Source of the DNA: Acuticoccus sp. MNP-M23
Lineage (GTDB): Bacteria > Pseudomonadota > Alphaproteobacteria > Rhizobiales > Amorphaceae
Length of the DNA stretch: 64,000 bases
Assembly: GCF_031195445.1 (NCBI RefSeq)
Contig: NZ_CP133480.1
Location: 3,278,501 to 3,342,500 of the forward strand
Direction: 5' to 3'
The position numbers and the translations under genes are program-made. The number at the start of each line of letters is the position of its first letter. The first letter of the stretch is position 1. The notes beneath the pieces were generated by a model that did not search any database, was not told where the DNA came from, and saw only the letters and a list, made by a program, of their open reading frames with translations. Positions 1 to 64,000 of this stretch are shown here, piece by piece.

Positions 1-268
1 TGATGTTCATCCGGTCGAGCGCGGCCTTCAGGCGCCAGAAGCCGACGCGCATCCCGTATTCGTGCCAGGCCCAGTTGGGGATGTCCGGCGTCAGCGTCTG
101 TCCGGTGGGGGCGGGGAGGATCTGGCGCGCCATCGGCCGCTCGATTTCCCAGACCTCCAGGTTGACGATGGGCCACACCACGAGGCGCACGCCGTCCGGC
201 AGCTTGAGGGGCGGGCGATCGACGATGGGGCTGAAGTCGATCCGCTGGCTCGGCGTCGTCTGGGTCAT
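1..268 (-). CDS. PuuE-like polysaccharide deacetylase family protein, partial (C-terminus outside window)
   Basis: The N-terminal 89 codons are visible; the gene runs off the left edge. The start is the ATG at 268, which opens MTQTTPSQRIDFSPIV. The segment carries the block PDIPNWAWHEYG followed by RVGFWRL, nearly identical to the complete deacetylase at 4557-5426, so the two are paralogues. The family holds NodB-fold metal-dependent amidohydrolases, including PuuE-type allantoinases and cytoplasmic relatives that act on small amides. No signal peptide is visible, so it probably works in the cytoplasm. It is divergent from the XRE-cupin gene and shares its upstream region, so co-regulation with TRAP system 1 is likely. 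The metal site lies beyond the window. Confidence 0.85.
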   Translation of the reverse strand, partial: MTQTTPSQRIDFSPIVDRPPLKLPDGVRLVVWPIVNLEVWEIERPMARQILPAPTGQTLTPDIPNWAWHEYGMRVGFWRLKAALDRMNI

Positions 269-370
269 GGTATGTCTGTGGCTCCGTGCAGCGTCCCGCC
301 GGGCCAGCTTCATGGGCTGGGGACGGCGGCGACGAAACTCTTGTTGGCGGACTTGCGCCGCCGGATATGT

Positions 371-387
371 CTGGCACGCTGATCGCA
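371..387 (+). promoter_or_regulatory. Possible sigma-54 promoter upstream of the XRE-cupin gene
   Basis: CTGGCACG is followed after 4 bases by TCGCA. GG at 373-374 and GC at 385-386 are separated by exactly 10 bases, the spacing of sigma-54 -24/-12 elements. The -12 half has one mismatch to TTGCW. It faces the regulator at 494. Weaker than the site at 1134-1149; chance occurrence is possible. Confidence 0.35.
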
Positions 388-425
388 TGGCAGGCGCAGA
401 CCGCACCCGCCGGCGCATCAGTGTG

Positions 426-446
426 CGCTTGACTGATAATCAAGCG
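426..446. promoter_or_regulatory. Palindromic operator candidate 1 for the XRE-cupin regulator
   Basis: Arms CGCTTGA (426-432) and TCAAGCG (440-446) form a perfect 7-bp inverted repeat around a 7-base spacer. The site lies between the divergent deacetylase and XRE-cupin genes. The sequence GCTTGACT followed by [A/G]AT recurs at the second palindrome at 1115-1130, beyond the regulator gene. Two copies flanking a regulator gene suggest autoregulation plus control of the transporter operon. Confidence 0.55.
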
Positions 447-493
447 GCCTTTCTCATTTGTAAAGTCACTTTGGTGGGCTCCGGAGGGTTCGG

Positions 494-1084
494 ATGGAAG
501 ACAGCGCAGCTTTGGAGGAACGGGACGAGGTGGGCGTCGGCCTGCGCCTGCGGGAAATGCGCCGGGCCGCTCACCTCCGCCTGAAAGACGTGGCAGCGCT
601 GGCGCACTGCTCGGAATCGATGCTGTCCAAGATCGAGAACGGCAATGTCAGCCCCTCGATCAACACCCTGCACCGGATCACCCGTGCGCTCGGCACGTCC
701 ATCGGCGACCTGTTTGCAGAGCCCGATGCCGGCGCCCCCTTCGTCCTGCGGCAGGGGCGGCGGCCGACACTGGTCAGCCATCCGCTGCGCCATGGTGACG
801 GGATCGTTCTGGAAAGCCTCACGCCGTTCGAGATCGACGGCATCCTTCAGGCGCAGCTTCACATCGTTGCGCCGGGCGGGGCGTCGGACGGCCTCATCAG
901 CCACGAGGGCGAGGAGATGGGCTACGTCATCGACGGTTCGCTGGAGCTGACCGTGGACGATCATCGCGCAGTGCTGGGGCCGGGCGATTCGTTCTTCTTC
1001 TCCTCCAAGCGCCCCCATGGATACCGCAATGCGGGCGACATCGAGGTGCGTGTCGTGTGGGTCAACTCGCCGCCGACCTATTGA
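494..1084 (+). CDS. XRE-family transcriptional regulator with C-terminal cupin domain
   Basis: A 196-residue protein with an XRE-type helix-turn-helix at about residues 15-75, including the block LSKIENGNVSPSINTLHRI, and a cupin_2 sensor domain at about 110-190. This is the architecture of PuuR-like regulators, which bind small metabolites in the cupin barrel. The start ATG has GGAGG 6 bases upstream. It sits between a divergent PuuE-like deacetylase and TRAP system 1, with similar palindromes on each side of the gene (426-446 and 1115-1130), so it probably controls both directions and itself. The effector is unknown; the neighbours point to a small nitrogenous or amide compound. Confidence 0.9.
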   Translation: MEDSAALEERDEVGVGLRLREMRRAAHLRLKDVAALAHCSESMLSKIENGNVSPSINTLHRITRALGTSIGDLFAEPDAGAPFVLRQGRRPTLVSHPLRHGDGIVLESLTPFEIDGILQAQLHIVAPGGASDGLISHEGEEMGYVIDGSLELTVDDHRAVLGPGDSFFFSSKRPHGYRNAGDIEVRVVWVNSPPTY

Positions 1085-1114
1085 GGTTTGTGCAACAAAA
1101 GAACTTTCTTCCTG

Positions 1115-1130
1115 GTCAAGTCTGCTTGAC
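1115..1130. promoter_or_regulatory. Palindromic operator candidate 2, upstream of TRAP system 1
   Basis: Arms GTCAAG (1115-1120) and CTTGAC (1125-1130) form a perfect 6-bp inverted repeat with a 4-base spacer. The right arm continues as GCTTGACTAAT, matching GCTTGACTGAT in the palindrome at 426-446. It ends three bases before a sigma-54-type element, so a bound repressor would probably block the promoter. Confidence 0.5.
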
Positions 1131-1133
1131 TAA

Positions 1134-1149
1134 TGGCACGTCATTTGCA
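1134..1149 (+). promoter_or_regulatory. Sigma-54 (RpoN) promoter for TRAP system 1
   Basis: TGGCACG, four bases (tcat), then TTGCA. The GG at 1135-1136 and GC at 1147-1148 are exactly 10 bases apart, and all core positions of TGGCAC-N5-TTGCW match. It is intergenic, correctly oriented and about 75 bases before the start codon at 1225. A start site near 1160 would give a leader of about 65 bases. No bacterial enhancer-binding protein is encoded in the window. Confidence 0.6.
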
Positions 1150-1224
1150 GGATTGGTGCAACAGCCAGTGGTGGCAACCGACACCGCACGGCACCCGAAC
1201 CCTGGTCCCAGAAGGATGGCAGCC

Positions 1225-2235
1225 ATGAAAATCGCCCTCAATGTGACGACAGCCCTCGGCCTTGCTCTGGCGGCCGGCGCAACATTCGCCCCGGACGCGA
1301 ATGCCCAGCAAGTGCTCAAGATTGCCCATATCCTGCCCGCTGGCGATCCGCGCGACCTTGGCGCCCGCAAGCTGGAAGAGCTGATCGAGGCAGATGACAC
1401 CTGCGACCTCGACGTGCAGGTCTACCCCTCCGGCCAGCTCGGCATGTTCAACGACATCAACGAGGGTGTGCAGTTCGGCTCCATCGAGATGAGCGTGATG
1501 CCGGCGTCCTACATTGTCGGCACCGAGCCGCTGTTCGGCGTGTTCGACCTGCCGTTCTTCTGGCCCGCCGACGCCGACAAGCTGAACGAACTTCAGCACG
1601 GTCCCGCCATGGAGAAGCTTGGCGCGACAATGGCCAACCACAACATGGTCCTGCTGGACGTGTGGCGCACCGGCTACAAGCAGTGGACCGCCAACCGCCC
1701 GCTGAAGGCGCTGCCGGACTATGACGGCCTCGTTGCCCGCGTGATGCCGTCCCCGGTGCTGGCCGAACAGCAGAAGGCGCTGGGGCTCACCCCCGTCACC
1801 ATGCCTTTCCCGGAGACCTACTCGGCGCTCCAGTCCGGTGCCATCGACGCGCAGGAAAACCCCAACCCCACCTCCTGGAACATGAAGTTCCACGAGGTGC
1901 AGAGCCACCTGACCATGACCAACCATGGCACGCTGGATCAGGTCATCCTCGTCAACAAGCCGTTCTGGGATGGCCTCTCGGATGAATGCCGCACCGCCAT
2001 CGAAGCCGCGATGCCCAGCGCCAACGAACTCACCTTCTCGGAGACGATGAAGCAGGAAGACGAGGCGATGGCGGACTTTGCAAAGGCCGGTCTCACCGTT
2101 GTCGAGCTGACCGAGGAAGAGCGCAACGCCCTGCGCGACGCCATCCTTCCCACCGTGCGCCAGTTCTACGTGGAGACCAACGGCGAAGAGGGTGAAGCGA
2201 TCGTGGGCGCCTTCGAAGCTGAAATGGAAGATTGA
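1225..2235 (+). CDS. TRAP transporter substrate-binding protein (DctP family), system 1
   Basis: A 336-residue periplasmic solute receptor. It opens with a typical signal peptide (about residues 1-29, ending near ANAQQ) and then VLKIAHILPAGDPRD, the usual DctP beginning. The central SALQSGAIDAQENP block is the conserved region around the ligand-binding cleft, where an Arg normally holds a carboxylate. The ATG at 1225 is preferred because GAAGG lies 9 bases upstream; an in-frame ATG at 1216 has no usable ribosome site. The stop overlaps the next start, so binding protein and permeases form one operon. The substrate is not readable; system context suggests an organic acid linked to deacetylase chemistry. 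Confidence 0.93.
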   Translation: MKIALNVTTALGLALAAGATFAPDANAQQVLKIAHILPAGDPRDLGARKLEELIEADDTCDLDVQVYPSGQLGMFNDINEGVQFGSIEMSVMPASYIVGTEPLFGVFDLPFFWPADADKLNELQHGPAMEKLGATMANHNMVLLDVWRTGYKQWTANRPLKALPDYDGLVARVMPSPVLAEQQKALGLTPVTMPFPETYSALQSGAIDAQENPNPTSWNMKFHEVQSHLTMTNHGTLDQVILVNKPFWDGLSDECRTAIEAAMPSANELTFSETMKQEDEAMADFAKAGLTVVELTEEERNALRDAILPTVRQFYVETNGEEGEAIVGAFEAEMED

Positions 2236-2831
2236 TCGGCCGGTCGAGGACACAGCCCGTGCCGTTCTTCCTGACCGTCGCGCGCGCCGCTCTCGGCGCG
2301 CTCGACAAGCTCGTCTCGGTGGCGGCGGGCATTGCCCTCCTCATCGTGACCTTCACGATCTTCCTGAATGCGACGGGCCGCTACACCATCGGCGCCACGT
2401 TCCTGGGCGGTGAGGAGCTTGCCCGTCTCCTCACGGTCTGGATCACGTTCGTCGCGGCCTACACCATGCTGCGCGAGGACGGGCACGTCTCCATCGACCT
2501 TCTGGTGCGCGTGGTGCCGATGCCGGTGCAACGCGCGTTGCGCGGGATTGCGGCGCTGATCGGCACCTTCACCATGGCCTATCTGGCCTGGCGCGCCTGG
2601 CAGCTTTGCGCCTTCTCCTTTGGCACCGGCCAGCTTGGCACCACGCTGCCCGTGCCGCGCGGGCTTTTCTTTGCGCCGGTCTGCGTCGGCGCCGTCCTGA
2701 TGACGGTGGCCTTCCTCGAAAAACTGGTGCGCGCCATCACCAACACCCTGCCGCCGCTCCCGGCCCTTGCCGATCCTGTCGACACCGAACCGGCGGACAC
2801 CCAGCCCGCAACGCCGCAGGAGCGCACCTGA
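2232..2831 (+). CDS. TRAP transporter small permease (DctQ), system 1
   Basis: A 199-residue integral membrane protein with four predicted hydrophobic segments (around residues 20-45, 60-78, 100-118 and 140-162) and the DctQ-like GGEELARLLTVWITFVAAY block. It starts with TTG at 2232, overlapping the stop of the binding-protein gene by four bases; a GTG at 2259 is an alternative. The hydrophilic, acidic C-terminal tail of about 30 residues is longer than usual. The large permease begins one base inside its stop. It pairs with the large subunit to make a sodium- or proton-driven importer. Confidence 0.92.
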   Translation: MIGRSRTQPVPFFLTVARAALGALDKLVSVAAGIALLIVTFTIFLNATGRYTIGATFLGGEELARLLTVWITFVAAYTMLREDGHVSIDLLVRVVPMPVQRALRGIAALIGTFTMAYLAWRAWQLCAFSFGTGQLGTTLPVPRGLFFAPVCVGAVLMTVAFLEKLVRAITNTLPPLPALADPVDTEPADTQPATPQERT

Positions 2832-4105
2832 TGCCCGTATCGCTGCTCCTCGGCTCGTCGCTGTTCATTCTCGTCATCGGCGCGCCGATCTTCCTTGCAA
2901 TCCTTGCCGCGACCTTCGGCACGTTCGAGCTGTTTGCCCCGCCCATTCCGCGGATGGTCCTGCCGCAGCGGATGGTCGACGGCGTCAACAAATTCTCGCT
3001 GCTGGCGATCCCGCTGTTCATCTTCGCAGCCGACATCATCGCGCGCGGGCAGATCGGCTCGCGCCTCGTGGCCATGGTGGAAAGCTTCTGCGGGCATCTG
3101 CGCGGCGGTCTTGCCATTGCCACCATCCTTGCCTGCGCGCTGTTCGGCGCCATGTCCGGCATCGGCCCGGCGGCGGTGGTGTCCATCGGCCCCATCGTGT
3201 TCCCGGCGCTGGTGCGGCAGGGTTATTCGCGCGGCTTTGCGGTCGGGCTCATCGTCACGGCGTCGACGCTCGCCATGCTGATCCCGCCGTCGGTTGCGAT
3301 GATCCTTTATGCGCTCCAGACCAACACCTCCATCGGTGCGGTCTTCCTGTCCGGCCTCGGCTCGGGCTTCGTGTTCACCATCGTCCTGTGCATCTACGCC
3401 TATATCTACGCGCGGCGGCACAACATCGCGACAGACCGCAAGGCCCCGTGGTCCGAACGGCTGGTGAAGACCAAGGAGGCGGCATTCGCGCTGGGGCTGC
3501 CCGTCATCATTCTCGGCGGCATCTATGGCGGTGCGTTCACGCCCACCGAGGCGGCGGCGTTCGCGTGCGTCTACGCCATGTTCGTCGAGGTGCTGATCTA
3601 CCGCAAGCTCACTGTGCCAGAGCTTTTCCGCATCTCGTCATCCTCGGCGGGGACGATCTCGATTATCCTCATTCTGGTGGCGGCGGGGACGGTGCTCACC
3701 TACTTCCTCACCCTGTCGCAGATCCCGCAGCAGGTGACGGCAAGCCTTGCCGGCTCTTCCGAGTTCACCATTCTTGCGATCATCAACGTCCTCTTCCTCA
3801 TTGCCGGAATGTTTGCCGATCCCAATTCGCTCATCATCGTGCTCACGCCGCTGATGTACCAGGCCGCGCTCGGCGCTGGCATCGACGCGGTGCATCTTGG
3901 CGCGGTGATTGTCGCCAACGTGGCGCTGGGGATGGTGACGCCACCCTTCGGCCTCAACCTCTTCATCGGCATCACCACCTTCCGCGTGTCCTATCTGGAA
4001 GTGGTGAAGGCGGTGATCCCGTTCATCGCGCTGATGCTCATCGTCTTGGCGCTGATCACCTACATCCCGGCAATCTCCATGTTCCTGCCCGGGCTGATGG
4101 GGTAG
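2831..4105 (+). CDS. TRAP transporter large permease (DctM), system 1
   Basis: A 424-residue DctM subunit with about 12 hydrophobic segments. Family blocks visible include LLAIPLFIFAADI near the N-terminus, GIGPAAVVSIGPI, IPPSVAMILYA, GAFTPTEAAAFA and, near the C-terminus, VTPPFGLNLFIGI. These are the transport-domain signatures of ion-coupled TRAP permeases. The ATG overlaps the small-subunit stop (TGATG). The last gene of the importer proper is followed three bases later by a DUF606 membrane gene, so the operon continues. Confidence 0.95.
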   Translation: MPVSLLLGSSLFILVIGAPIFLAILAATFGTFELFAPPIPRMVLPQRMVDGVNKFSLLAIPLFIFAADIIARGQIGSRLVAMVESFCGHLRGGLAIATILACALFGAMSGIGPAAVVSIGPIVFPALVRQGYSRGFAVGLIVTASTLAMLIPPSVAMILYALQTNTSIGAVFLSGLGSGFVFTIVLCIYAYIYARRHNIATDRKAPWSERLVKTKEAAFALGLPVIILGGIYGGAFTPTEAAAFACVYAMFVEVLIYRKLTVPELFRISSSSAGTISIILILVAAGTVLTYFLTLSQIPQQVTASLAGSSEFTILAIINVLFLIAGMFADPNSLIIVLTPLMYQAALGAGIDAVHLGAVIVANVALGMVTPPFGLNLFIGITTFRVSYLEVVKAVIPFIALMLIVLALITYIPAISMFLPGLMG

Positions 4106-4108
4106 GGG

Positions 4109-4546
4109 GTGCAGCCGGTCTACCTTCTCCTCGGTCTTGGTGTGGGCGCCGTCATGGCGCTCTACCTGCCGCTCGTCGGCACCATGGGGCGGGCGCTCGG
4201 CTCGCCGGTGCTCGCGACCGTGCCGTTCTTCATCGTTGGCCTCAGCACCGCGCTGATCGCGACGGTGGCAACCGGGCAAGTCTCCGATCTCTCCCGGATC
4301 CGCAGCCTTTCGCTCTGGCTGCCGCTCACCGGAATTGGCGCGTTCCTGATGATTGTCGGCTCGGCGCACCTCATTCCGCGGATCGGGGCGTCGCTGTTCT
4401 TTGTGGTGGTGGTGGCGGGGCAGCTTCTGGTGGGGGCCGTTGTTGCCCACTACGGGCTTCTCGGCTCGGCCACCGTTCCGCTCACCCTGCAGAAGCTGGC
4501 CGGCCTCGCCCTCGTCATCACCGGAGCCTGGCTCGCCGTTCGATAA
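4109..4546 (+). CDS. DUF606 / YdcZ-family membrane protein (DMT superfamily)
   Basis: A 145-residue protein made almost entirely of hydrophobic helices (five segments can be outlined). It matches the short single-domain DUF606/YdcZ family of the drug/metabolite transporter superfamily, which usually works as a dimer. Starts with GTG three bases after the TRAP large permease stop and ends 10 bases before the deacetylase start, so it is co-transcribed with both. The family has no firmly assigned substrate. In this position it might export a product such as acetate or an amine, or reshape flux of the imported compound; that is inference only. Confidence 0.75.
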   Translation: MQPVYLLLGLGVGAVMALYLPLVGTMGRALGSPVLATVPFFIVGLSTALIATVATGQVSDLSRIRSLSLWLPLTGIGAFLMIVGSAHLIPRIGASLFFVVVVAGQLLVGAVVAHYGLLGSATVPLTLQKLAGLALVITGAWLAVR

Positions 4547-4556
4547 GGATCTGCCG

Positions 4557-5426
4557 ATGCTGCCGCACGAACGCCTTGCCTATTCGCCCATCACCGAGCG
4601 CGCGCCGCTCACTTTGCCGGACGGCAAGCGGATGGTGGTCTGGATCATCGTCAACATCGAGGAATGGGACCCGACGCAGACGATGCCGCGCACGGTGCTG
4701 ACCCCGCCTGCCGGCGGCGCGCCCACGCCCGACATTCCCAACTGGGCGTGGCACGAATACGGCAACCGCGTCGGCTTCTGGCGCCTCCTGAAAATGTTCG
4801 ATGCGCTGAGCCTCCCGGCCGTCCTCGCCATCAACGGCACGGCGGTGGAGACCTACCGGCCGATTACCGACGCTGCCATCGCGCGCGGCTGGGAGTTCAT
4901 GGGCCACGGCTATACCCAGAAGAACATGCAGAAGGTGGACGACGAGGATGCCGACATCGCGAAAACCACCGAGGCGATCCTGAACGCCACCGGCACGCGC
5001 CCGCGCGGCTGGCTCGGCCCCGGCCTCACCGAAACCTGGGAAACGCCGGACCGCCTCGTGGAAGCCGGCTACGACTATGTGTGCGACTGGGTGCTGGACG
5101 ACCAGCCGGTGGAGCTCGCCACCCGCGCCGGCCCCATCCACAACATCCCCTATACGCAGGAATGCAACGACGTTGCGATGATGCTGATCCAGCACCACCC
5201 GGCGCGCGAATATTTCCAGCGCGCCAGCGACCAGTTCGACCAGCTCTACGAAGACAGCGCGGACGGCGCCCGCGTCATGGCGCTGGTGCTCCACCCCTAC
5301 ATTGTCGGCGTTCCGCACCGCGCGCCTTATGTGCGCAAGATTCTGGAGAAGATTGCCGCGAAGGACGATGTGGCGGTGTGGAGCGGCAGCCAGATCCTCG
5401 ACTGGTACAAAGGCACCGGAGCCTAA
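4557..5426 (+). CDS. PuuE-like polysaccharide deacetylase family protein
   Basis: A complete 289-residue NodB-fold protein without signal peptide. It shows the cytoplasmic PuuE-like pattern: the PDIPNWAWHEYGNRVGFWRL block at residues 58-77, a likely active-site loop GHGYTQ around His117, LGPGLTETWETPDRL in mid-domain and a late HPYIVG motif with another candidate metal His. Relatives hydrolyse the amide bond of small compounds (allantoinase-type) rather than chitin. It ends the TRAP system 1 operon, 10 bases after the DUF606 gene, and is a close paralogue of the gene at 1-268. The stop overlaps the convergent GntR gene by four bases. The exact substrate is unknown. Confidence 0.85.
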   Translation: MLPHERLAYSPITERAPLTLPDGKRMVVWIIVNIEEWDPTQTMPRTVLTPPAGGAPTPDIPNWAWHEYGNRVGFWRLLKMFDALSLPAVLAINGTAVETYRPITDAAIARGWEFMGHGYTQKNMQKVDDEDADIAKTTEAILNATGTRPRGWLGPGLTETWETPDRLVEAGYDYVCDWVLDDQPVELATRAGPIHNIPYTQECNDVAMMLIQHHPAREYFQRASDQFDQLYEDSADGARVMALVLHPYIVGVPHRAPYVRKILEKIAAKDDVAVWSGSQILDWYKGTGA

Positions 5427-6145
5427 AGAAACTTGGCCTTGTCGAGAGTGTCGCGCACTCTTTCGATGTGTGCCTTCATGGCGGAGCGGGCGCGGCGCCG
5501 GTCGCGTGCGCAAAGTGCCGCCAGCACTGCCTCGTGGTCCTCGATCCACCCAAGGCGCAGAAGCGGGCTGCGGATATGGGCTTGCAGCGCCTGCCACATG
5601 GGGGCGCTCATCTCCGTCCACACCTCCTCGATCATTGCTTGCAGCAACCCGTTGTGGGCAGCGCTTGCAATGGTGGAGTGGAAGATGCGGTCGCCCCGTT
5701 CGCTCTCGGCGGCCAGCCGGTGCTCCTCCCGCATGATCTCGATGGCTTCGGCGATGGTCGCGATCTCGGCATCGCCGGCGCGCGCTGCGGCAAGGGCCGC
5801 AAGCTCCGGTTCGATGACCAGCCGCGCTTCCAGAAGTTCGCTCGGTCCATGTTGATGTGCCCGCAGGGTGCGGGCCCTGGTCTGCGGAATTTCGGTGGCG
5901 AGGACGAACACGCCGGAGCCGACACGGATCGACACCAGCCCCGCAATCTCCATGGCGAGCAGCGCTTCCCGCACGCAGGTGCGCGATACGGAATATTCGC
6001 CGGCCAGTGCGCGCTCGGTCGGCAGCCTCTCGCCAATCTTGAACTCCCCCGCCGAAATCCGCCGCTCAAGGTCATCGGCAACCTGGCGGTAGACGCGCAC
6101 GGGCGCGACGGCGCGCGCGCCGGACAGAGGCGGCGCGTCAGTCAC
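5423..6145 (-). CDS. GntR-family transcriptional regulator, FCD type
   Basis: A 240-residue regulator. The winged helix-turn-helix at about residues 18-85 includes GERLPTERALAGEYSVSR and CVREALLAMEIAGLV; the C-terminal FCD all-helical ligand domain follows (ARLVIEPELAALAAARA, then FHSTIASAAHNGLL, then WIEDHEAVLAALCARD). Conserved Asp/His residues there normally hold a metal that contacts a carboxylate effector. The GTG start at 6145 overlaps the end of the enolase-family gene by eight bases, so the two are co-transcribed. The expected TGGT-N3-ACCA operator of this subfamily occurs at 7369-7379, in the divergent promoter region of this operon and TRAP system 2. Confidence 0.92.
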   Translation of the reverse strand: MTDAPPLSGARAVAPVRVYRQVADDLERRISAGEFKIGERLPTERALAGEYSVSRTCVREALLAMEIAGLVSIRVGSGVFVLATEIPQTRARTLRAHQHGPSELLEARLVIEPELAALAAARAGDAEIATIAEAIEIMREEHRLAAESERGDRIFHSTIASAAHNGLLQAMIEEVWTEMSAPMWQALQAHIRSPLLRLGWIEDHEAVLAALCARDRRRARSAMKAHIERVRDTLDKAKFL

Positions 6146-7301
6146 GCGCGAAGAAGGGGGCGGGGTCGACGAGGGGCACTTCGGTTCCAGGTTCGATGCG
6201 GTGGGGGGCAAGGGCGGCGCGGTCGAACGCGACGCCGGTGCCGGGCTCATCGGTCAGCGTGATGCGGCCATCCTCGATCTTCAACGGGTTGAGCACGATC
6301 CCCTGGTCGGCAAAGCTGCCACCATCGATGTTCTCCACAGGGTAACAGCCGGGGATGGCAGCGGCAACGATGGCCGAGGCCTCCAGCGCCCCGTGCGGGG
6401 CAATGTTGAGGTTGGCGCAAGCGCCAAGGTGCGCCAGCTTCAGCCACTCGCTGATGCCGCCGACCTTGAGCGCATTGGGCTGCAGATAGTGCACCGCACC
6501 GGACGCGACGTAGCGCCAGAATTCGTGCCGGGTGGACAAGGTCTCGCCAAGCGCGACGGGGACCGGCGACACGGCGGCAAGGCGCGCGTGGTTCTCCGGA
6601 TCGTCCGCCGCCATGGGCTCTTCCATCCACACCGGGTTGAAGCGGGCGAATGCGCTGGTGCGGGCCAGCGCCTCGCCGGGCCGCCAGCGCTGGTTGGCGT
6701 CCAGCATCAGCGGCCGCTTGCCGATCACATTGCGCACTGCCGCCACCCGCGAAAGATCGTCGTCCAGATCCGCGCGGCCGACCTTGATCTTGAAGTGGCG
6801 GTTGCCGGCGTCGAGGAATGCCCGCGTCTCATCCACCAGCGCTGCCTCACTGAGGTGGAGGTTCACGGCGCTGGCATAGACTTCGAGGCTGTCCGCCGCA
6901 CCGCCGATGAGCTTGCGCACCGGCAGACCGGCGACCTTGCCGCGAAGGTCCCACATGGCAAGGTCGAAGCCCGCCACGGCCAGGGCGCCAATGCCCCCCG
7001 CGCCCGGCTGGTGACTGCGCTTCCACAGGAGCGACCACAGCGCCTCGTGCTCGTGAACGTCCCGCCCGACCAGCATCGGCGCCAGATACGTGGTTGCAAG
7101 CGCCTCCACGGCAGTGCCGGCCGTTCCCATCGTCGACGTCCAGCCGGTGCCGGTGAGGCCGTTGTTGAGGGTGATGTCCACCAGAATGTGCTCGTGGTGG
7201 GTGATCGCGTGGGCGGCGGACACCCAGGGCCGCGTCAGCGGAACGCGGTAGGCCGCGACCTTCACGGCGGCGATGCGAGTTTTGTTGGCCGGTTGCGGCA
7301 A
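6138..7301 (-). CDS. Enolase-superfamily enzyme (mandelate racemase / muconate lactonizing type)
   Basis: A 387-residue barrel enzyme. The TTG start at 7301 is chosen because AAGGGAGA lies just upstream. Catalytic elements can be read off: the KxK pair at Lys171/Lys173, metal ligands Asp201, Glu227 and Glu253, and His303 in the APHG motif. The 26-residue spacings and the E-to-H spacing of 50 equal those of mandelate racemase. The position of the racemase dyad aspartate (270) is Asn276 here. Such enzymes abstract a proton alpha to a carboxylate, for example sugar-acid dehydratases, racemases or lactone cycloisomerases. It faces away from TRAP system 2, whose imported acid is its likely substrate. 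Confidence 0.9.
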   Translation of the reverse strand: MPQPANKTRIAAVKVAAYRVPLTRPWVSAAHAITHHEHILVDITLNNGLTGTGWTSTMGTAGTAVEALATTYLAPMLVGRDVHEHEALWSLLWKRSHQPGAGGIGALAVAGFDLAMWDLRGKVAGLPVRKLIGGAADSLEVYASAVNLHLSEAALVDETRAFLDAGNRHFKIKVGRADLDDDLSRVAAVRNVIGKRPLMLDANQRWRPGEALARTSAFARFNPVWMEEPMAADDPENHARLAAVSPVPVALGETLSTRHEFWRYVASGAVHYLQPNALKVGGISEWLKLAHLGACANLNIAPHGALEASAIVAAAIPGCYPVENIDGGSFADQGIVLNPLKIEDGRITLTDEPGTGVAFDRAALAPHRIEPGTEVPLVDPAPFFARD

Positions 7302-7357
7302 GTGTCTCTCCCTTGAACGACCCCGAACCGCGACTGGCGAGGCCCGCTCCGCCGGTG

Positions 7358-7390
7358 AATTGGTCCAGTGGTCCAACCAATATCTTGACA
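7358..7390 (+). promoter_or_regulatory. FCD-GntR operator and adjacent promoter element between enolase gene and TRAP system 2
   Basis: TGGTCCAACCA at 7369-7379 has perfect TGGT/ACCA arms with a 3-base spacer, the standard FCD-GntR operator core. A second, overlapping half-site (AATTGGTCCA) lies at 7358-7367. A TTGACA -35-like hexamer follows at 7385-7390, pointing to the TRAP gene at 7462; the -10 is poorly conserved. Binding here could control both divergent operons. Confidence 0.6.
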
Positions 7391-7461
7391 GCATCGGCCG
7401 CTTCACTGCAAGCTCCGCGTCAATCCGCCGGTACTGGCGGGGCCAGATGGGGAGAAGCAGG

Positions 7462-8472
7462 ATGACCACGAACCCGAAATGGGCGCTGACACGGCGCAAC
7501 CTGATGACCGGCGCGGCGGCCAGTGCGGTGTTGCTCGCAACGCCGTTTGTGGCCCGTGCCCAGGCCAAGACGCTGCGCGCTGCGCACATCGAATCGACCG
7601 ACAGCGCCACCCACAAGGGCTACGAGGATTTCGCCGCCCGCGTTGCCGAAGCAACCGGCGGCGCGGTGGAGGTGAAGGTGTTCCCCGCCGGCCAGCTCGG
7701 CAACCTTCGCGATCTTTACGAGGGCATCAAGCTCGGTTCGGTGGACATCACCTCGTCCGGCCCCGACTATACGTCCAACATTGCGCCGATCATGGTGACG
7801 GCGGCGCTGTATTATTCCTACCGCGACGAAGCCCACGCCGACGCGCTATTGGACGGCGAATTCTCCGAGAAGCTGTCCGAAGCGCTCTCCAAGCAGGCCA
7901 ACATGCGCATTCTGGCGTGGGGCGAGCTTGGCTGGCGCTCGGTGTTCAACACGGTGCACCCCATCGAGAGTGCCGCGGACTTCGACGGCCTGAAGCTGCG
8001 CGTGCCGGAGGCCAAACTGCACCTTCTGCCCATGCGTGCGCTCGGCGCCGCGCCGACGCCGATCCCGTACTCCGACGTATATACCTCCATGCAGACCGGC
8101 GTTGTGGACGGGGCGGAGGGAACGCCTGCCGCCGTCACCCAGCAGAAGTTCAACGAGGTGTCGAAATATTATTCGCTGACCCGCCACCTTTATAACCCGA
8201 TCCACCTGGTCATCGGCAGCCGGGCATTCGACGGCCTCGATGCCGCGCAGCAGGAGGCCGTGCAGGCCGCCGCGGTGGCCGCCTTCCAGACCCAGCGCGC
8301 CACCGCCCGGGCCGACAATGCGGCCGCGCTGAAGGCGCTGGAAGACAGCGGTCTTGCCGTCAACACGCTGGACACCGCCCCCTTGCGCGAGATCGTCCGG
8401 CCCACCTGGGACGAGCTCACCGCCGATCTTGGCCCCGAGGGCGCCGAACTGGTGAAAATGCTTCAGTCCTGA
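7462..8472 (+). CDS. TRAP transporter substrate-binding protein (DctP family), system 2
   Basis: A 336-residue periplasmic receptor. The N-terminus MTTNPKWALTRRNLMTGAAA has a twin-arginine motif before a hydrophobic stretch and an ARAQA cleavage site near residue 34, so export may use the Tat pathway. KTLRAAHIESTDSATHKGYEDFA and the SMQTGVVDGAEG block are DctP signatures. GGAGAAG precedes the ATG by a few bases. It is divergent from the enolase-type enzyme and GntR regulator. A 117-base gap with two hairpins separates it from its permease genes. Ligand unknown, probably an alpha-hydroxy or sugar acid given the enolase neighbour. Confidence 0.93.
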   Translation: MTTNPKWALTRRNLMTGAAASAVLLATPFVARAQAKTLRAAHIESTDSATHKGYEDFAARVAEATGGAVEVKVFPAGQLGNLRDLYEGIKLGSVDITSSGPDYTSNIAPIMVTAALYYSYRDEAHADALLDGEFSEKLSEALSKQANMRILAWGELGWRSVFNTVHPIESAADFDGLKLRVPEAKLHLLPMRALGAAPTPIPYSDVYTSMQTGVVDGAEGTPAAVTQQKFNEVSKYYSLTRHLYNPIHLVIGSRAFDGLDAAQQEAVQAAAVAAFQTQRATARADNAAALKALEDSGLAVNTLDTAPLREIVRPTWDELTADLGPEGAELVKMLQS

Positions 8473-8492
8473 TTGCAGAGCCCGCAAGGCGC

Positions 8493-8573
8493 GTCCGGGG
8501 ACCGAGGCCGGCCCCCGGACCGTGCCCGTCTTGTCCCCGGCCGTGACCCGCGAGACGTTGCACGCCGGGTCAC
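8493..8573 (+). promoter_or_regulatory. Two intercistronic stem-loops between binding-protein and permease genes of TRAP system 2
   Basis: Stem 1: GTCCGGGG (8493-8500) with CCCCGGAC (8513-8520), 12-base loop. Stem 2: GTGACCC (8543-8549) with GGGTCAC (8567-8573). No T-run follows either. Such hairpins between receptor and permease genes usually stabilise the upstream message or attenuate readthrough, so that receptor exceeds permease. Confidence 0.55.
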
Positions 8574-8589
8574 AGGAACTGTCACCGCC

Positions 8590-9081
8590 ATGAAATTCTT
8601 CGAGCGCCTGATCGCCTGGCTGATCACGGCCGTGTTCGTCTTCTTCGTCCTGATCACGTTCGGGCAGGTGGTGATGCGCTACCTGTTCGCAAATTCGCTC
8701 GGCTGGATCGACGAGGCCTCCCGCTACGGCTTCATCTGGATGGTGTTTCTGGCGGCCGCCATCGGGGCGCGGCGTGGCACCCACATGGCCATCACGCTGC
8801 TGGAAGAGGTTGCCGGACCGAAGGGGCGCCGCGGCCTCCTCATCCTTGCCGATCTCGGCCTGATCGCCTTTGCCGCGCTGGTCGGCATTGGCGGCTGGCA
8901 GCTGATGCAGCTCAACTGGACCTCGCTGTCTCCGGCGACCGGCATTCCCATTGCCTGGGTGCAGGCGATCCTCCCCATTTTCGGTGCGCTGACGGCGGTT
9001 TTTGTGCTCGAGCACCTGATCGGCCTCGTGCGCGGTGACCCCGCCGCGGCGGACGCCGACACCCTCGAAGGCATCTCCTGA
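8590..9081 (+). CDS. TRAP transporter small permease (DctQ), system 2
   Basis: A 163-residue membrane protein with four hydrophobic segments and the DctQ blocks FGQVVMRYLFANSLGWIDEA and SRYGFIWMVFLAAAIGA followed by RRGTHMAI. The ATG at 8590 lies about 11 bases after AGGAA; codons upstream in the same frame have no transporter character, so a longer start is rejected. It follows the intercistronic hairpins and precedes the large permease by one base. Confidence 0.92.
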   Translation: MKFFERLIAWLITAVFVFFVLITFGQVVMRYLFANSLGWIDEASRYGFIWMVFLAAAIGARRGTHMAITLLEEVAGPKGRRGLLILADLGLIAFAALVGIGGWQLMQLNWTSLSPATGIPIAWVQAILPIFGALTAVFVLEHLIGLVRGDPAAADADTLEGIS

Positions 9082-9082
9082 C

Positions 9083-10354
9083 ATGCTGGCGCCGCTTCTC
9101 GTCTCGTTCGCCGTCCTCCTCGTGCTGCGCATTCCGGTTGCGGCGGCAATGGGGCTTTCGGGTGCCTTCGCGCTGTTCACGTCGGACATGCAGATCCCGC
9201 TGGCGGTGGTGCCGCAACGCATCTTCGTCCTTCTGGATTCCACCTCGCTGCTCGCCATTCCCTTCTTCATCCTCGCCGGTGCCATCATGGAGCAGGGCGG
9301 CATGGCGCGGCGGATGATCGGCTTTGCGCAGACCATGGTGGGCCACTGGCGCGGCGGCCTTGCGCAGGTGGACGTCCTCGCCAGCACCATCTTTTCCTCG
9401 TTGACGGGCTCCAGCGCGGCCAGCGCGTCGGCCACCGGCTCGGTGATGATCCCGGCCATGAAGCGGGCGGGCTATCCGGCCGGCTACGCCGCGGCGCTGG
9501 AAGCCTCCAGCGCCGCCATCGGGCCGATCATCCCGCCTTCGATCATCATGGTGATCTACGGCTCGCTCGCCGGCGTTTCGGTGGGCGCGCTGTTCCTGTC
9601 CGGCATCGTGCCCGGCCTGATGATCACGCTGGGCCTTTTTGCGGTGAATGCCGTCCAGGCCCGCCGCAAGGGCTGGGGCGGGGAGGCGCGCGCTTCGTTT
9701 CGCGAGCGGGCACGGGCGGCGCGGCTCGCCAGCGCTGCGCTGGTCGCCCCGCTCATCATCATCGGCGGCATTCTGGGCGGCGTGTTCACGCCCACCGAGG
9801 CGGGCGCGGTGGCGGTTGTCTACGCCGCGGTGATCAGCCTCTTCGTCTACCGCGAGATGGGGTTCCGGCGGCTGATGGGAAGCGTGTTCGACGCTGCGCT
9901 CACCACCGGCATCATCGGGCTCATCATCGCGTCGGCGGGCATCTTCGGCTGGGTGCTGGCGCTGGAACAGGTGCCGCAGATGGTGGTCGCCTGGGTCCAG
10001 AGCGTGACGGCGAGCCCATCCGTCGCCATCATTCTGGTGGTGGGCGTGGTCTTGGTGATCGGCTGCGTGGTGGACGTGACCGCGGCGGTCATCATCCTGG
10101 TGCCGGTGTTCGCGCCGCTTGGTGCAAGCTACGGGTTCGACCCGGTGCACTTCGGCATCATCATGTGCCTGGCGCTGGTCTACGGCAACGTGACGCCGCC
10201 GGTGGGCCTTCTGCTGTTCCTCACCGCAGGCATTGCAAAATGCTCGGTGGGCGAGGTGATGCGCTACCAGATCCCGTTCTACATCGTCCTGACGCTGGTA
10301 CTGGCTGCAACGGTTGCGCTGCCGGGCCTCGTCCTCTTCATCGCCCGGTTCTGA
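9083..10354 (+). CDS. TRAP transporter large permease (DctM), system 2
   Basis: A 423-residue, 12-segment membrane protein. DctM signatures include TSLLAIPFFILAGAIMEQGG, SSLTGSSAASASATGSVMIP, IGPIIPPSIIMVIYG, GVFTPTEAGAVAVVYA and VYGNVTPPVGLLLF. The ATG comes one base after the small-subunit stop, so expression is coupled. It ends 15 bases before the convergent FAD oxidase gene. Function: ion-driven import of the ligand delivered by the system 2 receptor. Confidence 0.95.
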   Translation: MLAPLLVSFAVLLVLRIPVAAAMGLSGAFALFTSDMQIPLAVVPQRIFVLLDSTSLLAIPFFILAGAIMEQGGMARRMIGFAQTMVGHWRGGLAQVDVLASTIFSSLTGSSAASASATGSVMIPAMKRAGYPAGYAAALEASSAAIGPIIPPSIIMVIYGSLAGVSVGALFLSGIVPGLMITLGLFAVNAVQARRKGWGGEARASFRERARAARLASAALVAPLIIIGGILGGVFTPTEAGAVAVVYAAVISLFVYREMGFRRLMGSVFDAALTTGIIGLIIASAGIFGWVLALEQVPQMVVAWVQSVTASPSVAIILVVGVVLVIGCVVDVTAAVIILVPVFAPLGASYGFDPVHFGIIMCLALVYGNVTPPVGLLLFLTAGIAKCSVGEVMRYQIPFYIVLTLVLAATVALPGLVLFIARF

Positions 10355-10369
10355 CCGGGCGCTGGCAGC

Positions 10370-11740
10370 TCAGGCCGCCAGCGTCTGTCCGCTGCCGAGC
10401 GCTGCCGCAATGCGGCGGCTGGCCTCGGTGCCCGTGGCAATCGCGGCATCCATGCAGGGAAACTCCATATAGTCTCCGGCAAGGTGGATCGGGCCGGAGG
10501 GACGCGAGAGTGCCTCCTGCAGCGCGGCCCGGCCCACGAAGCCGTAAGGCGCGCCCTGCGGCCAGCGCTGCACCACAGCCTCGCGCACGATCCCCCGCGT
10601 TTCGGGGTAGAGGGCGGCAAGGTCGGCCAGCATCGGCTCGACGATCTCGTTGTCTGCAAGGTCCATCATGCGGGCCGCATCCGGTCCGCCGCGAAACAGC
10701 ATCAGGCTGCCGCCCGGCTGGCGCGGCCCGGTGCGGGTGGTGCTTGCCATGTTGAACAGCACACCGAAGGAGAGCCCCGGCGTCGCGATCGCATACTTGT
10801 TGTCCCACGGCATCGGACCGGGCTCGCCGGTGAGAAGCGCGACCGACAGGAACGCGCCATAACGCACCGCCTTCAGCGCTGCCGTGGTCTCTGCCGGAAT
10901 GCCAGCCGCAATATCTGCCGCCACGTTGGCTGGCGCTGCAATGAGCGCCTGCCGGGCAACGATGGTGCGTTGCGCGCCGTCCATCCGGTAGGTGACGGTG
11001 ACGCGGTCGCCCTCGGCGCTCACCCGCTCCACCGGCGCATTCAGCCGCACATCGGCCAGCCCGGCCGCCAGCGCCAGCGGCAGTTGGGCCGAGCCACCGG
11101 AAAGGTTGCGGGCGAACGAGTAGGGGCTCCACACCTGCGCAAACGACGTCATCCCGTACCCGGCGGCCATGGTGGCGGGGTCGGCGGCGGTGCGCTGGGT
11201 GATGGTGGCAAGCATGTCGCGCACCGTTGGTGTCAGGCGGCCGGCGAAATCGCCGAGCGTGCGGCTGTTCTCGAATGAAAGCTGCCGTGCGCGAAATGCG
11301 TCCACCGCCTCGCCGTCCCGCCGCGCCTGCACCTTGCGCAGCTCTGCAACGCCCTTGCGCAGCCGGAGCCCGAGCCGCGCGAACGAGATGCGGTCGCCCA
11401 GCGACAGCGGCAGCCGTAGTGGAAAGGTCTCGGCCAGACCGCCGGCAACCACCTTGCCATTCATGCCGATGCCGAAACGGTGCCCCGGAATGTCCGCGAG
11501 CGGCAGCTTGAGTGAGCGGGCAAGCGCGCCGGCCGGCGTCTCGTCGCTGCCGAAAAGGTGCGCGCCGAAGTTCAGCCAGTAGTCGCCGCGCTGTTCGGAA
11601 TGGACGCGACCACCCACCCGGCCTGATGCTTCCAGCACCACCACGCGGTGATCCTTGAGGGTGTGGGCCGCGCTGAGGCCGGCAAGCCCTGCGCCCACCA
11701 CCACAACGTCGGCGGTCTCAAGCTCGTGCGTGTCGCTCAA
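10370..11740 (-). CDS. FAD-dependent amine oxidase / protoporphyrinogen oxidase-like protein
   Basis: A 456-residue flavoprotein. The N-terminal dinucleotide fold VVVVGAGLAGLSAAHTL (glycines 16, 18 and 21) is followed by the EASGRVGGRVHSE motif; the C-terminal FAD contact is IHLAGDYMEFPCMDAAIATG. This is the flavin amine oxidase/PPOX-like fold, whose members oxidise amines, desaturate carotenoids or oxidise porphyrinogens. The TTG start at 11740 is chosen because GAGG lies 7 bases upstream and the fold begins at once. It stands alone, divergent from the ChaC-like gene, so context does not define the substrate. Confidence 0.85.
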   Translation of the reverse strand: MSDTHELETADVVVVGAGLAGLSAAHTLKDHRVVVLEASGRVGGRVHSEQRGDYWLNFGAHLFGSDETPAGALARSLKLPLADIPGHRFGIGMNGKVVAGGLAETFPLRLPLSLGDRISFARLGLRLRKGVAELRKVQARRDGEAVDAFRARQLSFENSRTLGDFAGRLTPTVRDMLATITQRTAADPATMAAGYGMTSFAQVWSPYSFARNLSGGSAQLPLALAAGLADVRLNAPVERVSAEGDRVTVTYRMDGAQRTIVARQALIAAPANVAADIAAGIPAETTAALKAVRYGAFLSVALLTGEPGPMPWDNKYAIATPGLSFGVLFNMASTTRTGPRQPGGSLMLFRGGPDAARMMDLADNEIVEPMLADLAALYPETRGIVREAVVQRWPQGAPYGFVGRAALQEALSRPSGPIHLAGDYMEFPCMDAAIATGTEASRRIAAALGSGQTLAA

Positions 11741-11927
11741 GGGTGGCCTCGTTTCATGCTGTCCTGTGGCTGCATCAATGCGCGCCTGGCCGACTGGTGC
11801 CGCAAGGCGGACGTCCGTGCAAGGCCGCGCCGGCCGCAACGACGCGCATCTGGGTTGCACGCTGACCGGGCACGCGGCAGGCGCACCCGCGCGGATCATG
11901 TGGCACGCATCTGCTATGGCGGGGGGA

Positions 11928-11978
11928 ATGAAGACAGAGCGCTACCCGGCGCCAACCTTGGACGCCCCATGCCAGTGA
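11928..11978 (+). CDS. Possible short leader ORF (16 codons) overlapping the chaC-like start
   Basis: ATG at 11928 directly after a GGGGGGA stretch encodes MKTERYPAPTLDAPCQ and stops with TGA at 11976-11978. That stop overlaps an in-frame GTG of the ChaC-like gene at 11975 (GTGA). The geometry is that of translational coupling, and the downstream ATG at 11969 has no good ribosome site of its own. Coding status unproven. Confidence 0.3.
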   Translation: MKTERYPAPTLDAPCQ

Positions 11979-12733
11979 GCAACGACCCGTTCTCCCACCA
12001 CCCCGAACTTCGGGACAAGATCACTGCCACGCACGAATCGTTCTTTCGCACGACCAGCGTCGGCTCGGTGTTTGCAACCAGGCCCGAGCTTGCCTGGGTG
12101 CTGGATCTCCTGCACTCCGATGCGGTGCGCGAACACTCCCGCACGCAAACGCTGGCGGCGCATGGCGGCGGAGACCTCTGGGTGTTCGGCTACGGATCGC
12201 TGATGTGGGACCCGGCGTTTCACTTTTCCGAGGTGCGCCGCGCGACGGTCGACGGATATGCCCGCCGCTTCGTGCTAAAGGATGTCTGGGGCGCGCGCGG
12301 GACGGTCGACAATCCGGGCATGATGGCAGCGCTCGACCGGGGGGATTGCTGTGAGGGCCTCGCCTTCCGCATTGCACGAAGCGAGATCGACACCGAGACC
12401 GAAGTCCTGTGGCGCCGCGAAATGGTGGGCCCCGGCTATATCCCGACATTCGTGACGGCGAGGCTGGATGGCGAGACGGTGTCCGCGCTCACCTTCGTGG
12501 CCGATCATGCGGCCGAACAGATCGACCCGGCACTGACCCGCGCCGAGCAGATCCACTACATCGCTCACGGCACCGGGTTTCTGGGCACCAGCAAGGAATA
12601 TCTTGCCAACATCGTGCGCCAGTTTGCGGCGCTCGGCATCGACGATGCGGAATGCACGGAATTGCTGGAAGCGGTGGAAGCCTATGGCGCCGCGGCGCAA
12701 ACCGCCGGCCCGGGCGTCAATCCAAAGGGTTGA
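11969..12733 (+). CDS. ChaC-like gamma-glutamylcyclotransferase
   Basis: A 254-residue protein with the ChaC substrate loop VFGYGSLMWDP at about residues 72-82, followed by RRFVLKDVWGARGT and CCEGLAFRI. The family splits gamma-glutamyl peptides such as glutathione to 5-oxoproline and a free amino compound in the cytoplasm. The catalytic Glu expected near the middle is plausible in the ETEVLWRREM region. The ATG at 11969 is the annotated start; GTG at 11975 is an alternative that would couple with the small upstream ORF. Length is somewhat above the usual 200-230 because of an N-terminal extension. It is followed by a strong bidirectional terminator. Confidence 0.88.
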   Translation: MPVSNDPFSHHPELRDKITATHESFFRTTSVGSVFATRPELAWVLDLLHSDAVREHSRTQTLAAHGGGDLWVFGYGSLMWDPAFHFSEVRRATVDGYARRFVLKDVWGARGTVDNPGMMAALDRGDCCEGLAFRIARSEIDTETEVLWRREMVGPGYIPTFVTARLDGETVSALTFVADHAAEQIDPALTRAEQIHYIAHGTGFLGTSKEYLANIVRQFAALGIDDAECTELLEAVEAYGAAAQTAGPGVNPKG

Positions 12734-12762
12734 CGCGGCCGCTTGCGATGCGGCCGCGTCAA
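12730..12762. terminator. Bidirectional hairpin terminator between convergent genes
   Basis: A perfect 13-bp stem (TTGACGCGGCCGC at 12730-12742 with its complement at 12750-12762) and a 7-base loop sits between the convergent ChaC-like and secreted-protein genes, overlapping the former's stop codon. The T-tracts are weak on both strands. Confidence 0.65.
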
Positions 12763-12771
12763 GAAATGTTG

Positions 12772-13182
12772 TTACTGGGCGGTGATGGTGGTCATCACCA
12801 GATTGCCGTCAAGCCGGATCGGGCCGTCTTCCTTGGCGCCCAGCGTGTACTCGAACACGCCGGTCTTGGTGCCGCCGTCTTCGCTGTGCACCATCAGCAT
12901 GAGCATGTCACCGGACGCGACAGGCTCGGTCAGGATGGCGGCCACGTCCTCGGTCATGCCGGCGCGCAGAGGGGCATGGCCCACCACGGGGCCGGGCTTC
13001 ATGTCCGCGCCGGTGCGGTGGACCACCAGCCAGCCATTTTTTGGTGCGGACACGCTGCTTGCGCTGACCACGCCGTTGACGACGGGCTGGTCGACAGCGG
13101 TGACTGAGGGGGTTTCGGGGGACTGCGCAAACGACAGGCTGCTGATACCGACGAAAGCAACTGCGGTCATAAACATTTTCAT
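12772..13182 (-). CDS. Small secreted protein, DUF7282-like
   Basis: A 136-residue exported protein. Residues 1-19 (ending SFAQ) form a signal peptide, and the rest matches the DUF7282 pattern: SAPKNGWLVVHR, then GPVVGHAPLRAG, an EDVA block, a SGDMLMLMVH strand and a C-terminal FEY. This looks like a small beta-sandwich of unknown role. AGGAG precedes the ATG. The gene is monocistronic, with a strong hairpin downstream and 171 non-coding bases upstream. No catalytic residue set can be named. Confidence 0.75.
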   Translation of the reverse strand: MKMFMTAVAFVGISSLSFAQSPETPSVTAVDQPVVNGVVSASSVSAPKNGWLVVHRTGADMKPGPVVGHAPLRAGMTEDVAAILTEPVASGDMLMLMVHSEDGGTKTGVFEYTLGAKEDGPIRLDGNLVMTTITAQ

Positions 13183-13353
13183 GGCGAACTCCTATTCGGT
13201 TTTCGGTGCACTTACGCGGTGAGCGCTCGTGTTGTTGAAAACAGATACGGGCCGGCACGGCGGATGGATCAGATCGCGCGCAAAAAAATTTGGTACAATC
13301 AAAATTGGCGAGCTTGTCGGGGCAAAGGTCGCGCTGCTGATTGGATCCGGAGC

Positions 13354-14121
13354 CTAGATCCAGCCGCCGTCGACGACGAAAATCTGGCTGGAGATCATCC
13401 GGCTGTCATCCGATGCGAGCCAGGTGGCCATGTGCGCGCAATCCTCCGGCAAAACGTAGCCCGGCAGGCACTGCATCTCCTTGATCCGCGCGCGGGCTGC
13501 GTCGTCGACCCAGTGGGCGAGCTGGCGTTCCGTCATCACCCAGCCCGGAATGATGCAGTTGACGCGGATGTTGTCCGGCCCGAGATCGCGGGCGAGGGCA
13601 CGGGTCAGCCCTTCGATGCCTGCCTTGGCCATGGCGTAGAGGGGAAGGCCGCCAAACCCGGCGTGCCAGGTGATGGACCCGGTGTTGATGATCACGCCGC
13701 CGCCCTTGGCTGCCATGCCGGGCGCCACCGCCTGTGCGGCAAACACCAGATGCTTGAGGTTCACCGCAACGCGGTCGTCGAAGTAGGCGTCCTCGATCTC
13801 GCTGAACTTGTGGCGGGTATCGTTGGCAGCGTTGTTGACGAGCACGTCGATTGTGCCGTGCCGCGCGCTTGCCGTGTCGATCGCATCGCGCAGCGCCGCA
13901 ATGTCGGTGAGATCGACGTTCTGGAACACGGGTACCGTGCCGCCTGCGCTTTCCAGCCGCTCCACCAGCGCCGCTGAGGCGGCCGTGTCGATGTCGAAGA
14001 AGGTGACGTTGGCGCCCTGCGCGCAGAACGCTTCCACGTGGGCCGCGCCAATGCCGGAGCCACCGCCGGTGATGAGCACGTTCCGGCCGTTGAGGCTTGG
14101 ATGGGATGAGTTCTGTCGCAT
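13354..14121 (-). CDS. SDR-family oxidoreductase in the sugar ABC operon
   Basis: A 255-residue classical short-chain dehydrogenase. The NAD(P)-binding TGGGSGIG motif is at about residues 18-25, an acidic Asp follows strand two (FFDID), NNAAN lies in mid-protein, the catalytic Ser is in NTGSITWHAG and the Tyr-x3-Lys pair is in YAMAKAG. The Asp after strand two suggests NAD rather than NADP. It is the last gene of the operon that starts with the sugar-binding protein at 17731, so it probably oxidises the imported sugar or polyol (sugar-1-dehydrogenase type). Confidence 0.92.
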   Translation of the reverse strand: MRQNSSHPSLNGRNVLITGGGSGIGAAHVEAFCAQGANVTFFDIDTAASAALVERLESAGGTVPVFQNVDLTDIAALRDAIDTASARHGTIDVLVNNAANDTRHKFSEIEDAYFDDRVAVNLKHLVFAAQAVAPGMAAKGGGVIINTGSITWHAGFGGLPLYAMAKAGIEGLTRALARDLGPDNIRVNCIIPGWVMTERQLAHWVDDAARARIKEMQCLPGYVLPEDCAHMATWLASDDSRMISSQIFVVDGGWI

Positions 14122-14178
14122 GAGGATCTTTCAGCGTTTGCGGGCGGGCGGCGCCGCAGGTGGCACCGCCCGCTGCGG

Positions 14179-15126
14179 TCAGCGAACCCGCGAGCTCTTC
14201 TGGAGCTGCCCGTCGACAATGACGCCGAGGAGGATGACGGCACCCATCACGGCAAAGTTCAGCGAGCTTGGAATGCCGAGCATGTTGACGAGGTTCTGCA
14301 GCACCTGAAGGAGCACGACGCCAAGCGCGATGCCCAGAATGGAACCTTCGCCGCCGCGCAGCGAACACCCGCCCAGCACCGCCGCGGCAATGGCGTAAAG
14401 CTCATAGAAGTTGCCGTGCGCCGAGGGCGAAACCGACTGCGTGTAGAACACGAAGAACACCGTCGAGATGCCGGCAAGGATGCCGGAAATCGCGTAGGTC
14501 GCCACAATGACGGCCTTGGTGGGAATGCCCGAAAAGCGCGCCGCTTCCTCGTTCTTGCCGACGGCGAAGATGTACCGCCCCAGCACCGACTTGTGCAGGA
14601 GAACCGCCATCACCAGCGCCACCAGAATGAAGAAGATGAACGTGTGCGGGATGCCGTTGGTGCGACCCGAGGTCAGCCATTCCAGCGTCTCGTAGCCGCC
14701 GGCATAGCCGAAACCTTCCGTGGCGTCCGCGGTGTAGTAGCGCGCGATGCCGCGGTAGATGAGGAGGCCGCACAAGGTGACGACGAATGGTTGGAGGTTC
14801 AGTCGCGAGATCAGCACCCCGTGGATCGACCCCAGCACCATCCCGAAGAACACGACGATGACGAAGACGGCGGGCCAGGGGAGGCCGTAATTGACCAGAA
14901 GGTCGAGGAAGATCACGCCCAGCAGCGCCAGCATGGAGCCGACCGAAAGGTCGATGCCGCCGGTGACGATGACCACGCCAAGGCCCAGCGCCAGAAGGCC
15001 GAACAGGCCGATCTGGTTGGCAAGGTTGATGAGGTTGATGGTGGAGATGAACTGGGGATTGATGAGCGCGGTAACAGTGCCCGTCACCAGGATCAGGATG
15101 AACAGGCCGATTTCTTTTCTAAGCAT
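14179..15126 (-). CDS. Sugar ABC transporter permease (RbsC-type)
   Basis: A 315-residue permease of the ribose/galactoside family with eight to ten hydrophobic segments. The family blocks GGIDLSVGSMLAL and LNLQPFVVTLCGLLIYRGIA are present, as is the EAA-like loop ending AVLGGCSLRGGEGSILG. The start overlaps the ATPase stop by eight bases, so the two are translated together. It ends 57 bases before the SDR gene. Confidence 0.95.
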   Translation of the reverse strand: MLRKEIGLFILILVTGTVTALINPQFISTINLINLANQIGLFGLLALGLGVVIVTGGIDLSVGSMLALLGVIFLDLLVNYGLPWPAVFVIVVFFGMVLGSIHGVLISRLNLQPFVVTLCGLLIYRGIARYYTADATEGFGYAGGYETLEWLTSGRTNGIPHTFIFFILVALVMAVLLHKSVLGRYIFAVGKNEEAARFSGIPTKAVIVATYAISGILAGISTVFFVFYTQSVSPSAHGNFYELYAIAAAVLGGCSLRGGEGSILGIALGVVLLQVLQNLVNMLGIPSSLNFAVMGAVILLGVIVDGQLQKSSRVR

Positions 15127-16645
15127 TCTCGGGCGCTCTTTTCTCTATCGTTCCGCCGACGGCCAGAAGCATGACATTGTGTTCGGTAAAGTCCGGCCGC
15201 TCGATGAGGCCGCTGATCCGGCCCTCGTGCATCACCGCAATCCGGTCGCTGACGCCGATGACCTCCTCCATATCGCTGGAAATCATCAGGATCGCGACAC
15301 CGCTGTCGGCAAGCGCCCGCATGATGGCGTAGATTTCGCTCTTGGCGCCCACGTCGATCCCGCGGGTCGGCTCGTCGAAGATCACGGCGTTCGGCCGCAT
15401 GGAGAGCCACTTGCCCAGAACCACCTTCTGCTGGTTGCCGCCGGACAGGTTGACGGCGTGGGTGCCGGTGCTGGGTGTCTTGATGGACAGGGAGGCGACC
15501 TGCTTGTCGGCGGCCTCCCGTTCGGCCTTGCGGTTGGGCAAGCCGCGCGTGGAGTAGGCGCCAAGATCGGCCAGCGTTATGTTCTGGTCGATGGGCAGGT
15601 CGAGAAGGAGACCGGCGCGTTTGCGGTCTTCGGGCGCGAGATAGATGCCCTTGTCGATGGCGTCGCTGGCAGCCTTGGCCACAAACGGCTCGCCATCCAG
15701 AAGGACGCGGCCGGAGACCGCAGGCTCGACGCCGAAGATGGCGTGGGCAAGCTCGGTGCGACCTGAGCCGATGAGGCCCGCAAGGCCGACAATCTCGCCG
15801 CGGCGGAAGGCAAACGAGACTTCCTTGCCCGGGTGGGCGGTGGTGACCAGCTTGTCGATGACGACGCCCGAATCGCGGGGCTCGGTCTTGGGCGGAATGT
15901 AGACGGATTTGAGGTCGCGCCCGATCATCAGGCGGATCATCGCGTCGTGGGTGATGCCCTCGCCGGTGAGTTCGCCGACGCGCTTGCCGTCGCGCAGCGC
16001 GACCACGCGGTCCGCCGAGGTCTTCACCTCGTCCAGCCGGTGGGAGATGTAGATGATCGAGACGCCGGCCGCGCGCAGTTCGCTCATCACCTCCAGAAGA
16101 CGGTCGGTCTCCTTCAGGGTGAGGCTGGAGGTGGGCTCGTCCATGATGATGACGCGCGCGTCCAGCGACAGCGCCTTGGCGATCTCCACCATCTGGCACT
16201 GGGCGATGGAGAGGGTTGCCAGCGAATCGGACGGGCGCACGTCGAGGCCGAGACGCTCCAGCAGCGGGGCGACCTTGGCGTTGAGGGCGCGCGTGTCGAT
16301 GAGGCGCAGCGGCCCGCCAAAGCGCGGCTCGCGGCCGATATAGACGTTGGCGGCAATGCTGAGATTGTCGAAGAGGTTGAGTTCCTGGTGGACGAACGCG
16401 ATCCCGGCCGCGGTGGCCGCGGGCACGGTGAGACGGTCGTGCGAGACGCCGTCGATCACGATCTGGCCTGCGGTGGGGGCGACGATCCCCCCCAGGGTTT
16501 TCATCAGGGTGGACTTGCCAGCGCCGTTCTCGCCGATGAGGCCGAGAATTTCGCCTGGCATCAGCGCCACGCTCACATCGTCGAGCGCAGTCACGCCCGG
16601 ATAGATCTTGGTGACCGAGCGCAGCTCGAGCAGAGGTTCAGGCAT
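15119..16645 (-). CDS. Sugar ABC transporter ATP-binding protein (RbsA/MglA-type, two ABC domains)
   Basis: A 508-residue protein with two tandem ATPase domains. The first has Walker A GENGAGKST (about residues 38-46), the ABC block LSIAQCQMVEIAK and Walker B VIIMDEPTSSL. The second has a degenerate Walker A (GLIGSGRTEL), a normal LSGGNQQKVVLGKWL signature and VIFDEPTRGIDVG. The degenerate second P-loop is normal for this family. AAAGGA sits upstream of the ATG, right after an intercistronic hairpin at 16663-16689. Confidence 0.95.
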   Translation of the reverse strand: MPEPLLELRSVTKIYPGVTALDDVSVALMPGEILGLIGENGAGKSTLMKTLGGIVAPTAGQIVIDGVSHDRLTVPAATAAGIAFVHQELNLFDNLSIAANVYIGREPRFGGPLRLIDTRALNAKVAPLLERLGLDVRPSDSLATLSIAQCQMVEIAKALSLDARVIIMDEPTSSLTLKETDRLLEVMSELRAAGVSIIYISHRLDEVKTSADRVVALRDGKRVGELTGEGITHDAMIRLMIGRDLKSVYIPPKTEPRDSGVVIDKLVTTAHPGKEVSFAFRRGEIVGLAGLIGSGRTELAHAIFGVEPAVSGRVLLDGEPFVAKAASDAIDKGIYLAPEDRKRAGLLLDLPIDQNITLADLGAYSTRGLPNRKAEREAADKQVASLSIKTPSTGTHAVNLSGGNQQKVVLGKWLSMRPNAVIFDEPTRGIDVGAKSEIYAIMRALADSGVAILMISSDMEEVIGVSDRIAVMHEGRISGLIERPDFTEHNVMLLAVGGTIEKRAPENA

Positions 16646-16662
16646 ATCCGATCCTTTGAAGA

Positions 16663-16689
16663 CCGCCGGGACAATGAATGTCCCGGCGG
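16663..16689 (-). promoter_or_regulatory. Intercistronic stem-loop between sugar-binding protein and ATPase genes
   Basis: CCGCCGGGACA (16663-16673) pairs perfectly with 16679-16689; the loop is 5 bases. It lies between the receptor gene stop and the ATPase ribosome site and lacks a T-run, as expected for a message-stabilising or attenuating hairpin that keeps receptor levels high. Confidence 0.6.
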
Positions 16690-16726
16690 CGACTTCACAA
16701 GTACTGCTTACACGAAGGTGGCTGGA

Positions 16727-17731
16727 TCAGTTGCCGAGGATGGCGCGCACCTGCTCGATGAACTCTTTGACGTTCGACGAATCGATGATCTTCGTCGGCA
16801 CGATGTCGAGTTCGTCGGCGGGCACGACGGATTTGTCGCCGTCGATGTACTTGGCCATCTTGATGATCGACTGGTAGCCGAACTCGTAAGGCTGCTGGAC
16901 GACGGTGCCGAGGATGTCACCGGCGACGATGCCCTTGAGGGTCTGCTGGTCTTCGTCGAAGCCGACGATCTTGACCTGGCCGGCTTTGCCCGCTGCCTTC
17001 ACCGCATTGTAGATCTGCGGCGTGTTGTAGGCCCACAGGCCGACCAGAAGGTCGATGTCCGGGTACTTCGACAGGGTGTCTTCGGCGTTGGCCTTTGCCT
17101 TGGTCTGGTCGCCGCCGTCGGTGCGGATGTCGATGATCTCGATGTCCGTGCCTTCGATGGCTTCCTTGATGCCCTGCGAGCGCTCGCGTGCGTTGGCTGC
17201 GTCCATGGTGCCGACGAACAGCATTGCGGTGCCGCCATCGGGCAGGGCCTTCTTCATCAGCTCGCCCGCCTGGCGGCCAGCGGCCACGTTGTCGGTGCCG
17301 ATGTACATGACGCGGTCGGAGTTGGGCGCGTCGGCGTCATGGGTGAAGAGGACGGCCTTGGAAGCGACTTCGTTGAGGATGTCGGTGGAATCGTCGGGGT
17401 TCACCGGGCTGATGGCGATGCCGTCGACGCCCTTGGCGAGAAGATCTTCCATGATCTTCTTCTGTGCCGCAGCGGACATTTCGCCCGGAATGTAGAACTC
17501 GACCTGGTAGTTATCGAGTTCGCCATCGGCCTTTTCGGTGCCGACGCGCGCAAACTTCCAGAAATCGGCAGGGACGTTGACGACGAAGGCGAGGGTCTTC
17601 ACGTCCTGCGCATAGGACGGAGCGCCGGCAGCGGCGACGAGCGCCACGGATGCAACGCCAGCGGCCAGCAGGGTGCGGCGGCTGAGGGTGCGCAGGACGG
17701 CCATCGCACGGTTTTTGGGCGTAGAATTCAT
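16727..17731 (-). CDS. Sugar ABC transporter substrate-binding protein (periplasmic binding protein type I)
   Basis: A 334-residue receptor. After an Arg-rich start (LSRRTLLAAG, a possible Tat or Sec signal) and cleavage near SYAQD, it has two Rossmann-like lobes: KTLAFVVNVPADFWKFARVG, the GVDGIAISPVNPDD hinge region, VMYIGTDNVAAGRQAGELM and VGFDEDQQTLKGIVAG. These are RbsB-family features for pentose or hexose binding. First gene of the operon with ATPase, permease and SDR. A Trp-Phe-x-Phe patch near residue 60 could stack on the sugar ring. The specific sugar is not determinable. Confidence 0.93.
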   Translation of the reverse strand: MNSTPKNRAMAVLRTLSRRTLLAAGVASVALVAAAGAPSYAQDVKTLAFVVNVPADFWKFARVGTEKADGELDNYQVEFYIPGEMSAAAQKKIMEDLLAKGVDGIAISPVNPDDSTDILNEVASKAVLFTHDADAPNSDRVMYIGTDNVAAGRQAGELMKKALPDGGTAMLFVGTMDAANARERSQGIKEAIEGTDIEIIDIRTDGGDQTKAKANAEDTLSKYPDIDLLVGLWAYNTPQIYNAVKAAGKAGQVKIVGFDEDQQTLKGIVAGDILGTVVQQPYEFGYQSIIKMAKYIDGDKSVVPADELDIVPTKIIDSSNVKEFIEQVRAILGN

Positions 17732-18055
17732 TCGCTGTTTCCTCCGGTAAGCACGCTCGTTGGCGTGCGTATTATCGTTTTTTGGCAGATAACGGACTGC
17801 AGGATGCGCGCGGATTCTGCCGGTCGGCAGAAGGGATGGCGCTGGTGTTAGCCTCCTAGAATGATGGTTGCTGAACAGCCGATCAGACGCAATCGGGCCG
17901 TGCGCAAATTTGCAGCGTCGAAGCAGACGCTACAGTGCATCCAGACCGCTCTCAAGCGTTACCGTTGAATTGGCAGACAAATGGTCATGTGACCGGCCTT
18001 GAATTTTCTGGATTCCCAGGCCCTCCGCGGTGTCTCCCGGCGGAGGGCCGCAGGC
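17732..18055. other. Intergenic region with sugar-operon promoter area and a terminator
   Basis: No gene. It should hold the promoter of the leftward sugar ABC operon. GCACGC (17751-17756) and GCGTGC (17763-17768) form an inverted repeat 20 bases from the start codon, a possible operator or leader hairpin. The right end contains the hairpin at 18019-18049. Confidence 0.5.
18019..18049 (-). terminator. Hairpin downstream of the hydroxyacid dehydrogenase operon
   Basis: A perfect 10-bp stem (GGCCCTCCGC at 18019-18028 with 18040-18049) and an 11-base loop lie just past the leftward stop at 18056. No clear T-run follows, so it may instead be an mRNA-end stabiliser. Confidence 0.5.
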
Positions 18056-18997
18056 TCAGTAGCCGCGTGCGGCGTCGATCGTCGTCGGCATTTGGCCGGT
18101 CTCGAAATAGGCGGAGAGGTTGTCCGCGACAATCTGGCTGGCGCTGTCCATATCCGTTATCGCGGCAACATGGGGCATCATCGTGATGGCGGGATGGTCC
18201 CACATCGCGTCGTCGGCGGGCAGGGGTTCAACGTCGAACACGTCGAGCACGGCATGGCCGAGGCGCCCGTCGTCGAGCGCTGCCATCAGAGCGTCGCGGT
18301 CGATGATCGGGCCGCGGGCGACGTTGATGATGCCGGCGCCGGGGCGGCAGTGGGCGAGCATGTCGGCGTCCAGCATCCCGCGGGTTGCATCGGTGAGCGG
18401 CAGGAGGACGACGATGATGTCGGCGCCCGCCACCACTTCAGGCAGCGCATCGGCGCCGCTGAAACAGGTGACACCCGGAACCTCACGCGGCGAGCGGGAC
18501 CAGCCGGTCACGCGAAAGCCGGCCGCGGTCAGGACGGCTGCTGCGGCACGGCCAAGTTCGCCGAGGCCGAGAATGGCGACCGTGCGGGCGCTGGCGCGCG
18601 GGTGGTCGAGCGGGCGCCACACACGCTGGCGCTGCTGGGCGAGGTAGGCCGGCACGTGGCGGTGGAGGTAGAGCGTGTGGGCAAGCACGCCCTCGGCCAT
18701 CGTTTCAGCCAGGACCGGGTCCACCAGCCGCGCAATCCGCAGGTCTTCCGGCAGCCGGCCGATCAGCTTGTCGACGCCGGCCCAGACGCTCTGCACCCAC
18801 TCAAGCCCCGTGAAGCGCGCCAGCGTTTCCGGGTCCGGGTTGCCGACAATGGCAACGCGGGCGGCGGCCGCATCCGCGTCGGACATGTCCTCCGGTGCCA
18901 CCACCTGATGGCCGGGAAGCCTGTCCGCCACCTTCTGACGCCATAGCGCCGCCCGCTCGGGCGACCCGGTGGTGATGAACGGGATCAGCGCGCTCAT
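18056..18997 (-). CDS. GhrA-like D-2-hydroxyacid dehydrogenase
   Basis: A 313-residue NAD(P)-dependent reductase. The cofactor fold is at about residues 140-165 (AILGLGELGRAAAAVL) with WSRSP after strand two, whose Arg suggests NADPH. The catalytic set shows the NVARGPIID Arg block, Glu in VLDVFDVEPLP and His in MMPHVAA. The family reduces glyoxylate and hydroxypyruvate. The ATG overlaps the VOC gene stop (ATGA). Last gene of the aspartate-dehydrogenase/ABC/VOC operon, so it may remove a 2-oxo acid made from the imported compound. Confidence 0.9.
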   Translation of the reverse strand: MSALIPFITTGSPERAALWRQKVADRLPGHQVVAPEDMSDADAAAARVAIVGNPDPETLARFTGLEWVQSVWAGVDKLIGRLPEDLRIARLVDPVLAETMAEGVLAHTLYLHRHVPAYLAQQRQRVWRPLDHPRASARTVAILGLGELGRAAAAVLTAAGFRVTGWSRSPREVPGVTCFSGADALPEVVAGADIIVVLLPLTDATRGMLDADMLAHCRPGAGIINVARGPIIDRDALMAALDDGRLGHAVLDVFDVEPLPADDAMWDHPAITMMPHVAAITDMDSASQIVADNLSAYFETGQMPTTIDAARGY

Positions 18998-19413
18998 GCG
19001 GCCCAGACGGCGTTTTCGCTGGCAAAGCCCTTGATCTCGATGGGGTTGCCGGCGGGGTCGTGGAAGAACATCGTCCACTGCTCGCCGGGTTCACCCTCGA
19101 AGCGCACGGTGGGCGGGATCACGAAATCGACGCCGGCCTCGGTGAGGCGCCCGGCAACGGCCTTCCATGTGTCCAGCGGGAGGACGGCGCCCAGATGCGG
19201 CATCGGCACCATGTGGTTGCCGACCTTGCCGGTGGCCTTCGCCTCGAACGGATCGCCCTGGTGGAGCGAGATCTGGTGGCCGAAGAAGTTGAAGTCGACC
19301 CACGTGTCGGTGCTGCGGCCCTTCTTGCAGCCAAGAAGGTCGCCGTAAAAGTGGGTCGCGGCCGCAAGGTCGTCGACGTGGAAGGCGAGGTGGAACAGCG
19401 GCTGGAACGTCAT
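18994..19413 (-). CDS. VOC-family (glyoxalase/extradiol dioxygenase fold) protein
   Basis: A 139-residue single VOC protein. The opening FHLAFHVDDLAAATHFY carries the first metal His, HQISLH is a mid-domain metal-binding strand and the final Glu lies in GNPIEIKGF. Two paired beta-alpha-beta3 modules are recognisable. Members are lyases, isomerases or dioxygenases. It lies between the ABC permease and the GhrA-like gene, with a 4-base overlap to the latter. The substrate is unknown; position implies a step on the imported molecule or a reactive 2-oxoaldehyde. Confidence 0.85.
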   Translation of the reverse strand: MTFQPLFHLAFHVDDLAAATHFYGDLLGCKKGRSTDTWVDFNFFGHQISLHQGDPFEAKATGKVGNHMVPMPHLGAVLPLDTWKAVAGRLTEAGVDFVIPPTVRFEGEPGEQWTMFFHDPAGNPIEIKGFASENAVWAA

Positions 19414-19459
19414 CAGGGTCTTTCCGGGGCGGTGTGGTGTGCTGGCGAACGGCGGACCG

Positions 19460-20200
19460 TCACCATTTTACGATGGTTTTCTCGGCAAGGCGCATCAACT
19501 GTTCGGCGGCAAGAAGCACGAAGATGAACAGCATCAGCCACGCCAGCAGCGAGACGATGTTGTAAATGTCGTAACTCGTCTTCACCTGCCAGCCGATGCC
19601 GCCGGGAAAGCCGAAAATCTCCGACAGGAACGCGACTTTCCACGACAACGTGAACCCGATGCGCCCCGCAGCCAGAAGTGGCGGGATGAGAAAGGGGAGG
19701 TACACGTCTTTCACCCGCTGGGCGAGCGTCGCCTTGAACGAGCGGGCCATGCCGGTCAGCTCTTCGTCGAAGTCCGACATCGCATCGCGGATGTAGGTGC
19801 CGACGACGGGGAGGATCACGAGGCCGATCAGGATGATGACCGTGGTGTTGGTGCGCCCCAGCGAGATCAAAAACAGGAAGATGAGGATCAGCGTCGGCGT
19901 GAAGATGGTGATCTGCAACAGCCATCTCGTCAGCTCGTCGAAGGTGCGCGAGAGGTTGGCTGCAATGCCGTATGCGGTGCCGAGAACGATGCCGAGCAGA
20001 AAGCCCATCACGGTGCGGCCGAGGGTTGCCAGCAGCGGCTGGAACGCCTCGCCGCTGCCGATGAGGCCGAACAGCGTGTCGAACACGGCGGCCGGCGAGG
20101 GCAGCGCGCGGCTGTCGACAATGCCGGACGCGACCCACCAGATGGCGACGATGACGAGGAGCGAGGAGATCTGCGCCGCGTAGGCGGTGATGCGGGTCAT
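19460..20200 (-). CDS. ABC transporter permease (NitT/TauT type), second permease
   Basis: A 246-residue permease with six hydrophobic segments and the SsuC/TauC-type cytoplasmic loop FDEELTGMARSFKATLAQR. It starts 5 bases after the ATPase stop. It differs in sequence from the other permease of this system (21021-21803), so the importer probably uses a heterodimeric membrane domain, while most relatives use a homodimer. Confidence 0.92.
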   Translation of the reverse strand: MTRITAYAAQISSLLVIVAIWWVASGIVDSRALPSPAAVFDTLFGLIGSGEAFQPLLATLGRTVMGFLLGIVLGTAYGIAANLSRTFDELTRWLLQITIFTPTLILIFLFLISLGRTNTTVIILIGLVILPVVGTYIRDAMSDFDEELTGMARSFKATLAQRVKDVYLPFLIPPLLAAGRIGFTLSWKVAFLSEIFGFPGGIGWQVKTSYDIYNIVSLLAWLMLFIFVLLAAEQLMRLAEKTIVKW

Positions 20201-20205
20201 GGCGG

Positions 20206-20991
20206 TCAGAAGCTGATGCCGGCGCGCTCGGCGAACGCGTGGCGGAGTTCTTTTTCGAGGTCGATGACGGCGTCGTCCTCCATCCGGCGCGGCCAGGGCA
20301 GATCCACCTTGCGGCGCAGGCAGATGGAGGAGGACGCGGGCGTCAGCATCACGATGTCGGTGGCAAGCTGCGCGGCCTCGGAAATGTCGTGCGTGACGAA
20401 GACGATGGTGCGGCGCTTCTCTTCGCTCTGCCACAGCTTGATGAGGAGGCGGCGCATCTCGGCGGCGGTGATCTCGTCGAGGTGGGAGAACGGCTCGTCC
20501 ATCAGCAGGATTTGCGGCTCGTTGACCCAGGCGCGCACGATTGCCGCGCGCTGCCGCATCCCGCCCGACACCTGGTGCGGGTACTGGTGCATGGAATCGC
20601 GCAGGCCCACGGCGGTAAAATATTTCTCGATCAGCGCCGGCCACGTCGCCCTGGGCTGGACGCCGAGGCCGCGCAGGCCGAATTCGGCGTTCTGTGCCAG
20701 GGTTTTCCAGCGCAGGAGGCGCGGGCCCTGGAAAACGTAGGCCATCTGGCGCGAAAGGTCGGGCTTGTTGCGCAGGTCTTCGCCGTCGATGACGATGCCC
20801 TTCGCCGCGGTCGGTTCCAGCAGGCCATTGATGATGTTGAGGAGCGTGGACTTGCCGCAGCCGGACGGACCGAGAAGGACGGTGAACGAGCCTTCCTCGA
20901 TGGCAAGGTTGAACTTGTCGTAAATGACCTTCGTGCCTTCCGCACCGGGGAAGGAGAGGTCGATGTCCTCAAGGGATACTTTGGGGGTCAT
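20206..20991 (-). CDS. ABC transporter ATP-binding protein (NitT/TauT type)
   Basis: A 261-residue ATPase: Walker A GPSGCGKST, Q-loop block YVFQGPRLLRWKT, signature VSGGMRQRAAIVRAW, Walker B ILLMDEPFSHLD and switch HDISEA. Members import nitrate, sulfonates, taurine, pyrimidine precursors or aromatic acids. It is encoded between the two permease genes and 5 bases before the second. One ATPase gene implies a homodimer serving both permeases. Confidence 0.95.
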   Translation of the reverse strand: MTPKVSLEDIDLSFPGAEGTKVIYDKFNLAIEEGSFTVLLGPSGCGKSTLLNIINGLLEPTAAKGIVIDGEDLRNKPDLSRQMAYVFQGPRLLRWKTLAQNAEFGLRGLGVQPRATWPALIEKYFTAVGLRDSMHQYPHQVSGGMRQRAAIVRAWVNEPQILLMDEPFSHLDEITAAEMRRLLIKLWQSEEKRRTIVFVTHDISEAAQLATDIVMLTPASSSICLRRKVDLPWPRRMEDDAVIDLEKELRHAFAERAGISF

Positions 20992-21020
20992 TCACCAGAA
21001 CCTTGGGCTTGTGCGGACGG

Positions 21021-21803
21021 TCACGCGACGGATTCGCGGCGGATGCGGCGCTGGAGCGGGCCGAACACCAGGTGGTCGATCGCCATGCCGGCGGCCATGA
21101 GGATGATGCCCCAGGCGACGATCGGCGCCATGTAGAGGGTGTCGGACCAGTAGGCGACGAGGATGCCGATGCCATTGGGGAGCCCGATCACCTCGGCAAT
21201 CAGGACGATGCGGATGCCGAGCGCGAAGGAGACGCGCGCATTGGCGACCATGTAGGGCGCGATGCACGGCAGGAAGAAATGCGTGAGGCGCTGCCAGGGG
21301 CCGATCTTGTAGCTGTCGCACATCTCGATGAGGTCGGACGGGACGGCGCGCACGCCCTCGGCGGTGCCGAGGAAGACGGGCGCCGAGAGGAGCAGCACCA
21401 GCGCCGAGATGGGGACGATGTTGTCGATCCCGAACAGCACCAAGAAGATGAACACCCAGACGACGGACGGCACCGCCATCGCGATCCAGACCGGGTTGGC
21501 GAAGAAGTCGAACACCAGCCGCTTGCGCCCGGCGAGGACGCCAAGGAGCGTGCCGATGACGAACGCGATGCCCCACGAGAGGATGAGCCGGAAGAACGTC
21601 GCGGCGGCGTGGGTGTAGGGTTCTCCGAGCGGGCCTTCGTTGGAGAAGATCCGCACGATCTCCTCCGCCACGGCGAGCGGCGGAGGATAGAGGCGGGCCT
21701 GGACGAGGACGAAGTTGGTGACAAACCACCAGATCCCGATGAACAGCGCGACGGGCGCGGCGTTCAAGATAAGGCGGCGGGATCTGGACATGGGCTTCAT
21801 CAT
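21021..21803 (-). CDS. ABC transporter permease (NitT/TauT type), first permease
   Basis: A 260-residue permease with six hydrophobic segments and the coupling loop GVRAVPSDLIEMCDSYKIGPWQR cut here as two parts of a single EAA-like region. Starts at ATG 21803; a second ATG follows at once (21800). It follows the binding-protein gene by 15 bases and precedes the ATPase gene by 29. Confidence 0.93.
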   Translation of the reverse strand: MMKPMSRSRRLILNAAPVALFIGIWWFVTNFVLVQARLYPPPLAVAEEIVRIFSNEGPLGEPYTHAAATFFRLILSWGIAFVIGTLLGVLAGRKRLVFDFFANPVWIAMAVPSVVWVFIFLVLFGIDNIVPISALVLLLSAPVFLGTAEGVRAVPSDLIEMCDSYKIGPWQRLTHFFLPCIAPYMVANARVSFALGIRIVLIAEVIGLPNGIGILVAYWSDTLYMAPIVAWGIILMAAGMAIDHLVFGPLQRRIRRESVA

Positions 21804-21818
21804 CGTCTCCGGCGTGCC

Positions 21819-22841
21819 TTACTGGGCTGCAGGCAGGGTGCCGGGAGCCAGAAACGCAGCGTCCTGTTCGGGCAGCGTTTCGAGGAACTTGCCCTCTTCC
21901 AGCAGCGTGTAGATCGCGCCGATCCATTCGGGCGTATAGGCGTCAGAGGTGAGGTACCACTTGCCGTCCTTGATGAGGGTCAGCACGGTCTGCGCGGTCT
22001 CGGGGCCGGCCAGCCAGCCGGCATCGCGCGCAAGGTCGGCATACTCGCCGCCGTCCTCGAAGGCTGCCGTGTTCTCGCCGATCCACTTGGTGGCGTCGTC
22101 GAGGCCCTTGACGATCTTGGCAGCGGTCTCGGGGTTTTCCTTCAGCCACGATGCAGTGGCGACGGCGCCGTTGATGACCATAGGCTGGCCTGCATTTTCC
22201 TGCATCGCCTCGGTGAACGAGAAGATGGTTTTGAACTGCGGCAGCGAGCGGGCCGCGGCCGACGAGCCGGAGAACAGGAGCGCCGCATCCACCTGGCCGC
22301 GCTCCACCAGCGCGAGGAGCGCGCCGGACGATGCCGTCACCACGTCGAACACCGTGGTGGGGTCTTCGACGCCGTAGTAGGCGCGGGAGAAGGCGCGGAA
22401 GGTCGCCCAGGTGCCGGTGCCGAAGCCCGGAATGCCGAGGCGCTTGCCCTCAAGGCTCATCACGTCCGGGTATTCGTCAGCGTTGTCGGCCTGCACGACG
22501 ATGCCGTTGTACATGTTCTGCGCGCCGGCGGTGGAGAAGTAGCGGAAATCCGACCCTTCGGAGACGAACTGGACCGTCTCGATGGGGGACATCCACGCAA
22601 TGTCGGTGTCACCGGCGACCAGCAGCGCCTGCACCTGATCGTAACCGACCTTGGAGACCTCGACATCGAGGTCGCCGAAGAAGCCGCGGTCGTCGGCGAT
22701 GAAGGCGGGGATGGCGCTGGCCTCGACGGTCATGGAGACCGTGGTGTCCTGCGCATGGGCCGGGACGGCGGCGATGGCGGCGAATGCACCGACCGCGAGC
22801 GAGCGGCCAAGCGTTGCGGTGAGGGGGGCGGAAAGCTTCAT
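21819..22841 (-). CDS. ABC transporter substrate-binding protein (NitT/TauT, SsuA-like)
   Basis: A 340-residue periplasmic receptor. Signal peptide residues 1-30 end VPAHAQD. It is a type II binding fold: AIPAFIADDRGFF, VEVSKVGYDQVQALLVAGDTDIAW, LEGKRLGIPGFGTGTWATFRAF and a hinge at VFDVVTASSGALLALVERGQVDAA. The pattern is that of sulfonate/nitrate/pyrimidine-precursor receptors. It is preceded in the operon by the aspartate-dehydrogenase-like gene with a 66-base gap. Substrate unknown; the enzyme set suggests an amino-dicarboxylate or related nitrogen compound. Confidence 0.92.
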   Translation of the reverse strand: MKLSAPLTATLGRSLAVGAFAAIAAVPAHAQDTTVSMTVEASAIPAFIADDRGFFGDLDVEVSKVGYDQVQALLVAGDTDIAWMSPIETVQFVSEGSDFRYFSTAGAQNMYNGIVVQADNADEYPDVMSLEGKRLGIPGFGTGTWATFRAFSRAYYGVEDPTTVFDVVTASSGALLALVERGQVDAALLFSGSSAAARSLPQFKTIFSFTEAMQENAGQPMVINGAVATASWLKENPETAAKIVKGLDDATKWIGENTAAFEDGGEYADLARDAGWLAGPETAQTVLTLIKDGKWYLTSDAYTPEWIGAIYTLLEEGKFLETLPEQDAAFLAPGTLPAAQ

Positions 22842-22907
22842 TGGCAGATTCCTCTCGGCGGGAAAAAGATGGGGAAGCGCGTGTTGCGGCCGCAGAGCGG
22901 CCGGGCG

Positions 22908-23744
22908 TCAGGTGCCGACGCGCAAGGGGGCGGTCATCTTGCGCAGGGCCGCCAGCACGGAGAGTGCGGTGATGCGGCCGGTCTTCGGGTTGTCGCTGGG
23001 GATGTTCTCGATCGCCATCGAGAAGCTGGCGCTGTCTGAATCCACCTCGATGGAATGGGTGTTGCGCGTCAACGCGGGGTCGGCCCAGATCTCGATGGTG
23101 GTGCGGTCAGGCCCGATGCCGGCGAGCGCCAGCGCAGCCCCCACGTTGAGGTTGGCGGGAAACCCCTTGGCCGCCTCGCGCGCCGACCCGGAGAACACTT
23201 TGACGGGGCCGGTGGCCGTGGAAAGGTCGATGTCGTGTTCCACCAGGTAGGGCGCACCGACGAGACCCTTCACGGGCTTGCGCGTGGTCATCTTGATGGA
23301 GTGAATCGTGCCTTCCGCGGCAGCGGTGACGGCATCCAGCGCCAGCAGCGCGCCGGATGGGGCGATGATCTGCCCGCCCTTTTCATCGGCAAGCGCGATG
23401 AGGTCGCCGTTGGTCAAAAGCGCGCCGATGGAGAGCACGACCGCCTTCTTGCCGTTCTCGACGAAGGGGCGGACGATCTCGCCGAACAAGGCCGCAGGGG
23501 CGCACTCGACCACAATGTCGGCGTAGGGCTCGAGTTTGCCGATGGCGACGACCGGGATGTTCGGGCCGATGGCAGCAAGCTTTGCCCTGGCGCCTTCGAT
23601 GTTGCGGGCAGACACGGCGCCGATCTCGAAGCCCGGCAGGCTCCCCGACTGGACGGCCTCCACCACCTGAAGGCCGATGGCCCCCAGCCCTGCGACCGCA
23701 AGGCGGATGTTGGCGGGAGCGGTGGTTGCATCTGCTGGCGGCAA
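22908..23744 (-). CDS. Aspartate dehydrogenase-like NAD(P)-dependent enzyme
   Basis: A 278-residue protein. The Rossmann motif GLGAIGLQVVEAV lies near the N-terminus and IVVECAPAAL in mid-protein. The C-terminal DUF108 catalytic domain has the NTHSIEV His motif and ENIPSDNPKTGRI block typical of L-aspartate dehydrogenase. The family deaminates aspartate to oxaloacetate/iminoaspartate or runs the reductive amination. The TTG start at 23744 is chosen because AAGAGG lies 8 bases upstream; a longer TTG start at 23828 lacks one. It leads the operon with the ABC importer, VOC and GhrA-like genes. Confidence 0.85.
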   Translation of the reverse strand: MPPADATTAPANIRLAVAGLGAIGLQVVEAVQSGSLPGFEIGAVSARNIEGARAKLAAIGPNIPVVAIGKLEPYADIVVECAPAALFGEIVRPFVENGKKAVVLSIGALLTNGDLIALADEKGGQIIAPSGALLALDAVTAAAEGTIHSIKMTTRKPVKGLVGAPYLVEHDIDLSTATGPVKVFSGSAREAAKGFPANLNVGAALALAGIGPDRTTIEIWADPALTRNTHSIEVDSDSASFSMAIENIPSDNPKTGRITALSVLAALRKMTAPLRVGT

Positions 23745-23846
23745 GGAAATGGCCTCTTGGTGATCGGATGGTCCGGCGACGATGGCTGTCGCCCGGTTTC
23801 GACGGTGGCGCTGATTGCACAGTGACAAAGGTTAGAAGCGGTCTTG

Positions 23847-23895
23847 ATGAGCCGACAACTCATTAATGAGCCGCAACGCATGATTTTTAGTCATG
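23847..23895 (-). promoter_or_regulatory. Probable regulatory region of the aspartate-dehydrogenase operon
   Basis: CTCATTAATGAG (23859-23870) is a perfect 12-base palindrome with the ATTA/TAAT core seen in LysR sites. ATGAGCCG is directly repeated at 23847-23854 and 23866-23873 (19 bases apart), and CATGA/TCATG form an inverted repeat at 23879-23883/23891-23895. These signals cluster just downstream of the LysR gene and upstream of the operon. Confidence 0.45.
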
Positions 23896-23930
23896 TATGG
23901 AGTTGCCCATAAAGCGGGCACAAGTGGCGC

Positions 23931-24902
23931 TTATTTCAGCCGTTGCCGGTCTTTTTCTGCCGTCTCGTAGGGGGCTGCCTGCGCTGCGATCCATTCCCGA
24001 AACGCCTTTATCATCGGGAAATCCCACTGATGCTCGCGCCCGAGGAGATAGTAGCTGCCGGCGCTGCGCACGGTGTGGGCGATGGCCGGAACGAGGCGGC
24101 CGGAGGCAATGTCCTCTTCCACCAGAACGCGCGGGATGACGGCCACGCCATCGCCGCGCCTCGCTGCCGCCATCACCATGAAATAATGGCCGAATTTCGG
24201 TTCTTCCGGTGTGATTGTCACGGTGAGGCCGGCCGCGTTGAAATAGTCCTGCCAGGCGTTGCCGCGGGTGGCGTTGTGGATCAGCGGGTAGGCGAGCAGG
24301 TCTTCCGGCTTTACGGGCGCTGCCCCCGTAAAGAAGTCGGGCGCGGCGACAGGGACCAGCTCGTCCACCATCAGCCGTTCCGATCTGAGGCTGTCGCTGT
24401 CCTCGATCATCTTGAGGTCGATCCGCGGCGCGTCGGGGTCGTCCGAGGCGTCGATCCGGCCGACGCGGATCGCAAGGTCCACCTCGTCGCGCGAAAAGTT
24501 CACGGCGCCGATGGAGGTGGCCAGATGCACCTCGATGGTGGGGTTGCGCGTGGAAAAGTCCTCCAGCCGGGGCATCAGCCAGCTCATGGCAAAGGTGGGC
24601 AGCGCCGACACGGTCAGAACGCCGCTGGCCTTGCGCTTTTCCACTCGCGCGACGCTGCGCTCCAGCTCGTCCAGTGCGCCGCGCACGCCGGGGTAGAGGT
24701 CGGCACCGTCGGCTGTCAGCGCGATCCGCCGCACATGGCGGACGAAAAGCGGCACGCCGATTTCCGCCTCCAGCGTCTTGATCTGGCGCGACACGGCCCC
24801 TTGCGTGACATTCAGCTCGTCCGCCGCTGCCGAAAAGCTGAGCTTGCGCGCCGCCGCCTCGAAAACCCGCAGAGCGTTGAGCGAGGGCAGTCTACGGCGC
24901 AT
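23931..24902 (-). CDS. LysR-family transcriptional regulator (GcvA-like)
   Basis: A 323-residue regulator with N-terminal winged helix (LPSLNALRVFEAAARKLSFS, then AADELNVTQGAVSRQIKTLE) and a C-terminal type II periplasmic-binding-like effector domain (LTVSALPTFAMSWLMPRL onward). The MRRRLPSLNALRVFEAAAR opening is typical of the GcvA subgroup. It is divergent from the iron alcohol dehydrogenase and reads in the same direction as the aspartate-dehydrogenase operon, whose promoter region at 23847-23895 carries a palindrome. It could regulate either side. Confidence 0.93.
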   Translation of the reverse strand: MRRRLPSLNALRVFEAAARKLSFSAAADELNVTQGAVSRQIKTLEAEIGVPLFVRHVRRIALTADGADLYPGVRGALDELERSVARVEKRKASGVLTVSALPTFAMSWLMPRLEDFSTRNPTIEVHLATSIGAVNFSRDEVDLAIRVGRIDASDDPDAPRIDLKMIEDSDSLRSERLMVDELVPVAAPDFFTGAAPVKPEDLLAYPLIHNATRGNAWQDYFNAAGLTVTITPEEPKFGHYFMVMAAARRGDGVAVIPRVLVEEDIASGRLVPAIAHTVRSAGSYYLLGREHQWDFPMIKAFREWIAAQAAPYETAEKDRQRLK

Positions 24903-25101
24903 GGGGGAGGCGGTCCTCGAAACTCACAGCGTCACAATAGGCGATCGCATCCGCACCGTCGATCATTGCCGCCGGGGCGCAAAGGCGGACTGAGAGGCAA
25001 GCGGGCCGGGTCCGGGCAGAGACATGATGCGCGACACGGGCTATCGGTTGCGGCGGTGCGTGCGCGCCGGAGCCGACAAGAACAATCCGAGGAAAGCCAA
25101 G

Positions 25102-26244
25102 ATGGCGTTGATCACCTATCTCACCAAGATCCAGTTCGAGGCGGGGGCCCGGGCCCTGCTGAAGGACGAGCTGGACGCGCTCGGCTGCAAGGCGCCGCTG
25201 ATTGTGGCCGACAAGGGCATTGTGGCCGCCGGGCTGGTTGCGGAGGTGCTGAAGGCGGGCGGGCTCAGCGCCGACACCCCCGTCTATGACGGCACGCCGG
25301 AAAACCCGACCGAGGCCGCCGTCCATGAGGCGCTCGACCTTTACCGCGCGCACGATTGCGACGGGATCGTGGGTCTTGGCGGCGGCTCGCCGCTGGACCT
25401 TGCCAAGGCCGTTTCGCTGATGGCGACGCACGATGGCGCGCTGGCCGACTATGCCGTCATCCTCGGGGGCCTTGGACGTATCCGCAAGGACAAGCCGCCG
25501 GTGGTGGCGATCCCGACGACGGCCGGCACCGGCAGCGAGGTGGGCCGCGCCGCGCTCCTCACCCTCGAAGACGGTCGCAAGCTGGGCTTCATCTCGCCCT
25601 ACATGATCCCCGACGTCGCGATCTGCGACCCCGAACTGACCGTAGGCCTGCCCCCGATGCTGACCGCCGCCACCGGCATGGATGCGTTGACCCACTGCAT
25701 CGAGACCTACCTCAGCCCCCGCTACAACCCACCCGCGGAGGCCATCGCGCTTGACGGTCTGCACCGTGTTGCGCGCAATATCCGCGAGGCGACGCGCAAC
25801 GGAAGCGACATGGACGCGCGCACCGAAATGATGATGGGCGCCCTTCAGGGCGGGATGACCTTCCAGAAAGGGCTGGGGGCGGTCCACTCCCTGTCGCACC
25901 CGCTTGGCGCTCTCAAGCATCTGCGGCTCCACCACGGGACGCTGAATGCGGTGCTGCTGCCGGCGGTGCTCGCCTTCAACGCCGAAGGGGCGAGCGACGC
26001 GGCCGCCGCCAAATATGTGGCGCTCGCCGGCATTCTGGGCGCTGCTCGGCCAGCCGACCTGCCGGCCACCATCGAAGCCCTCAACCGAGACCTTGGCATG
26101 CCGTCCAATCTTACCGAAATGGGCGTCCCGGCGGATGTGTTCGACGGGGTTGCCGACAATGCGGTGCTCGATCATTCCACCGCCACCAACGCGCGGCCCA
26201 TCGAGAAGGCCGACTTTGTGGCGATCCTCAACGCGGCGCTTTAG
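25102..26244 (+). CDS. Iron-containing alcohol dehydrogenase (group III)
   Basis: A 380-residue enzyme. The nucleotide-binding GGGSPLDLAKAV block lies at about residues 93-104 and TTAGTGSE follows. Iron ligands Asp194, His198 (GMDALTHCIE), His262 or His266 (AVHSLSHPLGA) and His277 or His278 align with those of FucO. Members interconvert alcohols and aldehydes, including lactaldehyde, maleylacetate reductase-type and hydroxyacid substrates. GAGG lies 9 bases before the ATG at 25102; upstream codons lack fold features. Divergent from LysR and convergent with a 2-hydroxyacid dehydrogenase, so it seems to be a single-gene unit. Confidence 0.93.
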   Translation: MALITYLTKIQFEAGARALLKDELDALGCKAPLIVADKGIVAAGLVAEVLKAGGLSADTPVYDGTPENPTEAAVHEALDLYRAHDCDGIVGLGGGSPLDLAKAVSLMATHDGALADYAVILGGLGRIRKDKPPVVAIPTTAGTGSEVGRAALLTLEDGRKLGFISPYMIPDVAICDPELTVGLPPMLTAATGMDALTHCIETYLSPRYNPPAEAIALDGLHRVARNIREATRNGSDMDARTEMMMGALQGGMTFQKGLGAVHSLSHPLGALKHLRLHHGTLNAVLLPAVLAFNAEGASDAAAAKYVALAGILGAARPADLPATIEALNRDLGMPSNLTEMGVPADVFDGVADNAVLDHSTATNARPIEKADFVAILNAAL

Positions 26245-26250
26245 GAGCGA

Positions 26251-27252
26251 TCAGCCCGGCGGGGTGATGCCAAGCCGGGAAAGCCGGGTGGCGGCGCCGA
26301 GGTTGAGCGGGCGCTCGGGCAGTTGGCCGCGGCTGAGGGCGCGCACCTGCGCCACCGTTTCCATGGCCTGATGCTCAACCGCGCTGGGCGTCAGGCCCGC
26401 CATGTGGGGCGTGGCGATCACGTCGGCACGGCGGGCGAGCGCCGGGTTCGGCTGCTGGTCTGCCGCGCGGCCCACATCCATGGCAGCGCCGGCAATCTCG
26501 CCAGCCTCCAGCGCTGCCAGCAACGCCGCCTCGTCCACCAGTTCGCCCCGCGCCAGGTTGATGAAGAAGGCGTGGGGCTGCATCTGCGCAAAGGCAGCGC
26601 CGTCCATCAGGTTGCGCGTCTGGGGGATCGACACCGCCAGGCAGACCACAAAGTCCGCCTCCGCCAGAAGCGTGCCGAACGAAACGTTCTCGCACCCCGG
26701 CAGGTCCGCGCTCCGGTGCGGGTCGTTGACCAGAACGCGCAGTCCAAGCGGCGCGGCAATGGCGGCAAGATGCTGTCCGATCTCGCCATAGCCGACAATG
26801 CCGACGGTGGAGCCGCGCAGCTGGCGCCCCATTCGCCCTTCCGGCACGCGGCCGCTGCGAAAATCGCAGACGCTGCGGGAAATGCCGCGCGCCAGGTCGA
26901 TCATGTAGCCGAGCCCCATTTCGGCAACCGATACGCCGAACCCCGGCGTGGCGCGTGTCACCAGAACGCCGTGGCGGCTTGCTGCATCAATGTCGATGGT
27001 GGAGACGTCCACGGCGCAGCGCAGGAAGGCAGCAAGGTCCGGCGCGTTTGCAAACGTTTCTGCCTCGCCGGGCGTCATCCGGTCGGCGACGATTATGCTG
27101 CAACCGGCGGCGGCCTCCGCCAGTGCGGCGCCGCGCAAGATGCCGCCGGTGTCGTTGATCGCAACGTCCGCAATCTCGCGAAGCGCCGCCAGAGCGCGCG
27201 GACCATAGTAGTTGGCCAGCATGTCCGGCGTGTGGGGGAGGAAAACGCGCAT
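26251..27252 (-). CDS. D-2-hydroxyacid dehydrogenase (phosphoglycerate dehydrogenase-like)
   Basis: A 333-residue enzyme. The cofactor motif is VGIVGYGEIGQHLAAIA, catalytic Arg lies in INLARGELVD, and His in VIATPHMAGLTP. At the position where the catalytic Glu normally stands (DVxxxEP), this protein reads AMDVGRAADQQPNPAL, so that Glu is not obvious. Substrate recognition sits in the N-terminal lobe (SRHGVLVTRATPGFGVSVAEMGLG). Start ATG 27252; an in-frame ATG at 27273 is possible. Convergent with the iron alcohol dehydrogenase. The natural 2-oxo acid is unknown. Confidence 0.85.
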   Translation of the reverse strand: MRVFLPHTPDMLANYYGPRALAALREIADVAINDTGGILRGAALAEAAAGCSIIVADRMTPGEAETFANAPDLAAFLRCAVDVSTIDIDAASRHGVLVTRATPGFGVSVAEMGLGYMIDLARGISRSVCDFRSGRVPEGRMGRQLRGSTVGIVGYGEIGQHLAAIAAPLGLRVLVNDPHRSADLPGCENVSFGTLLAEADFVVCLAVSIPQTRNLMDGAAFAQMQPHAFFINLARGELVDEAALLAALEAGEIAGAAMDVGRAADQQPNPALARRADVIATPHMAGLTPSAVEHQAMETVAQVRALSRGQLPERPLNLGAATRLSRLGITPPG

Positions 27253-27353
27253 GATTGGTCCGGCTCTGGCGTGCATCTTCAGGGAGGACCAGCCTACAGG
27301 CGCCACCGTGCAGGCGGTAGGCCGGGGTGGCTGAACTGCCGCGCGAATGAAAA

Positions 27354-27377
27354 GCGCCGCCCTTTTCGGGGCGGCGC
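27354..27377 (-). terminator. Rho-independent terminator of the glycosidase operon
   Basis: Read leftward, a perfect 9-bp GC stem (27369-27377 with 27354-27362, 6-base loop) is followed by TTTTCATT. It lies about 30 bases past the mannosidase stop at 27406. Confidence 0.75.
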
Positions 27378-27405
27378 GTTGTTGTCCGGCGGCGGGTGGC
27401 CAGCC

Positions 27406-29802
27406 TCAGTCTTCGAGGCCGCTGCATGGGGTGAGGGCCGCATCGGTGAGGCGGGCGGTGGTGATGCCGCGCGGCCGCAGAGGCACGGTACGCCCGGCAA
27501 CGCGCAGCGTGTCATCCGTGCCGTCGAGCTCCACGGCGCGGACGATCGTGCCGTTGCCTTCCTCGGCAACCTTCAGGGCGGTGATGGCGCTGTGGTCGGC
27601 CTCCACCGCAAGCCACTGCCCGGTGTGAGCGCGAGTGCCGCCGCGGCTCACGTGGGGCGTGGTGACCAGCGGCTTGTTCAGCGTTTCGGCCAGCGCAAAG
27701 GCCTCTTTCCGGCTCACTTTCGGCGCGGCGAAGAGATTTATCGTGAAGGCCTGTTCGCCCTGGTCCATGTAGCGGTAGTGGCTGCCGTCGACGATCTTGT
27801 TGGGATCGTGGTGGGCAAAAACAGGCGCGCGCACCGCCGTCATGAACAGCGTCCCGTCCTTGACCGCGTAGGAATATTTCGCGTCGTTCAGGACGGCAAT
27901 CTCGTGCCCGCCGCCGGTCGCCCGCATGAAACGCTGGCCGGGCACCTCGCTGCCATCGGTTGGATGCGCATCCCACCCGCCGGGGATCTCGAATTCGAAC
28001 GTCTCCATCCCAAGCGGGTAGGCGAGCCGCAGAAGGCAACGCTCCTCACGCCAGTTGAGGTGAACGCGCAGTTCCACCGGATGGCTGGCATCTTCGGGAA
28101 GGACGATCTTGGTGGTCATCACCGAAGCGCCGCCTTCGGCCACGACCTTGATGACCGTGCGCACCGGCCCGGTCTCGATCAGCGTGACGGCGGCAAGGCG
28201 CATGTCCGTTCCGTCGAAGGGCAGGCTGCTCGGCCCGTGGCCCCAGGTGTCGGTCGGGTCTTCCACAATGGTCGCAAGGTGTCCGGGGCCGGTGAAAAGC
28301 TCGATCCCTTCCCGCTTGCTGGTGAGGCTGCCGATGGCGCCGGTTTCCGCGTCGAGGGTCAGGCGGTAGCCGCCGGTCTCGAAGGTGCGAAGGTCGGTGG
28401 ACGCGCCGAAGCTGATCGGCGGCGCAGATGTGCCGCGCTCGTCGACCACAAAGCGCCATGTGCGGTAGCCGTAGGCCGGCACGCTGGCGGGGAAGACGAT
28501 CCGCTGGAGCCCCGTCGTCTTGCCCGCGGGGTCGGTGTACTGGAAGGGGATCAGGTTGCCCTCTTCGTCCATTACCACGCGCTTCGAGATCACGTCCTTG
28601 TCGACCCAGGGTTCGGCTTCCAGCAGGCCGCCAGCGTCCTGACCGTTGAAGTTCATCACGAAAAACGTGGCGTCGGTGGGATCGACGGGCTTGCCGATGA
28701 GGCGGCCGAGGTGGCGGACCGAGGCGTTGAGGATGATTTCCGCGCCGGCGGCCACCATCGCCAGCTCGCGCTCTGAATCGATGCACGCGCTCTCGATGCT
28801 GGTGCCGCCCAGCGTGTCATGGAACTGGTTGAAGAGAAGCGTGCGCCAAAGCTCCTCGAACTTCTCGCGCGGGTAGGGCGTGCCGGCTTCGCGGTGGGCA
28901 AGGGTTGCGGCGGCTTCCGCCTGTTCCAGCAGCGCTTCGGCCTTGCGGTTGCCGGTCTTCAGGCTGGAGGCGGCGGCGTAGCAGCCGATGGCGTGGAACT
29001 GAAGGCCGTGGTCGATCACCGGCAGCCCGTCCCGCGGCACCTCGTTGAAGAAGCGTTCCGGGTCGGAATATTTGAGGTTTTCGCCAGCTTCGATGCGGCG
29101 GTCAATCTCGTTGATGTTCTCGATGGTGGGCGCGCCGCCGTGGTTGCCCACACCGTAGAACACCATGATCGAATGGCCCCATTCAGCCATCCACTCAAGG
29201 GAGAGGTCGGTTTTCTGGGGGAGCGGCATTTCGCGCTTGGATGTGTTGTAGGCGCCCTGGATGCGGAATGCCGTCACCTCCGAGCCGTCCGGCGAGCGCC
29301 AGGTGAACAGCTCCTGCGGCAGCGTCATCTCGTGCTTTGCGGGGCGCGAATAGGTGTAGCTGGTGGAGCCGGTGTGCTGCAGCAGCATCGGGAACGTGCC
29401 CGGATGGCCGAAACTGTCGACGTTGTAGCCGGTGGGCACGTCGATGCCGAAGCGGCTCTTGAAGTAGCGCTTGCCATAGAGCGCCTGCCGGATCACCGAT
29501 TCGCCGGACGGCACGTTGCAGTCCGGCTGGATCCACCAGCCGTTGACCACGCGCCAGCGTCCGCTCGCCACATAGTGCGCGATCTTTGCAAACAGGTCCG
29601 GGTCCAGCTCCTCGATCCAGGCGTAGACCTGCGCCTCGCCCTTGGAGAAGACGAAGCCGTCGCCTTCTTCCAGCCGGTCGATGGCCGCCCAGCAGGTGCC
29701 GATCGCTTCGGCAACGCCTTCCTGCCAGCGCCAGAGCCATACAGGGTCGAGGTGTGCATTGCCGACCATGTGCAGTGTCGGCTGCGTTGTCGGGGTCGTC
29801 AT
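27406..29802 (-). CDS. Alpha-mannosidase (glycoside hydrolase family 38)
   Basis: A 798-residue GH38 enzyme. The N-terminal catalytic domain opens with NAHLDPVWLWRW (zinc ligands His and Asp), and the nucleophile Asp lies in YNVDSFGHPGTFPML. LFNQFHDTLGGTSIESA marks the helical middle domain; beta-sandwich domains follow. There is no signal peptide, so it works in the cytoplasm on imported or internal mannosides. AGGAG lies 8 bases before the ATG. The ATG overlaps the rhamnosidase stop (ATGA), making a co-translated pair. A rho-independent terminator follows. Confidence 0.93.
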   Translation of the reverse strand: MTTPTTQPTLHMVGNAHLDPVWLWRWQEGVAEAIGTCWAAIDRLEEGDGFVFSKGEAQVYAWIEELDPDLFAKIAHYVASGRWRVVNGWWIQPDCNVPSGESVIRQALYGKRYFKSRFGIDVPTGYNVDSFGHPGTFPMLLQHTGSTSYTYSRPAKHEMTLPQELFTWRSPDGSEVTAFRIQGAYNTSKREMPLPQKTDLSLEWMAEWGHSIMVFYGVGNHGGAPTIENINEIDRRIEAGENLKYSDPERFFNEVPRDGLPVIDHGLQFHAIGCYAAASSLKTGNRKAEALLEQAEAAATLAHREAGTPYPREKFEELWRTLLFNQFHDTLGGTSIESACIDSERELAMVAAGAEIILNASVRHLGRLIGKPVDPTDATFFVMNFNGQDAGGLLEAEPWVDKDVISKRVVMDEEGNLIPFQYTDPAGKTTGLQRIVFPASVPAYGYRTWRFVVDERGTSAPPISFGASTDLRTFETGGYRLTLDAETGAIGSLTSKREGIELFTGPGHLATIVEDPTDTWGHGPSSLPFDGTDMRLAAVTLIETGPVRTVIKVVAEGGASVMTTKIVLPEDASHPVELRVHLNWREERCLLRLAYPLGMETFEFEIPGGWDAHPTDGSEVPGQRFMRATGGGHEIAVLNDAKYSYAVKDGTLFMTAVRAPVFAHHDPNKIVDGSHYRYMDQGEQAFTINLFAAPKVSRKEAFALAETLNKPLVTTPHVSRGGTRAHTGQWLAVEADHSAITALKVAEEGNGTIVRAVELDGTDDTLRVAGRTVPLRPRGITTARLTDAALTPCSGLED

Positions 29803-32510
29803 GGGGTCGCTCCTTGGGTGCGCTCGATGATGAGCGTATGGGGCCCGGCGACGACGGTGTGCCGCTCCGGGTCTTGTTGGTTTCTGGTCTGGGGCAGGGG
29901 GGCGCCGTCGAGGCTGACGAGCCGGTCGCCTGCGCTGAGTTCGATGGTGCCGCTGGTGTTGGGCGGCAGCGCGATCTGCCAGCGGACGCTGCGCCCGGTC
30001 ATCTCCCATTCGCTAGAAAATAGGCCGGTGGGCGCGCGGTAGGATGCGCGGACGAAGCCAAGCCGCGCATCGAACAGGGGGCAAAGCCGAACGGCGGCGA
30101 ATCCGGGGTTCGTTTCGTCCCAGTCGATCCCGGCAACGCGCGCAAACAGCCACTCGCCGACGCTGCCGTAGGCGTAGTGGTTGAAGGAGTTCATGTTGGC
30201 GCTCTGGAAGCCGTTTTCCGGCGTCCACCCGTCCCACCGCTCCCAGATTGTGGTGGCGCCCTGGCGCACCGAAAAGCCCCAGCCGGGGTAGGTTTCATTG
30301 AGGAGAAGGCGGTAGGCGTAGTCCGCCGCGCCATGGTCGGCGAGGACCGGGCAAAGATGGCGCACCCCCAGAAACCCGGTTTGCAGGTGCCCGTCTGCCC
30401 GGTCGAGCGCCTCGATGAGATGGTCTCTGGCGCGGGGCCGCAGCGTTTCGGGCAGAAGTGCGAAATCGAGGGCAAGCAGATAGGCTGTCTGCGTATCGCC
30501 GGTGATGCGGCCATCAGGGTCCACGAATGCGGCGTTGAAGGCGGTGCGGATCTCGCCCGCCAGTGCCTCGAAGGCGGCGGTGTCGGCCGGGCGGCCGAGC
30601 GCGTGCGCGACCTGCGCCATGGTGTCCGCCGTGTGGGCAAAGTACGCCGTGGCGACCATCGTACGGTCTGACGGCGGACCGACATTCAGCCAGTCGCCAT
30701 AGTTGTTGTAGACGGCGTTTTTGCGGATCCGGTCCGGATTGGCGCTGTCGATGTGGTCGAGCCAGCGGCAGAGGGCGGGGTAGGCTTCGGCCATGAGGCG
30801 CGCATCGCCGTAGCGCAGATAATGCTGCCAGACCATCAGCACCGGGCCGTCCCCCCAGCCGGGCGCGCCGGGTTGGGCGGTGATGCGGTAGGGGTTCAGC
30901 GGTTTGGACGGGGCAACGTCGGTGAACGCGCCGTCGGGCAGCTGCGCATCCGCAATATCGTCGAACCATTTGCCGAAGAAGGCGCTCACATCCATGTTGA
31001 AGCCGGCGGTGCGCCAGAACACCTGCGCATCCGCGCTCCAGCCATAGCGCTCGTCGCGCTGGGGGCAGTCGGTCGGCACCGACAGGAAGTTGCCGCGCTG
31101 GCTCCACAGGATGTTTTCGGCAAGCTGGTTCACCATGGCGTTGCCGCTGGTGAAGCTGCCGGTGATGTCGAGATCGGAATGGATGGCGATGGCGGTGAGG
31201 GAAACTGTATCCGCCGCAATCCCGTCCGGCAGCGTCAGCGCCACAAAGCGGAAGCCGTGGAAGGTGAAGCGCGGCTTGAAGCGCTCCGGCCCGGCGCCGC
31301 GTGCCGTAAAATGGTCGGTCGCCTGCGCAAAGCGCAGATTGGCGACGTAAAGCTCGCCGTCCGCATCCAGCATTTCGCCGTGGCGCAGGGTGAAGCTGTC
31401 CCCCCGCGCCGCCGTCACGTCCAGCGCGACATAGCCAGCAATGTTCTGCCCCACATCGTAGATCAGCGCGCCGGAGCGGGCCTTGCCCACCAGCTTCGGC
31501 GTGAAGCGCACGGTTTCGCGCACGGGCGGGCTTTTGGCGGGGACGAGCCGGGGCGGTTGCGGGTCCGGGTCGAAGACCTCCACCGGTTGCCAGCCGGTGT
31601 CATCGAACCCCGGCGCGTCCCATCCATCCATTTCGAGCCGGGCGTCATAGTGCTCGCCCATCAGGAAATCGCTGTAGGCGACGGGGCCCTGGTGGGTGGT
31701 CCATTCGGGGCCGGTCGCGATGCGGGCAACGCTTCCGTCCGTGTGGTGGAGGTGAAGCTGCGCGATGAGGGCGGGGCGGCCGCCATAGTGGTTGCCGGCG
31801 CGGCGCTGGTTGTGGCCGACCCGGCCGCAATACCAGCCTTCGCCCAGAAGTGCGCCCAGCGTGTTGGCGCCTTCCGTCAGGTGGCCGGTCACATCGTGCG
31901 CCTGATAGATGGCGCGCTGGTGATAGTCGGTCCAGCCGGGCGCCATCACCTCGTCGCCAACGCGCCGCCCGTTGATCGAGGCTTCGTAAAGGCCGAGCGC
32001 GCTGATGTAGAGCGTTGCGCGGGCAAGGCCGGGCTTTACCGTGAAGTCGCAGCGCATGTGGTCCGCCGGGCGGGCCTGGAAGGGGTTGTCGTACGGCGTG
32101 TCGGCCGGAATTTCGCGCCCGGCGGGCAGGACGAAGTAACGGGCGATCCAGCGTGCCTGCCAATCCGTGTCGCGAAGGCCGGTGAGAATCTCCCGCGGTT
32201 CGGCCCAGGGCGAGATGGCGCCGGTTTCATCCCAGACGCGCACGCTCCAGTACAGCACCTCGTCGGAACCCAGCGTCTGGCCGCCATATGCGATGAAGTG
32301 CTGGTTTTGCGACGAGACCGGGTCGGGTGCCCAGTGGCTGCCACGCCCGTCGCTCACGTGGTTCCCATCGGCGCCGACGACAATCTGGTAGGCGCTCTGG
32401 CGCGCCGCGTCGCCCTGGAGCGCCCAGCTGAAACGGGGCGTGGCGGTCGCAAGACCGCGCGGGGCGGCCAACCGCTCGCAGGTGAGGTGGGTTGGCAAGA
32501 GACGAAACAT
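29799..32510 (-). CDS. Alpha-L-rhamnosidase (glycoside hydrolase family 78)
   Basis: A 903-residue GH78 enzyme: N-terminal beta domains (LTCERLAAPRGLATATPRFS, YQIVVGADG), a carbohydrate-binding module around 150-320, the (alpha/alpha)6 catalytic domain with DCPQRDERYGWSADAQ, and a C-terminal beta domain (SFNHYAYGSVGEWLF just before it). The Asp/Glu-rich DCPQRDER block carries the general-acid region. No signal peptide is seen, so substrates must be taken up first. The ATG at 32510 fits the family start. It sits directly after the GntR gene and overlaps the mannosidase by 4 bases. Confidence 0.93.
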   Translation of the reverse strand: MFRLLPTHLTCERLAAPRGLATATPRFSWALQGDAARQSAYQIVVGADGNHVSDGRGSHWAPDPVSSQNQHFIAYGGQTLGSDEVLYWSVRVWDETGAISPWAEPREILTGLRDTDWQARWIARYFVLPAGREIPADTPYDNPFQARPADHMRCDFTVKPGLARATLYISALGLYEASINGRRVGDEVMAPGWTDYHQRAIYQAHDVTGHLTEGANTLGALLGEGWYCGRVGHNQRRAGNHYGGRPALIAQLHLHHTDGSVARIATGPEWTTHQGPVAYSDFLMGEHYDARLEMDGWDAPGFDDTGWQPVEVFDPDPQPPRLVPAKSPPVRETVRFTPKLVGKARSGALIYDVGQNIAGYVALDVTAARGDSFTLRHGEMLDADGELYVANLRFAQATDHFTARGAGPERFKPRFTFHGFRFVALTLPDGIAADTVSLTAIAIHSDLDITGSFTSGNAMVNQLAENILWSQRGNFLSVPTDCPQRDERYGWSADAQVFWRTAGFNMDVSAFFGKWFDDIADAQLPDGAFTDVAPSKPLNPYRITAQPGAPGWGDGPVLMVWQHYLRYGDARLMAEAYPALCRWLDHIDSANPDRIRKNAVYNNYGDWLNVGPPSDRTMVATAYFAHTADTMAQVAHALGRPADTAAFEALAGEIRTAFNAAFVDPDGRITGDTQTAYLLALDFALLPETLRPRARDHLIEALDRADGHLQTGFLGVRHLCPVLADHGAADYAYRLLLNETYPGWGFSVRQGATTIWERWDGWTPENGFQSANMNSFNHYAYGSVGEWLFARVAGIDWDETNPGFAAVRLCPLFDARLGFVRASYRAPTGLFSSEWEMTGRSVRWQIALPPNTSGTIELSAGDRLVSLDGAPLPQTRNQQDPERHTVVAGPHTLIIERTQGATP

Positions 32511-32523
32511 CGGCGCGCTGGTC

Positions 32524-33207
32524 CTAAAGATCGATCGCACGCTCGCGCGCATTGCGGATGTGCGCCTCGATGGCCGCGATCGACCGCTCGCGGTCCCGTG
32601 CCAGGAGCGCGTCGATCACGGCAAGGTGGTCGGCGAAGGCGGAGGGCAGGGTGGTTGCGCTGAGCTTGATCCGGTCGAGCTTGATCAGCCGGATGCGGCT
32701 GGAGTTGACGTTGTAGGATCCAATCAGAACCTCGTTGCCGGTGGACCCGATGAGAAGGTCGTGAAACTCTGTGTCGAGGCTCTGCCCGGCGTCGAGGTCG
32801 GCTTCGGTGGGGGCAGTGCGCACCCGCTCGACCACCGCGATGTGGCGTTCGCGCTGCTCCAGAAGGACCGCGTCGGGGAGCGTTTTCAGCGCGCTGATCA
32901 CGGCTTCACGCTCAAGGGCGATGCGCATCTGGAACGCATCGCGGATCATCGGCAGGTCGATCACGGTGATCTGGATGCCGCGCTGGGGCATCACCGTGAG
33001 GAGACCCTCCGCCTGAAGGCGGGGCAGAAGCTCGCGCAGGGCGCCGATCGAAAGCGCCAGAAGCGAAACGAGATCCTTCTGCGACAGGAGCTGTCCGGGC
33101 CGCAGCTTGCCCTCGAGAAGGGCCTGCTGGAAGCGCTCGTATGCTGCATTCTTGACCGAAGACACGCTGTCGGCTCCTCGCCTCGCTCCGGGACCGGCGG
33201 CGGCCAT
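32524..33207 (-). CDS. GntR-family transcriptional regulator, FCD type, of the glycosidase operon
   Basis: A 227-residue regulator: winged helix at about residues 15-85 (YERFQQALLEGKLRPGQLLS, ELLPRLQAEGLLTVMPQRG) and a C-terminal FCD ligand domain (FQMRIALEREAVISAL, LDTEFHDLLIGSTGN, FADHLAVIDALLARD). The ATG at 33207 has GGGAG about 10 bases upstream; an in-frame ATG at 33240 has no ribosome site. The gene lies between the aldolase (44-base gap) and rhamnosidase genes on one strand, so all four are probably one operon. Palindromes at 34183-34201 and 34228-34245 are its likely targets. Confidence 0.9.
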   Translation of the reverse strand: MAAAGPGARRGADSVSSVKNAAYERFQQALLEGKLRPGQLLSQKDLVSLLALSIGALRELLPRLQAEGLLTVMPQRGIQITVIDLPMIRDAFQMRIALEREAVISALKTLPDAVLLEQRERHIAVVERVRTAPTEADLDAGQSLDTEFHDLLIGSTGNEVLIGSYNVNSSRIRLIKLDRIKLSATTLPSAFADHLAVIDALLARDRERSIAAIEAHIRNARERAIDL

Positions 33208-33251
33208 CAGTGCAGGCTCCCGGATCTCAGCTTCATACAAACCACGCCCTG

Positions 33252-34163
33252 TCAGACATTCTCAGTCAAAAATGCGCCGGTCCGGCCGAAGGCCTCGAAC
33301 AGCTGCTTGGCGGCGTTGGCGCCGATGGGCTGAAGCGGCGGCACCGCGCGGCACCAGCCGGGGTGCCCGTCGCGTGCTGCAAGACCGGCTTTCAGCGCGC
33401 CGATCCCGCCGAAATTATCGACGGCGGCTATGCGTGCCGCCTGCTTTTCCACCAGCGGGGCGGCCGTGTCGTTGCCGTTGGCATCGTAAATGGCGCAAAG
33501 GTCGGCGGCGAAGAGGTTGGGCATCCCGCCGATCATCCCCGCGCCGCCCGCGGCCAGAAGTGGCGTCAGCACACGGTCGTCGCCGGTGAAGATCGAGAGG
33601 TTGGGGTAGCGTTCGGCCAGCATCACGCCGTTGGCAACGTCGCCGGTGGAATCCTTCAGGCCGACAACCTGTTCGCCGAAGGCGGCCTGCATCGCGTCCA
33701 CCAGAGCCGGGGTGTAGGCGAACCGGCTCAGCTGGGGGATGTTGTAGAGGAGAAGGTCGATGTCCGGCCGCCCGGCGCGCTTCAGCATCTCGTCGACAAA
33801 GGCGACTATGCCGGCGTCTCCCGCGCCATAATAGAACGGCGGCAGGACCAAAATGGCGCGGCAGCCGAGGACGGCCGCCGCTTTTGCCATGCCCGCCGCT
33901 TCGTCCACGCTTGGCGTCATGATTGCGGGGATGTGGCGCCCGAGGTCGGCGCCTTCGGCCTTCAGCACCGCCATTGCCGCAATCTTCTGCGCGGTGGAAA
34001 GGGACGCGCCCTCGCCGGTGGAGCCGAACGTGGAGACGAAGGTGCACCCTTCCTCCAGCAGCCGCGCGCAATGCTGTGCCAGGCGCGGGACATCCACCTC
34101 GAAGGACGCATCCACCGGCGTCGCTGCCGCCGTGACGATGCCGCGCAGGTCGCTGTTCGCCAA
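33252..34163 (-). CDS. DapA-family pyruvate-type aldolase / dihydrodipicolinate synthase-like
   Basis: A 303-residue barrel enzyme of the N-acetylneuraminate lyase/DHDPS superfamily. The substrate-carboxylate loop is STFGSTGEGASLS, Tyr of the proton relay is in LLLYNIPQ and the Schiff-base Lys is in VVGLKDSTGD. Members cleave or form 2-keto-3-deoxy sugar acids, so a KDG- or deoxyrhamnonate-type aldolase fits the glycosidase context better than lysine synthesis. The TTG start at 34163 is chosen because GGAG lies 7 bases upstream. First gene of the leftward operon, divergent from TRAP system 3. Confidence 0.88.
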   Translation of the reverse strand: MANSDLRGIVTAAATPVDASFEVDVPRLAQHCARLLEEGCTFVSTFGSTGEGASLSTAQKIAAMAVLKAEGADLGRHIPAIMTPSVDEAAGMAKAAAVLGCRAILVLPPFYYGAGDAGIVAFVDEMLKRAGRPDIDLLLYNIPQLSRFAYTPALVDAMQAAFGEQVVGLKDSTGDVANGVMLAERYPNLSIFTGDDRVLTPLLAAGGAGMIGGMPNLFAADLCAIYDANGNDTAAPLVEKQAARIAAVDNFGGIGALKAGLAARDGHPGWCRAVPPLQPIGANAAKQLFEAFGRTGAFLTENV

Positions 34164-34182
34164 GCTGTTCTCCAATGTTTGG

Positions 34183-34201
34183 TGACTGATACAATCAGTC
34201 A
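34183..34201. promoter_or_regulatory. Operator candidate A between aldolase and TRAP system 3
   Basis: TGACTGAT and ATCAGTCA form a perfect 8-bp inverted repeat around ACA, 20 bases upstream of the aldolase start. The size and symmetry fit a GntR dimer, and an FCD-GntR gene is in the adjacent operon. Confidence 0.6.
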
Positions 34202-34227
34202 TCTGATTAACGACAAAATCAACATTT

Positions 34228-34245
34228 ACATCAGTGCTCTGATGT
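34228..34245. promoter_or_regulatory. Operator candidate B between aldolase and TRAP system 3
   Basis: ACATCAG and CTGATGT form a perfect 7-bp inverted repeat around TGCT. It shares the ATCAG/CTGAT half-sites with candidate A, 27 bases to the left, in the same divergent region. Two related palindromes suggest cooperative binding or one site per operon. Confidence 0.5.
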
Positions 34246-34347
34246 TGCAACCTTCCGGCAAGCAAATTGCGCAGGCCTTGCGGCCGGCGTTGCGCTGAGA
34301 CAACGAGAGCGGCGGTAACGCCCGAGTTCAAAGGGAGAAGAAAGACA

Positions 34348-35352
34348 ATGACGACAATGATGCGTGGCGCGGCTATCGCGCTGTCCGGCGCCGTCATGGC
34401 CGCCGCGTCTATGGGCCCGGCGCTGGCGGCGGACCCGATCGAGGTGAAGTTCACCACCGTTTCCGTGCCGACCGATCTGCACACCCGTGCAATGAAGGTG
34501 TTTGCCGACAAGCTGAACGAGCTTGAGCCGGACACATTCGACATTCAGCTCTACGATTCGGGCTCGCTCTTCGGCCAGAACGGCGACCTTGATGCGCTCC
34601 AGCGCGGCAATGCCGAAATGGCCTATGTGTCGTTCCAGCTCATTGCCGATTCGATCCCCGAATTCGGCCTGTTCACCGCCGGCTACCTGTTCCAGGATGC
34701 GGACCACTACCGCAAGGTGATGGATTCGGACCTTGGAGCCGAGTTCAAGGCCAAGGTGTCGGACGAGATGGGCATCCAGCTCCTCGACGTGTGCTATCTC
34801 GGCACCCGCGAACTGAACCTGCGCAAGAAAATGGACGTTTCGACGCCGGAAGACCTTGCCGGCGTGAAGCTGCGGATGCCGGGCAACGAGGCGTGGCTGT
34901 TCCTGGGCAAGGCGCTCGGCGCCAACCCGACGCCGCTGCCGTTCTCCGAAGTCTATCTCGGCCTTCAGACCGGCACGATCGACGCGCAGGACAACCCGCT
35001 CCCCACCGTGGAAGCCGCCAAGTTCTACGAAGTGACCGAGCAGATCGTGCTCACGGACCATCTGGTCGACGGTCTGCCCATGGCCATCAACAACCAGACC
35101 TGGGACGAGCTTGACGAAACCCAGCGCCAGAACGTGACGGAAGCTGCCAAGGCCGCCTGCGCCTGGAACAACGAGAACCGCTACGCCGAGGAAGAGCGTC
35201 TGGTGGCATTCTTCGAGTCCGAGGGCCTCACGGTGACGAAGCCTGACGTCGACGCCTTCCGCAGCCACGTGCAAGAGGTCTACCTCACCTCCGACCGGGC
35301 CAAGGAATGGCCGGAAGGCTGGGTCGAGCGCATCAACGCGCTGGCTGACTGA
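34348..35352 (+). CDS. TRAP transporter substrate-binding protein (DctP family), system 3
   Basis: A 334-residue receptor with signal peptide (residues 1-27, ending ALAAD). DctP signatures: VKFTTVSVPTDLHTRAMKVF, DSGSLFGQNGDLDAL, the binding-helix Arg in GVKLRMPGNEAW and YLGLQTGTIDAQDNPL. AAGGGAG lies 10 bases before the ATG at 34348. First gene of the rightward operon, divergent from the aldolase-GntR-glycosidase operon. Ligand is probably an acidic sugar or short glycoside acid; TRAP receptors normally require a carboxylate. Confidence 0.94.
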   Translation: MTTMMRGAAIALSGAVMAAASMGPALAADPIEVKFTTVSVPTDLHTRAMKVFADKLNELEPDTFDIQLYDSGSLFGQNGDLDALQRGNAEMAYVSFQLIADSIPEFGLFTAGYLFQDADHYRKVMDSDLGAEFKAKVSDEMGIQLLDVCYLGTRELNLRKKMDVSTPEDLAGVKLRMPGNEAWLFLGKALGANPTPLPFSEVYLGLQTGTIDAQDNPLPTVEAAKFYEVTEQIVLTDHLVDGLPMAINNQTWDELDETQRQNVTEAAKAACAWNNENRYAEEERLVAFFESEGLTVTKPDVDAFRSHVQEVYLTSDRAKEWPEGWVERINALAD

Positions 35353-35369
35353 ACCCTGGTCCGGGCGGC

Positions 35370-35852
35370 ATGATGCGCAATGCATTGCTGTGGTTGAAAA
35401 GGGGCGCCGACGCTGTCGGCGTCCTTCTTTTCCTCGCCACGTTCGCGGGCTTCATCGTCCAGATCTTTTACCGCTACGTCCTCAATTCGCCGCTGGCGTG
35501 GACCGAGGAGGCGACGATGATCGCCTTCATCTGGGCCGTGTTCTGGGCTGCGGCCTTCATGGTGCCGATCCGCGAGCACGTCACCTTCGATGTCGTCTAC
35601 GACGTGGTGCCCGAACGGGTGCGCAGGATCTTCGCGCTGGTGTCCATGGCGCTGATCTTCGTGGCGTTCGTCATCCTCATTCCCTACACGCTCGACTATC
35701 TGGACTTTCTCCTGCGCAAGAAGTCGCCGGTGATCCGGGTCCGGATGACGTGGGTGTACGGCTGCTACCTGTTGTTCGTCGCCGGGTTCGTGGTGCAGGC
35801 GGGGTTCCGCTTCTACGGGCTGTTGCGGCCCAACTGGCGCGAACAAATCTAG
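35370..35852 (+). CDS. TRAP transporter small permease (DctQ), system 3
   Basis: A 160-residue protein with four hydrophobic segments. The block FYRYVLNSPLAWTEEATMIAF and PIREHVTFDVVYDVV are typical of DctQ. ATG codons at 35370 and 35373 are both possible. It lies 17 bases after the receptor gene and 15 before the large permease, inside the system 3 operon. Confidence 0.92.
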   Translation: MMRNALLWLKRGADAVGVLLFLATFAGFIVQIFYRYVLNSPLAWTEEATMIAFIWAVFWAAAFMVPIREHVTFDVVYDVVPERVRRIFALVSMALIFVAFVILIPYTLDYLDFLLRKKSPVIRVRMTWVYGCYLLFVAGFVVQAGFRFYGLLRPNWREQI

Positions 35853-35867
35853 GCCGGAGTTCCTAAC

Positions 35868-37166
35868 ATGCTGGCGTCCATCGCCCTGCCTGCCATGATC
35901 GTCATCCTGATCGGGACGACGGTTTCCGGAATGCCCATGGGCATTGCCATGATCGTGTCGAGCATCTTCTACCTGCTGATCTCCGGCCGCGACGTGGGCC
36001 TTGCCTCCGAGCAGGTGCTGAACGGGGTGTTCGGCAACTTCGTCGCGCTGGCCGTTCCGCTGTTCATCTTTGCCGCCAACATCATGAATGCGGGGCAGAT
36101 CACCGACCGGCTCCTGAAATTCTCGCTGGCGCTGGTGGGGCGGCTTCCGGGCGGCCTTGCGCAGGTCAACATCCTGACGAGCCTCATCTTCTCGGGCATG
36201 AGCGGCAGCGCCGTGTCCGATGTTGCGGGCGTCGGCAAGGTGCTGACCAACATGATGATCGAAGACAACCGCTATCCGCGCGGTTTTGCCGGCGCGATCA
36301 CCGCCACGTCCTCGGTGGTCGGCCCGATCTTCCCGCCATCCATTCCCATGGTGTTTTACGCTCTCATCTCCTCCACCTCGGTGGGGGCGCTTTTCATGGG
36401 CGGGATCACGCCGGCGATCCTCATTGTGGTGGTGCTGTCGCTTGTGGTGATGGTGATTGCCAGGCGCCGCGGGTTTCCGGTGGAGGTGGGCGTGCCGCTG
36501 CGCGCCTTGCCGCGGATCGTCCTGCGCGCCATCCCGCCGCTTCTGATGCCGGTCATTCTTCTGGGCGGCATCTATTCGGGTGCATTCACGCCGACCGAGG
36601 CGGCGGCCGTGTCGGCGTTCTATGCGCTGCTGCTGGCCATGTTTGCCTACCGCACGCTGAGCCTTGTTCAGTTCTGGGGCGTCGTCGTGTCGAGTGTGCG
36701 CACCACGGCTGTGGTCGCCATCGTCCTGTGCGGTGCGTTCATCTTCAACTACGTGGTTGCGGTGGAGCGGGTGCCGCAGGCGGTGTTCCTGTTCTTCGAC
36801 CAGTTCGAGCTGGGCTGGGTCGAATTCTTCATCATGATCAACGTGTTGTACCTGATCCTCGGCTGCTTTCTCGACGTATCGACCATCATGCTGGTGATCA
36901 CGCCGCTGTTCATTCCGGCGGCGGCTGCTGCGGGGATCGACCTGCACCATTTCGGCATCGTCATCGTCTTCAACATGATGATCGGCCTCATCACGCCGCC
37001 CTATGGCATCTTGCTGTTCATCATCAAGGCGCTGAACGGGATCCCGGTGGCGGAGATGATCCGCGAGATCTGGCTGTTCGTGGCGGTGCTGGTGGCACTG
37101 TTGATGGTGATCACCTTCGTGCCGGAACTCAGCCTCTGGCTGCCGCGCGCGGCGGGCCTGCTTTAG
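35868..37166 (+). CDS. TRAP transporter large permease (DctM), system 3
   Basis: A 432-residue DctM protein with about 12 hydrophobic segments. LAVPLFIFAANIMNAG, LIFSGMSGSAVSDVAGVG, VVGPIFPPSIPMVFYALI, GAFTPTEAAAVSAFYA and GLITPPYGILLF are family signatures. GGAG lies close to the ATG. Its stop overlaps the convergent SorC regulator gene by four bases. Confidence 0.95.
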   Translation: MLASIALPAMIVILIGTTVSGMPMGIAMIVSSIFYLLISGRDVGLASEQVLNGVFGNFVALAVPLFIFAANIMNAGQITDRLLKFSLALVGRLPGGLAQVNILTSLIFSGMSGSAVSDVAGVGKVLTNMMIEDNRYPRGFAGAITATSSVVGPIFPPSIPMVFYALISSTSVGALFMGGITPAILIVVVLSLVVMVIARRRGFPVEVGVPLRALPRIVLRAIPPLLMPVILLGGIYSGAFTPTEAAAVSAFYALLLAMFAYRTLSLVQFWGVVVSSVRTTAVVAIVLCGAFIFNYVVAVERVPQAVFLFFDQFELGWVEFFIMINVLYLILGCFLDVSTIMLVITPLFIPAAAAAGIDLHHFGIVIVFNMMIGLITPPYGILLFIIKALNGIPVAEMIREIWLFVAVLVALLMVITFVPELSLWLPRAAGLL

Positions 37167-38095
37167 GCGAGCGCGTCGGCGGTGGCGGCGTCGGTTGCCA
37201 GCGCGGTGATGAGCCCGCCGCGCGCTGCTGCATGAATGGCGTCCACCTTGGCATCGCCGGCCGCCACCGCAAGCCGCACGGGGATTGCGGTTAGCGCCTC
37301 GAGACTGATCGCCATGGTGCGCCCGTCGGTCTCGCCGGTGAGGGCAACGCCGTGCGCATTGAAGAAGCGGCCGCAGATGGAGCCCGCGGCACCGTCTCGT
37401 GCCAGCGCGTTGACCGCCTCCGCACCGATCATGCCGTGGCGCAGGATGGAGGCGGAGGGGTCCATGGCGCCGATGCCGAACAGCGCGATGCTGGCGCGCG
37501 CGATCAGCGCATGGGGTTCCGCCAGCGCGGCGGATGCCGCGAGCAGCCGGGCTATGTCTGCACTGTCGACAATGGCGGGCACGGGGAGCTGCCAGCTTCT
37601 GGCGCCAAGGCCTGCGGCCAGAACGCGGCTGACTTCGCCCGAATGGGTGGCAAGCCGGGGCGCGCCGATACCGCCGATCAGCGGCACCACCTCAATGCCC
37701 CGCACAGCAACGCGCCGCGCGGCGGCAGCAACCGCTGCCACCGCGGCACCGTCTGACACGCCAATCACGTCGCCAGGGGCGACCATCGTCTCCAGCGCGC
37801 TGGCGGTCGCTCTGGCAAGGTCCGCCGTCTGGCCGCTCCGGGGCGGGGAGACCACCACGGCGCGGTCCAGCCCCAGCGTCCGGCAGAGCGCGGCCTCGCG
37901 GGCAGCGTCCCGCCAGCCGGCCGGCGTCACCCGGATTTCCAGGATGCCGGCGGCGAAGGCGCGCTTGATGGCGCGGCTCACCGTCGCCTCCGACACGCCG
38001 AGCCGGCGCGCGATCTCGCCTTGTGACAGGCCGTCCTCGAAGCGCAGCCGCGCGATGGCGGCGATGCTGTCGTGGTCGTGCGCCGGGCGGGCCAT
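37163..38095 (-). CDS. SorC/DeoR-type sugar-binding transcriptional regulator
   Basis: A 310-residue regulator: N-terminal helix-turn-helix (RLRFEDGLSQGEIARRLGVS, ATVSRAIKRAFAAG) at residues 15-55 and a C-terminal SorC sugar-phosphate-binding domain (VIGVSDGAAVAAVAAA, VVPLIGGIGAPRLATHSGEV, GIGAMDPSASILRHGMIGAE). The family is usually controlled by a phosphorylated sugar, which fits the ROK kinase and SIS isomerase genes directly upstream in the same operon (3-base gap to the SIS gene). Convergent overlap with TRAP system 3. Confidence 0.9.
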   Translation of the reverse strand: MARPAHDHDSIAAIARLRFEDGLSQGEIARRLGVSEATVSRAIKRAFAAGILEIRVTPAGWRDAAREAALCRTLGLDRAVVVSPPRSGQTADLARATASALETMVAPGDVIGVSDGAAVAAVAAAARRVAVRGIEVVPLIGGIGAPRLATHSGEVSRVLAAGLGARSWQLPVPAIVDSADIARLLAASAALAEPHALIARASIALFGIGAMDPSASILRHGMIGAEAVNALARDGAAGSICGRFFNAHGVALTGETDGRTMAISLEALTAIPVRLAVAAGDAKVDAIHAAARGGLITALATDAATADALA

Positions 38096-38098
38096 GGA

Positions 38099-38653
38099 TC
38101 AGGCGGCCGGGAAGGCGGCCTCGATGCCGTCACACAGGCAGTGGATCAAAAAGAGATGCGCCTCCTGCACCCGCGCGGTGCCGAACGGGCCGACGGTGAG
38201 GGGAATGGTGGCGCGGGCCTGCATGTTGCCGGGTTCGCCAAGGAGCGCGATGGAGCGGAGGCCGAGTTCGCCGGCCACATCCAGCGCTGCCACCACGTTG
38301 GAGGAGCGGCCGCTGGTGGACAGCGCGAGGAGCAGGTCACCCTCGCGGGCGAGCGCGCGGAGCGGGCGGGCGAACACGTCATTCCACGAAAAATCGTTGG
38401 CGATGCAGGTCATCTGACCGGTGTCGCCGCCCAGCCAGACGGATGGAAGCGCCGCCCGGTCATGCTTGTAGCGGCCGACCAGCTCGGTGACGAAGTGCTG
38501 CCCTTCGGCAGCGCTCCCGCCATTGCCGCAGACAAAGATGCAGCCGCCCGCCTCAAGCGTCTCCACCATCGCGGTGGTGGCGCGGGCAAGGTCGGGCGAA
38601 AGGGCGCGCACGGCCTCAAAGGTCGCGGCAAGTTGGCGGAGTTGGTCGTCCAT
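38099..38653 (-). CDS. SIS-domain sugar-phosphate isomerase, GmhA-like
   Basis: A 184-residue SIS protein close to sedoheptulose-7-phosphate isomerase: FVCGNGGSAAEGQHFVTELV at about residues 40-60, then the phosphate loop LALSTSGRSSNVVAAL and the C-terminal EAHLFLIHCLCDGIE with a metal-type His. The ATG at 38653 has GAGGA upstream. It lies between the ROK kinase (13-base gap) and the SorC regulator. In LPS biosynthesis GmhA has different neighbours, so here it more likely acts on a catabolic ketose or aldose phosphate made by the kinase. Confidence 0.85.
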   Translation of the reverse strand: MDDQLRQLAATFEAVRALSPDLARATTAMVETLEAGGCIFVCGNGGSAAEGQHFVTELVGRYKHDRAALPSVWLGGDTGQMTCIANDFSWNDVFARPLRALAREGDLLLALSTSGRSSNVVAALDVAGELGLRSIALLGEPGNMQARATIPLTVGPFGTARVQEAHLFLIHCLCDGIEAAFPAA

Positions 38654-38666
38654 CGTCAGGGGGTCC

Positions 38667-39590
38667 TCAGCTGCTGGTTTCGAGGGCGGTGAGTGCGACG
38701 CTGAGCGCTGCAACATCGCCAATGGCGGGGCCGAAGGCACCGTCCACCACGGTGCACCCGGCAAGACTGACGGGGAGTGCCTCGCGCGCGATGGCGGCGT
38801 GCATCGGACGGGTGAAGGCAGGCCCCATGCGCTGCGCGAGGCTCCCCAGAACGATCCGCTCCGGCGCCAGAAGGTCGATCAGCCTGGCCGCGGCGGACCC
38901 CAGCGCGGTGCCGGCTGCCTCGATGGCGGCGACAGCGTCTGCGTCGCCAGTGTCGGCCCGGTCCTTGAGGGCTTTGGCGTCTGCCACGGTGCCAAGGGTC
39001 GCCGGCCAGCCCCAGCTTGCATGGGCCGCAATGCCCGCTCCGCTGGCGATGCCCTCCAGCGAGCCGGCTTTGCCATAAAAGGCCGGGCCATCGGGAAGGG
39101 CACGCCAGTGGCCGATCTCGCCGGCAAGGTTGGCCCGGCCGCGCAGGAGCCGCCCGCCACTGATAATCCCGGCGCCGATGCCGGTGCCAAGGGTGAGGAA
39201 CACCATGTCGTCAGAGCCGCGGCCCGCGCCAAAGCGCCACTCGGCAAGGGCGCCGGCCTTGGCATCATGCTCGATGCGGGCGGGGCGGCCAAGGGCAGCA
39301 AGATCTGCGGCGAGGGGAACATCGTCCCATCCCGGCAGGTGCGGCGGGCCGAGAACGCGCCCGGCCACGGCATCGAGCGGCCCGCCCACCGCAGCGCCCA
39401 CAGCAGCAACGCTGGGATGTGCGGCCAGCAGCAGCGCGGCCTCGCGGCAAATGTCGGCCAGCATCGGCGCATAGCCCCGCTCTGCACCGGAGGCGATCTG
39501 GTGGCGCGCAATCACGGTGCCGTCCGCCGCGCCCAGCACGAACGCGGTCTTGGTGCCGCCAATGTCGATGCCGAGGAGGGTGGGGGTCAT
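38667..39590 (-). CDS. ROK-family sugar kinase lacking the zinc-cysteine motif
   Basis: A 307-residue actin-fold kinase: phosphate-1 loop LLGIDIGGTKTAFVLG at the N-terminus, catalytic Asp in ARIEHDAKAGALAEWRFG, the GTGIGAGIISGG ROK segment and an adenosine-site GSLA block. The usual zinc motif HxCxCGxxGCxE is absent; the aligned stretch reads GHWRALPDGPAFYGKAG with SLEGIASG after it, without cysteines. First gene of a leftward operon with the SIS isomerase and SorC regulator. Likely phosphorylates the free sugar that the isomerase then uses. Divergent from the exported nucleosidase gene. Confidence 0.88.
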   Translation of the reverse strand: MTPTLLGIDIGGTKTAFVLGAADGTVIARHQIASGAERGYAPMLADICREAALLLAAHPSVAAVGAAVGGPLDAVAGRVLGPPHLPGWDDVPLAADLAALGRPARIEHDAKAGALAEWRFGAGRGSDDMVFLTLGTGIGAGIISGGRLLRGRANLAGEIGHWRALPDGPAFYGKAGSLEGIASGAGIAAHASWGWPATLGTVADAKALKDRADTGDADAVAAIEAAGTALGSAAARLIDLLAPERIVLGSLAQRMGPAFTRPMHAAIAREALPVSLAGCTVVDGAFGPAIGDVAALSVALTALETSS

Positions 39591-39713
39591 GGTCGGTCTC
39601 GTGTCGGAGTTATTGCAAGAAATTGCGTAGGCGAAGGATCTTTCTCGTGCAAGCGGATCGGGCGCTGACGAATATGTTGCGAACCGGATTGCTGTGTTGA
39701 CGGGAGCCCCTTG

Positions 39714-40637
39714 ATGAAACGCACCATTCTTGCTGCCGGCATTGTTGCGATGGCGGGCCTTGCAGCCTCCGCCGTCACCGCCGAGGCGCAGAAGCTGGAC
39801 GAGACGCCGCGCGTTGCGCTGATCTCGGCGTTCGAGCCCGAATGGGGCGTCCACCACGAAAAGCTGACCGGCGCGGCCACCTATGAGCGCGCCGGTGTGC
39901 GCTTTGTTACCGGCGAACTGGGGGGCCGCGATGTGGTGCTGTTCCTGTCCGGCATCAGCATGGTGAATGCCGCCATGACCACGCAGATGGCCATCGACAG
40001 CTTCAACATCGACACCATCGTCTTTTCCGGGATTGCCGGTGGCGTGGACCCGGACCTCAACATCGGCGACGTGGTGGTGGCGGAAAAATGGGGTCCCTAC
40101 CTCGACATGGTGATCGCGCGGGAGACCGACGACGGCTTCAAGGTGCCGCCATTCTTCGGCACGCCGTTTCCCAATTACGGGATGATGTTTCCGCAGGCGA
40201 TGGAGGTGCGCTCCGAAGGCAGCGATGCGCCGGAGCCGAAATTCTGGTTCGAGGCCGACGCTTCCTTGCTGGCGACCGCAAGGAAGGCGGTGGACAAGCT
40301 TGACCTGGAGGACTGCGGCGTCAGCGGCGCGTGCCTTTCGGCTGCGCCGAAGGTCGTTGTGGGGGGCAATGGTGTCTCGGGCAGCGCTTTCGTCGACAAT
40401 GAGGATTTCCGCCAGTACGTGTCCGATACGTTCGACGCGAAGGTGCTCGACATGGAATCGGCGGCGGTGGCGCAGGTGGCCTACGCCAACGGGGTGCCGT
40501 TCATCGTGTTCCGCTCGCTGTCGGACCTTGCCGGCGGCAGCGATGCCGCCAACGAGATGCAGGTTTTCATGGGGCTGGCTGCCAGCAATTCCGCCGCAGT
40601 GGTCGAGGCATTCCTGAAAGAGACAGCGGCCAATTAA
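39714..40637 (+). CDS. Exported 5'-methylthioadenosine/S-adenosylhomocysteine nucleosidase-like protein
   Basis: A 307-residue member of the nucleoside phosphorylase/MtnN superfamily. Unlike cytoplasmic MtnN it has a signal peptide (about residues 1-25, MKRTILAAGIVAMAGL then TAEAQ). Conserved parts: FEPEWGV, GIAGGVDPDLNIGDVVVAE, KVLDMESAAVAQVAYANGVP and FRSLSDLAG, carrying the Glu of DMES and Asp of SD that match catalytic MtnN residues. An insert at about 120-180 contains aromatic residues. GGGAG lies 7 bases before the ATG. It may strip adenine or another base from nucleosides in the periplasm. Stands alone. Confidence 0.85.
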   Translation: MKRTILAAGIVAMAGLAASAVTAEAQKLDETPRVALISAFEPEWGVHHEKLTGAATYERAGVRFVTGELGGRDVVLFLSGISMVNAAMTTQMAIDSFNIDTIVFSGIAGGVDPDLNIGDVVVAEKWGPYLDMVIARETDDGFKVPPFFGTPFPNYGMMFPQAMEVRSEGSDAPEPKFWFEADASLLATARKAVDKLDLEDCGVSGACLSAAPKVVVGGNGVSGSAFVDNEDFRQYVSDTFDAKVLDMESAAVAQVAYANGVPFIVFRSLSDLAGGSDAANEMQVFMGLAASNSAAVVEAFLKETAAN

Positions 40638-40777
40638 CGCTCTGCGGGCCGCTGCCGCGGGGAGGGGTGCCAGCGTCGCCTTGCCAACTGGCACGATTTA
40701 CCGCAGAAGGCGGCTTCTGGGACAATTCCAAGGACGAGGCTGCGCGCGGATGCGCGTGCGCAGAACGGGGACGCACG

Positions 40778-42196
40778 ATGGGTAAAGTCACGGGCTTTCT
40801 GGAGATCGACCGGCAGGAGCTGAAATATCAGCCCGCCAGCGACCGGGTTCGCCATTTCAAGGAATTCACGCTGCCGCTGTCCCGGCCGGAGGTGGAGCGT
40901 CAGGCCGCCCGCTGCATGGATTGCGGGATTCCGTTCTGCCAGACCGACACCGGCTGCCCGGTGGACAACCAGATCCCCGACTGGAACGACCTCGTCTACG
41001 CCGGCGACTGGAAGCGTGCGTCCGAAAACCTGCACTCCACCAACAATTTCCCCGAGTTCACCGGCCGCATCTGCCCCGCTCCGTGCGAAGAGGCGTGCGT
41101 CCTCAACATCGAGAACACGCCGGTGGCCATCAAGGCGATCGAACAGGCGATTGCCGACCGTGCGTGGGAAGAAGGCTGGATCAAGCCGCAGCCGCCGCAG
41201 GCGATGACCGGCAAGACGGTCGGCATTGTCGGCGCGGGTTCCGCCGGCATGGCGGCGGCCCAGCAGCTCGCCCGCGTCGGCCACGAGGTTCACGTCTATG
41301 AGCGCTACCAGCGCGCCGGCGGCCTGCTGACTTACGGCATTCCCGACTTCAAGATGGAGAAGGGCGGCGTCGAGCGGCGCGTTGCGCAGATGGAGGCCGA
41401 GGGGGTGGTCTTCCACTTCGGCGCGGACGTTGACGCCGAGCGCCTGCGCGCACTGGTGGAGAAACACGACGCCATGCTCCTGACCACAGGCGCCGAGCGG
41501 CCGCGCGATCCGGGCCTGCCGGGTGCCGAGCTGGAAGGCGTCCACTATGCCATGCCCTTCCTTGTGCAGCAGAACCGCCGCGTTGCGCGCGAAACCTTCC
41601 CGGACACGCCCATTGTGGCCGCCGGCAAGCATGTGGTGGTAATCGGCGGCGGCGATACCGCGTCCGACTGCATCGGCACCTCCATTCGCCAGGGCGCGCT
41701 CGCCGTCACGCAGATGGACATCCGTCCGATGCCCCCCATCCGCGAGAACAAGGACCTGGTGTGGCCCTACTGGCCGACCAAGTTCCGCACCTCGTCCAGC
41801 CAGGCCGAAGGCGCGGACCGCGAGTTTGCGGCCGCCACGCTGGAGATTGTCGGCAAGAAGGGCCGTGCCACCCATGTGCGCTGCGCCCGCGTCGATGCTG
41901 CGCGCAAGCCGCTGCCGGGCACCGAGTTCGACATTCGCGCCGACCTCGTCCTCTTCGCCATCGGCTTTGCCGGCCCGCGCGAGGAAACCTACGTGACCGC
42001 CTACGAGTTCGAGCGCGACCGCCGCACGAATATCTTTGCAAACACCGAGGACTATCGCACCAGCGTCCCGAAGGTGTATGCCGCAGGGGACGTCCGCCGC
42101 GGACAGAGCCTCGTTGTCTGGGCCATTCGCGAAGGACGCCAGGCTGCGCGCGCGATCGACCTCGACCTCATGGGTGAAACGACGCTGCCGCGCTAA
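40778..42196 (+). CDS. gltD: Glutamate synthase small subunit
   Basis: A 472-residue FAD/iron-sulfur protein. N-terminal [4Fe-4S] cysteines at 46, 49, 54 and 60 (CMDCGIPFC) and 99, 103 and 107; FAD fold [16 protein letters not shown] at about 149-164; [24 protein letters not shown] fold [15 protein letters not shown]. It passes electrons from NADPH to the large GltB subunit in ammonia assimilation, or serves similar two-electron enzymes. The large-subunit gene is not adjacent; an AbrB-type gene follows. The ATG at 40778 opens MGKVTGFLE, the usual GltD start. Confidence 0.93.
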
Positions 42197-42240
42197 GACG
42201 CCGGGCGGTCCCGTCCGGCCTTCAAGGTCAAGGACGGTTC

Positions 42241-43302
42241 ATGCTTCGCTTTCTCCCGGTCGCGACGACACTCCTTGCCGGGACAGCGGGCGCCTTGCTC
42301 TTTTACTATCTGGGCGCCCCGGCAGCGTTCCTCACCGGCAGCGCGGTGGCCGTCACCCTCTGCGTGGCGCTTCGGCTGCGCACGGACCTGCCGCGCAATC
42401 TGCGTGAGCCTTTTCTCGCGGTCCTCGGCGTCATGATGGGGTCCGGCGTCAAGCCCGACACGCTGAGTGCGCTGGCCGAACTCCCGGTCGCCATCGTCGG
42501 CCTCGTCGTTGCCGTTTCGGGCGCCACCGCGGCAAGCTATCTGGTGCTTCGGCGCGTTGGCGGGTGGGACCCGCTCACGGCCCTTTGCGGCTCCATCCCC
42601 GGCGCACTGCAAGTGACCCTTGCAACCGCAGTCGAGCTTGGCGCTCGCGTTGACCGTGTGGTGATGTCGCAGGCGTTGCGGCTTTTCATCCTCGTTGCGA
42701 TCATCCCGTTGGTGTTCGGCCGCTCCGAAGGCGGCTCGACCATGGATGCGTTCGCAGCGCCCGACGCCACAACGCTCGACGTTGCGCTGAGCTTTCTCCT
42801 CGCCTTCGTGTGCCTGCTGGTATCGCGCAGTTTCACGTTTCCGAGCGGGCCGGTGGTGCTGCCACTGTGCATCTCGGCGATCCTGTCGGGCGCCGGCATC
42901 CTGACCATTTCCATCCCGCCGGTGGTGGCGGCGGCAACCTTCATCGTTCTTGGCGCATCCGTGGCGCAGCGCTTCGATTCCACCAAGGGGCGCGACATCT
43001 GGACTACGGTCTGGCTGTCGCTGGCGGCATTTGCCGCAGCGTTCAGTGTCTGCATCAGCGTGGCGGCAGTCTTTTCCACCATGATGGGCGAGCCGCTGGG
43101 CGCGGTGTTCCTGGCCTATGCACCGGGCGGCGTCGATGCGATGATTGCACTCTCGTTCCTGCTCGGTTTTGATGTGGCGTTCGTGGCAGTTCTCCACATT
43201 CTGCGCCTCATCCTTCTGTCTATCGCCGGGCCCGTCATCGCCATCCAGATGAAACGGCGCAGCGAAGCTGCTCTTCTGCGCCGTTCCGGCACTGCCGACT
43301 GA
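42241..43302 (+). CDS. AbrB-family membrane protein (Gneg_AbrB_dup domains)
   Basis: A 353-residue hydrophobic protein with two repeated AbrB-type membrane modules, each containing a P-G-rich motif: the first with CGSIPGALQVTLATAVELGA, the second with LAYAPGGVDAMIAL. About ten hydrophobic segments. Despite the family name (ammonia monooxygenase or AbrB regulator) these are integral membrane proteins of unknown transport role. It is 44 bases after gltD and may be co-transcribed. Confidence 0.85.
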   Translation: MLRFLPVATTLLAGTAGALLFYYLGAPAAFLTGSAVAVTLCVALRLRTDLPRNLREPFLAVLGVMMGSGVKPDTLSALAELPVAIVGLVVAVSGATAASYLVLRRVGGWDPLTALCGSIPGALQVTLATAVELGARVDRVVMSQALRLFILVAIIPLVFGRSEGGSTMDAFAAPDATTLDVALSFLLAFVCLLVSRSFTFPSGPVVLPLCISAILSGAGILTISIPPVVAAATFIVLGASVAQRFDSTKGRDIWTTVWLSLAAFAAAFSVCISVAAVFSTMMGEPLGAVFLAYAPGGVDAMIALSFLLGFDVAFVAVLHILRLILLSIAGPVIAIQMKRRSEAALLRRSGTAD

Positions 43303-43402
43303 AACGCCGGCAGCTCTGCCATGCAAGCGGCGCGCTATGTCACTGCTTGTTTCAGGCCTACGTGTGAACCTTACCGATGATCAAAAGTGCTAGTGCATCC
43401 CT

Positions 43403-44644
43403 ATGAATGAGAACGCCGACGACCAACCCTTCGCCCTTTCGATGTGGGAGTTCGTCACCCTCACGGCGTTCATGATGGCGATCACCGCGCTGTCGGTGGA
43501 TGTCATGCTGCCGGTGCTGCCGGACATCGTCGAGGCATTTGCGCTGGGTGATCCCAACAAGCAGCAATTCATGGTCACGGTGTACCTGGGCGCATTCGCG
43601 ATCGGGCACATTTTCGTCGGTCCGCTGTCGGACCGGGTGGGCCGCAAGCCGGCACTTCTCGGCGGCCTGCTGATCTACATCGTCGGTTCCGCCATGGCGA
43701 TCATCGCCGAAAATTACACCATGCTGCTGGTCGCCCGTGCGGTGCAGGGGCTCGGGGCCGCGGGACCGCGGGTTGTCGCCGTTGCCATTGTGCGGGACCG
43801 CTTCGTCGGCCGCGCCATGAGCCAGGTGATGAGCTTTGTGATGACCGTGTTCATCATCCTGCCGGTGATTGCACCGACGATCGGCGCCACCATCGGCGCG
43901 CTGGGGAGCTGGCGTTACGTGTTCGTGGTGCTCCTGTTCTTTGCAGCAGGCACCTTCCTTTGGACGCTGATCCGGATGCCGGAGACCAACCCGCGCACAG
44001 GGCCCTTGGCGCGCAAGCCAGTGTCCATTCGCGTGGCGCTGGCCACCATCTGCAGCAACGGGCAGACGGTCGGCTACATGCTGGCGCTGGGCTTCATCTT
44101 CGGCTGCCTGATGACCTACATCTCCACCACCCAGCAGGTCTTCGCCGACATTTATGGCATCGTCGACTGGTTCCCGCTGGTGTTCGCCTCCGTGGCGGGG
44201 ATGATGATCGTGTCCTCCTTCGTCAACACCCGCCTGGTGCAGACCTGGGGCATGCGCCGGCTGTCCCATGGCGCCATCCTGGCACTGATGGCGGCGTCCG
44301 CGCTGATGTGGGTCGGCGTCGAGATCTTTGGCACGCCGCATCTGTCGGTACTGATGGTGTTCCTGTCGCTCGCCTTCTTCCTGATCGGGCTGGTTCTGCC
44401 CAACTTCAACGCACTGGCGATGGAGCCGCTCGGCGCCATTGCGGGCACCGGGTCGTCCTTTGTCGGATTTGTGATGACGGGTCTCGGCGCTGTTCTGGGT
44501 GGCGCAGTCGGCCAGCTTTATGACGGGACGGTCTACCCGCTTCTTGGCGGCTTCTGTCTGTTTTCCGCCATGGTTGTCGTGATCATCTACTTCGCGGAGG
44601 GCCGCAAACTGATGCAGCCTGCGGCGACCCATCCGGCCGAGTAA
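43403..44644 (+). CDS. MFS multidrug efflux transporter, Bcr/CflA type
   Basis: A 413-residue 12-segment major facilitator. Features: ALSVDVMLPVLPDIVEAF in helix 1, QQFMVTVYLGAFAIGHIFVG, the loop motif GPLSDRVGRKPALLGG and GLGAAGPRVVAVAIVRDRF in helix 4. This is the drug:H+ antiporter 12-TM Bcr/CflA subgroup, exporting amphipathic compounds or amino-acid-like molecules. ATG at 43403. A separate transcription unit seems likely, with a 100-base gap upstream. Confidence 0.92.
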   Translation: MNENADDQPFALSMWEFVTLTAFMMAITALSVDVMLPVLPDIVEAFALGDPNKQQFMVTVYLGAFAIGHIFVGPLSDRVGRKPALLGGLLIYIVGSAMAIIAENYTMLLVARAVQGLGAAGPRVVAVAIVRDRFVGRAMSQVMSFVMTVFIILPVIAPTIGATIGALGSWRYVFVVLLFFAAGTFLWTLIRMPETNPRTGPLARKPVSIRVALATICSNGQTVGYMLALGFIFGCLMTYISTTQQVFADIYGIVDWFPLVFASVAGMMIVSSFVNTRLVQTWGMRRLSHGAILALMAASALMWVGVEIFGTPHLSVLMVFLSLAFFLIGLVLPNFNALAMEPLGAIAGTGSSFVGFVMTGLGAVLGGAVGQLYDGTVYPLLGGFCLFSAMVVVIIYFAEGRKLMQPAATHPAE

Positions 44645-44722
44645 TTCTGAGTTTCTATTTTAGGGTGTGTTCCTTCCCGCGGGATGTGCTAGCTTCATGA
44701 CGTCTCAATGACGGAGGTGCAC

Positions 44723-44887
44723 ATGTCCGCAGATATGCGAATGGTTTCGTTGGAGAAGAAACACGCTGCCCTGGAGAACCAGCTCCAGTCCATAACCACC
44801 CAGCCATCGGCAGATTCACTGACTGCCGCAGCGCTCAAGCGCGAAAAGCTCCGCCTGAAGGACGAGCTTGAACGTCTCCGAAATTAA
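44723..44887 (+). CDS. DUF465 (YdcH-like) small protein
   Basis: A 54-residue protein, MSADMRMVSLEKKHAALE at the N-terminus and LKREKLRLKDELERLRN at the C-terminus. Two charged helices make an antiparallel coiled-coil hairpin, the DUF465/YdcH pattern (LEKKH...ALKREKLRLKDEL). GGAGG lies 5 bases before the ATG. Members are widespread in alphaproteobacteria and their role is unknown. The gene lies 78 bases after the MFS gene. Confidence 0.8.
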   Translation: MSADMRMVSLEKKHAALENQLQSITTQPSADSLTAAALKREKLRLKDELERLRN

Positions 44888-45234
44888 TCGCCGCCGCTAA
44901 CATTCTGGCGCCGCAGCCACTTCTGATAATTACTAAAGTACAGGTTGCAAGCCACCCGGCCGGATGAGCATCGTCCATCTCAGCCCGCCCGCACCGGCTG
45001 CGCAGAACAGAACCATGTTCCGCGCAGTCCCGTGCCACCTGTTGCCTGTCTGCCTTGCTCGATCACCACAGCTGAAAACCACAACGCAGCAGCCGCCGCC
45101 CTTTATCGCACGAGCGGCATGCGCAGGCGTGCAGCAAGGCAGTCCGGCCGCGTGGCGTCTATCCTTTGCGCCATGGTGCGGGAGGTGGCATCGTTCCTCA
45201 TCAGGCGCCACAGAAGCGCAAGAGGAGGGGACCG
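44888..45234. other. Intergenic region, no gene recognised
   Basis: 347 bases between the DUF465 gene and the acyl-CoA synthetase. The left 60 bases are AT-richer (around 44930) and may hold a promoter, but no clear -35/-10, operator or RNA structure was found. AGGAGG at the right end is the ribosome site of the synthetase. Confidence 0.6.
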
Positions 45235-47142
45235 ATGGCAGGCGAGTATGCCGCGATGATGGACGCGTGGCGCCGCGATCCGGCGCAATTCTGGCTGGAT
45301 GCAGCCGGCGCGATCGACTGGACCGAACCTCCCACCCGCGCGTTCGACGAAGACGCCGGCGTCTATGGCCGCTGGTTCCCCGATGCCGTGGGCAACACGG
45401 CGTGGAACACCGTCGACCGGCATCTGCCCGTCCGCGCCGAACAGGTCGCCATCATTCACGATTCGCCCCTGACCGGCACCGTCACCACCTGGACCTACGC
45501 CGACCTTCACCGCCAGGTGAATGCGTTTGCCGCCGTGCTCGCCGATTGCGGTGTCAGAAAGGGCGACCGCGTCATCGTCTACATGCCAATGATCCCGCAA
45601 ACGGTAGCGGCCATGCTGGCCTGTGCGCGGATCGGGGCAATCCACTCGGTGGTGTTTGGCGGGTTCGCCGCCAAGGAGCTGGCTGCACGGCTGAAGGATG
45701 CAGCGCCCACCGTCATTCTTGCCGCATCCTGCGGTCTGGAGCCGGGCCGCATCGTGGCCTACGAGCCGCTGATCTCCGAAGCGCGGCGCATCGCCGGGCT
45801 CGACATTCCGGCGCTCTACCTGCAACGCGCCGAAGGCCCGGCCAGCATCCCGCCCGGCGATCACGACCTTGGCCCGCTCATTGAAGCCGCGCTGGCAAAG
45901 GGCCGGGACGTGCCCTGCGTGCCGCTCAAGGGCACCGATCCGCTCTACATCCTCTACACCTCCGGCACGACCGGGCAGCCCAAGGGCGTGGTGCGCGACA
46001 ATGCCGGCCACATGGTCGCGCTCGCCTGGTCCATGGCCAACATCTACGGCGTGCAGCCGGGGGAGGTGTACTGGGCCGCGTCCGATGTGGGCTGGGTGGT
46101 CGGCCATTCGTACATCGTCTACGCGCCGCTTCTGGTGGGCGCGACCACGGTGCTTTACGAGGGCAAGCCGGTGGGAACGCCCGATGCGGGCGCGTTCTGG
46201 CGGGTGTGCGCCGACCACAAGGTGGTCACACTGTTTACCGCCCCCACCGCCATTCGCGCCATCAAGAAGGAAGACCCGGAAGGCAATTGCCCCAAGGCGC
46301 ATGATCTTTCGGCCTTTCGCGCGCTCTTTCTGGCGGGCGAACGGGCCGACCCCGCCACCATCGCCTGGGCAGAGCGGGCGCTCGGCGTACCCGTCCTCGA
46401 CCACTGGTGGCAGACCGAAACCGGGTGGACCATTGTCGGCAACCCGTTCGGCCTGGAGCCGCTGCCGGTCAAGCACGGGTCGCCCACCTGCCCGATGCCG
46501 GGTTTCGAAATCACCATCCTCACCGACGACGGCGCGCCTGTGGCCCCCGGCACCCTCGGCAATGTTGCCATCCGGATGCCGCTGCCGCCGTCCTGCCTGC
46601 CGACGCTCTGGGGCGCCGACGCGCGCTTCCGGTCCGCCTATCTCACGCGTTTTCCAGGCTACTACGACACATCCGACGCGGGGCTCGTCGACGAGGACGG
46701 CTACGTCTTCATCATGGCGCGCACCGACGATGTCATCAATGTCGCCGGCCATCGTCTTTCAACGGGCGTGATGGAGGATGTGCTCACCTCCCACCGCGCC
46801 GTGGTGGAGTGCGCCGTGGTGGGGGTGGAGGACCCGATCAAGGGGCAGGTGCCTGTGGGCTTCGTCGTCCTTGGAAACGGTGTGGAATTTGCAGGACTGG
46901 AAGCTGAACTTGTGGCCAAAGTGCGCCAGGAGGTCGGGCCCGTTGCGGCATTCAAGCATGTCATCCCCGTCCCCCGCTTGCCCAAGACGCGTTCCGGCAA
47001 GACGTTGCGCGCGACGATCAAAAAGATCGCCGACGGAGAGGATTTTGCAATGCCCGCGACAATCGACGACCCCAAAGCGCTCGATGACATCGCTCTTGCC
47101 TTGCGGCAGGAAACCGATCGCCTCGCAGGTGTGAAAGCGTGA
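45235..47142 (+). CDS. prpE: Propionyl-CoA synthetase-like acyl-CoA ligase
   Basis: A 635-residue AMP-forming ligase in the acetyl/propionyl-CoA synthetase family. Motifs: YTSGTTGQPKGVVRDNAGH (P-loop A3, PrpE-like RDN), DHWWQTETGW (A5), the A7-A8 region ending RTDDVINVAGHRLSTG and the C-terminal PKTRSGK catalytic lysine. ATG at 45235 follows a strong AGGAGG. Its stop overlaps the SDR start by four bases, and a thiolase follows. Together they suggest activation and beta-oxidation-like processing of a short acyl group. Confidence 0.9.
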   Translation: MAGEYAAMMDAWRRDPAQFWLDAAGAIDWTEPPTRAFDEDAGVYGRWFPDAVGNTAWNTVDRHLPVRAEQVAIIHDSPLTGTVTTWTYADLHRQVNAFAAVLADCGVRKGDRVIVYMPMIPQTVAAMLACARIGAIHSVVFGGFAAKELAARLKDAAPTVILAASCGLEPGRIVAYEPLISEARRIAGLDIPALYLQRAEGPASIPPGDHDLGPLIEAALAKGRDVPCVPLKGTDPLYILYTSGTTGQPKGVVRDNAGHMVALAWSMANIYGVQPGEVYWAASDVGWVVGHSYIVYAPLLVGATTVLYEGKPVGTPDAGAFWRVCADHKVVTLFTAPTAIRAIKKEDPEGNCPKAHDLSAFRALFLAGERADPATIAWAERALGVPVLDHWWQTETGWTIVGNPFGLEPLPVKHGSPTCPMPGFEITILTDDGAPVAPGTLGNVAIRMPLPPSCLPTLWGADARFRSAYLTRFPGYYDTSDAGLVDEDGYVFIMARTDDVINVAGHRLSTGVMEDVLTSHRAVVECAVVGVEDPIKGQVPVGFVVLGNGVEFAGLEAELVAKVRQEVGPVAAFKHVIPVPRLPKTRSGKTLRATIKKIADGEDFAMPATIDDPKALDDIALALRQETDRLAGVKA

Positions 47143-47924
47143 AGGGCCTGACCGACCGCATCGCCATCGTGACCGGTGCGGCCCAGGGCATTGGCCGCGC
47201 CGTGGCCGAACGCCTTTACGAGGAAGGAATGTGCGTCGTCGTTGCCGATGTGGACGGGGAAGCTGCCGAAGCCATTGCAGCCGGGATCGGCCCGGAGGAC
47301 AGGGTCCTCGGCCTCGAATGCGACGTTTCCGAAAAGCTGGACGTGCGCAATCTGCTCGCCGCCACGCTCAACGCCTTCGGTGACGTCCACGTTCTGGTCA
47401 ACAACGCCGGCATTGTCGGCGGCGGCGATTTTCTGGAGCTGACCGAGGACGATTTCGACCGCGTCCTCCGGGTCAACCTCAAGGGTGCGTTCCTGCTCTC
47501 ACAGGCCGTTGCCCGGCACATGGTGGAGCGGGTGAAGGAGGGCGACAAGCCCGGCACCATCGTCAACATGAGCTCCATCAACGCGGTGTTCGCGCTGCCG
47601 AGCCAGGTGCCCTATTCGCTGTCCAAGGCGGGCATCTCGCAGCTGACCCGCGTCTGCGCCCTGTCGCTGGCGCCCCACGGCATTCGCGTCAACGCGGTCG
47701 GTCCAGGCTCCATCGACACGGCGATGCTGGCAAGCGTAAACCGCGACCCTGCCGCAAAGCGGATGGTCCTGTCGCGCACGCCGATGGGGCGGATCGGAGA
47801 GCCGTCGGAGATCGCCTCCATCGTTGCGTTTCTGGCCTCGGACGAGGCAAGCTACATGACCGGCCAGACCGTTTATGCCGATGGCGGCCGCATGCCACTC
47901 AACTACGTGATGCCGAGCAGCTGA
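47139..47924 (+). CDS. SDR-family oxidoreductase in the acyl-CoA operon
   Basis: A 261-residue short-chain dehydrogenase: TGAAQGIG cofactor loop near residue 12, Asp after strand two in VADVDGEA (NAD preference), NNAGI, catalytic Ser in NMSSINAV and Tyr-x3-Lys in YSLSKAG. C-terminal TGQTVYADGG is typical. The GTG start overlaps the synthetase stop (GTGA). A 3-hydroxyacyl-CoA dehydrogenase-like role is possible given the ligase and thiolase neighbours. Confidence 0.9.
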   Translation: MKGLTDRIAIVTGAAQGIGRAVAERLYEEGMCVVVADVDGEAAEAIAAGIGPEDRVLGLECDVSEKLDVRNLLAATLNAFGDVHVLVNNAGIVGGGDFLELTEDDFDRVLRVNLKGAFLLSQAVARHMVERVKEGDKPGTIVNMSSINAVFALPSQVPYSLSKAGISQLTRVCALSLAPHGIRVNAVGPGSIDTAMLASVNRDPAAKRMVLSRTPMGRIGEPSEIASIVAFLASDEASYMTGQTVYADGGRMPLNYVMPSS

Positions 47925-48120
47925 GCCTCCGCTGGCAAGGGGGACGCAAGAGAAATCGGCGGCGCCGATCGCCACTGTCTGCGTCGCCATGCCGGGGCCC
48001 CCGCGCCGGCGGAGGTCGTGCGCGCGCCGCGCGGTGGGGGGCAAAGGCCGAGGCATGGCGGGCCGCCCGCCGCTCCCCTATAGTCCAGGGCCGGGTGACG
48101 CGACGGCAGGAGCGAAGAGC

Positions 48121-49287
48121 ATGACGGCAGCAATGGTGGGCTGGGCGCACACGCCCTTCGGCAAGCTCGGCGACGAGACGGTGGAGAGCCTGATCACTCG
48201 CGTCACCACCGATGCGCTGGCCGATGCCGGCATCGGGGCCGACGAGGTGGACGAAATCGTCCTCGGCCACTTCAACGGTGGGTTCTCCCCGCAGGAATTT
48301 ACCGCCTCGCTGGTGCTCCAGGCCGACGACCGGTTGCGCTTCAAGCCGGCAACGCGGGTGGAAAATGCCTGCGCCACGGGGTCGGGCGCGATCCATCAGG
48401 GCATCAAGTCGATCCGGGCCGGCACCGCGCGCTTCGTGCTGGTGGTGGGCGTCGAGCAGATGACGAAGACGCCGGGGCCGCAGATTGGCGAGAACCTTCT
48501 CAAGGCGTCCTACCTGCCGGAAGATGGCGACATTCCGGCAGGCTTTGCCGGCGTTTTCGGCAAGATTGCGGGCATGTATTTTCAGCGCCATGGCGACCAG
48601 TCCGACGCGCTGGCGAAAATCGCCGCCAAGAACCACAGGAACGGCGTGAAGAACCCCTTTGCGCAGATGCGCAAGGATCTTGGCTACGATTTCTGCCGTG
48701 CCGAGAGCGAGAAGAACCCCTATGTCGCCGGCCCGCTGAAACGAACCGACTGTTCGCTGGTGTCCGATGGCGCTGCCGCAGTGGTCCTCACCGATCTTGG
48801 CACCGCCATGCGCATGAACAAGGCGGTCGCGTTCCGCGGCGCGGCCCATGTGCAGGATTTCCTGCCCATGTCCAAGCGCGACATCATCCGCTTCGAAGGT
48901 TGTGCGGAGGCGTGGAAACGCGCGCTGTCCAGCGCCGGCGTTTCGCTGTCCGACCTTTCGTTCGTGGAGACCCACGACTGCTTCACCATCGCCGAGCTGA
49001 TCGAGTACGAGGCGATGGGGCTGACCGCAGAGGGCGAGGGCGCGCGCGCCGTGCTGGAAGGCTGGACGGAGCCGGACGGAAAGCTGCCCGTCAACGTTTC
49101 CGGCGGGCTGAAGGCCAAGGGACACCCCATTGGCGCCACAGGTGTTTCGATGCATGTGGTCAGCGCCATGCAGCTTGCCGGGGAGGCGGGCGACATGCAG
49201 CTTGCGGGGCCGAAACTTGCTGGCATCTTCAACATGGGCGGCGCTGCCGTTGCCAACTACGTGTCGATCCTCCAGCCCCTGCGATGA
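48121..49287 (+). CDS. Thiolase-family acetyl-CoA acetyltransferase
   Basis: A 388-residue thiolase. The nucleophile Cys is in RVENACATGSGAIHQG (about residue 83), the catalytic His in HDCFTIAELIEYEAMGL and the GHPIGATG His near 345. The HDCFT and GGLKAKGHP motifs place it near the SCP2/lipid-transfer thiolase type. CAGGAG precedes the ATG at 48121, 196 bases after the SDR. It cleaves or condenses acyl-CoA units and completes the module started by the acyl-CoA ligase. Confidence 0.92.
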   Translation: MTAAMVGWAHTPFGKLGDETVESLITRVTTDALADAGIGADEVDEIVLGHFNGGFSPQEFTASLVLQADDRLRFKPATRVENACATGSGAIHQGIKSIRAGTARFVLVVGVEQMTKTPGPQIGENLLKASYLPEDGDIPAGFAGVFGKIAGMYFQRHGDQSDALAKIAAKNHRNGVKNPFAQMRKDLGYDFCRAESEKNPYVAGPLKRTDCSLVSDGAAAVVLTDLGTAMRMNKAVAFRGAAHVQDFLPMSKRDIIRFEGCAEAWKRALSSAGVSLSDLSFVETHDCFTIAELIEYEAMGLTAEGEGARAVLEGWTEPDGKLPVNVSGGLKAKGHPIGATGVSMHVVSAMQLAGEAGDMQLAGPKLAGIFNMGGAAVANYVSILQPLR

Positions 49288-49320
49288 GCCGGAACGGTCC
49301 GCCCGCCGAGCGCCTTGGGG

Positions 49321-50301
49321 TCAACCCTGCCGCTTGCCGCGGTCGACCGTCGCGACGACCTTGGCGAGAACTGCAATCACCGTGGTCTCGAAATCGTCGA
49401 TCGCCACGTCGGCTCGCCGCTGAACGGTTTCGCGGCTGATCCCGATCCCGGTCGGGCCCTGGATGAAGCGGTTGACGAAGGCAACGTCGTCGGAAAACTT
49501 CTCTTGCAGAAGGTCTAATTCCGCCTGATCCAGAGCGGCCTCTGTCTCTTTTGGTATCTCCATCAGCGCATCGCTGACGAAGGTCGCCAGCCGCTGTGCT
49601 CTTTCGGCTGGATAAAGCCCGTTCATCATCCGCATCAGCTCGATTTCCTTCTCGGTCAGCGAGCGGTTGATCACGGTGGATTCGCTGGGCACGAATGACT
49701 GGCCGAGAATGTCGCGAAACATCAGCTCGGCAATCCTGTGCTTTTCCGTCTCGTAATTGAGGATCGCAATATTCGCGCGGGAAAACGTCCGCTTCTGAAA
49801 GCGGATGTTATCGCGGTAAAGACAATCCCACGTTTCAAGATATTCTCGGAAATTCAGCGTTTCAGCGTGTCGCTTCACGCGCTGGATGTAGGACGCCCGC
49901 GCCGCGTTGCCGATATCGCGAACGAAGTAGATTGTCCTTGCCGAGTAGCCGGACCGCTGAATGACATTTGCGAGGGTTTCCGCGCGTTCCCTGCGAGCAA
50001 ATGTAATGAATTCCGATGAGTAGAGCACGTCCTTACCGTCAGCCTCGGACAGCGTCTGTTCCAGAACGTTGATGAATGCGTTCTTGTCGTCGATCTTGTG
50101 GGGCAGGCTCGGGTCCAGATAATTTGCAAGGGCAACCCCGTTGCCGGAGGTGATCTTGCCGGACATTGCCGCTTCGTGATGCGAACCGCTCGGATAAACG
50201 ATATTGCCCGCAAGAAGCTGTTCCTGATAGCGCGCGAACAGGATCTGAAGGAAAGACGTTCCCGTCTTCGGAGCACCACAGTGGAGATAGACGGTCGGCA
50301 T
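49321..50301 (-). CDS. Sulfotransferase-like protein
   Basis: A 326-residue cytoplasmic protein. The PAPS 5'-phosphosulfate loop GAPKTGTSFLQ is at residues 9-19, and the 3'-phosphate block VRDIGNAARASYIQRVKRH is near the middle. Helix-rich C-terminus. Acceptor unknown; relatives sulfate cell-surface glycans or small compounds. Base composition is lower than the surroundings: the row at 49981-50040 is 32/60 GC, against 40/60 in the thiolase row at 48781-48840. It is alone, convergent with the thiolase gene, so it looks like an acquired single gene. Confidence 0.75.
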   Translation of the reverse strand: MPTVYLHCGAPKTGTSFLQILFARYQEQLLAGNIVYPSGSHHEAAMSGKITSGNGVALANYLDPSLPHKIDDKNAFINVLEQTLSEADGKDVLYSSEFITFARRERAETLANVIQRSGYSARTIYFVRDIGNAARASYIQRVKRHAETLNFREYLETWDCLYRDNIRFQKRTFSRANIAILNYETEKHRIAELMFRDILGQSFVPSESTVINRSLTEKEIELMRMMNGLYPAERAQRLATFVSDALMEIPKETEAALDQAELDLLQEKFSDDVAFVNRFIQGPTGIGISRETVQRRADVAIDDFETTVIAVLAKVVATVDRGKRQG

Positions 50302-50643
50302 TGTGATCTCGCTTGGCGGGTGTCGACGCCATCGGGCAAGATTGACGCCGAAAGGTCAATGCCCGGGAGAGGGGCGGCGTCTTTTCTGCACTATTGCAGA
50401 TGGTGTGCCGCTGCGCGGGCCCCGCTCGGCGGTTGTTCAGGTTCCTGTGAACGCAGGCTTGGAACCGAGCGCTGATGGCCCATTTGATGAGGAAGGCTCA
50501 GTCACACGGCGTTCAGGCGTCCGGATTATGTTTGCCTGCAAGCAGTGACAGACCTCGAAAGGGCAATCTCGGTCGCCGGTCCGGCGGCCGCGACGGCTGA
50601 CGATGATAGCGCCGCAATGGCGTGCCACCCGTGGTGAACGAAC
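50302..50643. other. Intergenic region between sulfotransferase-like and DUF1800 genes
   Basis: 342 bases without a convincing gene. TCTGCA (50385-50390) and TGCAGA (50395-50400) form a 6-bp inverted repeat with a 4-base spacer about 84 bases upstream of the leftward sulfotransferase start, a possible operator. No promoter can be assigned with confidence. Confidence 0.5.
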
Positions 50644-52029
50644 ATGATGATGCGACCGCGCGCCCTCACGGCGTTGACCCGCTTCGGTCTCGGCCCCCGG
50701 CCGGGCGAGATGAAAGCGATCGGTGACGATCCCGCCGGATATCTGCGCGATCAGTTGCAGGACCCGGGCGTTGCGATCGTGACCGATCCGATCCTGTACG
50801 ACCGGACCTCCCTTCGTAAACGCTACATGGTCGTGCGCACCGCCTATCGTGAGGCGCGCAAGGCCTTGAGGGACGGCGCGACCGAGGCGGAGATCGCGGC
50901 CGAGGAAGCGGCCAGAATGGGCAACCGCGCACTCGTCAAGAGCGTGGTGGACCCCGAAGTGGAAGCCCGGTTCAACCACGCGGTGGCCACCAACGCTGCC
51001 TTTGTCGAGCGGCTGGTGATGTTCTGGTCCAACCACTTTGCCATTGAGGCGAAGAGCGGTTTCCCGGTGCGTCTCACCGTCGGCAATTTCGAGCGTGAGG
51101 CGATCCGCCCGCACGTTCTGGGCTACTTCGAAGATATGGTGGCTGCGGCCACAACCCACCCGGCCATGCTCTACTACCTCGACAATGCGCGCTCGGTTGG
51201 CCCCAACAGCCAGCGCGGCCGGCGGCGCGGGGTGGCGTCCGCCAACGAAAACCTGGCGCGTGAGCTGATGGAACTGCACACGCTGGGCGCAGGCGGCGGC
51301 TACACCCAGGAAGACGTCGTCGAGCTGGCCAAGGCGATGACCGGCTGGCTTGGCGGCTTCCATCCCTCCGGCAACGGCCTCATCTATGAAGAGCGCGTGC
51401 ATGAGCCCGGCTACCGCACCGTTCTGGGCAAGACCTACGGTGCGGGCGGCCAGACGCAGCTGGAAGAGATCATCCCCGACCTTGCATTGCATCCGTCCAC
51501 CGCAAGGCACATTGCCACCAAGTTTGCCCGTCACTTCGTCGCCGACGGGGCACCGGACGCGCTGATCGAAAAGCTTCGCACCACGTTCCTCGACACCGGC
51601 GGCGACCTGCGTGCCATGACGCTGGCGCTGATCGACAGCGACGTCGCCTGGGATAGCGCGCCGAAGAAGACCGTGCCGCCCTACGACTTCATGATTGCCG
51701 CGGCACGGGCCACGGGGTCGACGTTGCCGGGGCCGTTCATCCGTCGCAGCGCGCGCGATCTGGCACAGCAGGTGTGGATGCCGCCGTCACCAGCCGGATG
51801 GCCCAGCGACGACAACGCCTTTCTGGGCGGCGACGCGATGCTGGAGCGGGTGGACTTTGCACGGCAGATAGCGCGCCGGTTCTCCACCGCCGGGCGTGCG
51901 GACGAACTGGCGATCAAATTGTTCGGCGATGCGCTGGATCCATTTGTCGAAGAAGCAGTCGACCGGGCAGAGGATCAGAGTCAGGGGCTCGTGCTCCTTC
52001 TCATGAGCCCCCCATTTCACCGGAGGTGA
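50644..52029 (+). CDS. DUF1800-family protein
   Basis: A 461-residue member of the DUF1800 family, which is almost always encoded next to a DUF1501 protein, as here (8-base gap). Recognisable parts: ALTALTRFGLGPRPGEM near the start, FWSNHFAIEAKSG, ENLARELMELHTLG and AKAMTGWLGG; the long helical middle is typical. No clear signal peptide is seen. Function in any organism is not established; the pair is thought to be exported or cell-surface associated. ATG at 50644, two further ATGs follow in frame. Confidence 0.88.
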   Translation: MMMRPRALTALTRFGLGPRPGEMKAIGDDPAGYLRDQLQDPGVAIVTDPILYDRTSLRKRYMVVRTAYREARKALRDGATEAEIAAEEAARMGNRALVKSVVDPEVEARFNHAVATNAAFVERLVMFWSNHFAIEAKSGFPVRLTVGNFEREAIRPHVLGYFEDMVAAATTHPAMLYYLDNARSVGPNSQRGRRRGVASANENLARELMELHTLGAGGGYTQEDVVELAKAMTGWLGGFHPSGNGLIYEERVHEPGYRTVLGKTYGAGGQTQLEEIIPDLALHPSTARHIATKFARHFVADGAPDALIEKLRTTFLDTGGDLRAMTLALIDSDVAWDSAPKKTVPPYDFMIAAARATGSTLPGPFIRRSARDLAQQVWMPPSPAGWPSDDNAFLGGDAMLERVDFARQIARRFSTAGRADELAIKLFGDALDPFVEEAVDRAEDQSQGLVLLLMSPPFHRR

Positions 52030-52037
52030 GTAGTCAC

Positions 52038-53279
52038 ATGTTCGATCATCCTTCCCGCCGCGCATTTCTCGGCGGCGTTGCGGCGTTCTCGGCATGGGCT
52101 TCGATCCCGCGCCTTGCCATGGCCGCCGGCGGCCGCGATCCGCGGTTCATCACCATTGTCCTGCGCGGGGCAATGGACGGGCTCGGTTGTGTCGCCCCGG
52201 TGGGCGATCCGGCCTACGATGAAGTGCGCGACGATGACGCGATGCCGTTCACCGGCGACAAGTCCGGCCTGCTCCTGAACAACTTCTTCATGCTCAACCG
52301 GAATCTGCCCACGGTGGCAGACCTTTACACCAGAGGCGAGGCGCTTTTCGTCCACGCCGTCCACACGCCCTACCGCGATCGGTCCCACTTCGAGGGGCAG
52401 GACATTCTGGAGAACGGCACCACGTCGCAGAGCCATCACAAAGACGGCTGGCTCGGTCGTGCTCTGGCGCAGATGCCGGTGGATTCCGGAGTGCGGCGGG
52501 GTGGCGGTTTTGCGGCGGCTTCCGGCACGCCGCTTCTCCTGCGAGGTGCGTCCAACATCGTCACCTGGCTGCCGGCGGGAATGCCCACCGCCTCCGACGA
52601 CACGCGCCTGCGCCTGATGAACCTTTACGAGCACACCGATCCGGTGCTGGCGGAGGCGATGGCCGAGGGGCTGGCGCTGGAGAAGCTGGCCGGCTCTGAA
52701 ATGGAAATTACGGCGCAGATTGATGCCGGAATGGAGTCCATGGGCATGGAAAGCCGCGGTGCGGCACGCCAGGAGCTTGCGGCCGCCACGGCGGCGGCCC
52801 GTGCCATGGCGGCAGACGATGGCGCCCGCGTCGGCTTTCTGGATCTCAGCGGTTTTGACACGCACCGCTCCCAAACGCTGATCGATGGCCGCCTCGGCCG
52901 TAGCCTAACCCGGCTCGACAACGTGATTCTCGCACTGAAGCGGGGCCTTGGTCCGGTCTGGAAAGACACGGTGATTGCCGTCGTCACCGAGTTCGGCCGC
53001 ACGGTGCGCTTCAACGGCTCCAACGGGACGGACCACGGCAGCGGCACGGTTGCGATGCTTCTGGGCGGTGCGGTGGCCGGCGGCAAGGTGGTGGCAGACT
53101 GGCCGGGCCTGCGCGAGCAGGACCTGTTCGAGGGGCGTGACCTGATGCCCACCACCGACTTGCGGGCCGTGATGAAAGGCGTCCTGCGCGACCATCTGGG
53201 CCTCGATCAGGCGGTGCTGGGGAGCGCGGTGTTCCCCGAGACGGCGCACCTTCGCCCGATCGACAATCTGATCGCCTGA
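52038..53279 (+). CDS. DUF1501-family Tat-exported protein
   Basis: A 413-residue protein with a twin-arginine leader (SRRAFLGGVAAF at residues 6-17, then SIPRLAMAAG). The DUF1501 body (sulfatase/phosphatase-like fold) shows VLRGAMDGLGCVAP, HTPYRDRSHFEGQDILENG, FLDLSGFDTHRSQ, VIAVVTEFGRTVRFNGSNGT and DHGSGTVAMLLGG. The Asp/His set resembles alkaline-phosphatase-type metal sites. GGAGG precedes the ATG closely. It forms an operon with the DUF1800 gene and ends at a strong terminator. Confidence 0.9.
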   Translation: MFDHPSRRAFLGGVAAFSAWASIPRLAMAAGGRDPRFITIVLRGAMDGLGCVAPVGDPAYDEVRDDDAMPFTGDKSGLLLNNFFMLNRNLPTVADLYTRGEALFVHAVHTPYRDRSHFEGQDILENGTTSQSHHKDGWLGRALAQMPVDSGVRRGGGFAAASGTPLLLRGASNIVTWLPAGMPTASDDTRLRLMNLYEHTDPVLAEAMAEGLALEKLAGSEMEITAQIDAGMESMGMESRGAARQELAAATAAARAMAADDGARVGFLDLSGFDTHRSQTLIDGRLGRSLTRLDNVILALKRGLGPVWKDTVIAVVTEFGRTVRFNGSNGTDHGSGTVAMLLGGAVAGGKVVADWPGLREQDLFEGRDLMPTTDLRAVMKGVLRDHLGLDQAVLGSAVFPETAHLRPIDNLIA

Positions 53280-53318
53280 ACCACCACCCGGCCAATGGCG
53301 GGGTCACATCACGAAGAA

Positions 53319-53348
53319 AGCCCGGCCAGCTGGCCGGGCTTTTATTTT
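53319..53348. terminator. Strong bidirectional rho-independent terminator
   Basis: A perfect 11-bp stem (AGCCCGGCCAG at 53319-53329 with 53330-53340) is followed by TTTATTTT on the plus strand and by TTTCTTC on the minus strand. It serves the DUF1501 gene and the convergent TolC-type gene. Confidence 0.9.
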
Positions 53349-53374
53349 GCGCACGGGCGGGGCGGGTGCTGTGC

Positions 53375-55075
53375 TCAGCGCCCGTCGGGCGTGCGCATGC
53401 CGCTCCATTTGTCCTTCACCGCGGCGTAGTGCTGGCGCGGGTCGTAGGGCAGGACGTTGAGGCCGAACATCCCGATGCTGAGGTCGCCGGTGGCGCTCAG
53501 GATCGCAAAGCCCGCGGCGTCGCGCTGGCGGATTGCCTCCACCATGGTCAGCTGCGCGCGGATCAGGTCGCGCTGGGCGTTGAGAACGTCCAGCGTGGTG
53601 CGCTGGCCGACCCGCAATTCTTCCAGAACGCCGTTGACGGCGCGTGAGGCGGCGCGGACCGAGCTTTTCGCCGCCGTGATCGTATCGCGCGATGTGGTGT
53701 AGGTCGCCCAGGCGGTGACAAGGTCGGTGCGGGTCTCGTCCCGTGCCAGATCCACCGCAATGCGCGCACTGCCGGCCGTCTCCTTGGCCTGGCGCACCTG
53801 GGCCGACACGCGGCCGCCCTGATAGATCGGCACCTGAAGCACAAGCCGGACCTGGGCGCTTTCGTTGCGGTCGGCCGAATCCACGTCGATGTCGGTGCGG
53901 ACCTGACCGTCGACGCTGAGGCGGGGAAGGGCCTGCCCCTCAAGCTGCTTCACGCCGTAGTTGGCTGCGTCCGACTCGTGAATGGCGAGGTGGATGGCGG
54001 GGTTGTTGTCCTGCGCGCGGCTGAGGGCGCTGCCGAGATTTTTGGGCAAAAGGCTGGTGACGCTGACGTCGTCCTTCAGCTGTTCGGGGGCGAGACCGGT
54101 GAGTTCGCGGAACCTTGCAGCCGCGGACGCTGCACTGCTGCGTTCTTCGGACAGGAGCGCCAGCGTCTCGGCAAGGCGCGCCTCGGCCTGGTCGATGTCG
54201 GTGCGGGTGCCTTCGCCAAACTCCAGCCGGGAGCGGGCGGCGGACACCTGCTCATCCAGAAAGCTGACCTCCTGCTCGCGCAGCCGGACACCTTCGCGCG
54301 CGCGGCGCACATCGGTGAAGGCGATGGCGACGCGCAGAAGGATCTCCTGCTCGGTCGCGCGCAGCCTCTGGCGTTCGGCCATCACCGTGGCCTCGGCCTC
54401 GCGTGTGGCGTTGCGCGTCCGGAACCCCTGGAACAGGGGCTGGGAGAGCTGAAGCGACAGGCTCGTCGGCGTGCTGCGGTCGGTGACGTTGGCCGAATCG
54501 AAATCGGCCGTCGCCACGTTGACGTTGCGCACCGACTGGACGCCGGCATCCACGTTGGCGGTCACCGTCGGGCGGTTGCCGGAGCGGGCCACCGCGATGC
54601 CTTCATCGGCGGCACGCAGGTTGGAGCGGGCTCGGTTGATGGACGGGTTGTCTTCGTAAGCAGCCTCGAAGGCCTGCCGGAGCGATTTCGTGCCGCCCGG
54701 CGCTATGTCGTCGCGCGGGGGCCGCACCGTGATCTCGGGAAGGTCCCGGCTGCGGCTTGCCATCTGCTGCCGCCTCATGCGCGACTGCGCAACCTCCTGC
54801 GCGGACAGTCTGCGCCCGGCTCCCGTGCCGCCGAACAGCGATCCGCGCCGCGCTGCAGAGGCCGGCCCGCTGGCCACCGGCATCCCCTCCGAAGGCGCAG
54901 TTTCCATGTAGCCGGTGCTGGGGCTCTGGAGGAACATGGCCGCGTCCGCGCTGCGCAGATCGACGCCGTTGTTGGACGACATCGCCATCAGCTGCGCTTG
55001 AGACAGCGGCTGTTGCGCGCTGGGCGAACACGCCGCGGCAACGAAGGGAAGAAGGAGAATCAGACTGCGACGCAT
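53375..55075 (-). CDS. TolC-family outer membrane efflux lipoprotein
   Basis: A 566-residue outer membrane channel protein. A lipoprotein signal with lipobox AAAC places the acylated Cys at residue 16. Residues 17-140 are low-complexity and linker-like. The TolC/OEP repeats then follow: SLRQAFEAAYEDNPSINRAR, then RFRELTGLAPEQL, and the second repeat with AIHLAIHESDAANYGVKQLEGQALP. Long heptad-rich segments form the periplasmic alpha-barrel. The VLNAQRDLIRAQLTMVEA block is typical of the second repeat. AAAGGA precedes the ATG at 55075. No inner-membrane efflux partner is adjacent. Confidence 0.92.
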   Translation of the reverse strand: MRRSLILLLPFVAAACSPSAQQPLSQAQLMAMSSNNGVDLRSADAAMFLQSPSTGYMETAPSEGMPVASGPASAARRGSLFGGTGAGRRLSAQEVAQSRMRRQQMASRSRDLPEITVRPPRDDIAPGGTKSLRQAFEAAYEDNPSINRARSNLRAADEGIAVARSGNRPTVTANVDAGVQSVRNVNVATADFDSANVTDRSTPTSLSLQLSQPLFQGFRTRNATREAEATVMAERQRLRATEQEILLRVAIAFTDVRRAREGVRLREQEVSFLDEQVSAARSRLEFGEGTRTDIDQAEARLAETLALLSEERSSAASAAARFRELTGLAPEQLKDDVSVTSLLPKNLGSALSRAQDNNPAIHLAIHESDAANYGVKQLEGQALPRLSVDGQVRTDIDVDSADRNESAQVRLVLQVPIYQGGRVSAQVRQAKETAGSARIAVDLARDETRTDLVTAWATYTTSRDTITAAKSSVRAASRAVNGVLEELRVGQRTTLDVLNAQRDLIRAQLTMVEAIRQRDAAGFAILSATGDLSIGMFGLNVLPYDPRQHYAAVKDKWSGMRTPDGR

Positions 55076-55222
55076 TGAGACCGTCCTTTGAGACGGCCCC
55101 ATTGGTGCGGTTTCTCGGTTAATACCCTGCTAACTGGTCAGAATAAATTGTCGCTGGATCCGCGCCGACCGCGTGGCGCGGCCGGAAAAAGGACTGCTTG
55201 GGGCAGGTATCGTGCGGCGTTC

Positions 55223-55831
55223 CTACGGGGCGGGCAGATGCGCCAGGAAGTAGGCCAGTTCGGCGAGATCGTCCGCCGTCAGGTCCTGCACCACCTCGAC
55301 CATTGCGGCACGATCGCCGATTCGCCGCTCGTGCTTGTAGTCGAGCAGGGCCTTGGTGAGGTAGTCCTCCCGTTGGTTGCGCAAGGGGGGCATCTGGTGG
55401 CCGCCGCGATAGTCGGCGCCGTGGCAGCCGTTGCAGCGGTTGGCCTCCGACACGGTGCGGGCGGCGGCCATCCGGTCCGGGGCGCCGGGTTTGTCCGGCG
55501 GGGGCGGATCGGGCAGGCTTGCCACCCACGCCGATGCGGCGCGCAGGTCGTTGTCGGACATGCCGTCCATCACCGCCTGCATCACCGCGTTCTCTCGGTT
55601 GCCGGCGCGGAACGCGACCAGCTGCAACAGCGCATAATAATCGTCGATGCCGCCGAGAGATGGCACTTCGGCATTTTGCGAAACGCCCTCGGTGCCATGG
55701 CATGCGATGCACTGGGCCTGACGCTCGTGGAAAAGATCCTGCGCCGCGGCAGGCGTTGCACCGAGACCGGCGAGGAGAAGAAGGAGGGCAGCGCGCGGCC
55801 GCCCTCCGGCGCAAAGGCGCTTACCCGCCAT
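55223..55831 (-). CDS. Diheme c-type cytochrome
   Basis: A 202-residue exported cytochrome. Signal peptide ends near PAAAQ (residue 31). Two heme attachment sites: CIACH (Cys41, Cys44, His45) and CNGCH (Cys133, Cys136, His137), so it is a fused pair of class I c-type domains. Candidate sixth ligands are Met91 and the Met of HQMPPL. The gene overlaps the sugar dehydrogenase stop by 11 bases; it is the likely periplasmic electron acceptor of that enzyme. Confidence 0.9.
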   Translation of the reverse strand: MAGKRLCAGGRPRAALLLLLAGLGATPAAAQDLFHERQAQCIACHGTEGVSQNAEVPSLGGIDDYYALLQLVAFRAGNRENAVMQAVMDGMSDNDLRAASAWVASLPDPPPPDKPGAPDRMAAARTVSEANRCNGCHGADYRGGHQMPPLRNQREDYLTKALLDYKHERRIGDRAAMVEVVQDLTADDLAELAYFLAHLPAP

Positions 55832-57047
55832 AAGAAACCCGGTACACGGCGCCGTTCCAGTCGTCCGACACCAGAAGCGAGCCGTCCGGCATCACCTCCA
55901 CGTCGACCGGGCGGCCGATATATTCGTTGTTCTCGATGAGGCCGGTCAGGAACGGCTGGATCTCGGTCACGTCGCCATTGTCGTCGAGGTGGGCGACCAC
56001 AACGTCGCCGCCAATCTTCTCGGAGCGGTTCCACGGGCCGTGGCGCGCGATGAAGATCTGGCCCTTGTAGTCATCCGGAAACATGTCGCCGTTGTAAAAG
56101 CGCATGCCGAGCGGGGCAGTGTGCGGCCCGAGGAGGGCGACGGGGTCGGTAAAATCATCGCATGAGTAGCCCCAGCCGAACTCCGGGTCGGTGAACGTCC
56201 CGTTGTGGCAGAACGGAAAGCCGAAGTGCTGGCTGCCGATGTCGCTCATCCGGTTGAGTTCGTCCTCCGGCAAGTCTTCGCTCAGCCAGTCACGCTGATT
56301 GTCGGTGAAGTAGAGGTCGCCGGTGGCGGGGTGAAAGTCGAAGCCGACCGTGTTGCGCATTCCGCGCAGGACAGCCTTGGCATCCGACCCGTCGAGGTTC
56401 ATGGCGCGGACTTCGCCGAAGCCTTCTTCGAGGGCGCAGATGTTGCAGGGGGCAGAGTTGGAGACGTACAGCTTCTCGTCCGGGCTCACCGCCAGAAAGC
56501 GCCAGCCGTGCGGGCGCGGCTCGCCGAGATCGGCGTAGATCTCCTCAAGCTCGGGCGGATTGTCGAGATTGTTCTCGATATCGGCAGCCTTGGCGATCCG
56601 GTGGTGCTCGGCAATGTAGAGGTCGCCGCCATGAAGGGCGAGGCCATTGGGCCAGTCGAGCCCCTGATAGATCATCCTGGGCTCGCCGCCTTTCGGGATG
56701 GCCCAGACGTTGTTGCCCTGCCAGTTGCCGACAAACACTGTGCCTGCGTCCGACACGCGCAAGGTGCGCGCATTGTTGATGCCACTGGCGAACACTTCGA
56801 CCTTGAAGCCGTCGGGCACCTGGATCTTGCCGAGGGGCAGATCCGCCGCGGCGGTGGTGAGCGGCGGCGGGGTGGCCGGGGCAAGGCGCTGGGCGCCGGC
56901 GGTTTCGGGCCGGCCGGCGAGGGGGCCATCGGCCGGGCGCACCTGCGCCGGCGCGTCGGGCCCCTTGGGATCGGCCTGTGCAAGGGCCGAATGGGCGGAC
57001 AAGGCCGCCAGCGGTGCACCAAGCAGCGCCGCATAAAGCAGTTTCAT
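55821..57047 (-). CDS. PQQ-dependent sugar dehydrogenase-like (sorbosone dehydrogenase type) periplasmic protein
   Basis: A 408-residue exported beta-propeller. Signal peptide about 1-24 (ALLGAPLAALSAHSALAQ). Propeller blades carry VPDGFKVEVFASGINNARTL, LYIAEHHRIAKA, EPRPHGWRFLAVSPDEKLYV and FHPATGDLYFTDNQRDW, the pattern of sorbosone and soluble glucose dehydrogenase-like enzymes; the RPHG His is a candidate base. A Pro/Ala-rich linker spans 25-75. GGGAGG precedes two ATGs (57050, 57047); the second has the better spacing. Transcribed first, followed by the cytochrome c. Confidence 0.85.
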   Translation of the reverse strand: MKLLYAALLGAPLAALSAHSALAQADPKGPDAPAQVRPADGPLAGRPETAGAQRLAPATPPPLTTAAADLPLGKIQVPDGFKVEVFASGINNARTLRVSDAGTVFVGNWQGNNVWAIPKGGEPRMIYQGLDWPNGLALHGGDLYIAEHHRIAKAADIENNLDNPPELEEIYADLGEPRPHGWRFLAVSPDEKLYVSNSAPCNICALEEGFGEVRAMNLDGSDAKAVLRGMRNTVGFDFHPATGDLYFTDNQRDWLSEDLPEDELNRMSDIGSQHFGFPFCHNGTFTDPEFGWGYSCDDFTDPVALLGPHTAPLGMRFYNGDMFPDDYKGQIFIARHGPWNRSEKIGGDVVVAHLDDNGDVTEIQPFLTGLIENNEYIGRPVDVEVMPDGSLLVSDDWNGAVYRVSYGG

Positions 57048-57348
57048 CATAAACCTCCCAAAATGGTGCCGGAAATTCTTGTTTCCGGTCTTCGTATTTA
57101 ATGGAGAGGTTATGGCGGAGACTTCGCCTGCTCTCCTGAAATCATAGTGAACGACTTCAAGCGGCAAGCAAGCGGATTGATCAGAATGCCTCTTTCAGTC
57201 GCATCCCAAGTCGGCGACGTATCGTTGCCATGGTTGCTCTTTCGATGCTCCGAAGTATGCGGATGCATTTTATTGTGTTGTCGGCACGGCGTCTGCATGA
57301 GACAGTTTAGACCTAAAACGTCTAGCAACCGACACTGGAGAGGGTTCC
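57048..57348. other. Divergent intergenic region before TRAP system 4
   Basis: 301 bases between the leftward sugar dehydrogenase and rightward TRAP system 4. It is more AT-rich than the genes and should hold both promoters. TTTAG-AC-CTAAA lies about 40 bases before the TRAP start as a small dyad; otherwise no coding potential is convincing on either strand. Confidence 0.6.
57069..57088. promoter_or_regulatory. Palindrome in the sugar dehydrogenase leader
   Basis: CCGGAAA and TTTCCGG are a perfect 7-bp inverted repeat with a 6-base spacer, ending 21 bases before the sugar dehydrogenase start codon at 57047. It could be a repressor site or a leader hairpin. Confidence 0.5.
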
Positions 57349-58341
57349 ATGAAGCGTTCGATTCTGGCCGTAGTCACCGCGGCCATCGCGTTCAGCGGCG
57401 CAGCGAAAGCTGAAGATGTCATCACGGCGACCCACGTCTTTCCGGCCGGGCTGATCTACACGAAGAGCTTTCTGGAATACGTCGACAAGGTGAACGAGGC
57501 CGGCGAGGGCGTCGTCCGGATCGACGTGCGCGGCGGGCCGGAAGCCATCGGCATGTTCGAGCAGCCGGCAGCGGTGCGCGACGGCATCGTCGACATGGTC
57601 TATACGCCCGGCTCCTTCTACGGCGGCACGGTCGCCGAAAAGGACGCGCTCGTCGCCTCCAACATCACCGGCCCCGAAGCCCGCGAGAACGGCGGCATCG
57701 ACCTCCTGAACGAGATCCACCAGGAGAAGATGGGCGTCTACTATCTCGGCTGGATGGATTCGGGCATCAAGTTCCACCTCTACATGACCGAAGAGCCTCA
57801 GCTGGACGCCGAGGGCAACCTCGACATTTCGGGCGAGAAGCTGCGCGGCAACCCGATCTTCAACGCCTTCTTCACCGACTACCTGAAGGGCCAGGTACTC
57901 AACATTGCCTCCACCGAGCTTTACACCGCCCTCCAGCGCGGCACGATCTCGGCAACCGGGTGGACCTCCATCGGTCTGATGGACCTGTCGTGGGACGAGT
58001 ATCTGCCATACCGCGTCGACCCCGGCTTCTTCTCCACCGACCTTGGGGTGATCGTGAACCTCGAAAGCTGGAACGCCCTTTCGGACGAATCGAAGAAAAT
58101 CCTCCAGGACGTTGCCATCGAGCACGAGAAGTCGAGCATGGAAAAGCTCGTTCAGCTGGCCAAGGACGAGTTCGCCGAACTCGACAAGCGCGGCCAGAAG
58201 GTGATCACGCTGGAAGGCGAGGCGGGCGAGAACTACGTGAACGCTGCCCGCGAAACCACCTGGAACCGGATGCGCGAGCAGATGGAAGCCCAGGGCACGA
58301 TGGACAATTACGAGCCGCTAATGGAGCACTTCAACAAGTGA
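57349..58341 (+). CDS. TRAP transporter substrate-binding protein (DctP family), system 4
   Basis: A 330-residue receptor with signal peptide (residues 1-21, ending AAKAED). The start VITATHVFPAGLIYTKSFLEY is DctP-like, but the mid-region GSFYGGTVAEKDALVAS and LYTALQRGTISATGW differ from systems 1-3. This is closest to the subgroup around C4-dicarboxylate or sugar-acid receptors. GAGAGGG precedes the ATG. Divergent from the periplasmic sugar dehydrogenase and cytochrome, whose oxidation product it may import. Confidence 0.92.
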   Translation: MKRSILAVVTAAIAFSGAAKAEDVITATHVFPAGLIYTKSFLEYVDKVNEAGEGVVRIDVRGGPEAIGMFEQPAAVRDGIVDMVYTPGSFYGGTVAEKDALVASNITGPEARENGGIDLLNEIHQEKMGVYYLGWMDSGIKFHLYMTEEPQLDAEGNLDISGEKLRGNPIFNAFFTDYLKGQVLNIASTELYTALQRGTISATGWTSIGLMDLSWDEYLPYRVDPGFFSTDLGVIVNLESWNALSDESKKILQDVAIEHEKSSMEKLVQLAKDEFAELDKRGQKVITLEGEAGENYVNAARETTWNRMREQMEAQGTMDNYEPLMEHFNK

Positions 58342-58354
58342 TCCGTCCGGCGAA

Positions 58355-58870
58355 GTGCACGGCGTGACGCACCTCGTTCGCGCGTACGACCTTCTGGTGG
58401 TGGGGTTGGCGGTGATCGCCGGCGCCATCCTGCCGGCCTTCATGCTGATCATCGTCTATCAGGTGGTGTGGCGTAATCTCGGCCTGCAGCCCTCGGCGCA
58501 CCTCTTCACCTTCACCGAATATGGCCTGCTCTATCTGACGATGCTGGGCGCCCCCTGGCTCGTGCGCGAGCGCGGCCACGTCTACATCGAAGTGCTGACA
58601 GCCTATCTGCCGGTGCGCGCCCGCAACGCCCTGTCGCGGATCGTCTCGGCGCTCTGCGTCGTCATCTCAGGCGTTCTGGCGCTCAAGGGGCTCGACATCA
58701 CGCTCACCAATTTCGCGTCGGCCGAGATGGACGTGCGCTCGCTCTATTTCCCCCGCTGGATCCTGATTGCGTGCATTCCCCTGGGGTTCGGGCTGATGGC
58801 GGTGGAGTTCGCCAGGTTCGTGTTCGGCGCTGAACTTTTCCATTCCGGCGAAGCCGGCATTCACGAATGA
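58355..58870 (+). CDS. TRAP transporter small permease (DctQ), system 4
   Basis: A 171-residue membrane protein with four hydrophobic segments. YQVVWRNLGLQPSAHLFTFTEYG and VRERGHVYIEVL are DctQ-like. GTG start at 58355, 13 bases after the receptor stop; an in-frame GTG at 58364 is an alternative. Eight bases separate it from the large subunit. Confidence 0.9.
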   Translation: MHGVTHLVRAYDLLVVGLAVIAGAILPAFMLIIVYQVVWRNLGLQPSAHLFTFTEYGLLYLTMLGAPWLVRERGHVYIEVLTAYLPVRARNALSRIVSALCVVISGVLALKGLDITLTNFASAEMDVRSLYFPRWILIACIPLGFGLMAVEFARFVFGAELFHSGEAGIHE

Positions 58871-58878
58871 GCCACTAG

Positions 58879-60192
58879 ATGGAATGGTACCAGGCGTTGG
58901 CCCTGCTTCTGGGCATGGTCTTCACGTTGATGATGCTGGGGATGCCGGTGGCGCTGGCCTTCCTTGGCGCCAACCTGGTCGGCGCCTTCATCTTCATGGG
59001 CGGCGAGCGGGGGATCGGCCAGCTCATCAACAACGGTTTTGGCGCGATGACCAACTTCGCGCTGGTGCCGATCCCGCTGTTCTTGCTGATGGGCGAGCTC
59101 TTCTTCCACACGGGTCTTGCAACCCGTGTCTTCAACGGGGTCGACCGGCTGCTGGGCAAGCTCCCGGCGCGGCTGTCCTATGTCACCGTCGGCGGCGGCA
59201 CGGCGTTCGCCACGCTGTCGGGCTCCTCCATGGGGTCAACCGCGCTGCTCGGTTCGCTGATGCTGCCGGAGATGATGAAGCGCGGCTATTCCAAGGTGAT
59301 GGCGATCGGCCCCATTCTGGGCACCGGCGGCCTTGCCATCATCATCCCGCCGTCGGCGCTCGCCGTCCTTCTCGCCACGTTCGCGCGGATCGACGTCGGC
59401 TCGCTTCTTCTGGCGGGTGTGATCCCCGGCATTATCCTTGCCGGGTTCTACGCTGCGCTCATCTATACGCTCGCCCGGATCAACCCGGATTCAGCGCCCG
59501 CCTACGAGGTGGTCGCAATGCCGTGGGGGGACCGCATAAAGTTGTTCATCAGCGAGCTGATGCCGATGGTGGCAGTGGTCGTCCTCGTCATCACGGTGAT
59601 GGTGACCGGGTGGGCAACGCCGACCGAGGCGGCGGCGTTCGGCTGCTTCGGCGTGGTCGTTCTGGCAGCCATCTACCGCTGCCTCACGGTCTCGGCGTTC
59701 GTCACCGCCTGCCGCGGCGCGCTGAAGGTGACGCTGATGAGCTTCCTCATCATCTTCGGCTCATCCACATTCTCGCAGCTTCTGGCCTTCTCCGGCGCGT
59801 CCTCCGGCTTCATCGGCTGGGCGACCTCCATGGAGGCGGGGCCGTACACGATGCTTCTCATCATGTTCATGATCCTCCTCATTCTCGGCATGTTCATGGA
59901 CCAGCTTTCGATGCTGCTGCTCACCGTGCCAATCTTCTTTCCGCTGGCAGCGCAGCTGGGGTTCGATCCCATCTGGTTCGGCCTGATCGTGCTTCTGGCG
60001 CTGGAAATCTCGTTCACCACGCCGCCCTTCGGCCTCCTCCTCTTCGTGATGAAGGGGGTGGCGCCGCCCGGCACCACCATGCGTGAGATCTACATCGCCG
60101 GTTTCCCGTTCATCGCCTGCATCCTCCTTCTGGTGCTGCTGCTGGTCGCCTTCCCCGGGATTGCGCTGTTCCTGCCCAATCTCGGCCATTGA
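58879..60192 (+). CDS. TRAP transporter large permease (DctM), system 4
   Basis: A 437-residue DctM protein. Signatures: FALVPIPLFLLMGELFFHTG, FATLSGSSMGSTALLGSLMLP, GTGGLAIIIPPSALAVLLAT, GWATPTEAAAFGCFG and SFTTPPFGLLLFVMKG. Ends the system 4 transport operon; a V4R gene follows after 116 bases, so the block to 61723 may be transcribed together. Confidence 0.95.
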   Translation: MEWYQALALLLGMVFTLMMLGMPVALAFLGANLVGAFIFMGGERGIGQLINNGFGAMTNFALVPIPLFLLMGELFFHTGLATRVFNGVDRLLGKLPARLSYVTVGGGTAFATLSGSSMGSTALLGSLMLPEMMKRGYSKVMAIGPILGTGGLAIIIPPSALAVLLATFARIDVGSLLLAGVIPGIILAGFYAALIYTLARINPDSAPAYEVVAMPWGDRIKLFISELMPMVAVVVLVITVMVTGWATPTEAAAFGCFGVVVLAAIYRCLTVSAFVTACRGALKVTLMSFLIIFGSSTFSQLLAFSGASSGFIGWATSMEAGPYTMLLIMFMILLILGMFMDQLSMLLLTVPIFFPLAAQLGFDPIWFGLIVLLALEISFTTPPFGLLLFVMKGVAPPGTTMREIYIAGFPFIACILLLVLLLVAFPGIALFLPNLGH

Positions 60193-60308
60193 GCACGCCG
60201 GCGGCCCCACCTGTTTTGCCGGACGCGGGTGTGGTCTGCCGGGGCAGGGCGCTGGAATGTTGTGCAACAGAGGCTTTCATCGGTGAGGATCGTTGCTAGG
60301 GTGGCGCC

Positions 60309-60797
60309 ATGAGGTTCCATGAAAGACTGCGCCACGATGAGCCGAACGGGGCTCATTATGACGGCGACATCCGCTACATGATGATCCGCCCCGATGCGTT
60401 GATGGGCATCTTCGCGAGGCTCGACCCTGCCGCCCGTCAAGCGGCGATGGAGGCCTTTCGCGACTCCATCATCGAGCGCGGCGGGCAGTCGGCCGCCACC
60501 TATGTTTCGGCCGATGGCATCGATAGGCTGCTGGGCGTCATCGAAGCGACCGCGGCGGATCTTGGCTGGGGCCGCTGGCATTTCGAGCGCATCGGCGACG
60601 GTTACGGGCTGACGGTCCGCAACAGCCCCTTCGGCGCCGCAGCGCCATTCGAGGGACCGGCCTGCCACGCCATTGTCGGGATGGCGACAATTGTGGGCAC
60701 CATGGTGCTCGGCGCTCCGGCCACGGCGACCGAAACGGCGTGCGTGGCGTCCGGGGCCGCAGAGTGCCGCTTTGTCGTGGAGCCAGAGCAGGCGTGA
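60309..60797 (+). CDS. Stand-alone V4R (4-vinyl reductase) domain protein with MopR-like zinc site
   Basis: A 162-residue protein consisting almost only of a V4R domain, with no HTH or AAA+ part. Cys119, Glu142, Cys145 and Cys153 show spacings of 23, 3 and 8, equal to the zinc ligands of the phenol sensor MopR as I recall them (Cys155, Glu178, Cys181, Cys189). The C-terminal GASxCxF-like end, here SGAAECRFVVEP, is family-typical. V4R domains bind small aromatics in DmpR/XylR-type regulators and occur in BchJ. The start ATG at 60309 is followed by the flavin reductase with a GTGA overlap, so the two proteins probably work together. Confidence 0.8.
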   Translation: MRFHERLRHDEPNGAHYDGDIRYMMIRPDALMGIFARLDPAARQAAMEAFRDSIIERGGQSAATYVSADGIDRLLGVIEATAADLGWGRWHFERIGDGYGLTVRNSPFGAAAPFEGPACHAIVGMATIVGTMVLGAPATATETACVASGAAECRFVVEPEQA

Positions 60798-61723
60798 GCG
60801 ACCCGATCGACACGCGCGCGATGCGTCAGACGCTGGGTCAGTTCGCCACCGGCGTCACCATTGTCACCTGCCGCGGGGCGGACGGCTTGCCGGTGGGGAT
60901 GACGGCCAACTCCTTCGCCTCGGTATCACTGGAGCCGCCGCTGGTCCTGTGGTCGGTGGACCGCAAGGCGCGCTCGTTTGCAGCCTTCGCCGCCGCGCCG
61001 GCCTTCGCCTTTTCCATTCTGGCGCAGGATCAGGTGGACCTCTCCAACCGCTTTGCCCGTCCAGGCGCCGACAAGTTTGCCGCCACCCCATGCGACGAAG
61101 GGCTGGACGGTGTGCCGCTCATCAGCGGCGCAGCAGGCCATTTCGAGTGCGTGCAGGAAACGGCGTTCGACGGGGGGGACCATCTCATCATCGTCGGCCG
61201 CGTGCGGCGCTTTGCGCGGTTCGAAAAGCCGTGCCTCGTGTTTGCGCAAGGGCGGTATGGCGCCATTGCCGCGCATCCGGGTCCGGCGCCCGAGCAGGGC
61301 AGCGCCATCGAGGCCCGCCATCCCTACGACGACTTTCTGGTTCCGCTGCTCTTCCGTGCCTACAACCACCTTTTCGCGGCATTCTCCGGCGCGCTCGCCG
61401 AGCGGGACGCGACAGGCGGCCAGATGCGGATGCTCGCGATCCTTGCCGAAAGTCCGTGCGGGGAGGACAGCCTTTTAACGCGCACCATGCTGTCGCAGTC
61501 GCGCTTTTCTGAGGCCCGGCAGCGGCTGGTCGCGGCCAGGCTGGTGGCAGAGGTCCCGGCGGGGCTCGAGATCACCGAAGCGGGCAGGGAGCGGCTCATG
61601 GCGCTTCTGCATCAGGCTGCGGCCCGAGAGCAGAGCGCCACCGAGGCGCTGGATGCAGCCGAGGTCGCGCACCTCAAGTCGCTCCTGCGCAAGCTCGTCC
61701 GCCACCACGAGGCGGACGACTGA
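60794..61723 (+). CDS. Flavin reductase fused to a C-terminal MarR-like domain
   Basis: A 309-residue two-domain protein. Residues 1-165 are an HpaC/RutF-type flavin reductase (LGQFATGVTIVTCRGADGLP, then GMTANSFASVSLEPPLVLW and DLSNRFA). Residues 175-300 are a MarR-like winged helix (AYNHLFAAFSGALAERDATG, ARQRLVAARLVAEVP, ITEAGRERLMALL). The same arrangement is known in the reductase component of Acinetobacter 4-hydroxyphenylacetate hydroxylase, where the MarR part controls activity by binding the aromatic substrate. GTG start overlaps the V4R stop. It should supply reduced FMN to a monooxygenase such as the LLM enzyme at 62537-63631. Confidence 0.88.
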   Translation: MSDPIDTRAMRQTLGQFATGVTIVTCRGADGLPVGMTANSFASVSLEPPLVLWSVDRKARSFAAFAAAPAFAFSILAQDQVDLSNRFARPGADKFAATPCDEGLDGVPLISGAAGHFECVQETAFDGGDHLIIVGRVRRFARFEKPCLVFAQGRYGAIAAHPGPAPEQGSAIEARHPYDDFLVPLLFRAYNHLFAAFSGALAERDATGGQMRMLAILAESPCGEDSLLTRTMLSQSRFSEARQRLVAARLVAEVPAGLEITEAGRERLMALLHQAAAREQSATEALDAAEVAHLKSLLRKLVRHHEADD

Positions 61724-61733
61724 GCGCACCAGG

Positions 61734-61748
61734 CCGCCACAGTGGCGG
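61734..61748. terminator. Short palindrome between convergent genes, possible terminator
   Basis: CCGCCAC (61734-61740) and GTGGCGG (61742-61748) form a 7-bp dyad with one central base between convergent stops. No T-run on either side, so termination is doubtful. Confidence 0.25.
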
Positions 61749-62540
61749 TCAGCCCGCCTTCTTGCGCGGGCGCTTTGCTGGTGCCCTGGCGGTCTTTTCG
61801 CGAAAGAGGGCAAGATCTTCGGCCGTGCGGGTCTCGAAGGCGGCCACGTCAATGGTGGTGACCGACAGGGCATAACCTTCGCCAATGCGGGCGACTGCGG
61901 CGGCAGCGCTCATGGCGAACACGCCGCAGGGTGTCTTTGCCGCCTTGCAGGCAGCCAGAATTCTTGCGCAGGCCGCGTTGTGCGCGTCGCTTCCCGGCGC
62001 AACACCCAGCGAAAGCGCCAGATCGCCCGTGCCGATGAACACCATGTCGACGCCGGATGCTGCAATTTCGGCGGCAGCCTCCAGCCCCTTTGCGGTCTCG
62101 ATCATCACGCCGGCAACGACGGCATTGTTGGCGGTGGCCGAATAGGTGCCGAAATCGGCCAGCGGACGGACGCCGCCGCCGGAGCGGTGACCGGCGGGCG
62201 GATAGCGGCAGGCGGAGACCACGGCTGCCGCCGCCTCCGCGCTCTCCACCAGCGGCACCAGCACACCTTCCGCGCCCGCATCCAGCGCTTCGCCGATGCT
62301 GGCGGCGGCATCGTCGCGCGTGCGCACCAGAACCGGGGCAGAACTTGCCGTTATCGCAGCCTCCAGCGACAGCCTGTCGAACAGGCCGTGCTGCATGTCG
62401 ATCACCACCGCATCCATGCCGTGGCGCCCGGCCACCTCGATCAGCACCGGGGCGCCCAGCGTGAACCAGGCCACGCCCAGCGGCCCGCCCGCCTTCAGCG
62501 CCTTTTTCAGCCGTGCTTTCTTAGGGTCCATAATGCTCAT
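61749..62540 (-). CDS. HpcH/HpaI-family aldolase
   Basis: A 263-residue metal-dependent aldolase. Family blocks: MDAVVIDMQHGLFD, VLVRTRDDAAASIGEALDAG, GVLVPLVESAEAA, GVMIETAKGLEAAAEIAASG with a metal Glu, and DMVFIGTGDLALSLGV with a metal Asp. The C-terminal Lys/Ala/Pro-rich tail (ARAPAKRPRKKAG) is extra. Members split 4-hydroxy-2-oxoacids or reverse condensation. ATG at 62540 overlaps the monooxygenase stop (ATGA), so both are translationally coupled. It probably cleaves a hydroxylated product from that enzyme. Confidence 0.9.
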   Translation of the reverse strand: MSIMDPKKARLKKALKAGGPLGVAWFTLGAPVLIEVAGRHGMDAVVIDMQHGLFDRLSLEAAITASSAPVLVRTRDDAAASIGEALDAGAEGVLVPLVESAEAAAAVVSACRYPPAGHRSGGGVRPLADFGTYSATANNAVVAGVMIETAKGLEAAAEIAASGVDMVFIGTGDLALSLGVAPGSDAHNAACARILAACKAAKTPCGVFAMSAAAAVARIGEGYALSVTTIDVAAFETRTAEDLALFREKTARAPAKRPRKKAG

Positions 62541-63631
62541 CGAAGGCCAGCCTCTTTCAGGAGCGGCAGGACATGCTCGCAAAAATGCGGCAGCTCTGCG
62601 GTGTAGTCGAGAAATGAAAGCGCCGTGCCGCGGTACCCTTCTGCCGCAATGCGGGCGATGTCGGCGGCAATCATGTCCGGCGTGCCGACCAGCGGGTAGG
62701 TGCCTGCGCCGCCGGCAAACCGCTGGGCGTAGCGGGTGTAGGCATCCTCGTCGTGGCTCTTGGAAAACTGCTTCTTGCCGGCCATGTGGTTGGCGACCGC
62801 ATCGTGGTCGGCCTCATGGAGGGCGTAGCGGTCATAGGCTTCGCGCGCCTCGTCGGCACTGTCGCGGCAGACGACGTGGCACACGGTGTGGATGCCGACG
62901 TCGCGGCCCGCTGCATCGGCTCTGGCGGAAATGTCGGCCACATGCCTGGCGCCGTCGGCAATGTCGCTGAAGGTGGAGAACAGCATGTCGCAGTGCTGCG
63001 CCGCAAAATCGCGCCCCGGCGGGCCGAATGCCGCGTTCATGGTCATGGGCCGGGGGGTCTGGATGCTGGCGGGGCGGCTCACCACGCCCTTGAGGTTGTA
63101 GTAGGCGCCGTCGAAGTCGAACGGCGCATCCTCGGTGTAGGCGCGCTCGATGATCCGGATCCATTCGGCGGCCCGCTCATAGCCCCTCTCGTCCGGCGTT
63201 GCGCCGAACATCGCAAATTCGGCCGGGTTCCAGCCGCAGACGATGTTGAGCCCCGCGCGCCCGCCCGACACATGGTCCACCGTCGCCAGCGCCTTGGCCG
63301 CATAGACCGGATGCACCAGCGGCACATGGACGGTGGAAAACACCGCAATGCGCTCGGTCAGCGCAGCAAGGGCCGCGGCCCATGTGAAGGTCTCGAACGA
63401 ATGCTCCCGCGCGCGGGTTTCGCCGCCAAAACCCTGCCAGCGCGCAATGGGCAGGAAGAAATCGAGTCCCGCCCGGTCGGCGATCTGTGCCGCCGCCACA
63501 TTGTCGGCCCAGGAGGCGCGCCAGCGCTCCGGCACGGTGGTGATGGCAAGGCCACCGTCGGCGTTGGCGGCAAACACACCGAGCTTGAAGCCTTCGGGAT
63601 TGGCGAGGGGGTTGGTCGTCTGATCTGGCAC
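62537..63631 (-). CDS. RutA-like LLM-class flavin-dependent monooxygenase
   Basis: A 364-residue luciferase-like enzyme close in length and plan to RutA. Matching parts: KLGVFAANADGGLAITTVPE, FFLPIARWQGFGG, SFETFTWAAALAALTERI, ATVDHVSGGRAGLNIVCGWN and the YPLVGTPDMIAADI near the end. Such two-component enzymes use reduced FMN and oxygen to open or oxidise nitrogen heterocycles or organosulfur compounds. The GTG start at 63631 is preferred (GGAA upstream); the TTG two codons earlier is possible. The stop overlaps the aldolase start. The flavin reductase at 60794-61723 is on the other strand and converges. Confidence 0.88.
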   Translation of the reverse strand: MPDQTTNPLANPEGFKLGVFAANADGGLAITTVPERWRASWADNVAAAQIADRAGLDFFLPIARWQGFGGETRAREHSFETFTWAAALAALTERIAVFSTVHVPLVHPVYAAKALATVDHVSGGRAGLNIVCGWNPAEFAMFGATPDERGYERAAEWIRIIERAYTEDAPFDFDGAYYNLKGVVSRPASIQTPRPMTMNAAFGPPGRDFAAQHCDMLFSTFSDIADGARHVADISARADAAGRDVGIHTVCHVVCRDSADEAREAYDRYALHEADHDAVANHMAGKKQFSKSHDEDAYTRYAQRFAGGAGTYPLVGTPDMIAADIARIAAEGYRGTALSFLDYTAELPHFCEHVLPLLKEAGLR

Positions 63632-63748
63632 GGGCAAGGTTCCGGCTTGTCGGGGGGCTATCGTGGCCCGCCGGACCCTTGTGCGAAAGGGGATAGTTGA
63701 CGGATGGCGCCGCGAGGTGTGGAAACAGTCCACCACAGGATTGCCCCA

Positions 63749-64000
63749 ATGGATCACGCCGCCCTCGACACCCGCGCCCCCGCAGCTGACGGCATGCGCC
63801 AGCTCATTCGCGACCTTGAGACCGACAACATCGCCGACCTCGCCACCAAGGCGAACAAGCTCAACGATGTCATCCGCCTCTGGTACGGCGAAGGCGATGT
63901 GGTGACGCCAGACTTCATCAAGAAGGCTGCCGCCGATGCGCTTACCGCCGGCCGCACCTTCTACGAGCCGGACATGCGCGGCGCGGCCGACCTGCGCGCG
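63749..64000 (+). CDS. PLP-dependent aminotransferase class I/II, partial (N-terminus only)
   Basis: The first 84 codons lie in the window. MDHAALDTRAP opens the gene; the block LWYGEGDVVTPDFI, then AAADALTAGRTFYEPDMRGAADLRA is the classical aminotransferase I/II N-terminus before the PLP domain. AGGA precedes the ATG at 63749. Divergent from the monooxygenase-aldolase pair with a 117-base gap containing a small GTGGA/TCCAC dyad at 63719-63733. It may process an amino-containing product of the pathway. The PLP lysine lies beyond the window. Confidence 0.85.
   Translation, partial: MDHAALDTRAPAADGMRQLIRDLETDNIADLATKANKLNDVIRLWYGEGDVVTPDFIKKAAADALTAGRTFYEPDMRGAADLRA

Follow-up and report, generated by a model that had tools for sequence, protein, structure and literature searches.

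In sensors of the MopR type, phenol is anchored by a His and a Trp, and a structural zinc is coordinated by three Cys together with one Glu, as described in PMC10715001. The V4R domain occurs either alone or fused to other domains, and its presumed role is signaling toward effectors, whether in cis or in trans; the same account (PMC2253512) describes the experimental evidence on it as limited. Two further systems are of concern here. In the C1 flavin reductase of p-hydroxyphenylacetate hydroxylase (HPAH C1), the protein's own C-terminal MarR domain has been described as an autoinhibitory, substrate-sensing switch, and transfer of the reduced flavin to the oxygenase can occur by diffusion, the two proteins needing no contact (PMC10816480). 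In the iac loci for indoleacetate, the named members include IacA, IacB, IacC, IacD, IacE, IacF, IacG, and IacI (PMC9613470).

The window analyzed here is a stretch of 64,000 nucleotides from the genome of Acuticoccus sp. MNP-M23. It encodes a V4R protein (60309-60797, + strand) that appears to be a free-standing MopR-type sensor core, composed of an XylR_N-like N-terminal half and a V4R domain, and whose relatives recur in operons for the catabolism of aromatic compounds. We propose, with a probability of about 0.42, that this protein is a zinc-stabilized ligand-binding module acting as an accessory of an aromatic-catabolic module, with a ligand probably of the indole/anthranilate type.

A free-standing sensor core with a conserved zinc set

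The V4R gene starts with ATG, stops with TGA (60795-60797) and encodes 162 amino acids. The sole family matched by Pfam in this protein was V4R (PF02830, residues 102-159, 35.7 bits for a cut-off of 31), leaving it without an output domain, and no NCBIfam family was found for it. The original prediction had described precisely such a V4R protein lacking an output, and had assigned Cys119, Glu142, Cys145, and Cys153 to the 23-3-8 spacing of the MopR zinc ligands; our results confirmed both points. The codons of the four predicted ligands are located at 60663-60665, 60732-60734, 60741-60743, and 60765-60767, respectively (all on the + strand). In a phmmer search, the top solved structure was MopR (5kbe, E = 0.0021), and the three Cys and the Glu were aligned, Cys119 with a MopR cysteine and Glu142 with the MopR Glu.

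The four residues were invariant in all 15 aligned sequences, i.e., the window protein and 14 relatives that are 39-61% identical to it. The exact 23-3-8 spacing was recovered in ten of these sequences, the remaining five having 23 or 24, 3, and 8 to 10. The spacing motif is not a chance pattern, since it appeared in one of 200,000 shuffles of the V4R protein and had a single match in the window (76,135 residues, in stop-to-stop stretches of at least 100 amino acids). Beyond the zinc set, 26 more positions were invariant in the alignment, the polar residues Arg6, Asp18, Arg22, Tyr23, Arg43, Ser61, Tyr65, and Ser106 being among them. All 15 sequences matched PF02830 at E up to 1. We infer that the four residues hold one structural zinc.

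The AlphaFold2 model of the V4R protein, obtained from 12 rows, had a pLDDT of 84.5 and a pTM of 0.75. With this model, the best Foldseek matches were PoxR (E = 3.6e-8) and MopR (E = 2.0e-7). With VIA, the Z scores over 162 aligned residues were 15.6 for DmpR (rmsd 2.8), 15.0 for MopR (rmsd 3.0), and 14.8 for PoxR; those of MJ1460 (11.4) and of the Bet3 and BcsD families (about 11 and below) were lower. The matches to PoxR, MopR, DmpR, MJ1460, and Bet3 in these two comparisons thus assign the predicted model to the V4R/Bet3-type fold. When the 15-row profile was compared with solved structures, the match to MopR improved to E = 2.4e-6, and DmpR/CapR (6iy8, E = 6.2e-5), PoxR (5fru, E = 2.5e-4), and, as a weak match, MJ1460 (2osd, E = 0.012) were also recovered.

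The similarity was not confined to the part matched by Pfam. Although none of the 15 sequences matched Pfam XylR_N (PF06505) at E up to 1, the N-terminal half was covered both by the fold alignments and by hhalign. When the 15 rows were aligned with nine XylR_N-V4R regulators encoded in other genomes of the phylum, the probability was 97.1 (E = 1.3e-10) in global mode and 96.2 (E = 2.3e-9) in local mode, both halves being aligned (these are E-values of single comparisons). The N-terminal half thus also appears to belong to the MopR-type sensor core. In the VIA alignment, the 162 residues corresponded to residues 21-198 of MopR, and the whole protein, as modeled, is close to the MopR sensor core in size and shape.

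The ligand pocket

The phenol-anchoring residues of MopR did not follow the zinc set. In the hhalign alignment, the His was aligned with Gly86, invariant in the 15 sequences, and the Trp fell in a gap; this pocket comparison was made by sequence alignment, and in this region the sequences are weakly alignable and the registers of phmmer and hhalign differ. In the phmmer alignment, PoxR Trp130, which we take from its numbering to be the Trp of the His/Trp dyad, was aligned with Gly96. There was no invariant or 90% conserved His column in the 15-row alignment. Judging from these alignments, the subfamily would have kept the zinc scaffold but not the phenol-anchoring dyad. A MopR-like phenol pocket was therefore not supported, nor was a phenol-type ligand, given the alignment of the His with an invariant Gly and the lack of a conserved His column.

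Distribution of the subfamily

A profile of the subfamily gave scores of about 250 bits with two of its members and at most 35 bits with the remaining V4R loci tested from the order, so that the V4R proteins studied here form a subfamily of their own. Counting the genome of Acuticoccus sp. MNP-M23 in each case, we detected this subfamily in 3 of 10 genomes of the family and in 11 of 397 genomes of the order. Across the phylum it was present in 4 of 398 genomes, all four from the same order, and across the class in 1 of 385, which was the own genome. Further loci were found on three named contigs, the only loci recovered by a contig scan with the single window protein, and on three plasmids. 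The closest named relative of the window protein was that of Acuticoccus mangrovi (L005), with 61% identity. The truncated sequence of L015 was omitted from the 15-row alignment and from the overlap comparison.

Free-standing V4R proteins are common in the order. We found V4R matches in 27 of the 150 genomes of the order examined, and 21 of the 29 matches listed were in open frames of no more than 310 amino acids (at least one, that in G096, being cut by a contig end), a length that would probably leave no room for a fused AAA+ output. In the own genome, PF02830 matched only the V4R gene of the window and PF06505 had no match, so that no DmpR-type partner was found there.

Gene neighborhood

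Upstream of the V4R gene and on the same strand, the window encodes a TRAP transporter, with DctP (57349-58341, PF03480, 63 bits), DctQ (58355-58870, PF04290, 76.1 bits), and DctM (58879-60192, PF06808, 248.9 bits), the end of the latter being located 116 bases 5' of the V4R gene. The V4R stop codon and the GTG start codon of the next gene overlap in the four bases GTGA (60794-60797, + strand). This next gene (60794-61723, + strand; PF01613, 127.6 bits) encodes a flavin reductase with a C-terminal winged-helix (MarR-like) extension, homologous to HPAH C1 (5zc2, E = 2.9e-61). The opposite strand carries an HpcH/HpaI-type aldolase (61749-62540, PF03328, 90 bits; the start at 62540 comes from a gene call made here) and a luciferase-like flavin monooxygenase of the SfnG/RutA-like type (62537-63757 as the longest open reading frame, PF00296, 189.4 bits). 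The true start of the monooxygenase is probably downstream of that of the longest frame, because the matches of homologues with at least 59% identity begin between residues 15 and 48. Its matches to the SfnG, RutA, and NtaA/DmoA models were all below the cut-offs, the best NCBIfam score being that of SfnG (175.3 bits for a cut-off of 382.95). An aminotransferase gene begins near 63749 and extends past the end of the window, where it is followed by genes for a GNAT protein and an amidohydrolase.

On the other side of the TRAP genes, upstream of them, the region 55223-57167 (- strand) encodes a cytochrome c protein in which Cytochrom_C matched two stretches, beside a glucose/sorbosone dehydrogenase-like protein; no homologue was found among the open reading frames of 11 related loci compared.

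We compared 16 loci of the subfamily, the window and 15 others, scoring a gene as present when a tblastn match with E no higher than 1e-12 covered half or more of the reference protein. At least one of the aldolase, the monooxygenase, and an FAD-linked oxidase was present in 14 of the 16 loci, L024 and L028 being the exceptions. Taken singly, the HpcH/HpaI aldolase was present in 11 loci, the luciferase-like monooxygenase in 10 (or 11 when the remainder of the L015 contig is counted), the FAD-linked oxidase in 8, and DctM in 6; absences are weak evidence here because the loci range from 1.9 to 18 kb in length, L015 being cut. Homologues of a GntR/FCD regulator were present in 7 of the 16 loci, and none was found in the stretch of the window itself. 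A flavin reductase of any kind was present in 10 of the 16 loci and carried the MarR-like extension in three; among the other 13 loci, seven had a flavin reductase in which no such extension was detected and six had no reductase in the stretch examined.

In 11 of 15 loci, the V4R gene shared 1-4 bases with a neighboring gene, whose identity varied. This neighbor was the reductase only in the window, L005, and L017, always with four bases, and the aldolase in L019, L021, L022, and L023. Elsewhere it was the FAD-linked oxidase (L029), both this oxidase and the monooxygenase (L027), a short-chain dehydrogenase (L007), or both a CoA-transferase III and a 3-hydroxyacyl-CoA dehydrogenase (L024). No overlap was observed in L006, L018, L020, and L028, the V4R gene of L020 being separated from the aldolase by 3 bases. 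The upstream overlaps depend on the V4R start chosen, which was GTG in L007 and TTG in L024; the annotated start of L027 (9040) lies 60 bases inside the frame used here. The overlap partner changes from locus to locus; the constant element is the catabolic operon and not the reductase. The recurrence of the gene inside aromatic-catabolic operons thus makes it more likely that the V4R protein serves the aromatic pathway than the adjoining reductase.

A CoA ligase and a thiolase-like gene were also observed near the V4R gene in L006 (2872-5612), L007 (2180-5264), and L017 (5568-8314), accompanied in L007 by a ChsH2-like zinc-ribbon/OB-fold protein.

The candidate pathway

Taken alone, the flanks of the window (TRAP, aminotransferase, GNAT, amidohydrolase) name no substrate. 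In two related loci, L019 and L021, tryptophan 2,3-dioxygenase, kynureninase, and an aromatic-CoA-ligase-type protein are encoded downstream on the V4R strand, past one gene on the opposite strand. The L019 kynureninase was above the cut-off of TIGR01814, and the ligase of the same locus had 372.4 bits for a benzoate-CoA ligase family cut-off of 375.25. A gene of the NF006101 family is located at the edge of both stretches, and L007 encodes an NF006101 protein (1308.7 bits) with a homologue in L029, where it is annotated as namA. The model itself is named bifunctional salicylyl-CoA 5-hydroxylase/oxidoreductase; we assume that proteins of this type act on 2-aminobenzoyl-CoA. L029 also has IorA/IorB-like genes, the IorA-like one with 289.5 bits, under the TIGR03336 cut-off of 650.9, and homologues of both genes are present in L006 (59 and 56%).

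L028 encodes an HsaA-like flavin monooxygenase (below the model cut-off), the alpha and beta subunits of a Rieske protein, two flavin reductases, a LysR regulator, and an amidase. To judge from the protein families of the Iac members, with IacH presumably being an amidase, this gene set is of the kind known from iac loci. The corresponding stretch (3275-14981) belongs to the Rhizobium rhizoryzae plasmid NZ_CP049249.1, whose gene table has no features there; the V4R gene is located 16 bases 3' of the HsaA-like monooxygenase gene, and an ABC transporter is part of the iac-like set.

At the level of genomes, NF006101 was above its cut-off in 11 of 11 V4R-positive and in 13 of 29 V4R-negative genomes, and a monooxygenase orthologue (at least 59% identity) was present in 10 of 11 V4R-positive and in 6 of 16 V4R-negative genomes; these counts are not independent, because the V4R-negative genomes were hand-picked and are related, the set of 16 having been picked for strong NF006101 matches. 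Within the genus, NF006101 did not discriminate, the V4R-negative G001 being over the cut-off of 1078 bits and G003, G004, and G007 reaching 1012-1026 bits. In 8 of the 10 genomes, no more than 10 kb separated the monooxygenase orthologue from the V4R gene, and in the other two it was on another contig; in G255, the genome of L024, there was no monooxygenase match at E = 1e-60. Taken together, the gene contexts and the genomes hint at a catabolism of the indole/kynurenine/anthranilate type.

A cluster of the monooxygenase, an HpcH-type aldolase, and an aminotransferase was also observed in two genomes in which the V4R search was negative, at 6622-16545 of L055 (G141) and 7590-11678 of L057 (G019). 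It looks like a catabolic cluster, and in L055 it adjoins genes for RidA, an acyl-CoA dehydrogenase, an enoyl-CoA hydratase, an SDR protein, and an NF006101-type protein. Its occurrence in these genomes suggests that the pathway may run without V4R. In the own genome, outside the window (C1:4699000-4718500, L030), an NF006101 gene is grouped with genes for a CoA ligase, an acyl-CoA dehydrogenase, an enoyl-CoA hydratase, and RidA (395-11491), beside a 1139-residue protein that is weakly IorA-like (24%).

Function of the V4R protein

The V4R domain, the zinc residues, the fold, and the recurrent operon membership with overlaps of 1-4 bases come from sequence or prediction. We tentatively favor the accessory role proposed above because the V4R protein is folded like known binding domains, has changing partner genes, and is made together with the enzymes. 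It would be a free-standing MopR-type module, in which an XylR_N-like half is combined with V4R and one structural zinc, and it would belong to a patchily distributed aromatic-catabolic module. The other parts of the latter would be a TRAP or ABC uptake system, the luciferase-like monooxygenase with a flavin reductase, the HpcH/HpaI aldolase, and an FAD-linked 2-hydroxy-acid oxidase. We infer that the V4R protein binds an aromatic acid or a pathway intermediate, probably of the indole/anthranilate type, and that it could handle this substrate or intermediate for the enzymes made from the same operon. Much of this evidence would also fit signaling in trans or catalysis.

The V4R protein could bind a pathway aromatic and signal as a sensor or adaptor to a regulator or effector encoded elsewhere, as its fold and zinc set, shared with the sensors MopR, DmpR, and PoxR, might suggest. 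However, no regulator is a constant partner (the GntR/FCD homologues being limited to 7 of 16 loci, outside the window), the own genome offers one V4R match and no XylR_N match, and the gene lies inside enzyme operons that it overlaps by 1-4 bases, so that we regard signaling in trans as unlikely. The steady presence in enzyme operons would equally suit an enzyme catalyzing a step of the pathway, with the pocket as active site. The eight invariant polar residues outside the zinc set (Arg6 to Ser106) are in line with catalysis, as is the cluster of three conserved Cys that has been reported as common to V4R and the ATC hydrolase domain (PMC5847659). However, the nearest solved structures are ligand-binding sensor domains, and membership in the ATC hydrolase family was not supported, PF14196 not being one of the 5 families that the 15 members matched in Pfam at E up to 1 (HMMER filters can drop weak matches). 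We regard an enzymatic role as unlikely to the same degree as signaling in trans.

The original prediction favored another partner, proposing that the V4R protein is an aromatic-ligand adaptor that directly gates the MarR-fused flavin reductase or its monooxygenase. The four-base overlap with the reductase, starting at the GTG at 60794, is real and is kept in L005 and L017. The MarR part of the fusion, which found no match to the Pfam MarR models at E up to 0.5, was recovered by a three-row profile of the reductase, in which positions 5-305 were aligned end to end with positions 12-313 of HPAH C1 (5zc2, the E-value being that given above); in the predicted model, also from three rows, this C-terminal part was poor and of low confidence (mean pLDDT 56.8 for the protein). 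The extension (61301-61723 of the window) also resembles a separate MarR protein encoded at 14395-14841 of L029, the La 6 V4R/IorAB locus (26%, E = 8e-4), and this regulator and the reductase switch may share an origin. Since the homologous HPAH C1 uses its own MarR domain as a switch, the window reductase probably contains a ligand gate of its own. Moreover, HPAH flavin transfer can proceed by diffusion, with no need of protein contact (PMC10816480). Only one genus has the overlap (3 of 15 loci), the MarR-like extension is limited to 3 of 16 loci, and the partner gene of V4R differs between loci, so that gating specific to the reductase ranks low and is in our view improbable; it is possible for Acuticoccus alone, its support there being limited to adjacency. 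The other half of the proposal fares better, the fold and the operons making the protein a likely small-molecule binder beside a two-component flavin system. Lastly, that the V4R protein is a functionless relic, a phenol sensor domain that has lost its output, would agree with the lack of an output domain, and was put very low given the invariance of the zinc set and 26 more positions among relatives of 39-61% identity, as well as the non-conservation of the phenol-anchoring His of MopR.

Returning to the accessory role, a bolder version, which we consider doubtful, would make the subfamily a dedicated ligand-binding subunit or an enzyme in an undescribed indole/anthranilate-type route involving the luciferase-like monooxygenase, the HpcH/HpaI aldolase, and the TRAP transporter. 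If this were true, a phenol-sensor domain would have been recruited into the metabolic machinery itself. Free-standing V4R proteins being widespread, the subfamily provides a testable setting for the role of such proteins, since genes for a transporter, a monooxygenase, an aldolase, and a reductase surround the gene of one predicted binding module in a compact operon and some of the host alphaproteobacteria are cultured. Should an acid of the indole or anthranilate type prove to bind to the module, the V4R ligand and the substrate of the cluster could be found together.

Comparison with known systems

The domain, the free-standing form, the zinc site, and the MarR-fused reductase are already known. 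The arrangement had not been recognized as a described one; this has to be qualified, as free-standing V4R proteins are described in PMC2253512. As to the setting, no title on V4R in such a catabolic cluster was present among the open-licence literature matches listed. Within the same matches, the new element is the tie of the subfamily to an aromatic-catabolic module.

The V4R protein shares with the sensors MopR, DmpR (CapR), and PoxR the fold over 162 residues and the zinc set of three Cys and one Glu, but it lacks their AAA+ sigma-54 activator and DNA-binding parts. Compared with MopR, it is about 16 residues shorter (162 residues against positions 21-198), and an invariant Gly is aligned with the phenol-anchoring His. 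It resembles the free-standing V4R proteins of COG1719, such as MJ1460 (PDB 2oso, Z = 11.4), in being a lone V4R-type module, and differs from them in forming a subfamily of its own in an aromatic-catabolic operon setting. A further V4R group, the BchJ-type proteins, is associated with bacteriochlorophyll synthesis and would be expected in a photosynthesis gene cluster. The window reductase, like HPAH C1 of Acinetobacter baumannii (AbHpaC, 5zc2), combines a flavin reductase with a C-terminal MarR-like domain; however, its 209.5 bits are under the cut-off of 340 of NF045919, the HPAH C1 equivalog model, which does not support the same enzyme, and its oxygenase partner would be of the luciferase-like type. 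Finally, two of the related loci recall the iac/iad loci for indoleacetate, L029 with its IorA/IorB-like, MarR, and 2-aminobenzoyl-CoA-type genes and L028 with its HsaA-like monooxygenase, Rieske alpha and beta subunits, flavin reductases, and amidase. In a word search, “V4R,” “luciferase,” and “aldolase” were absent from the main text of both PMC9613470 and PMC12633357, which deal with these loci.
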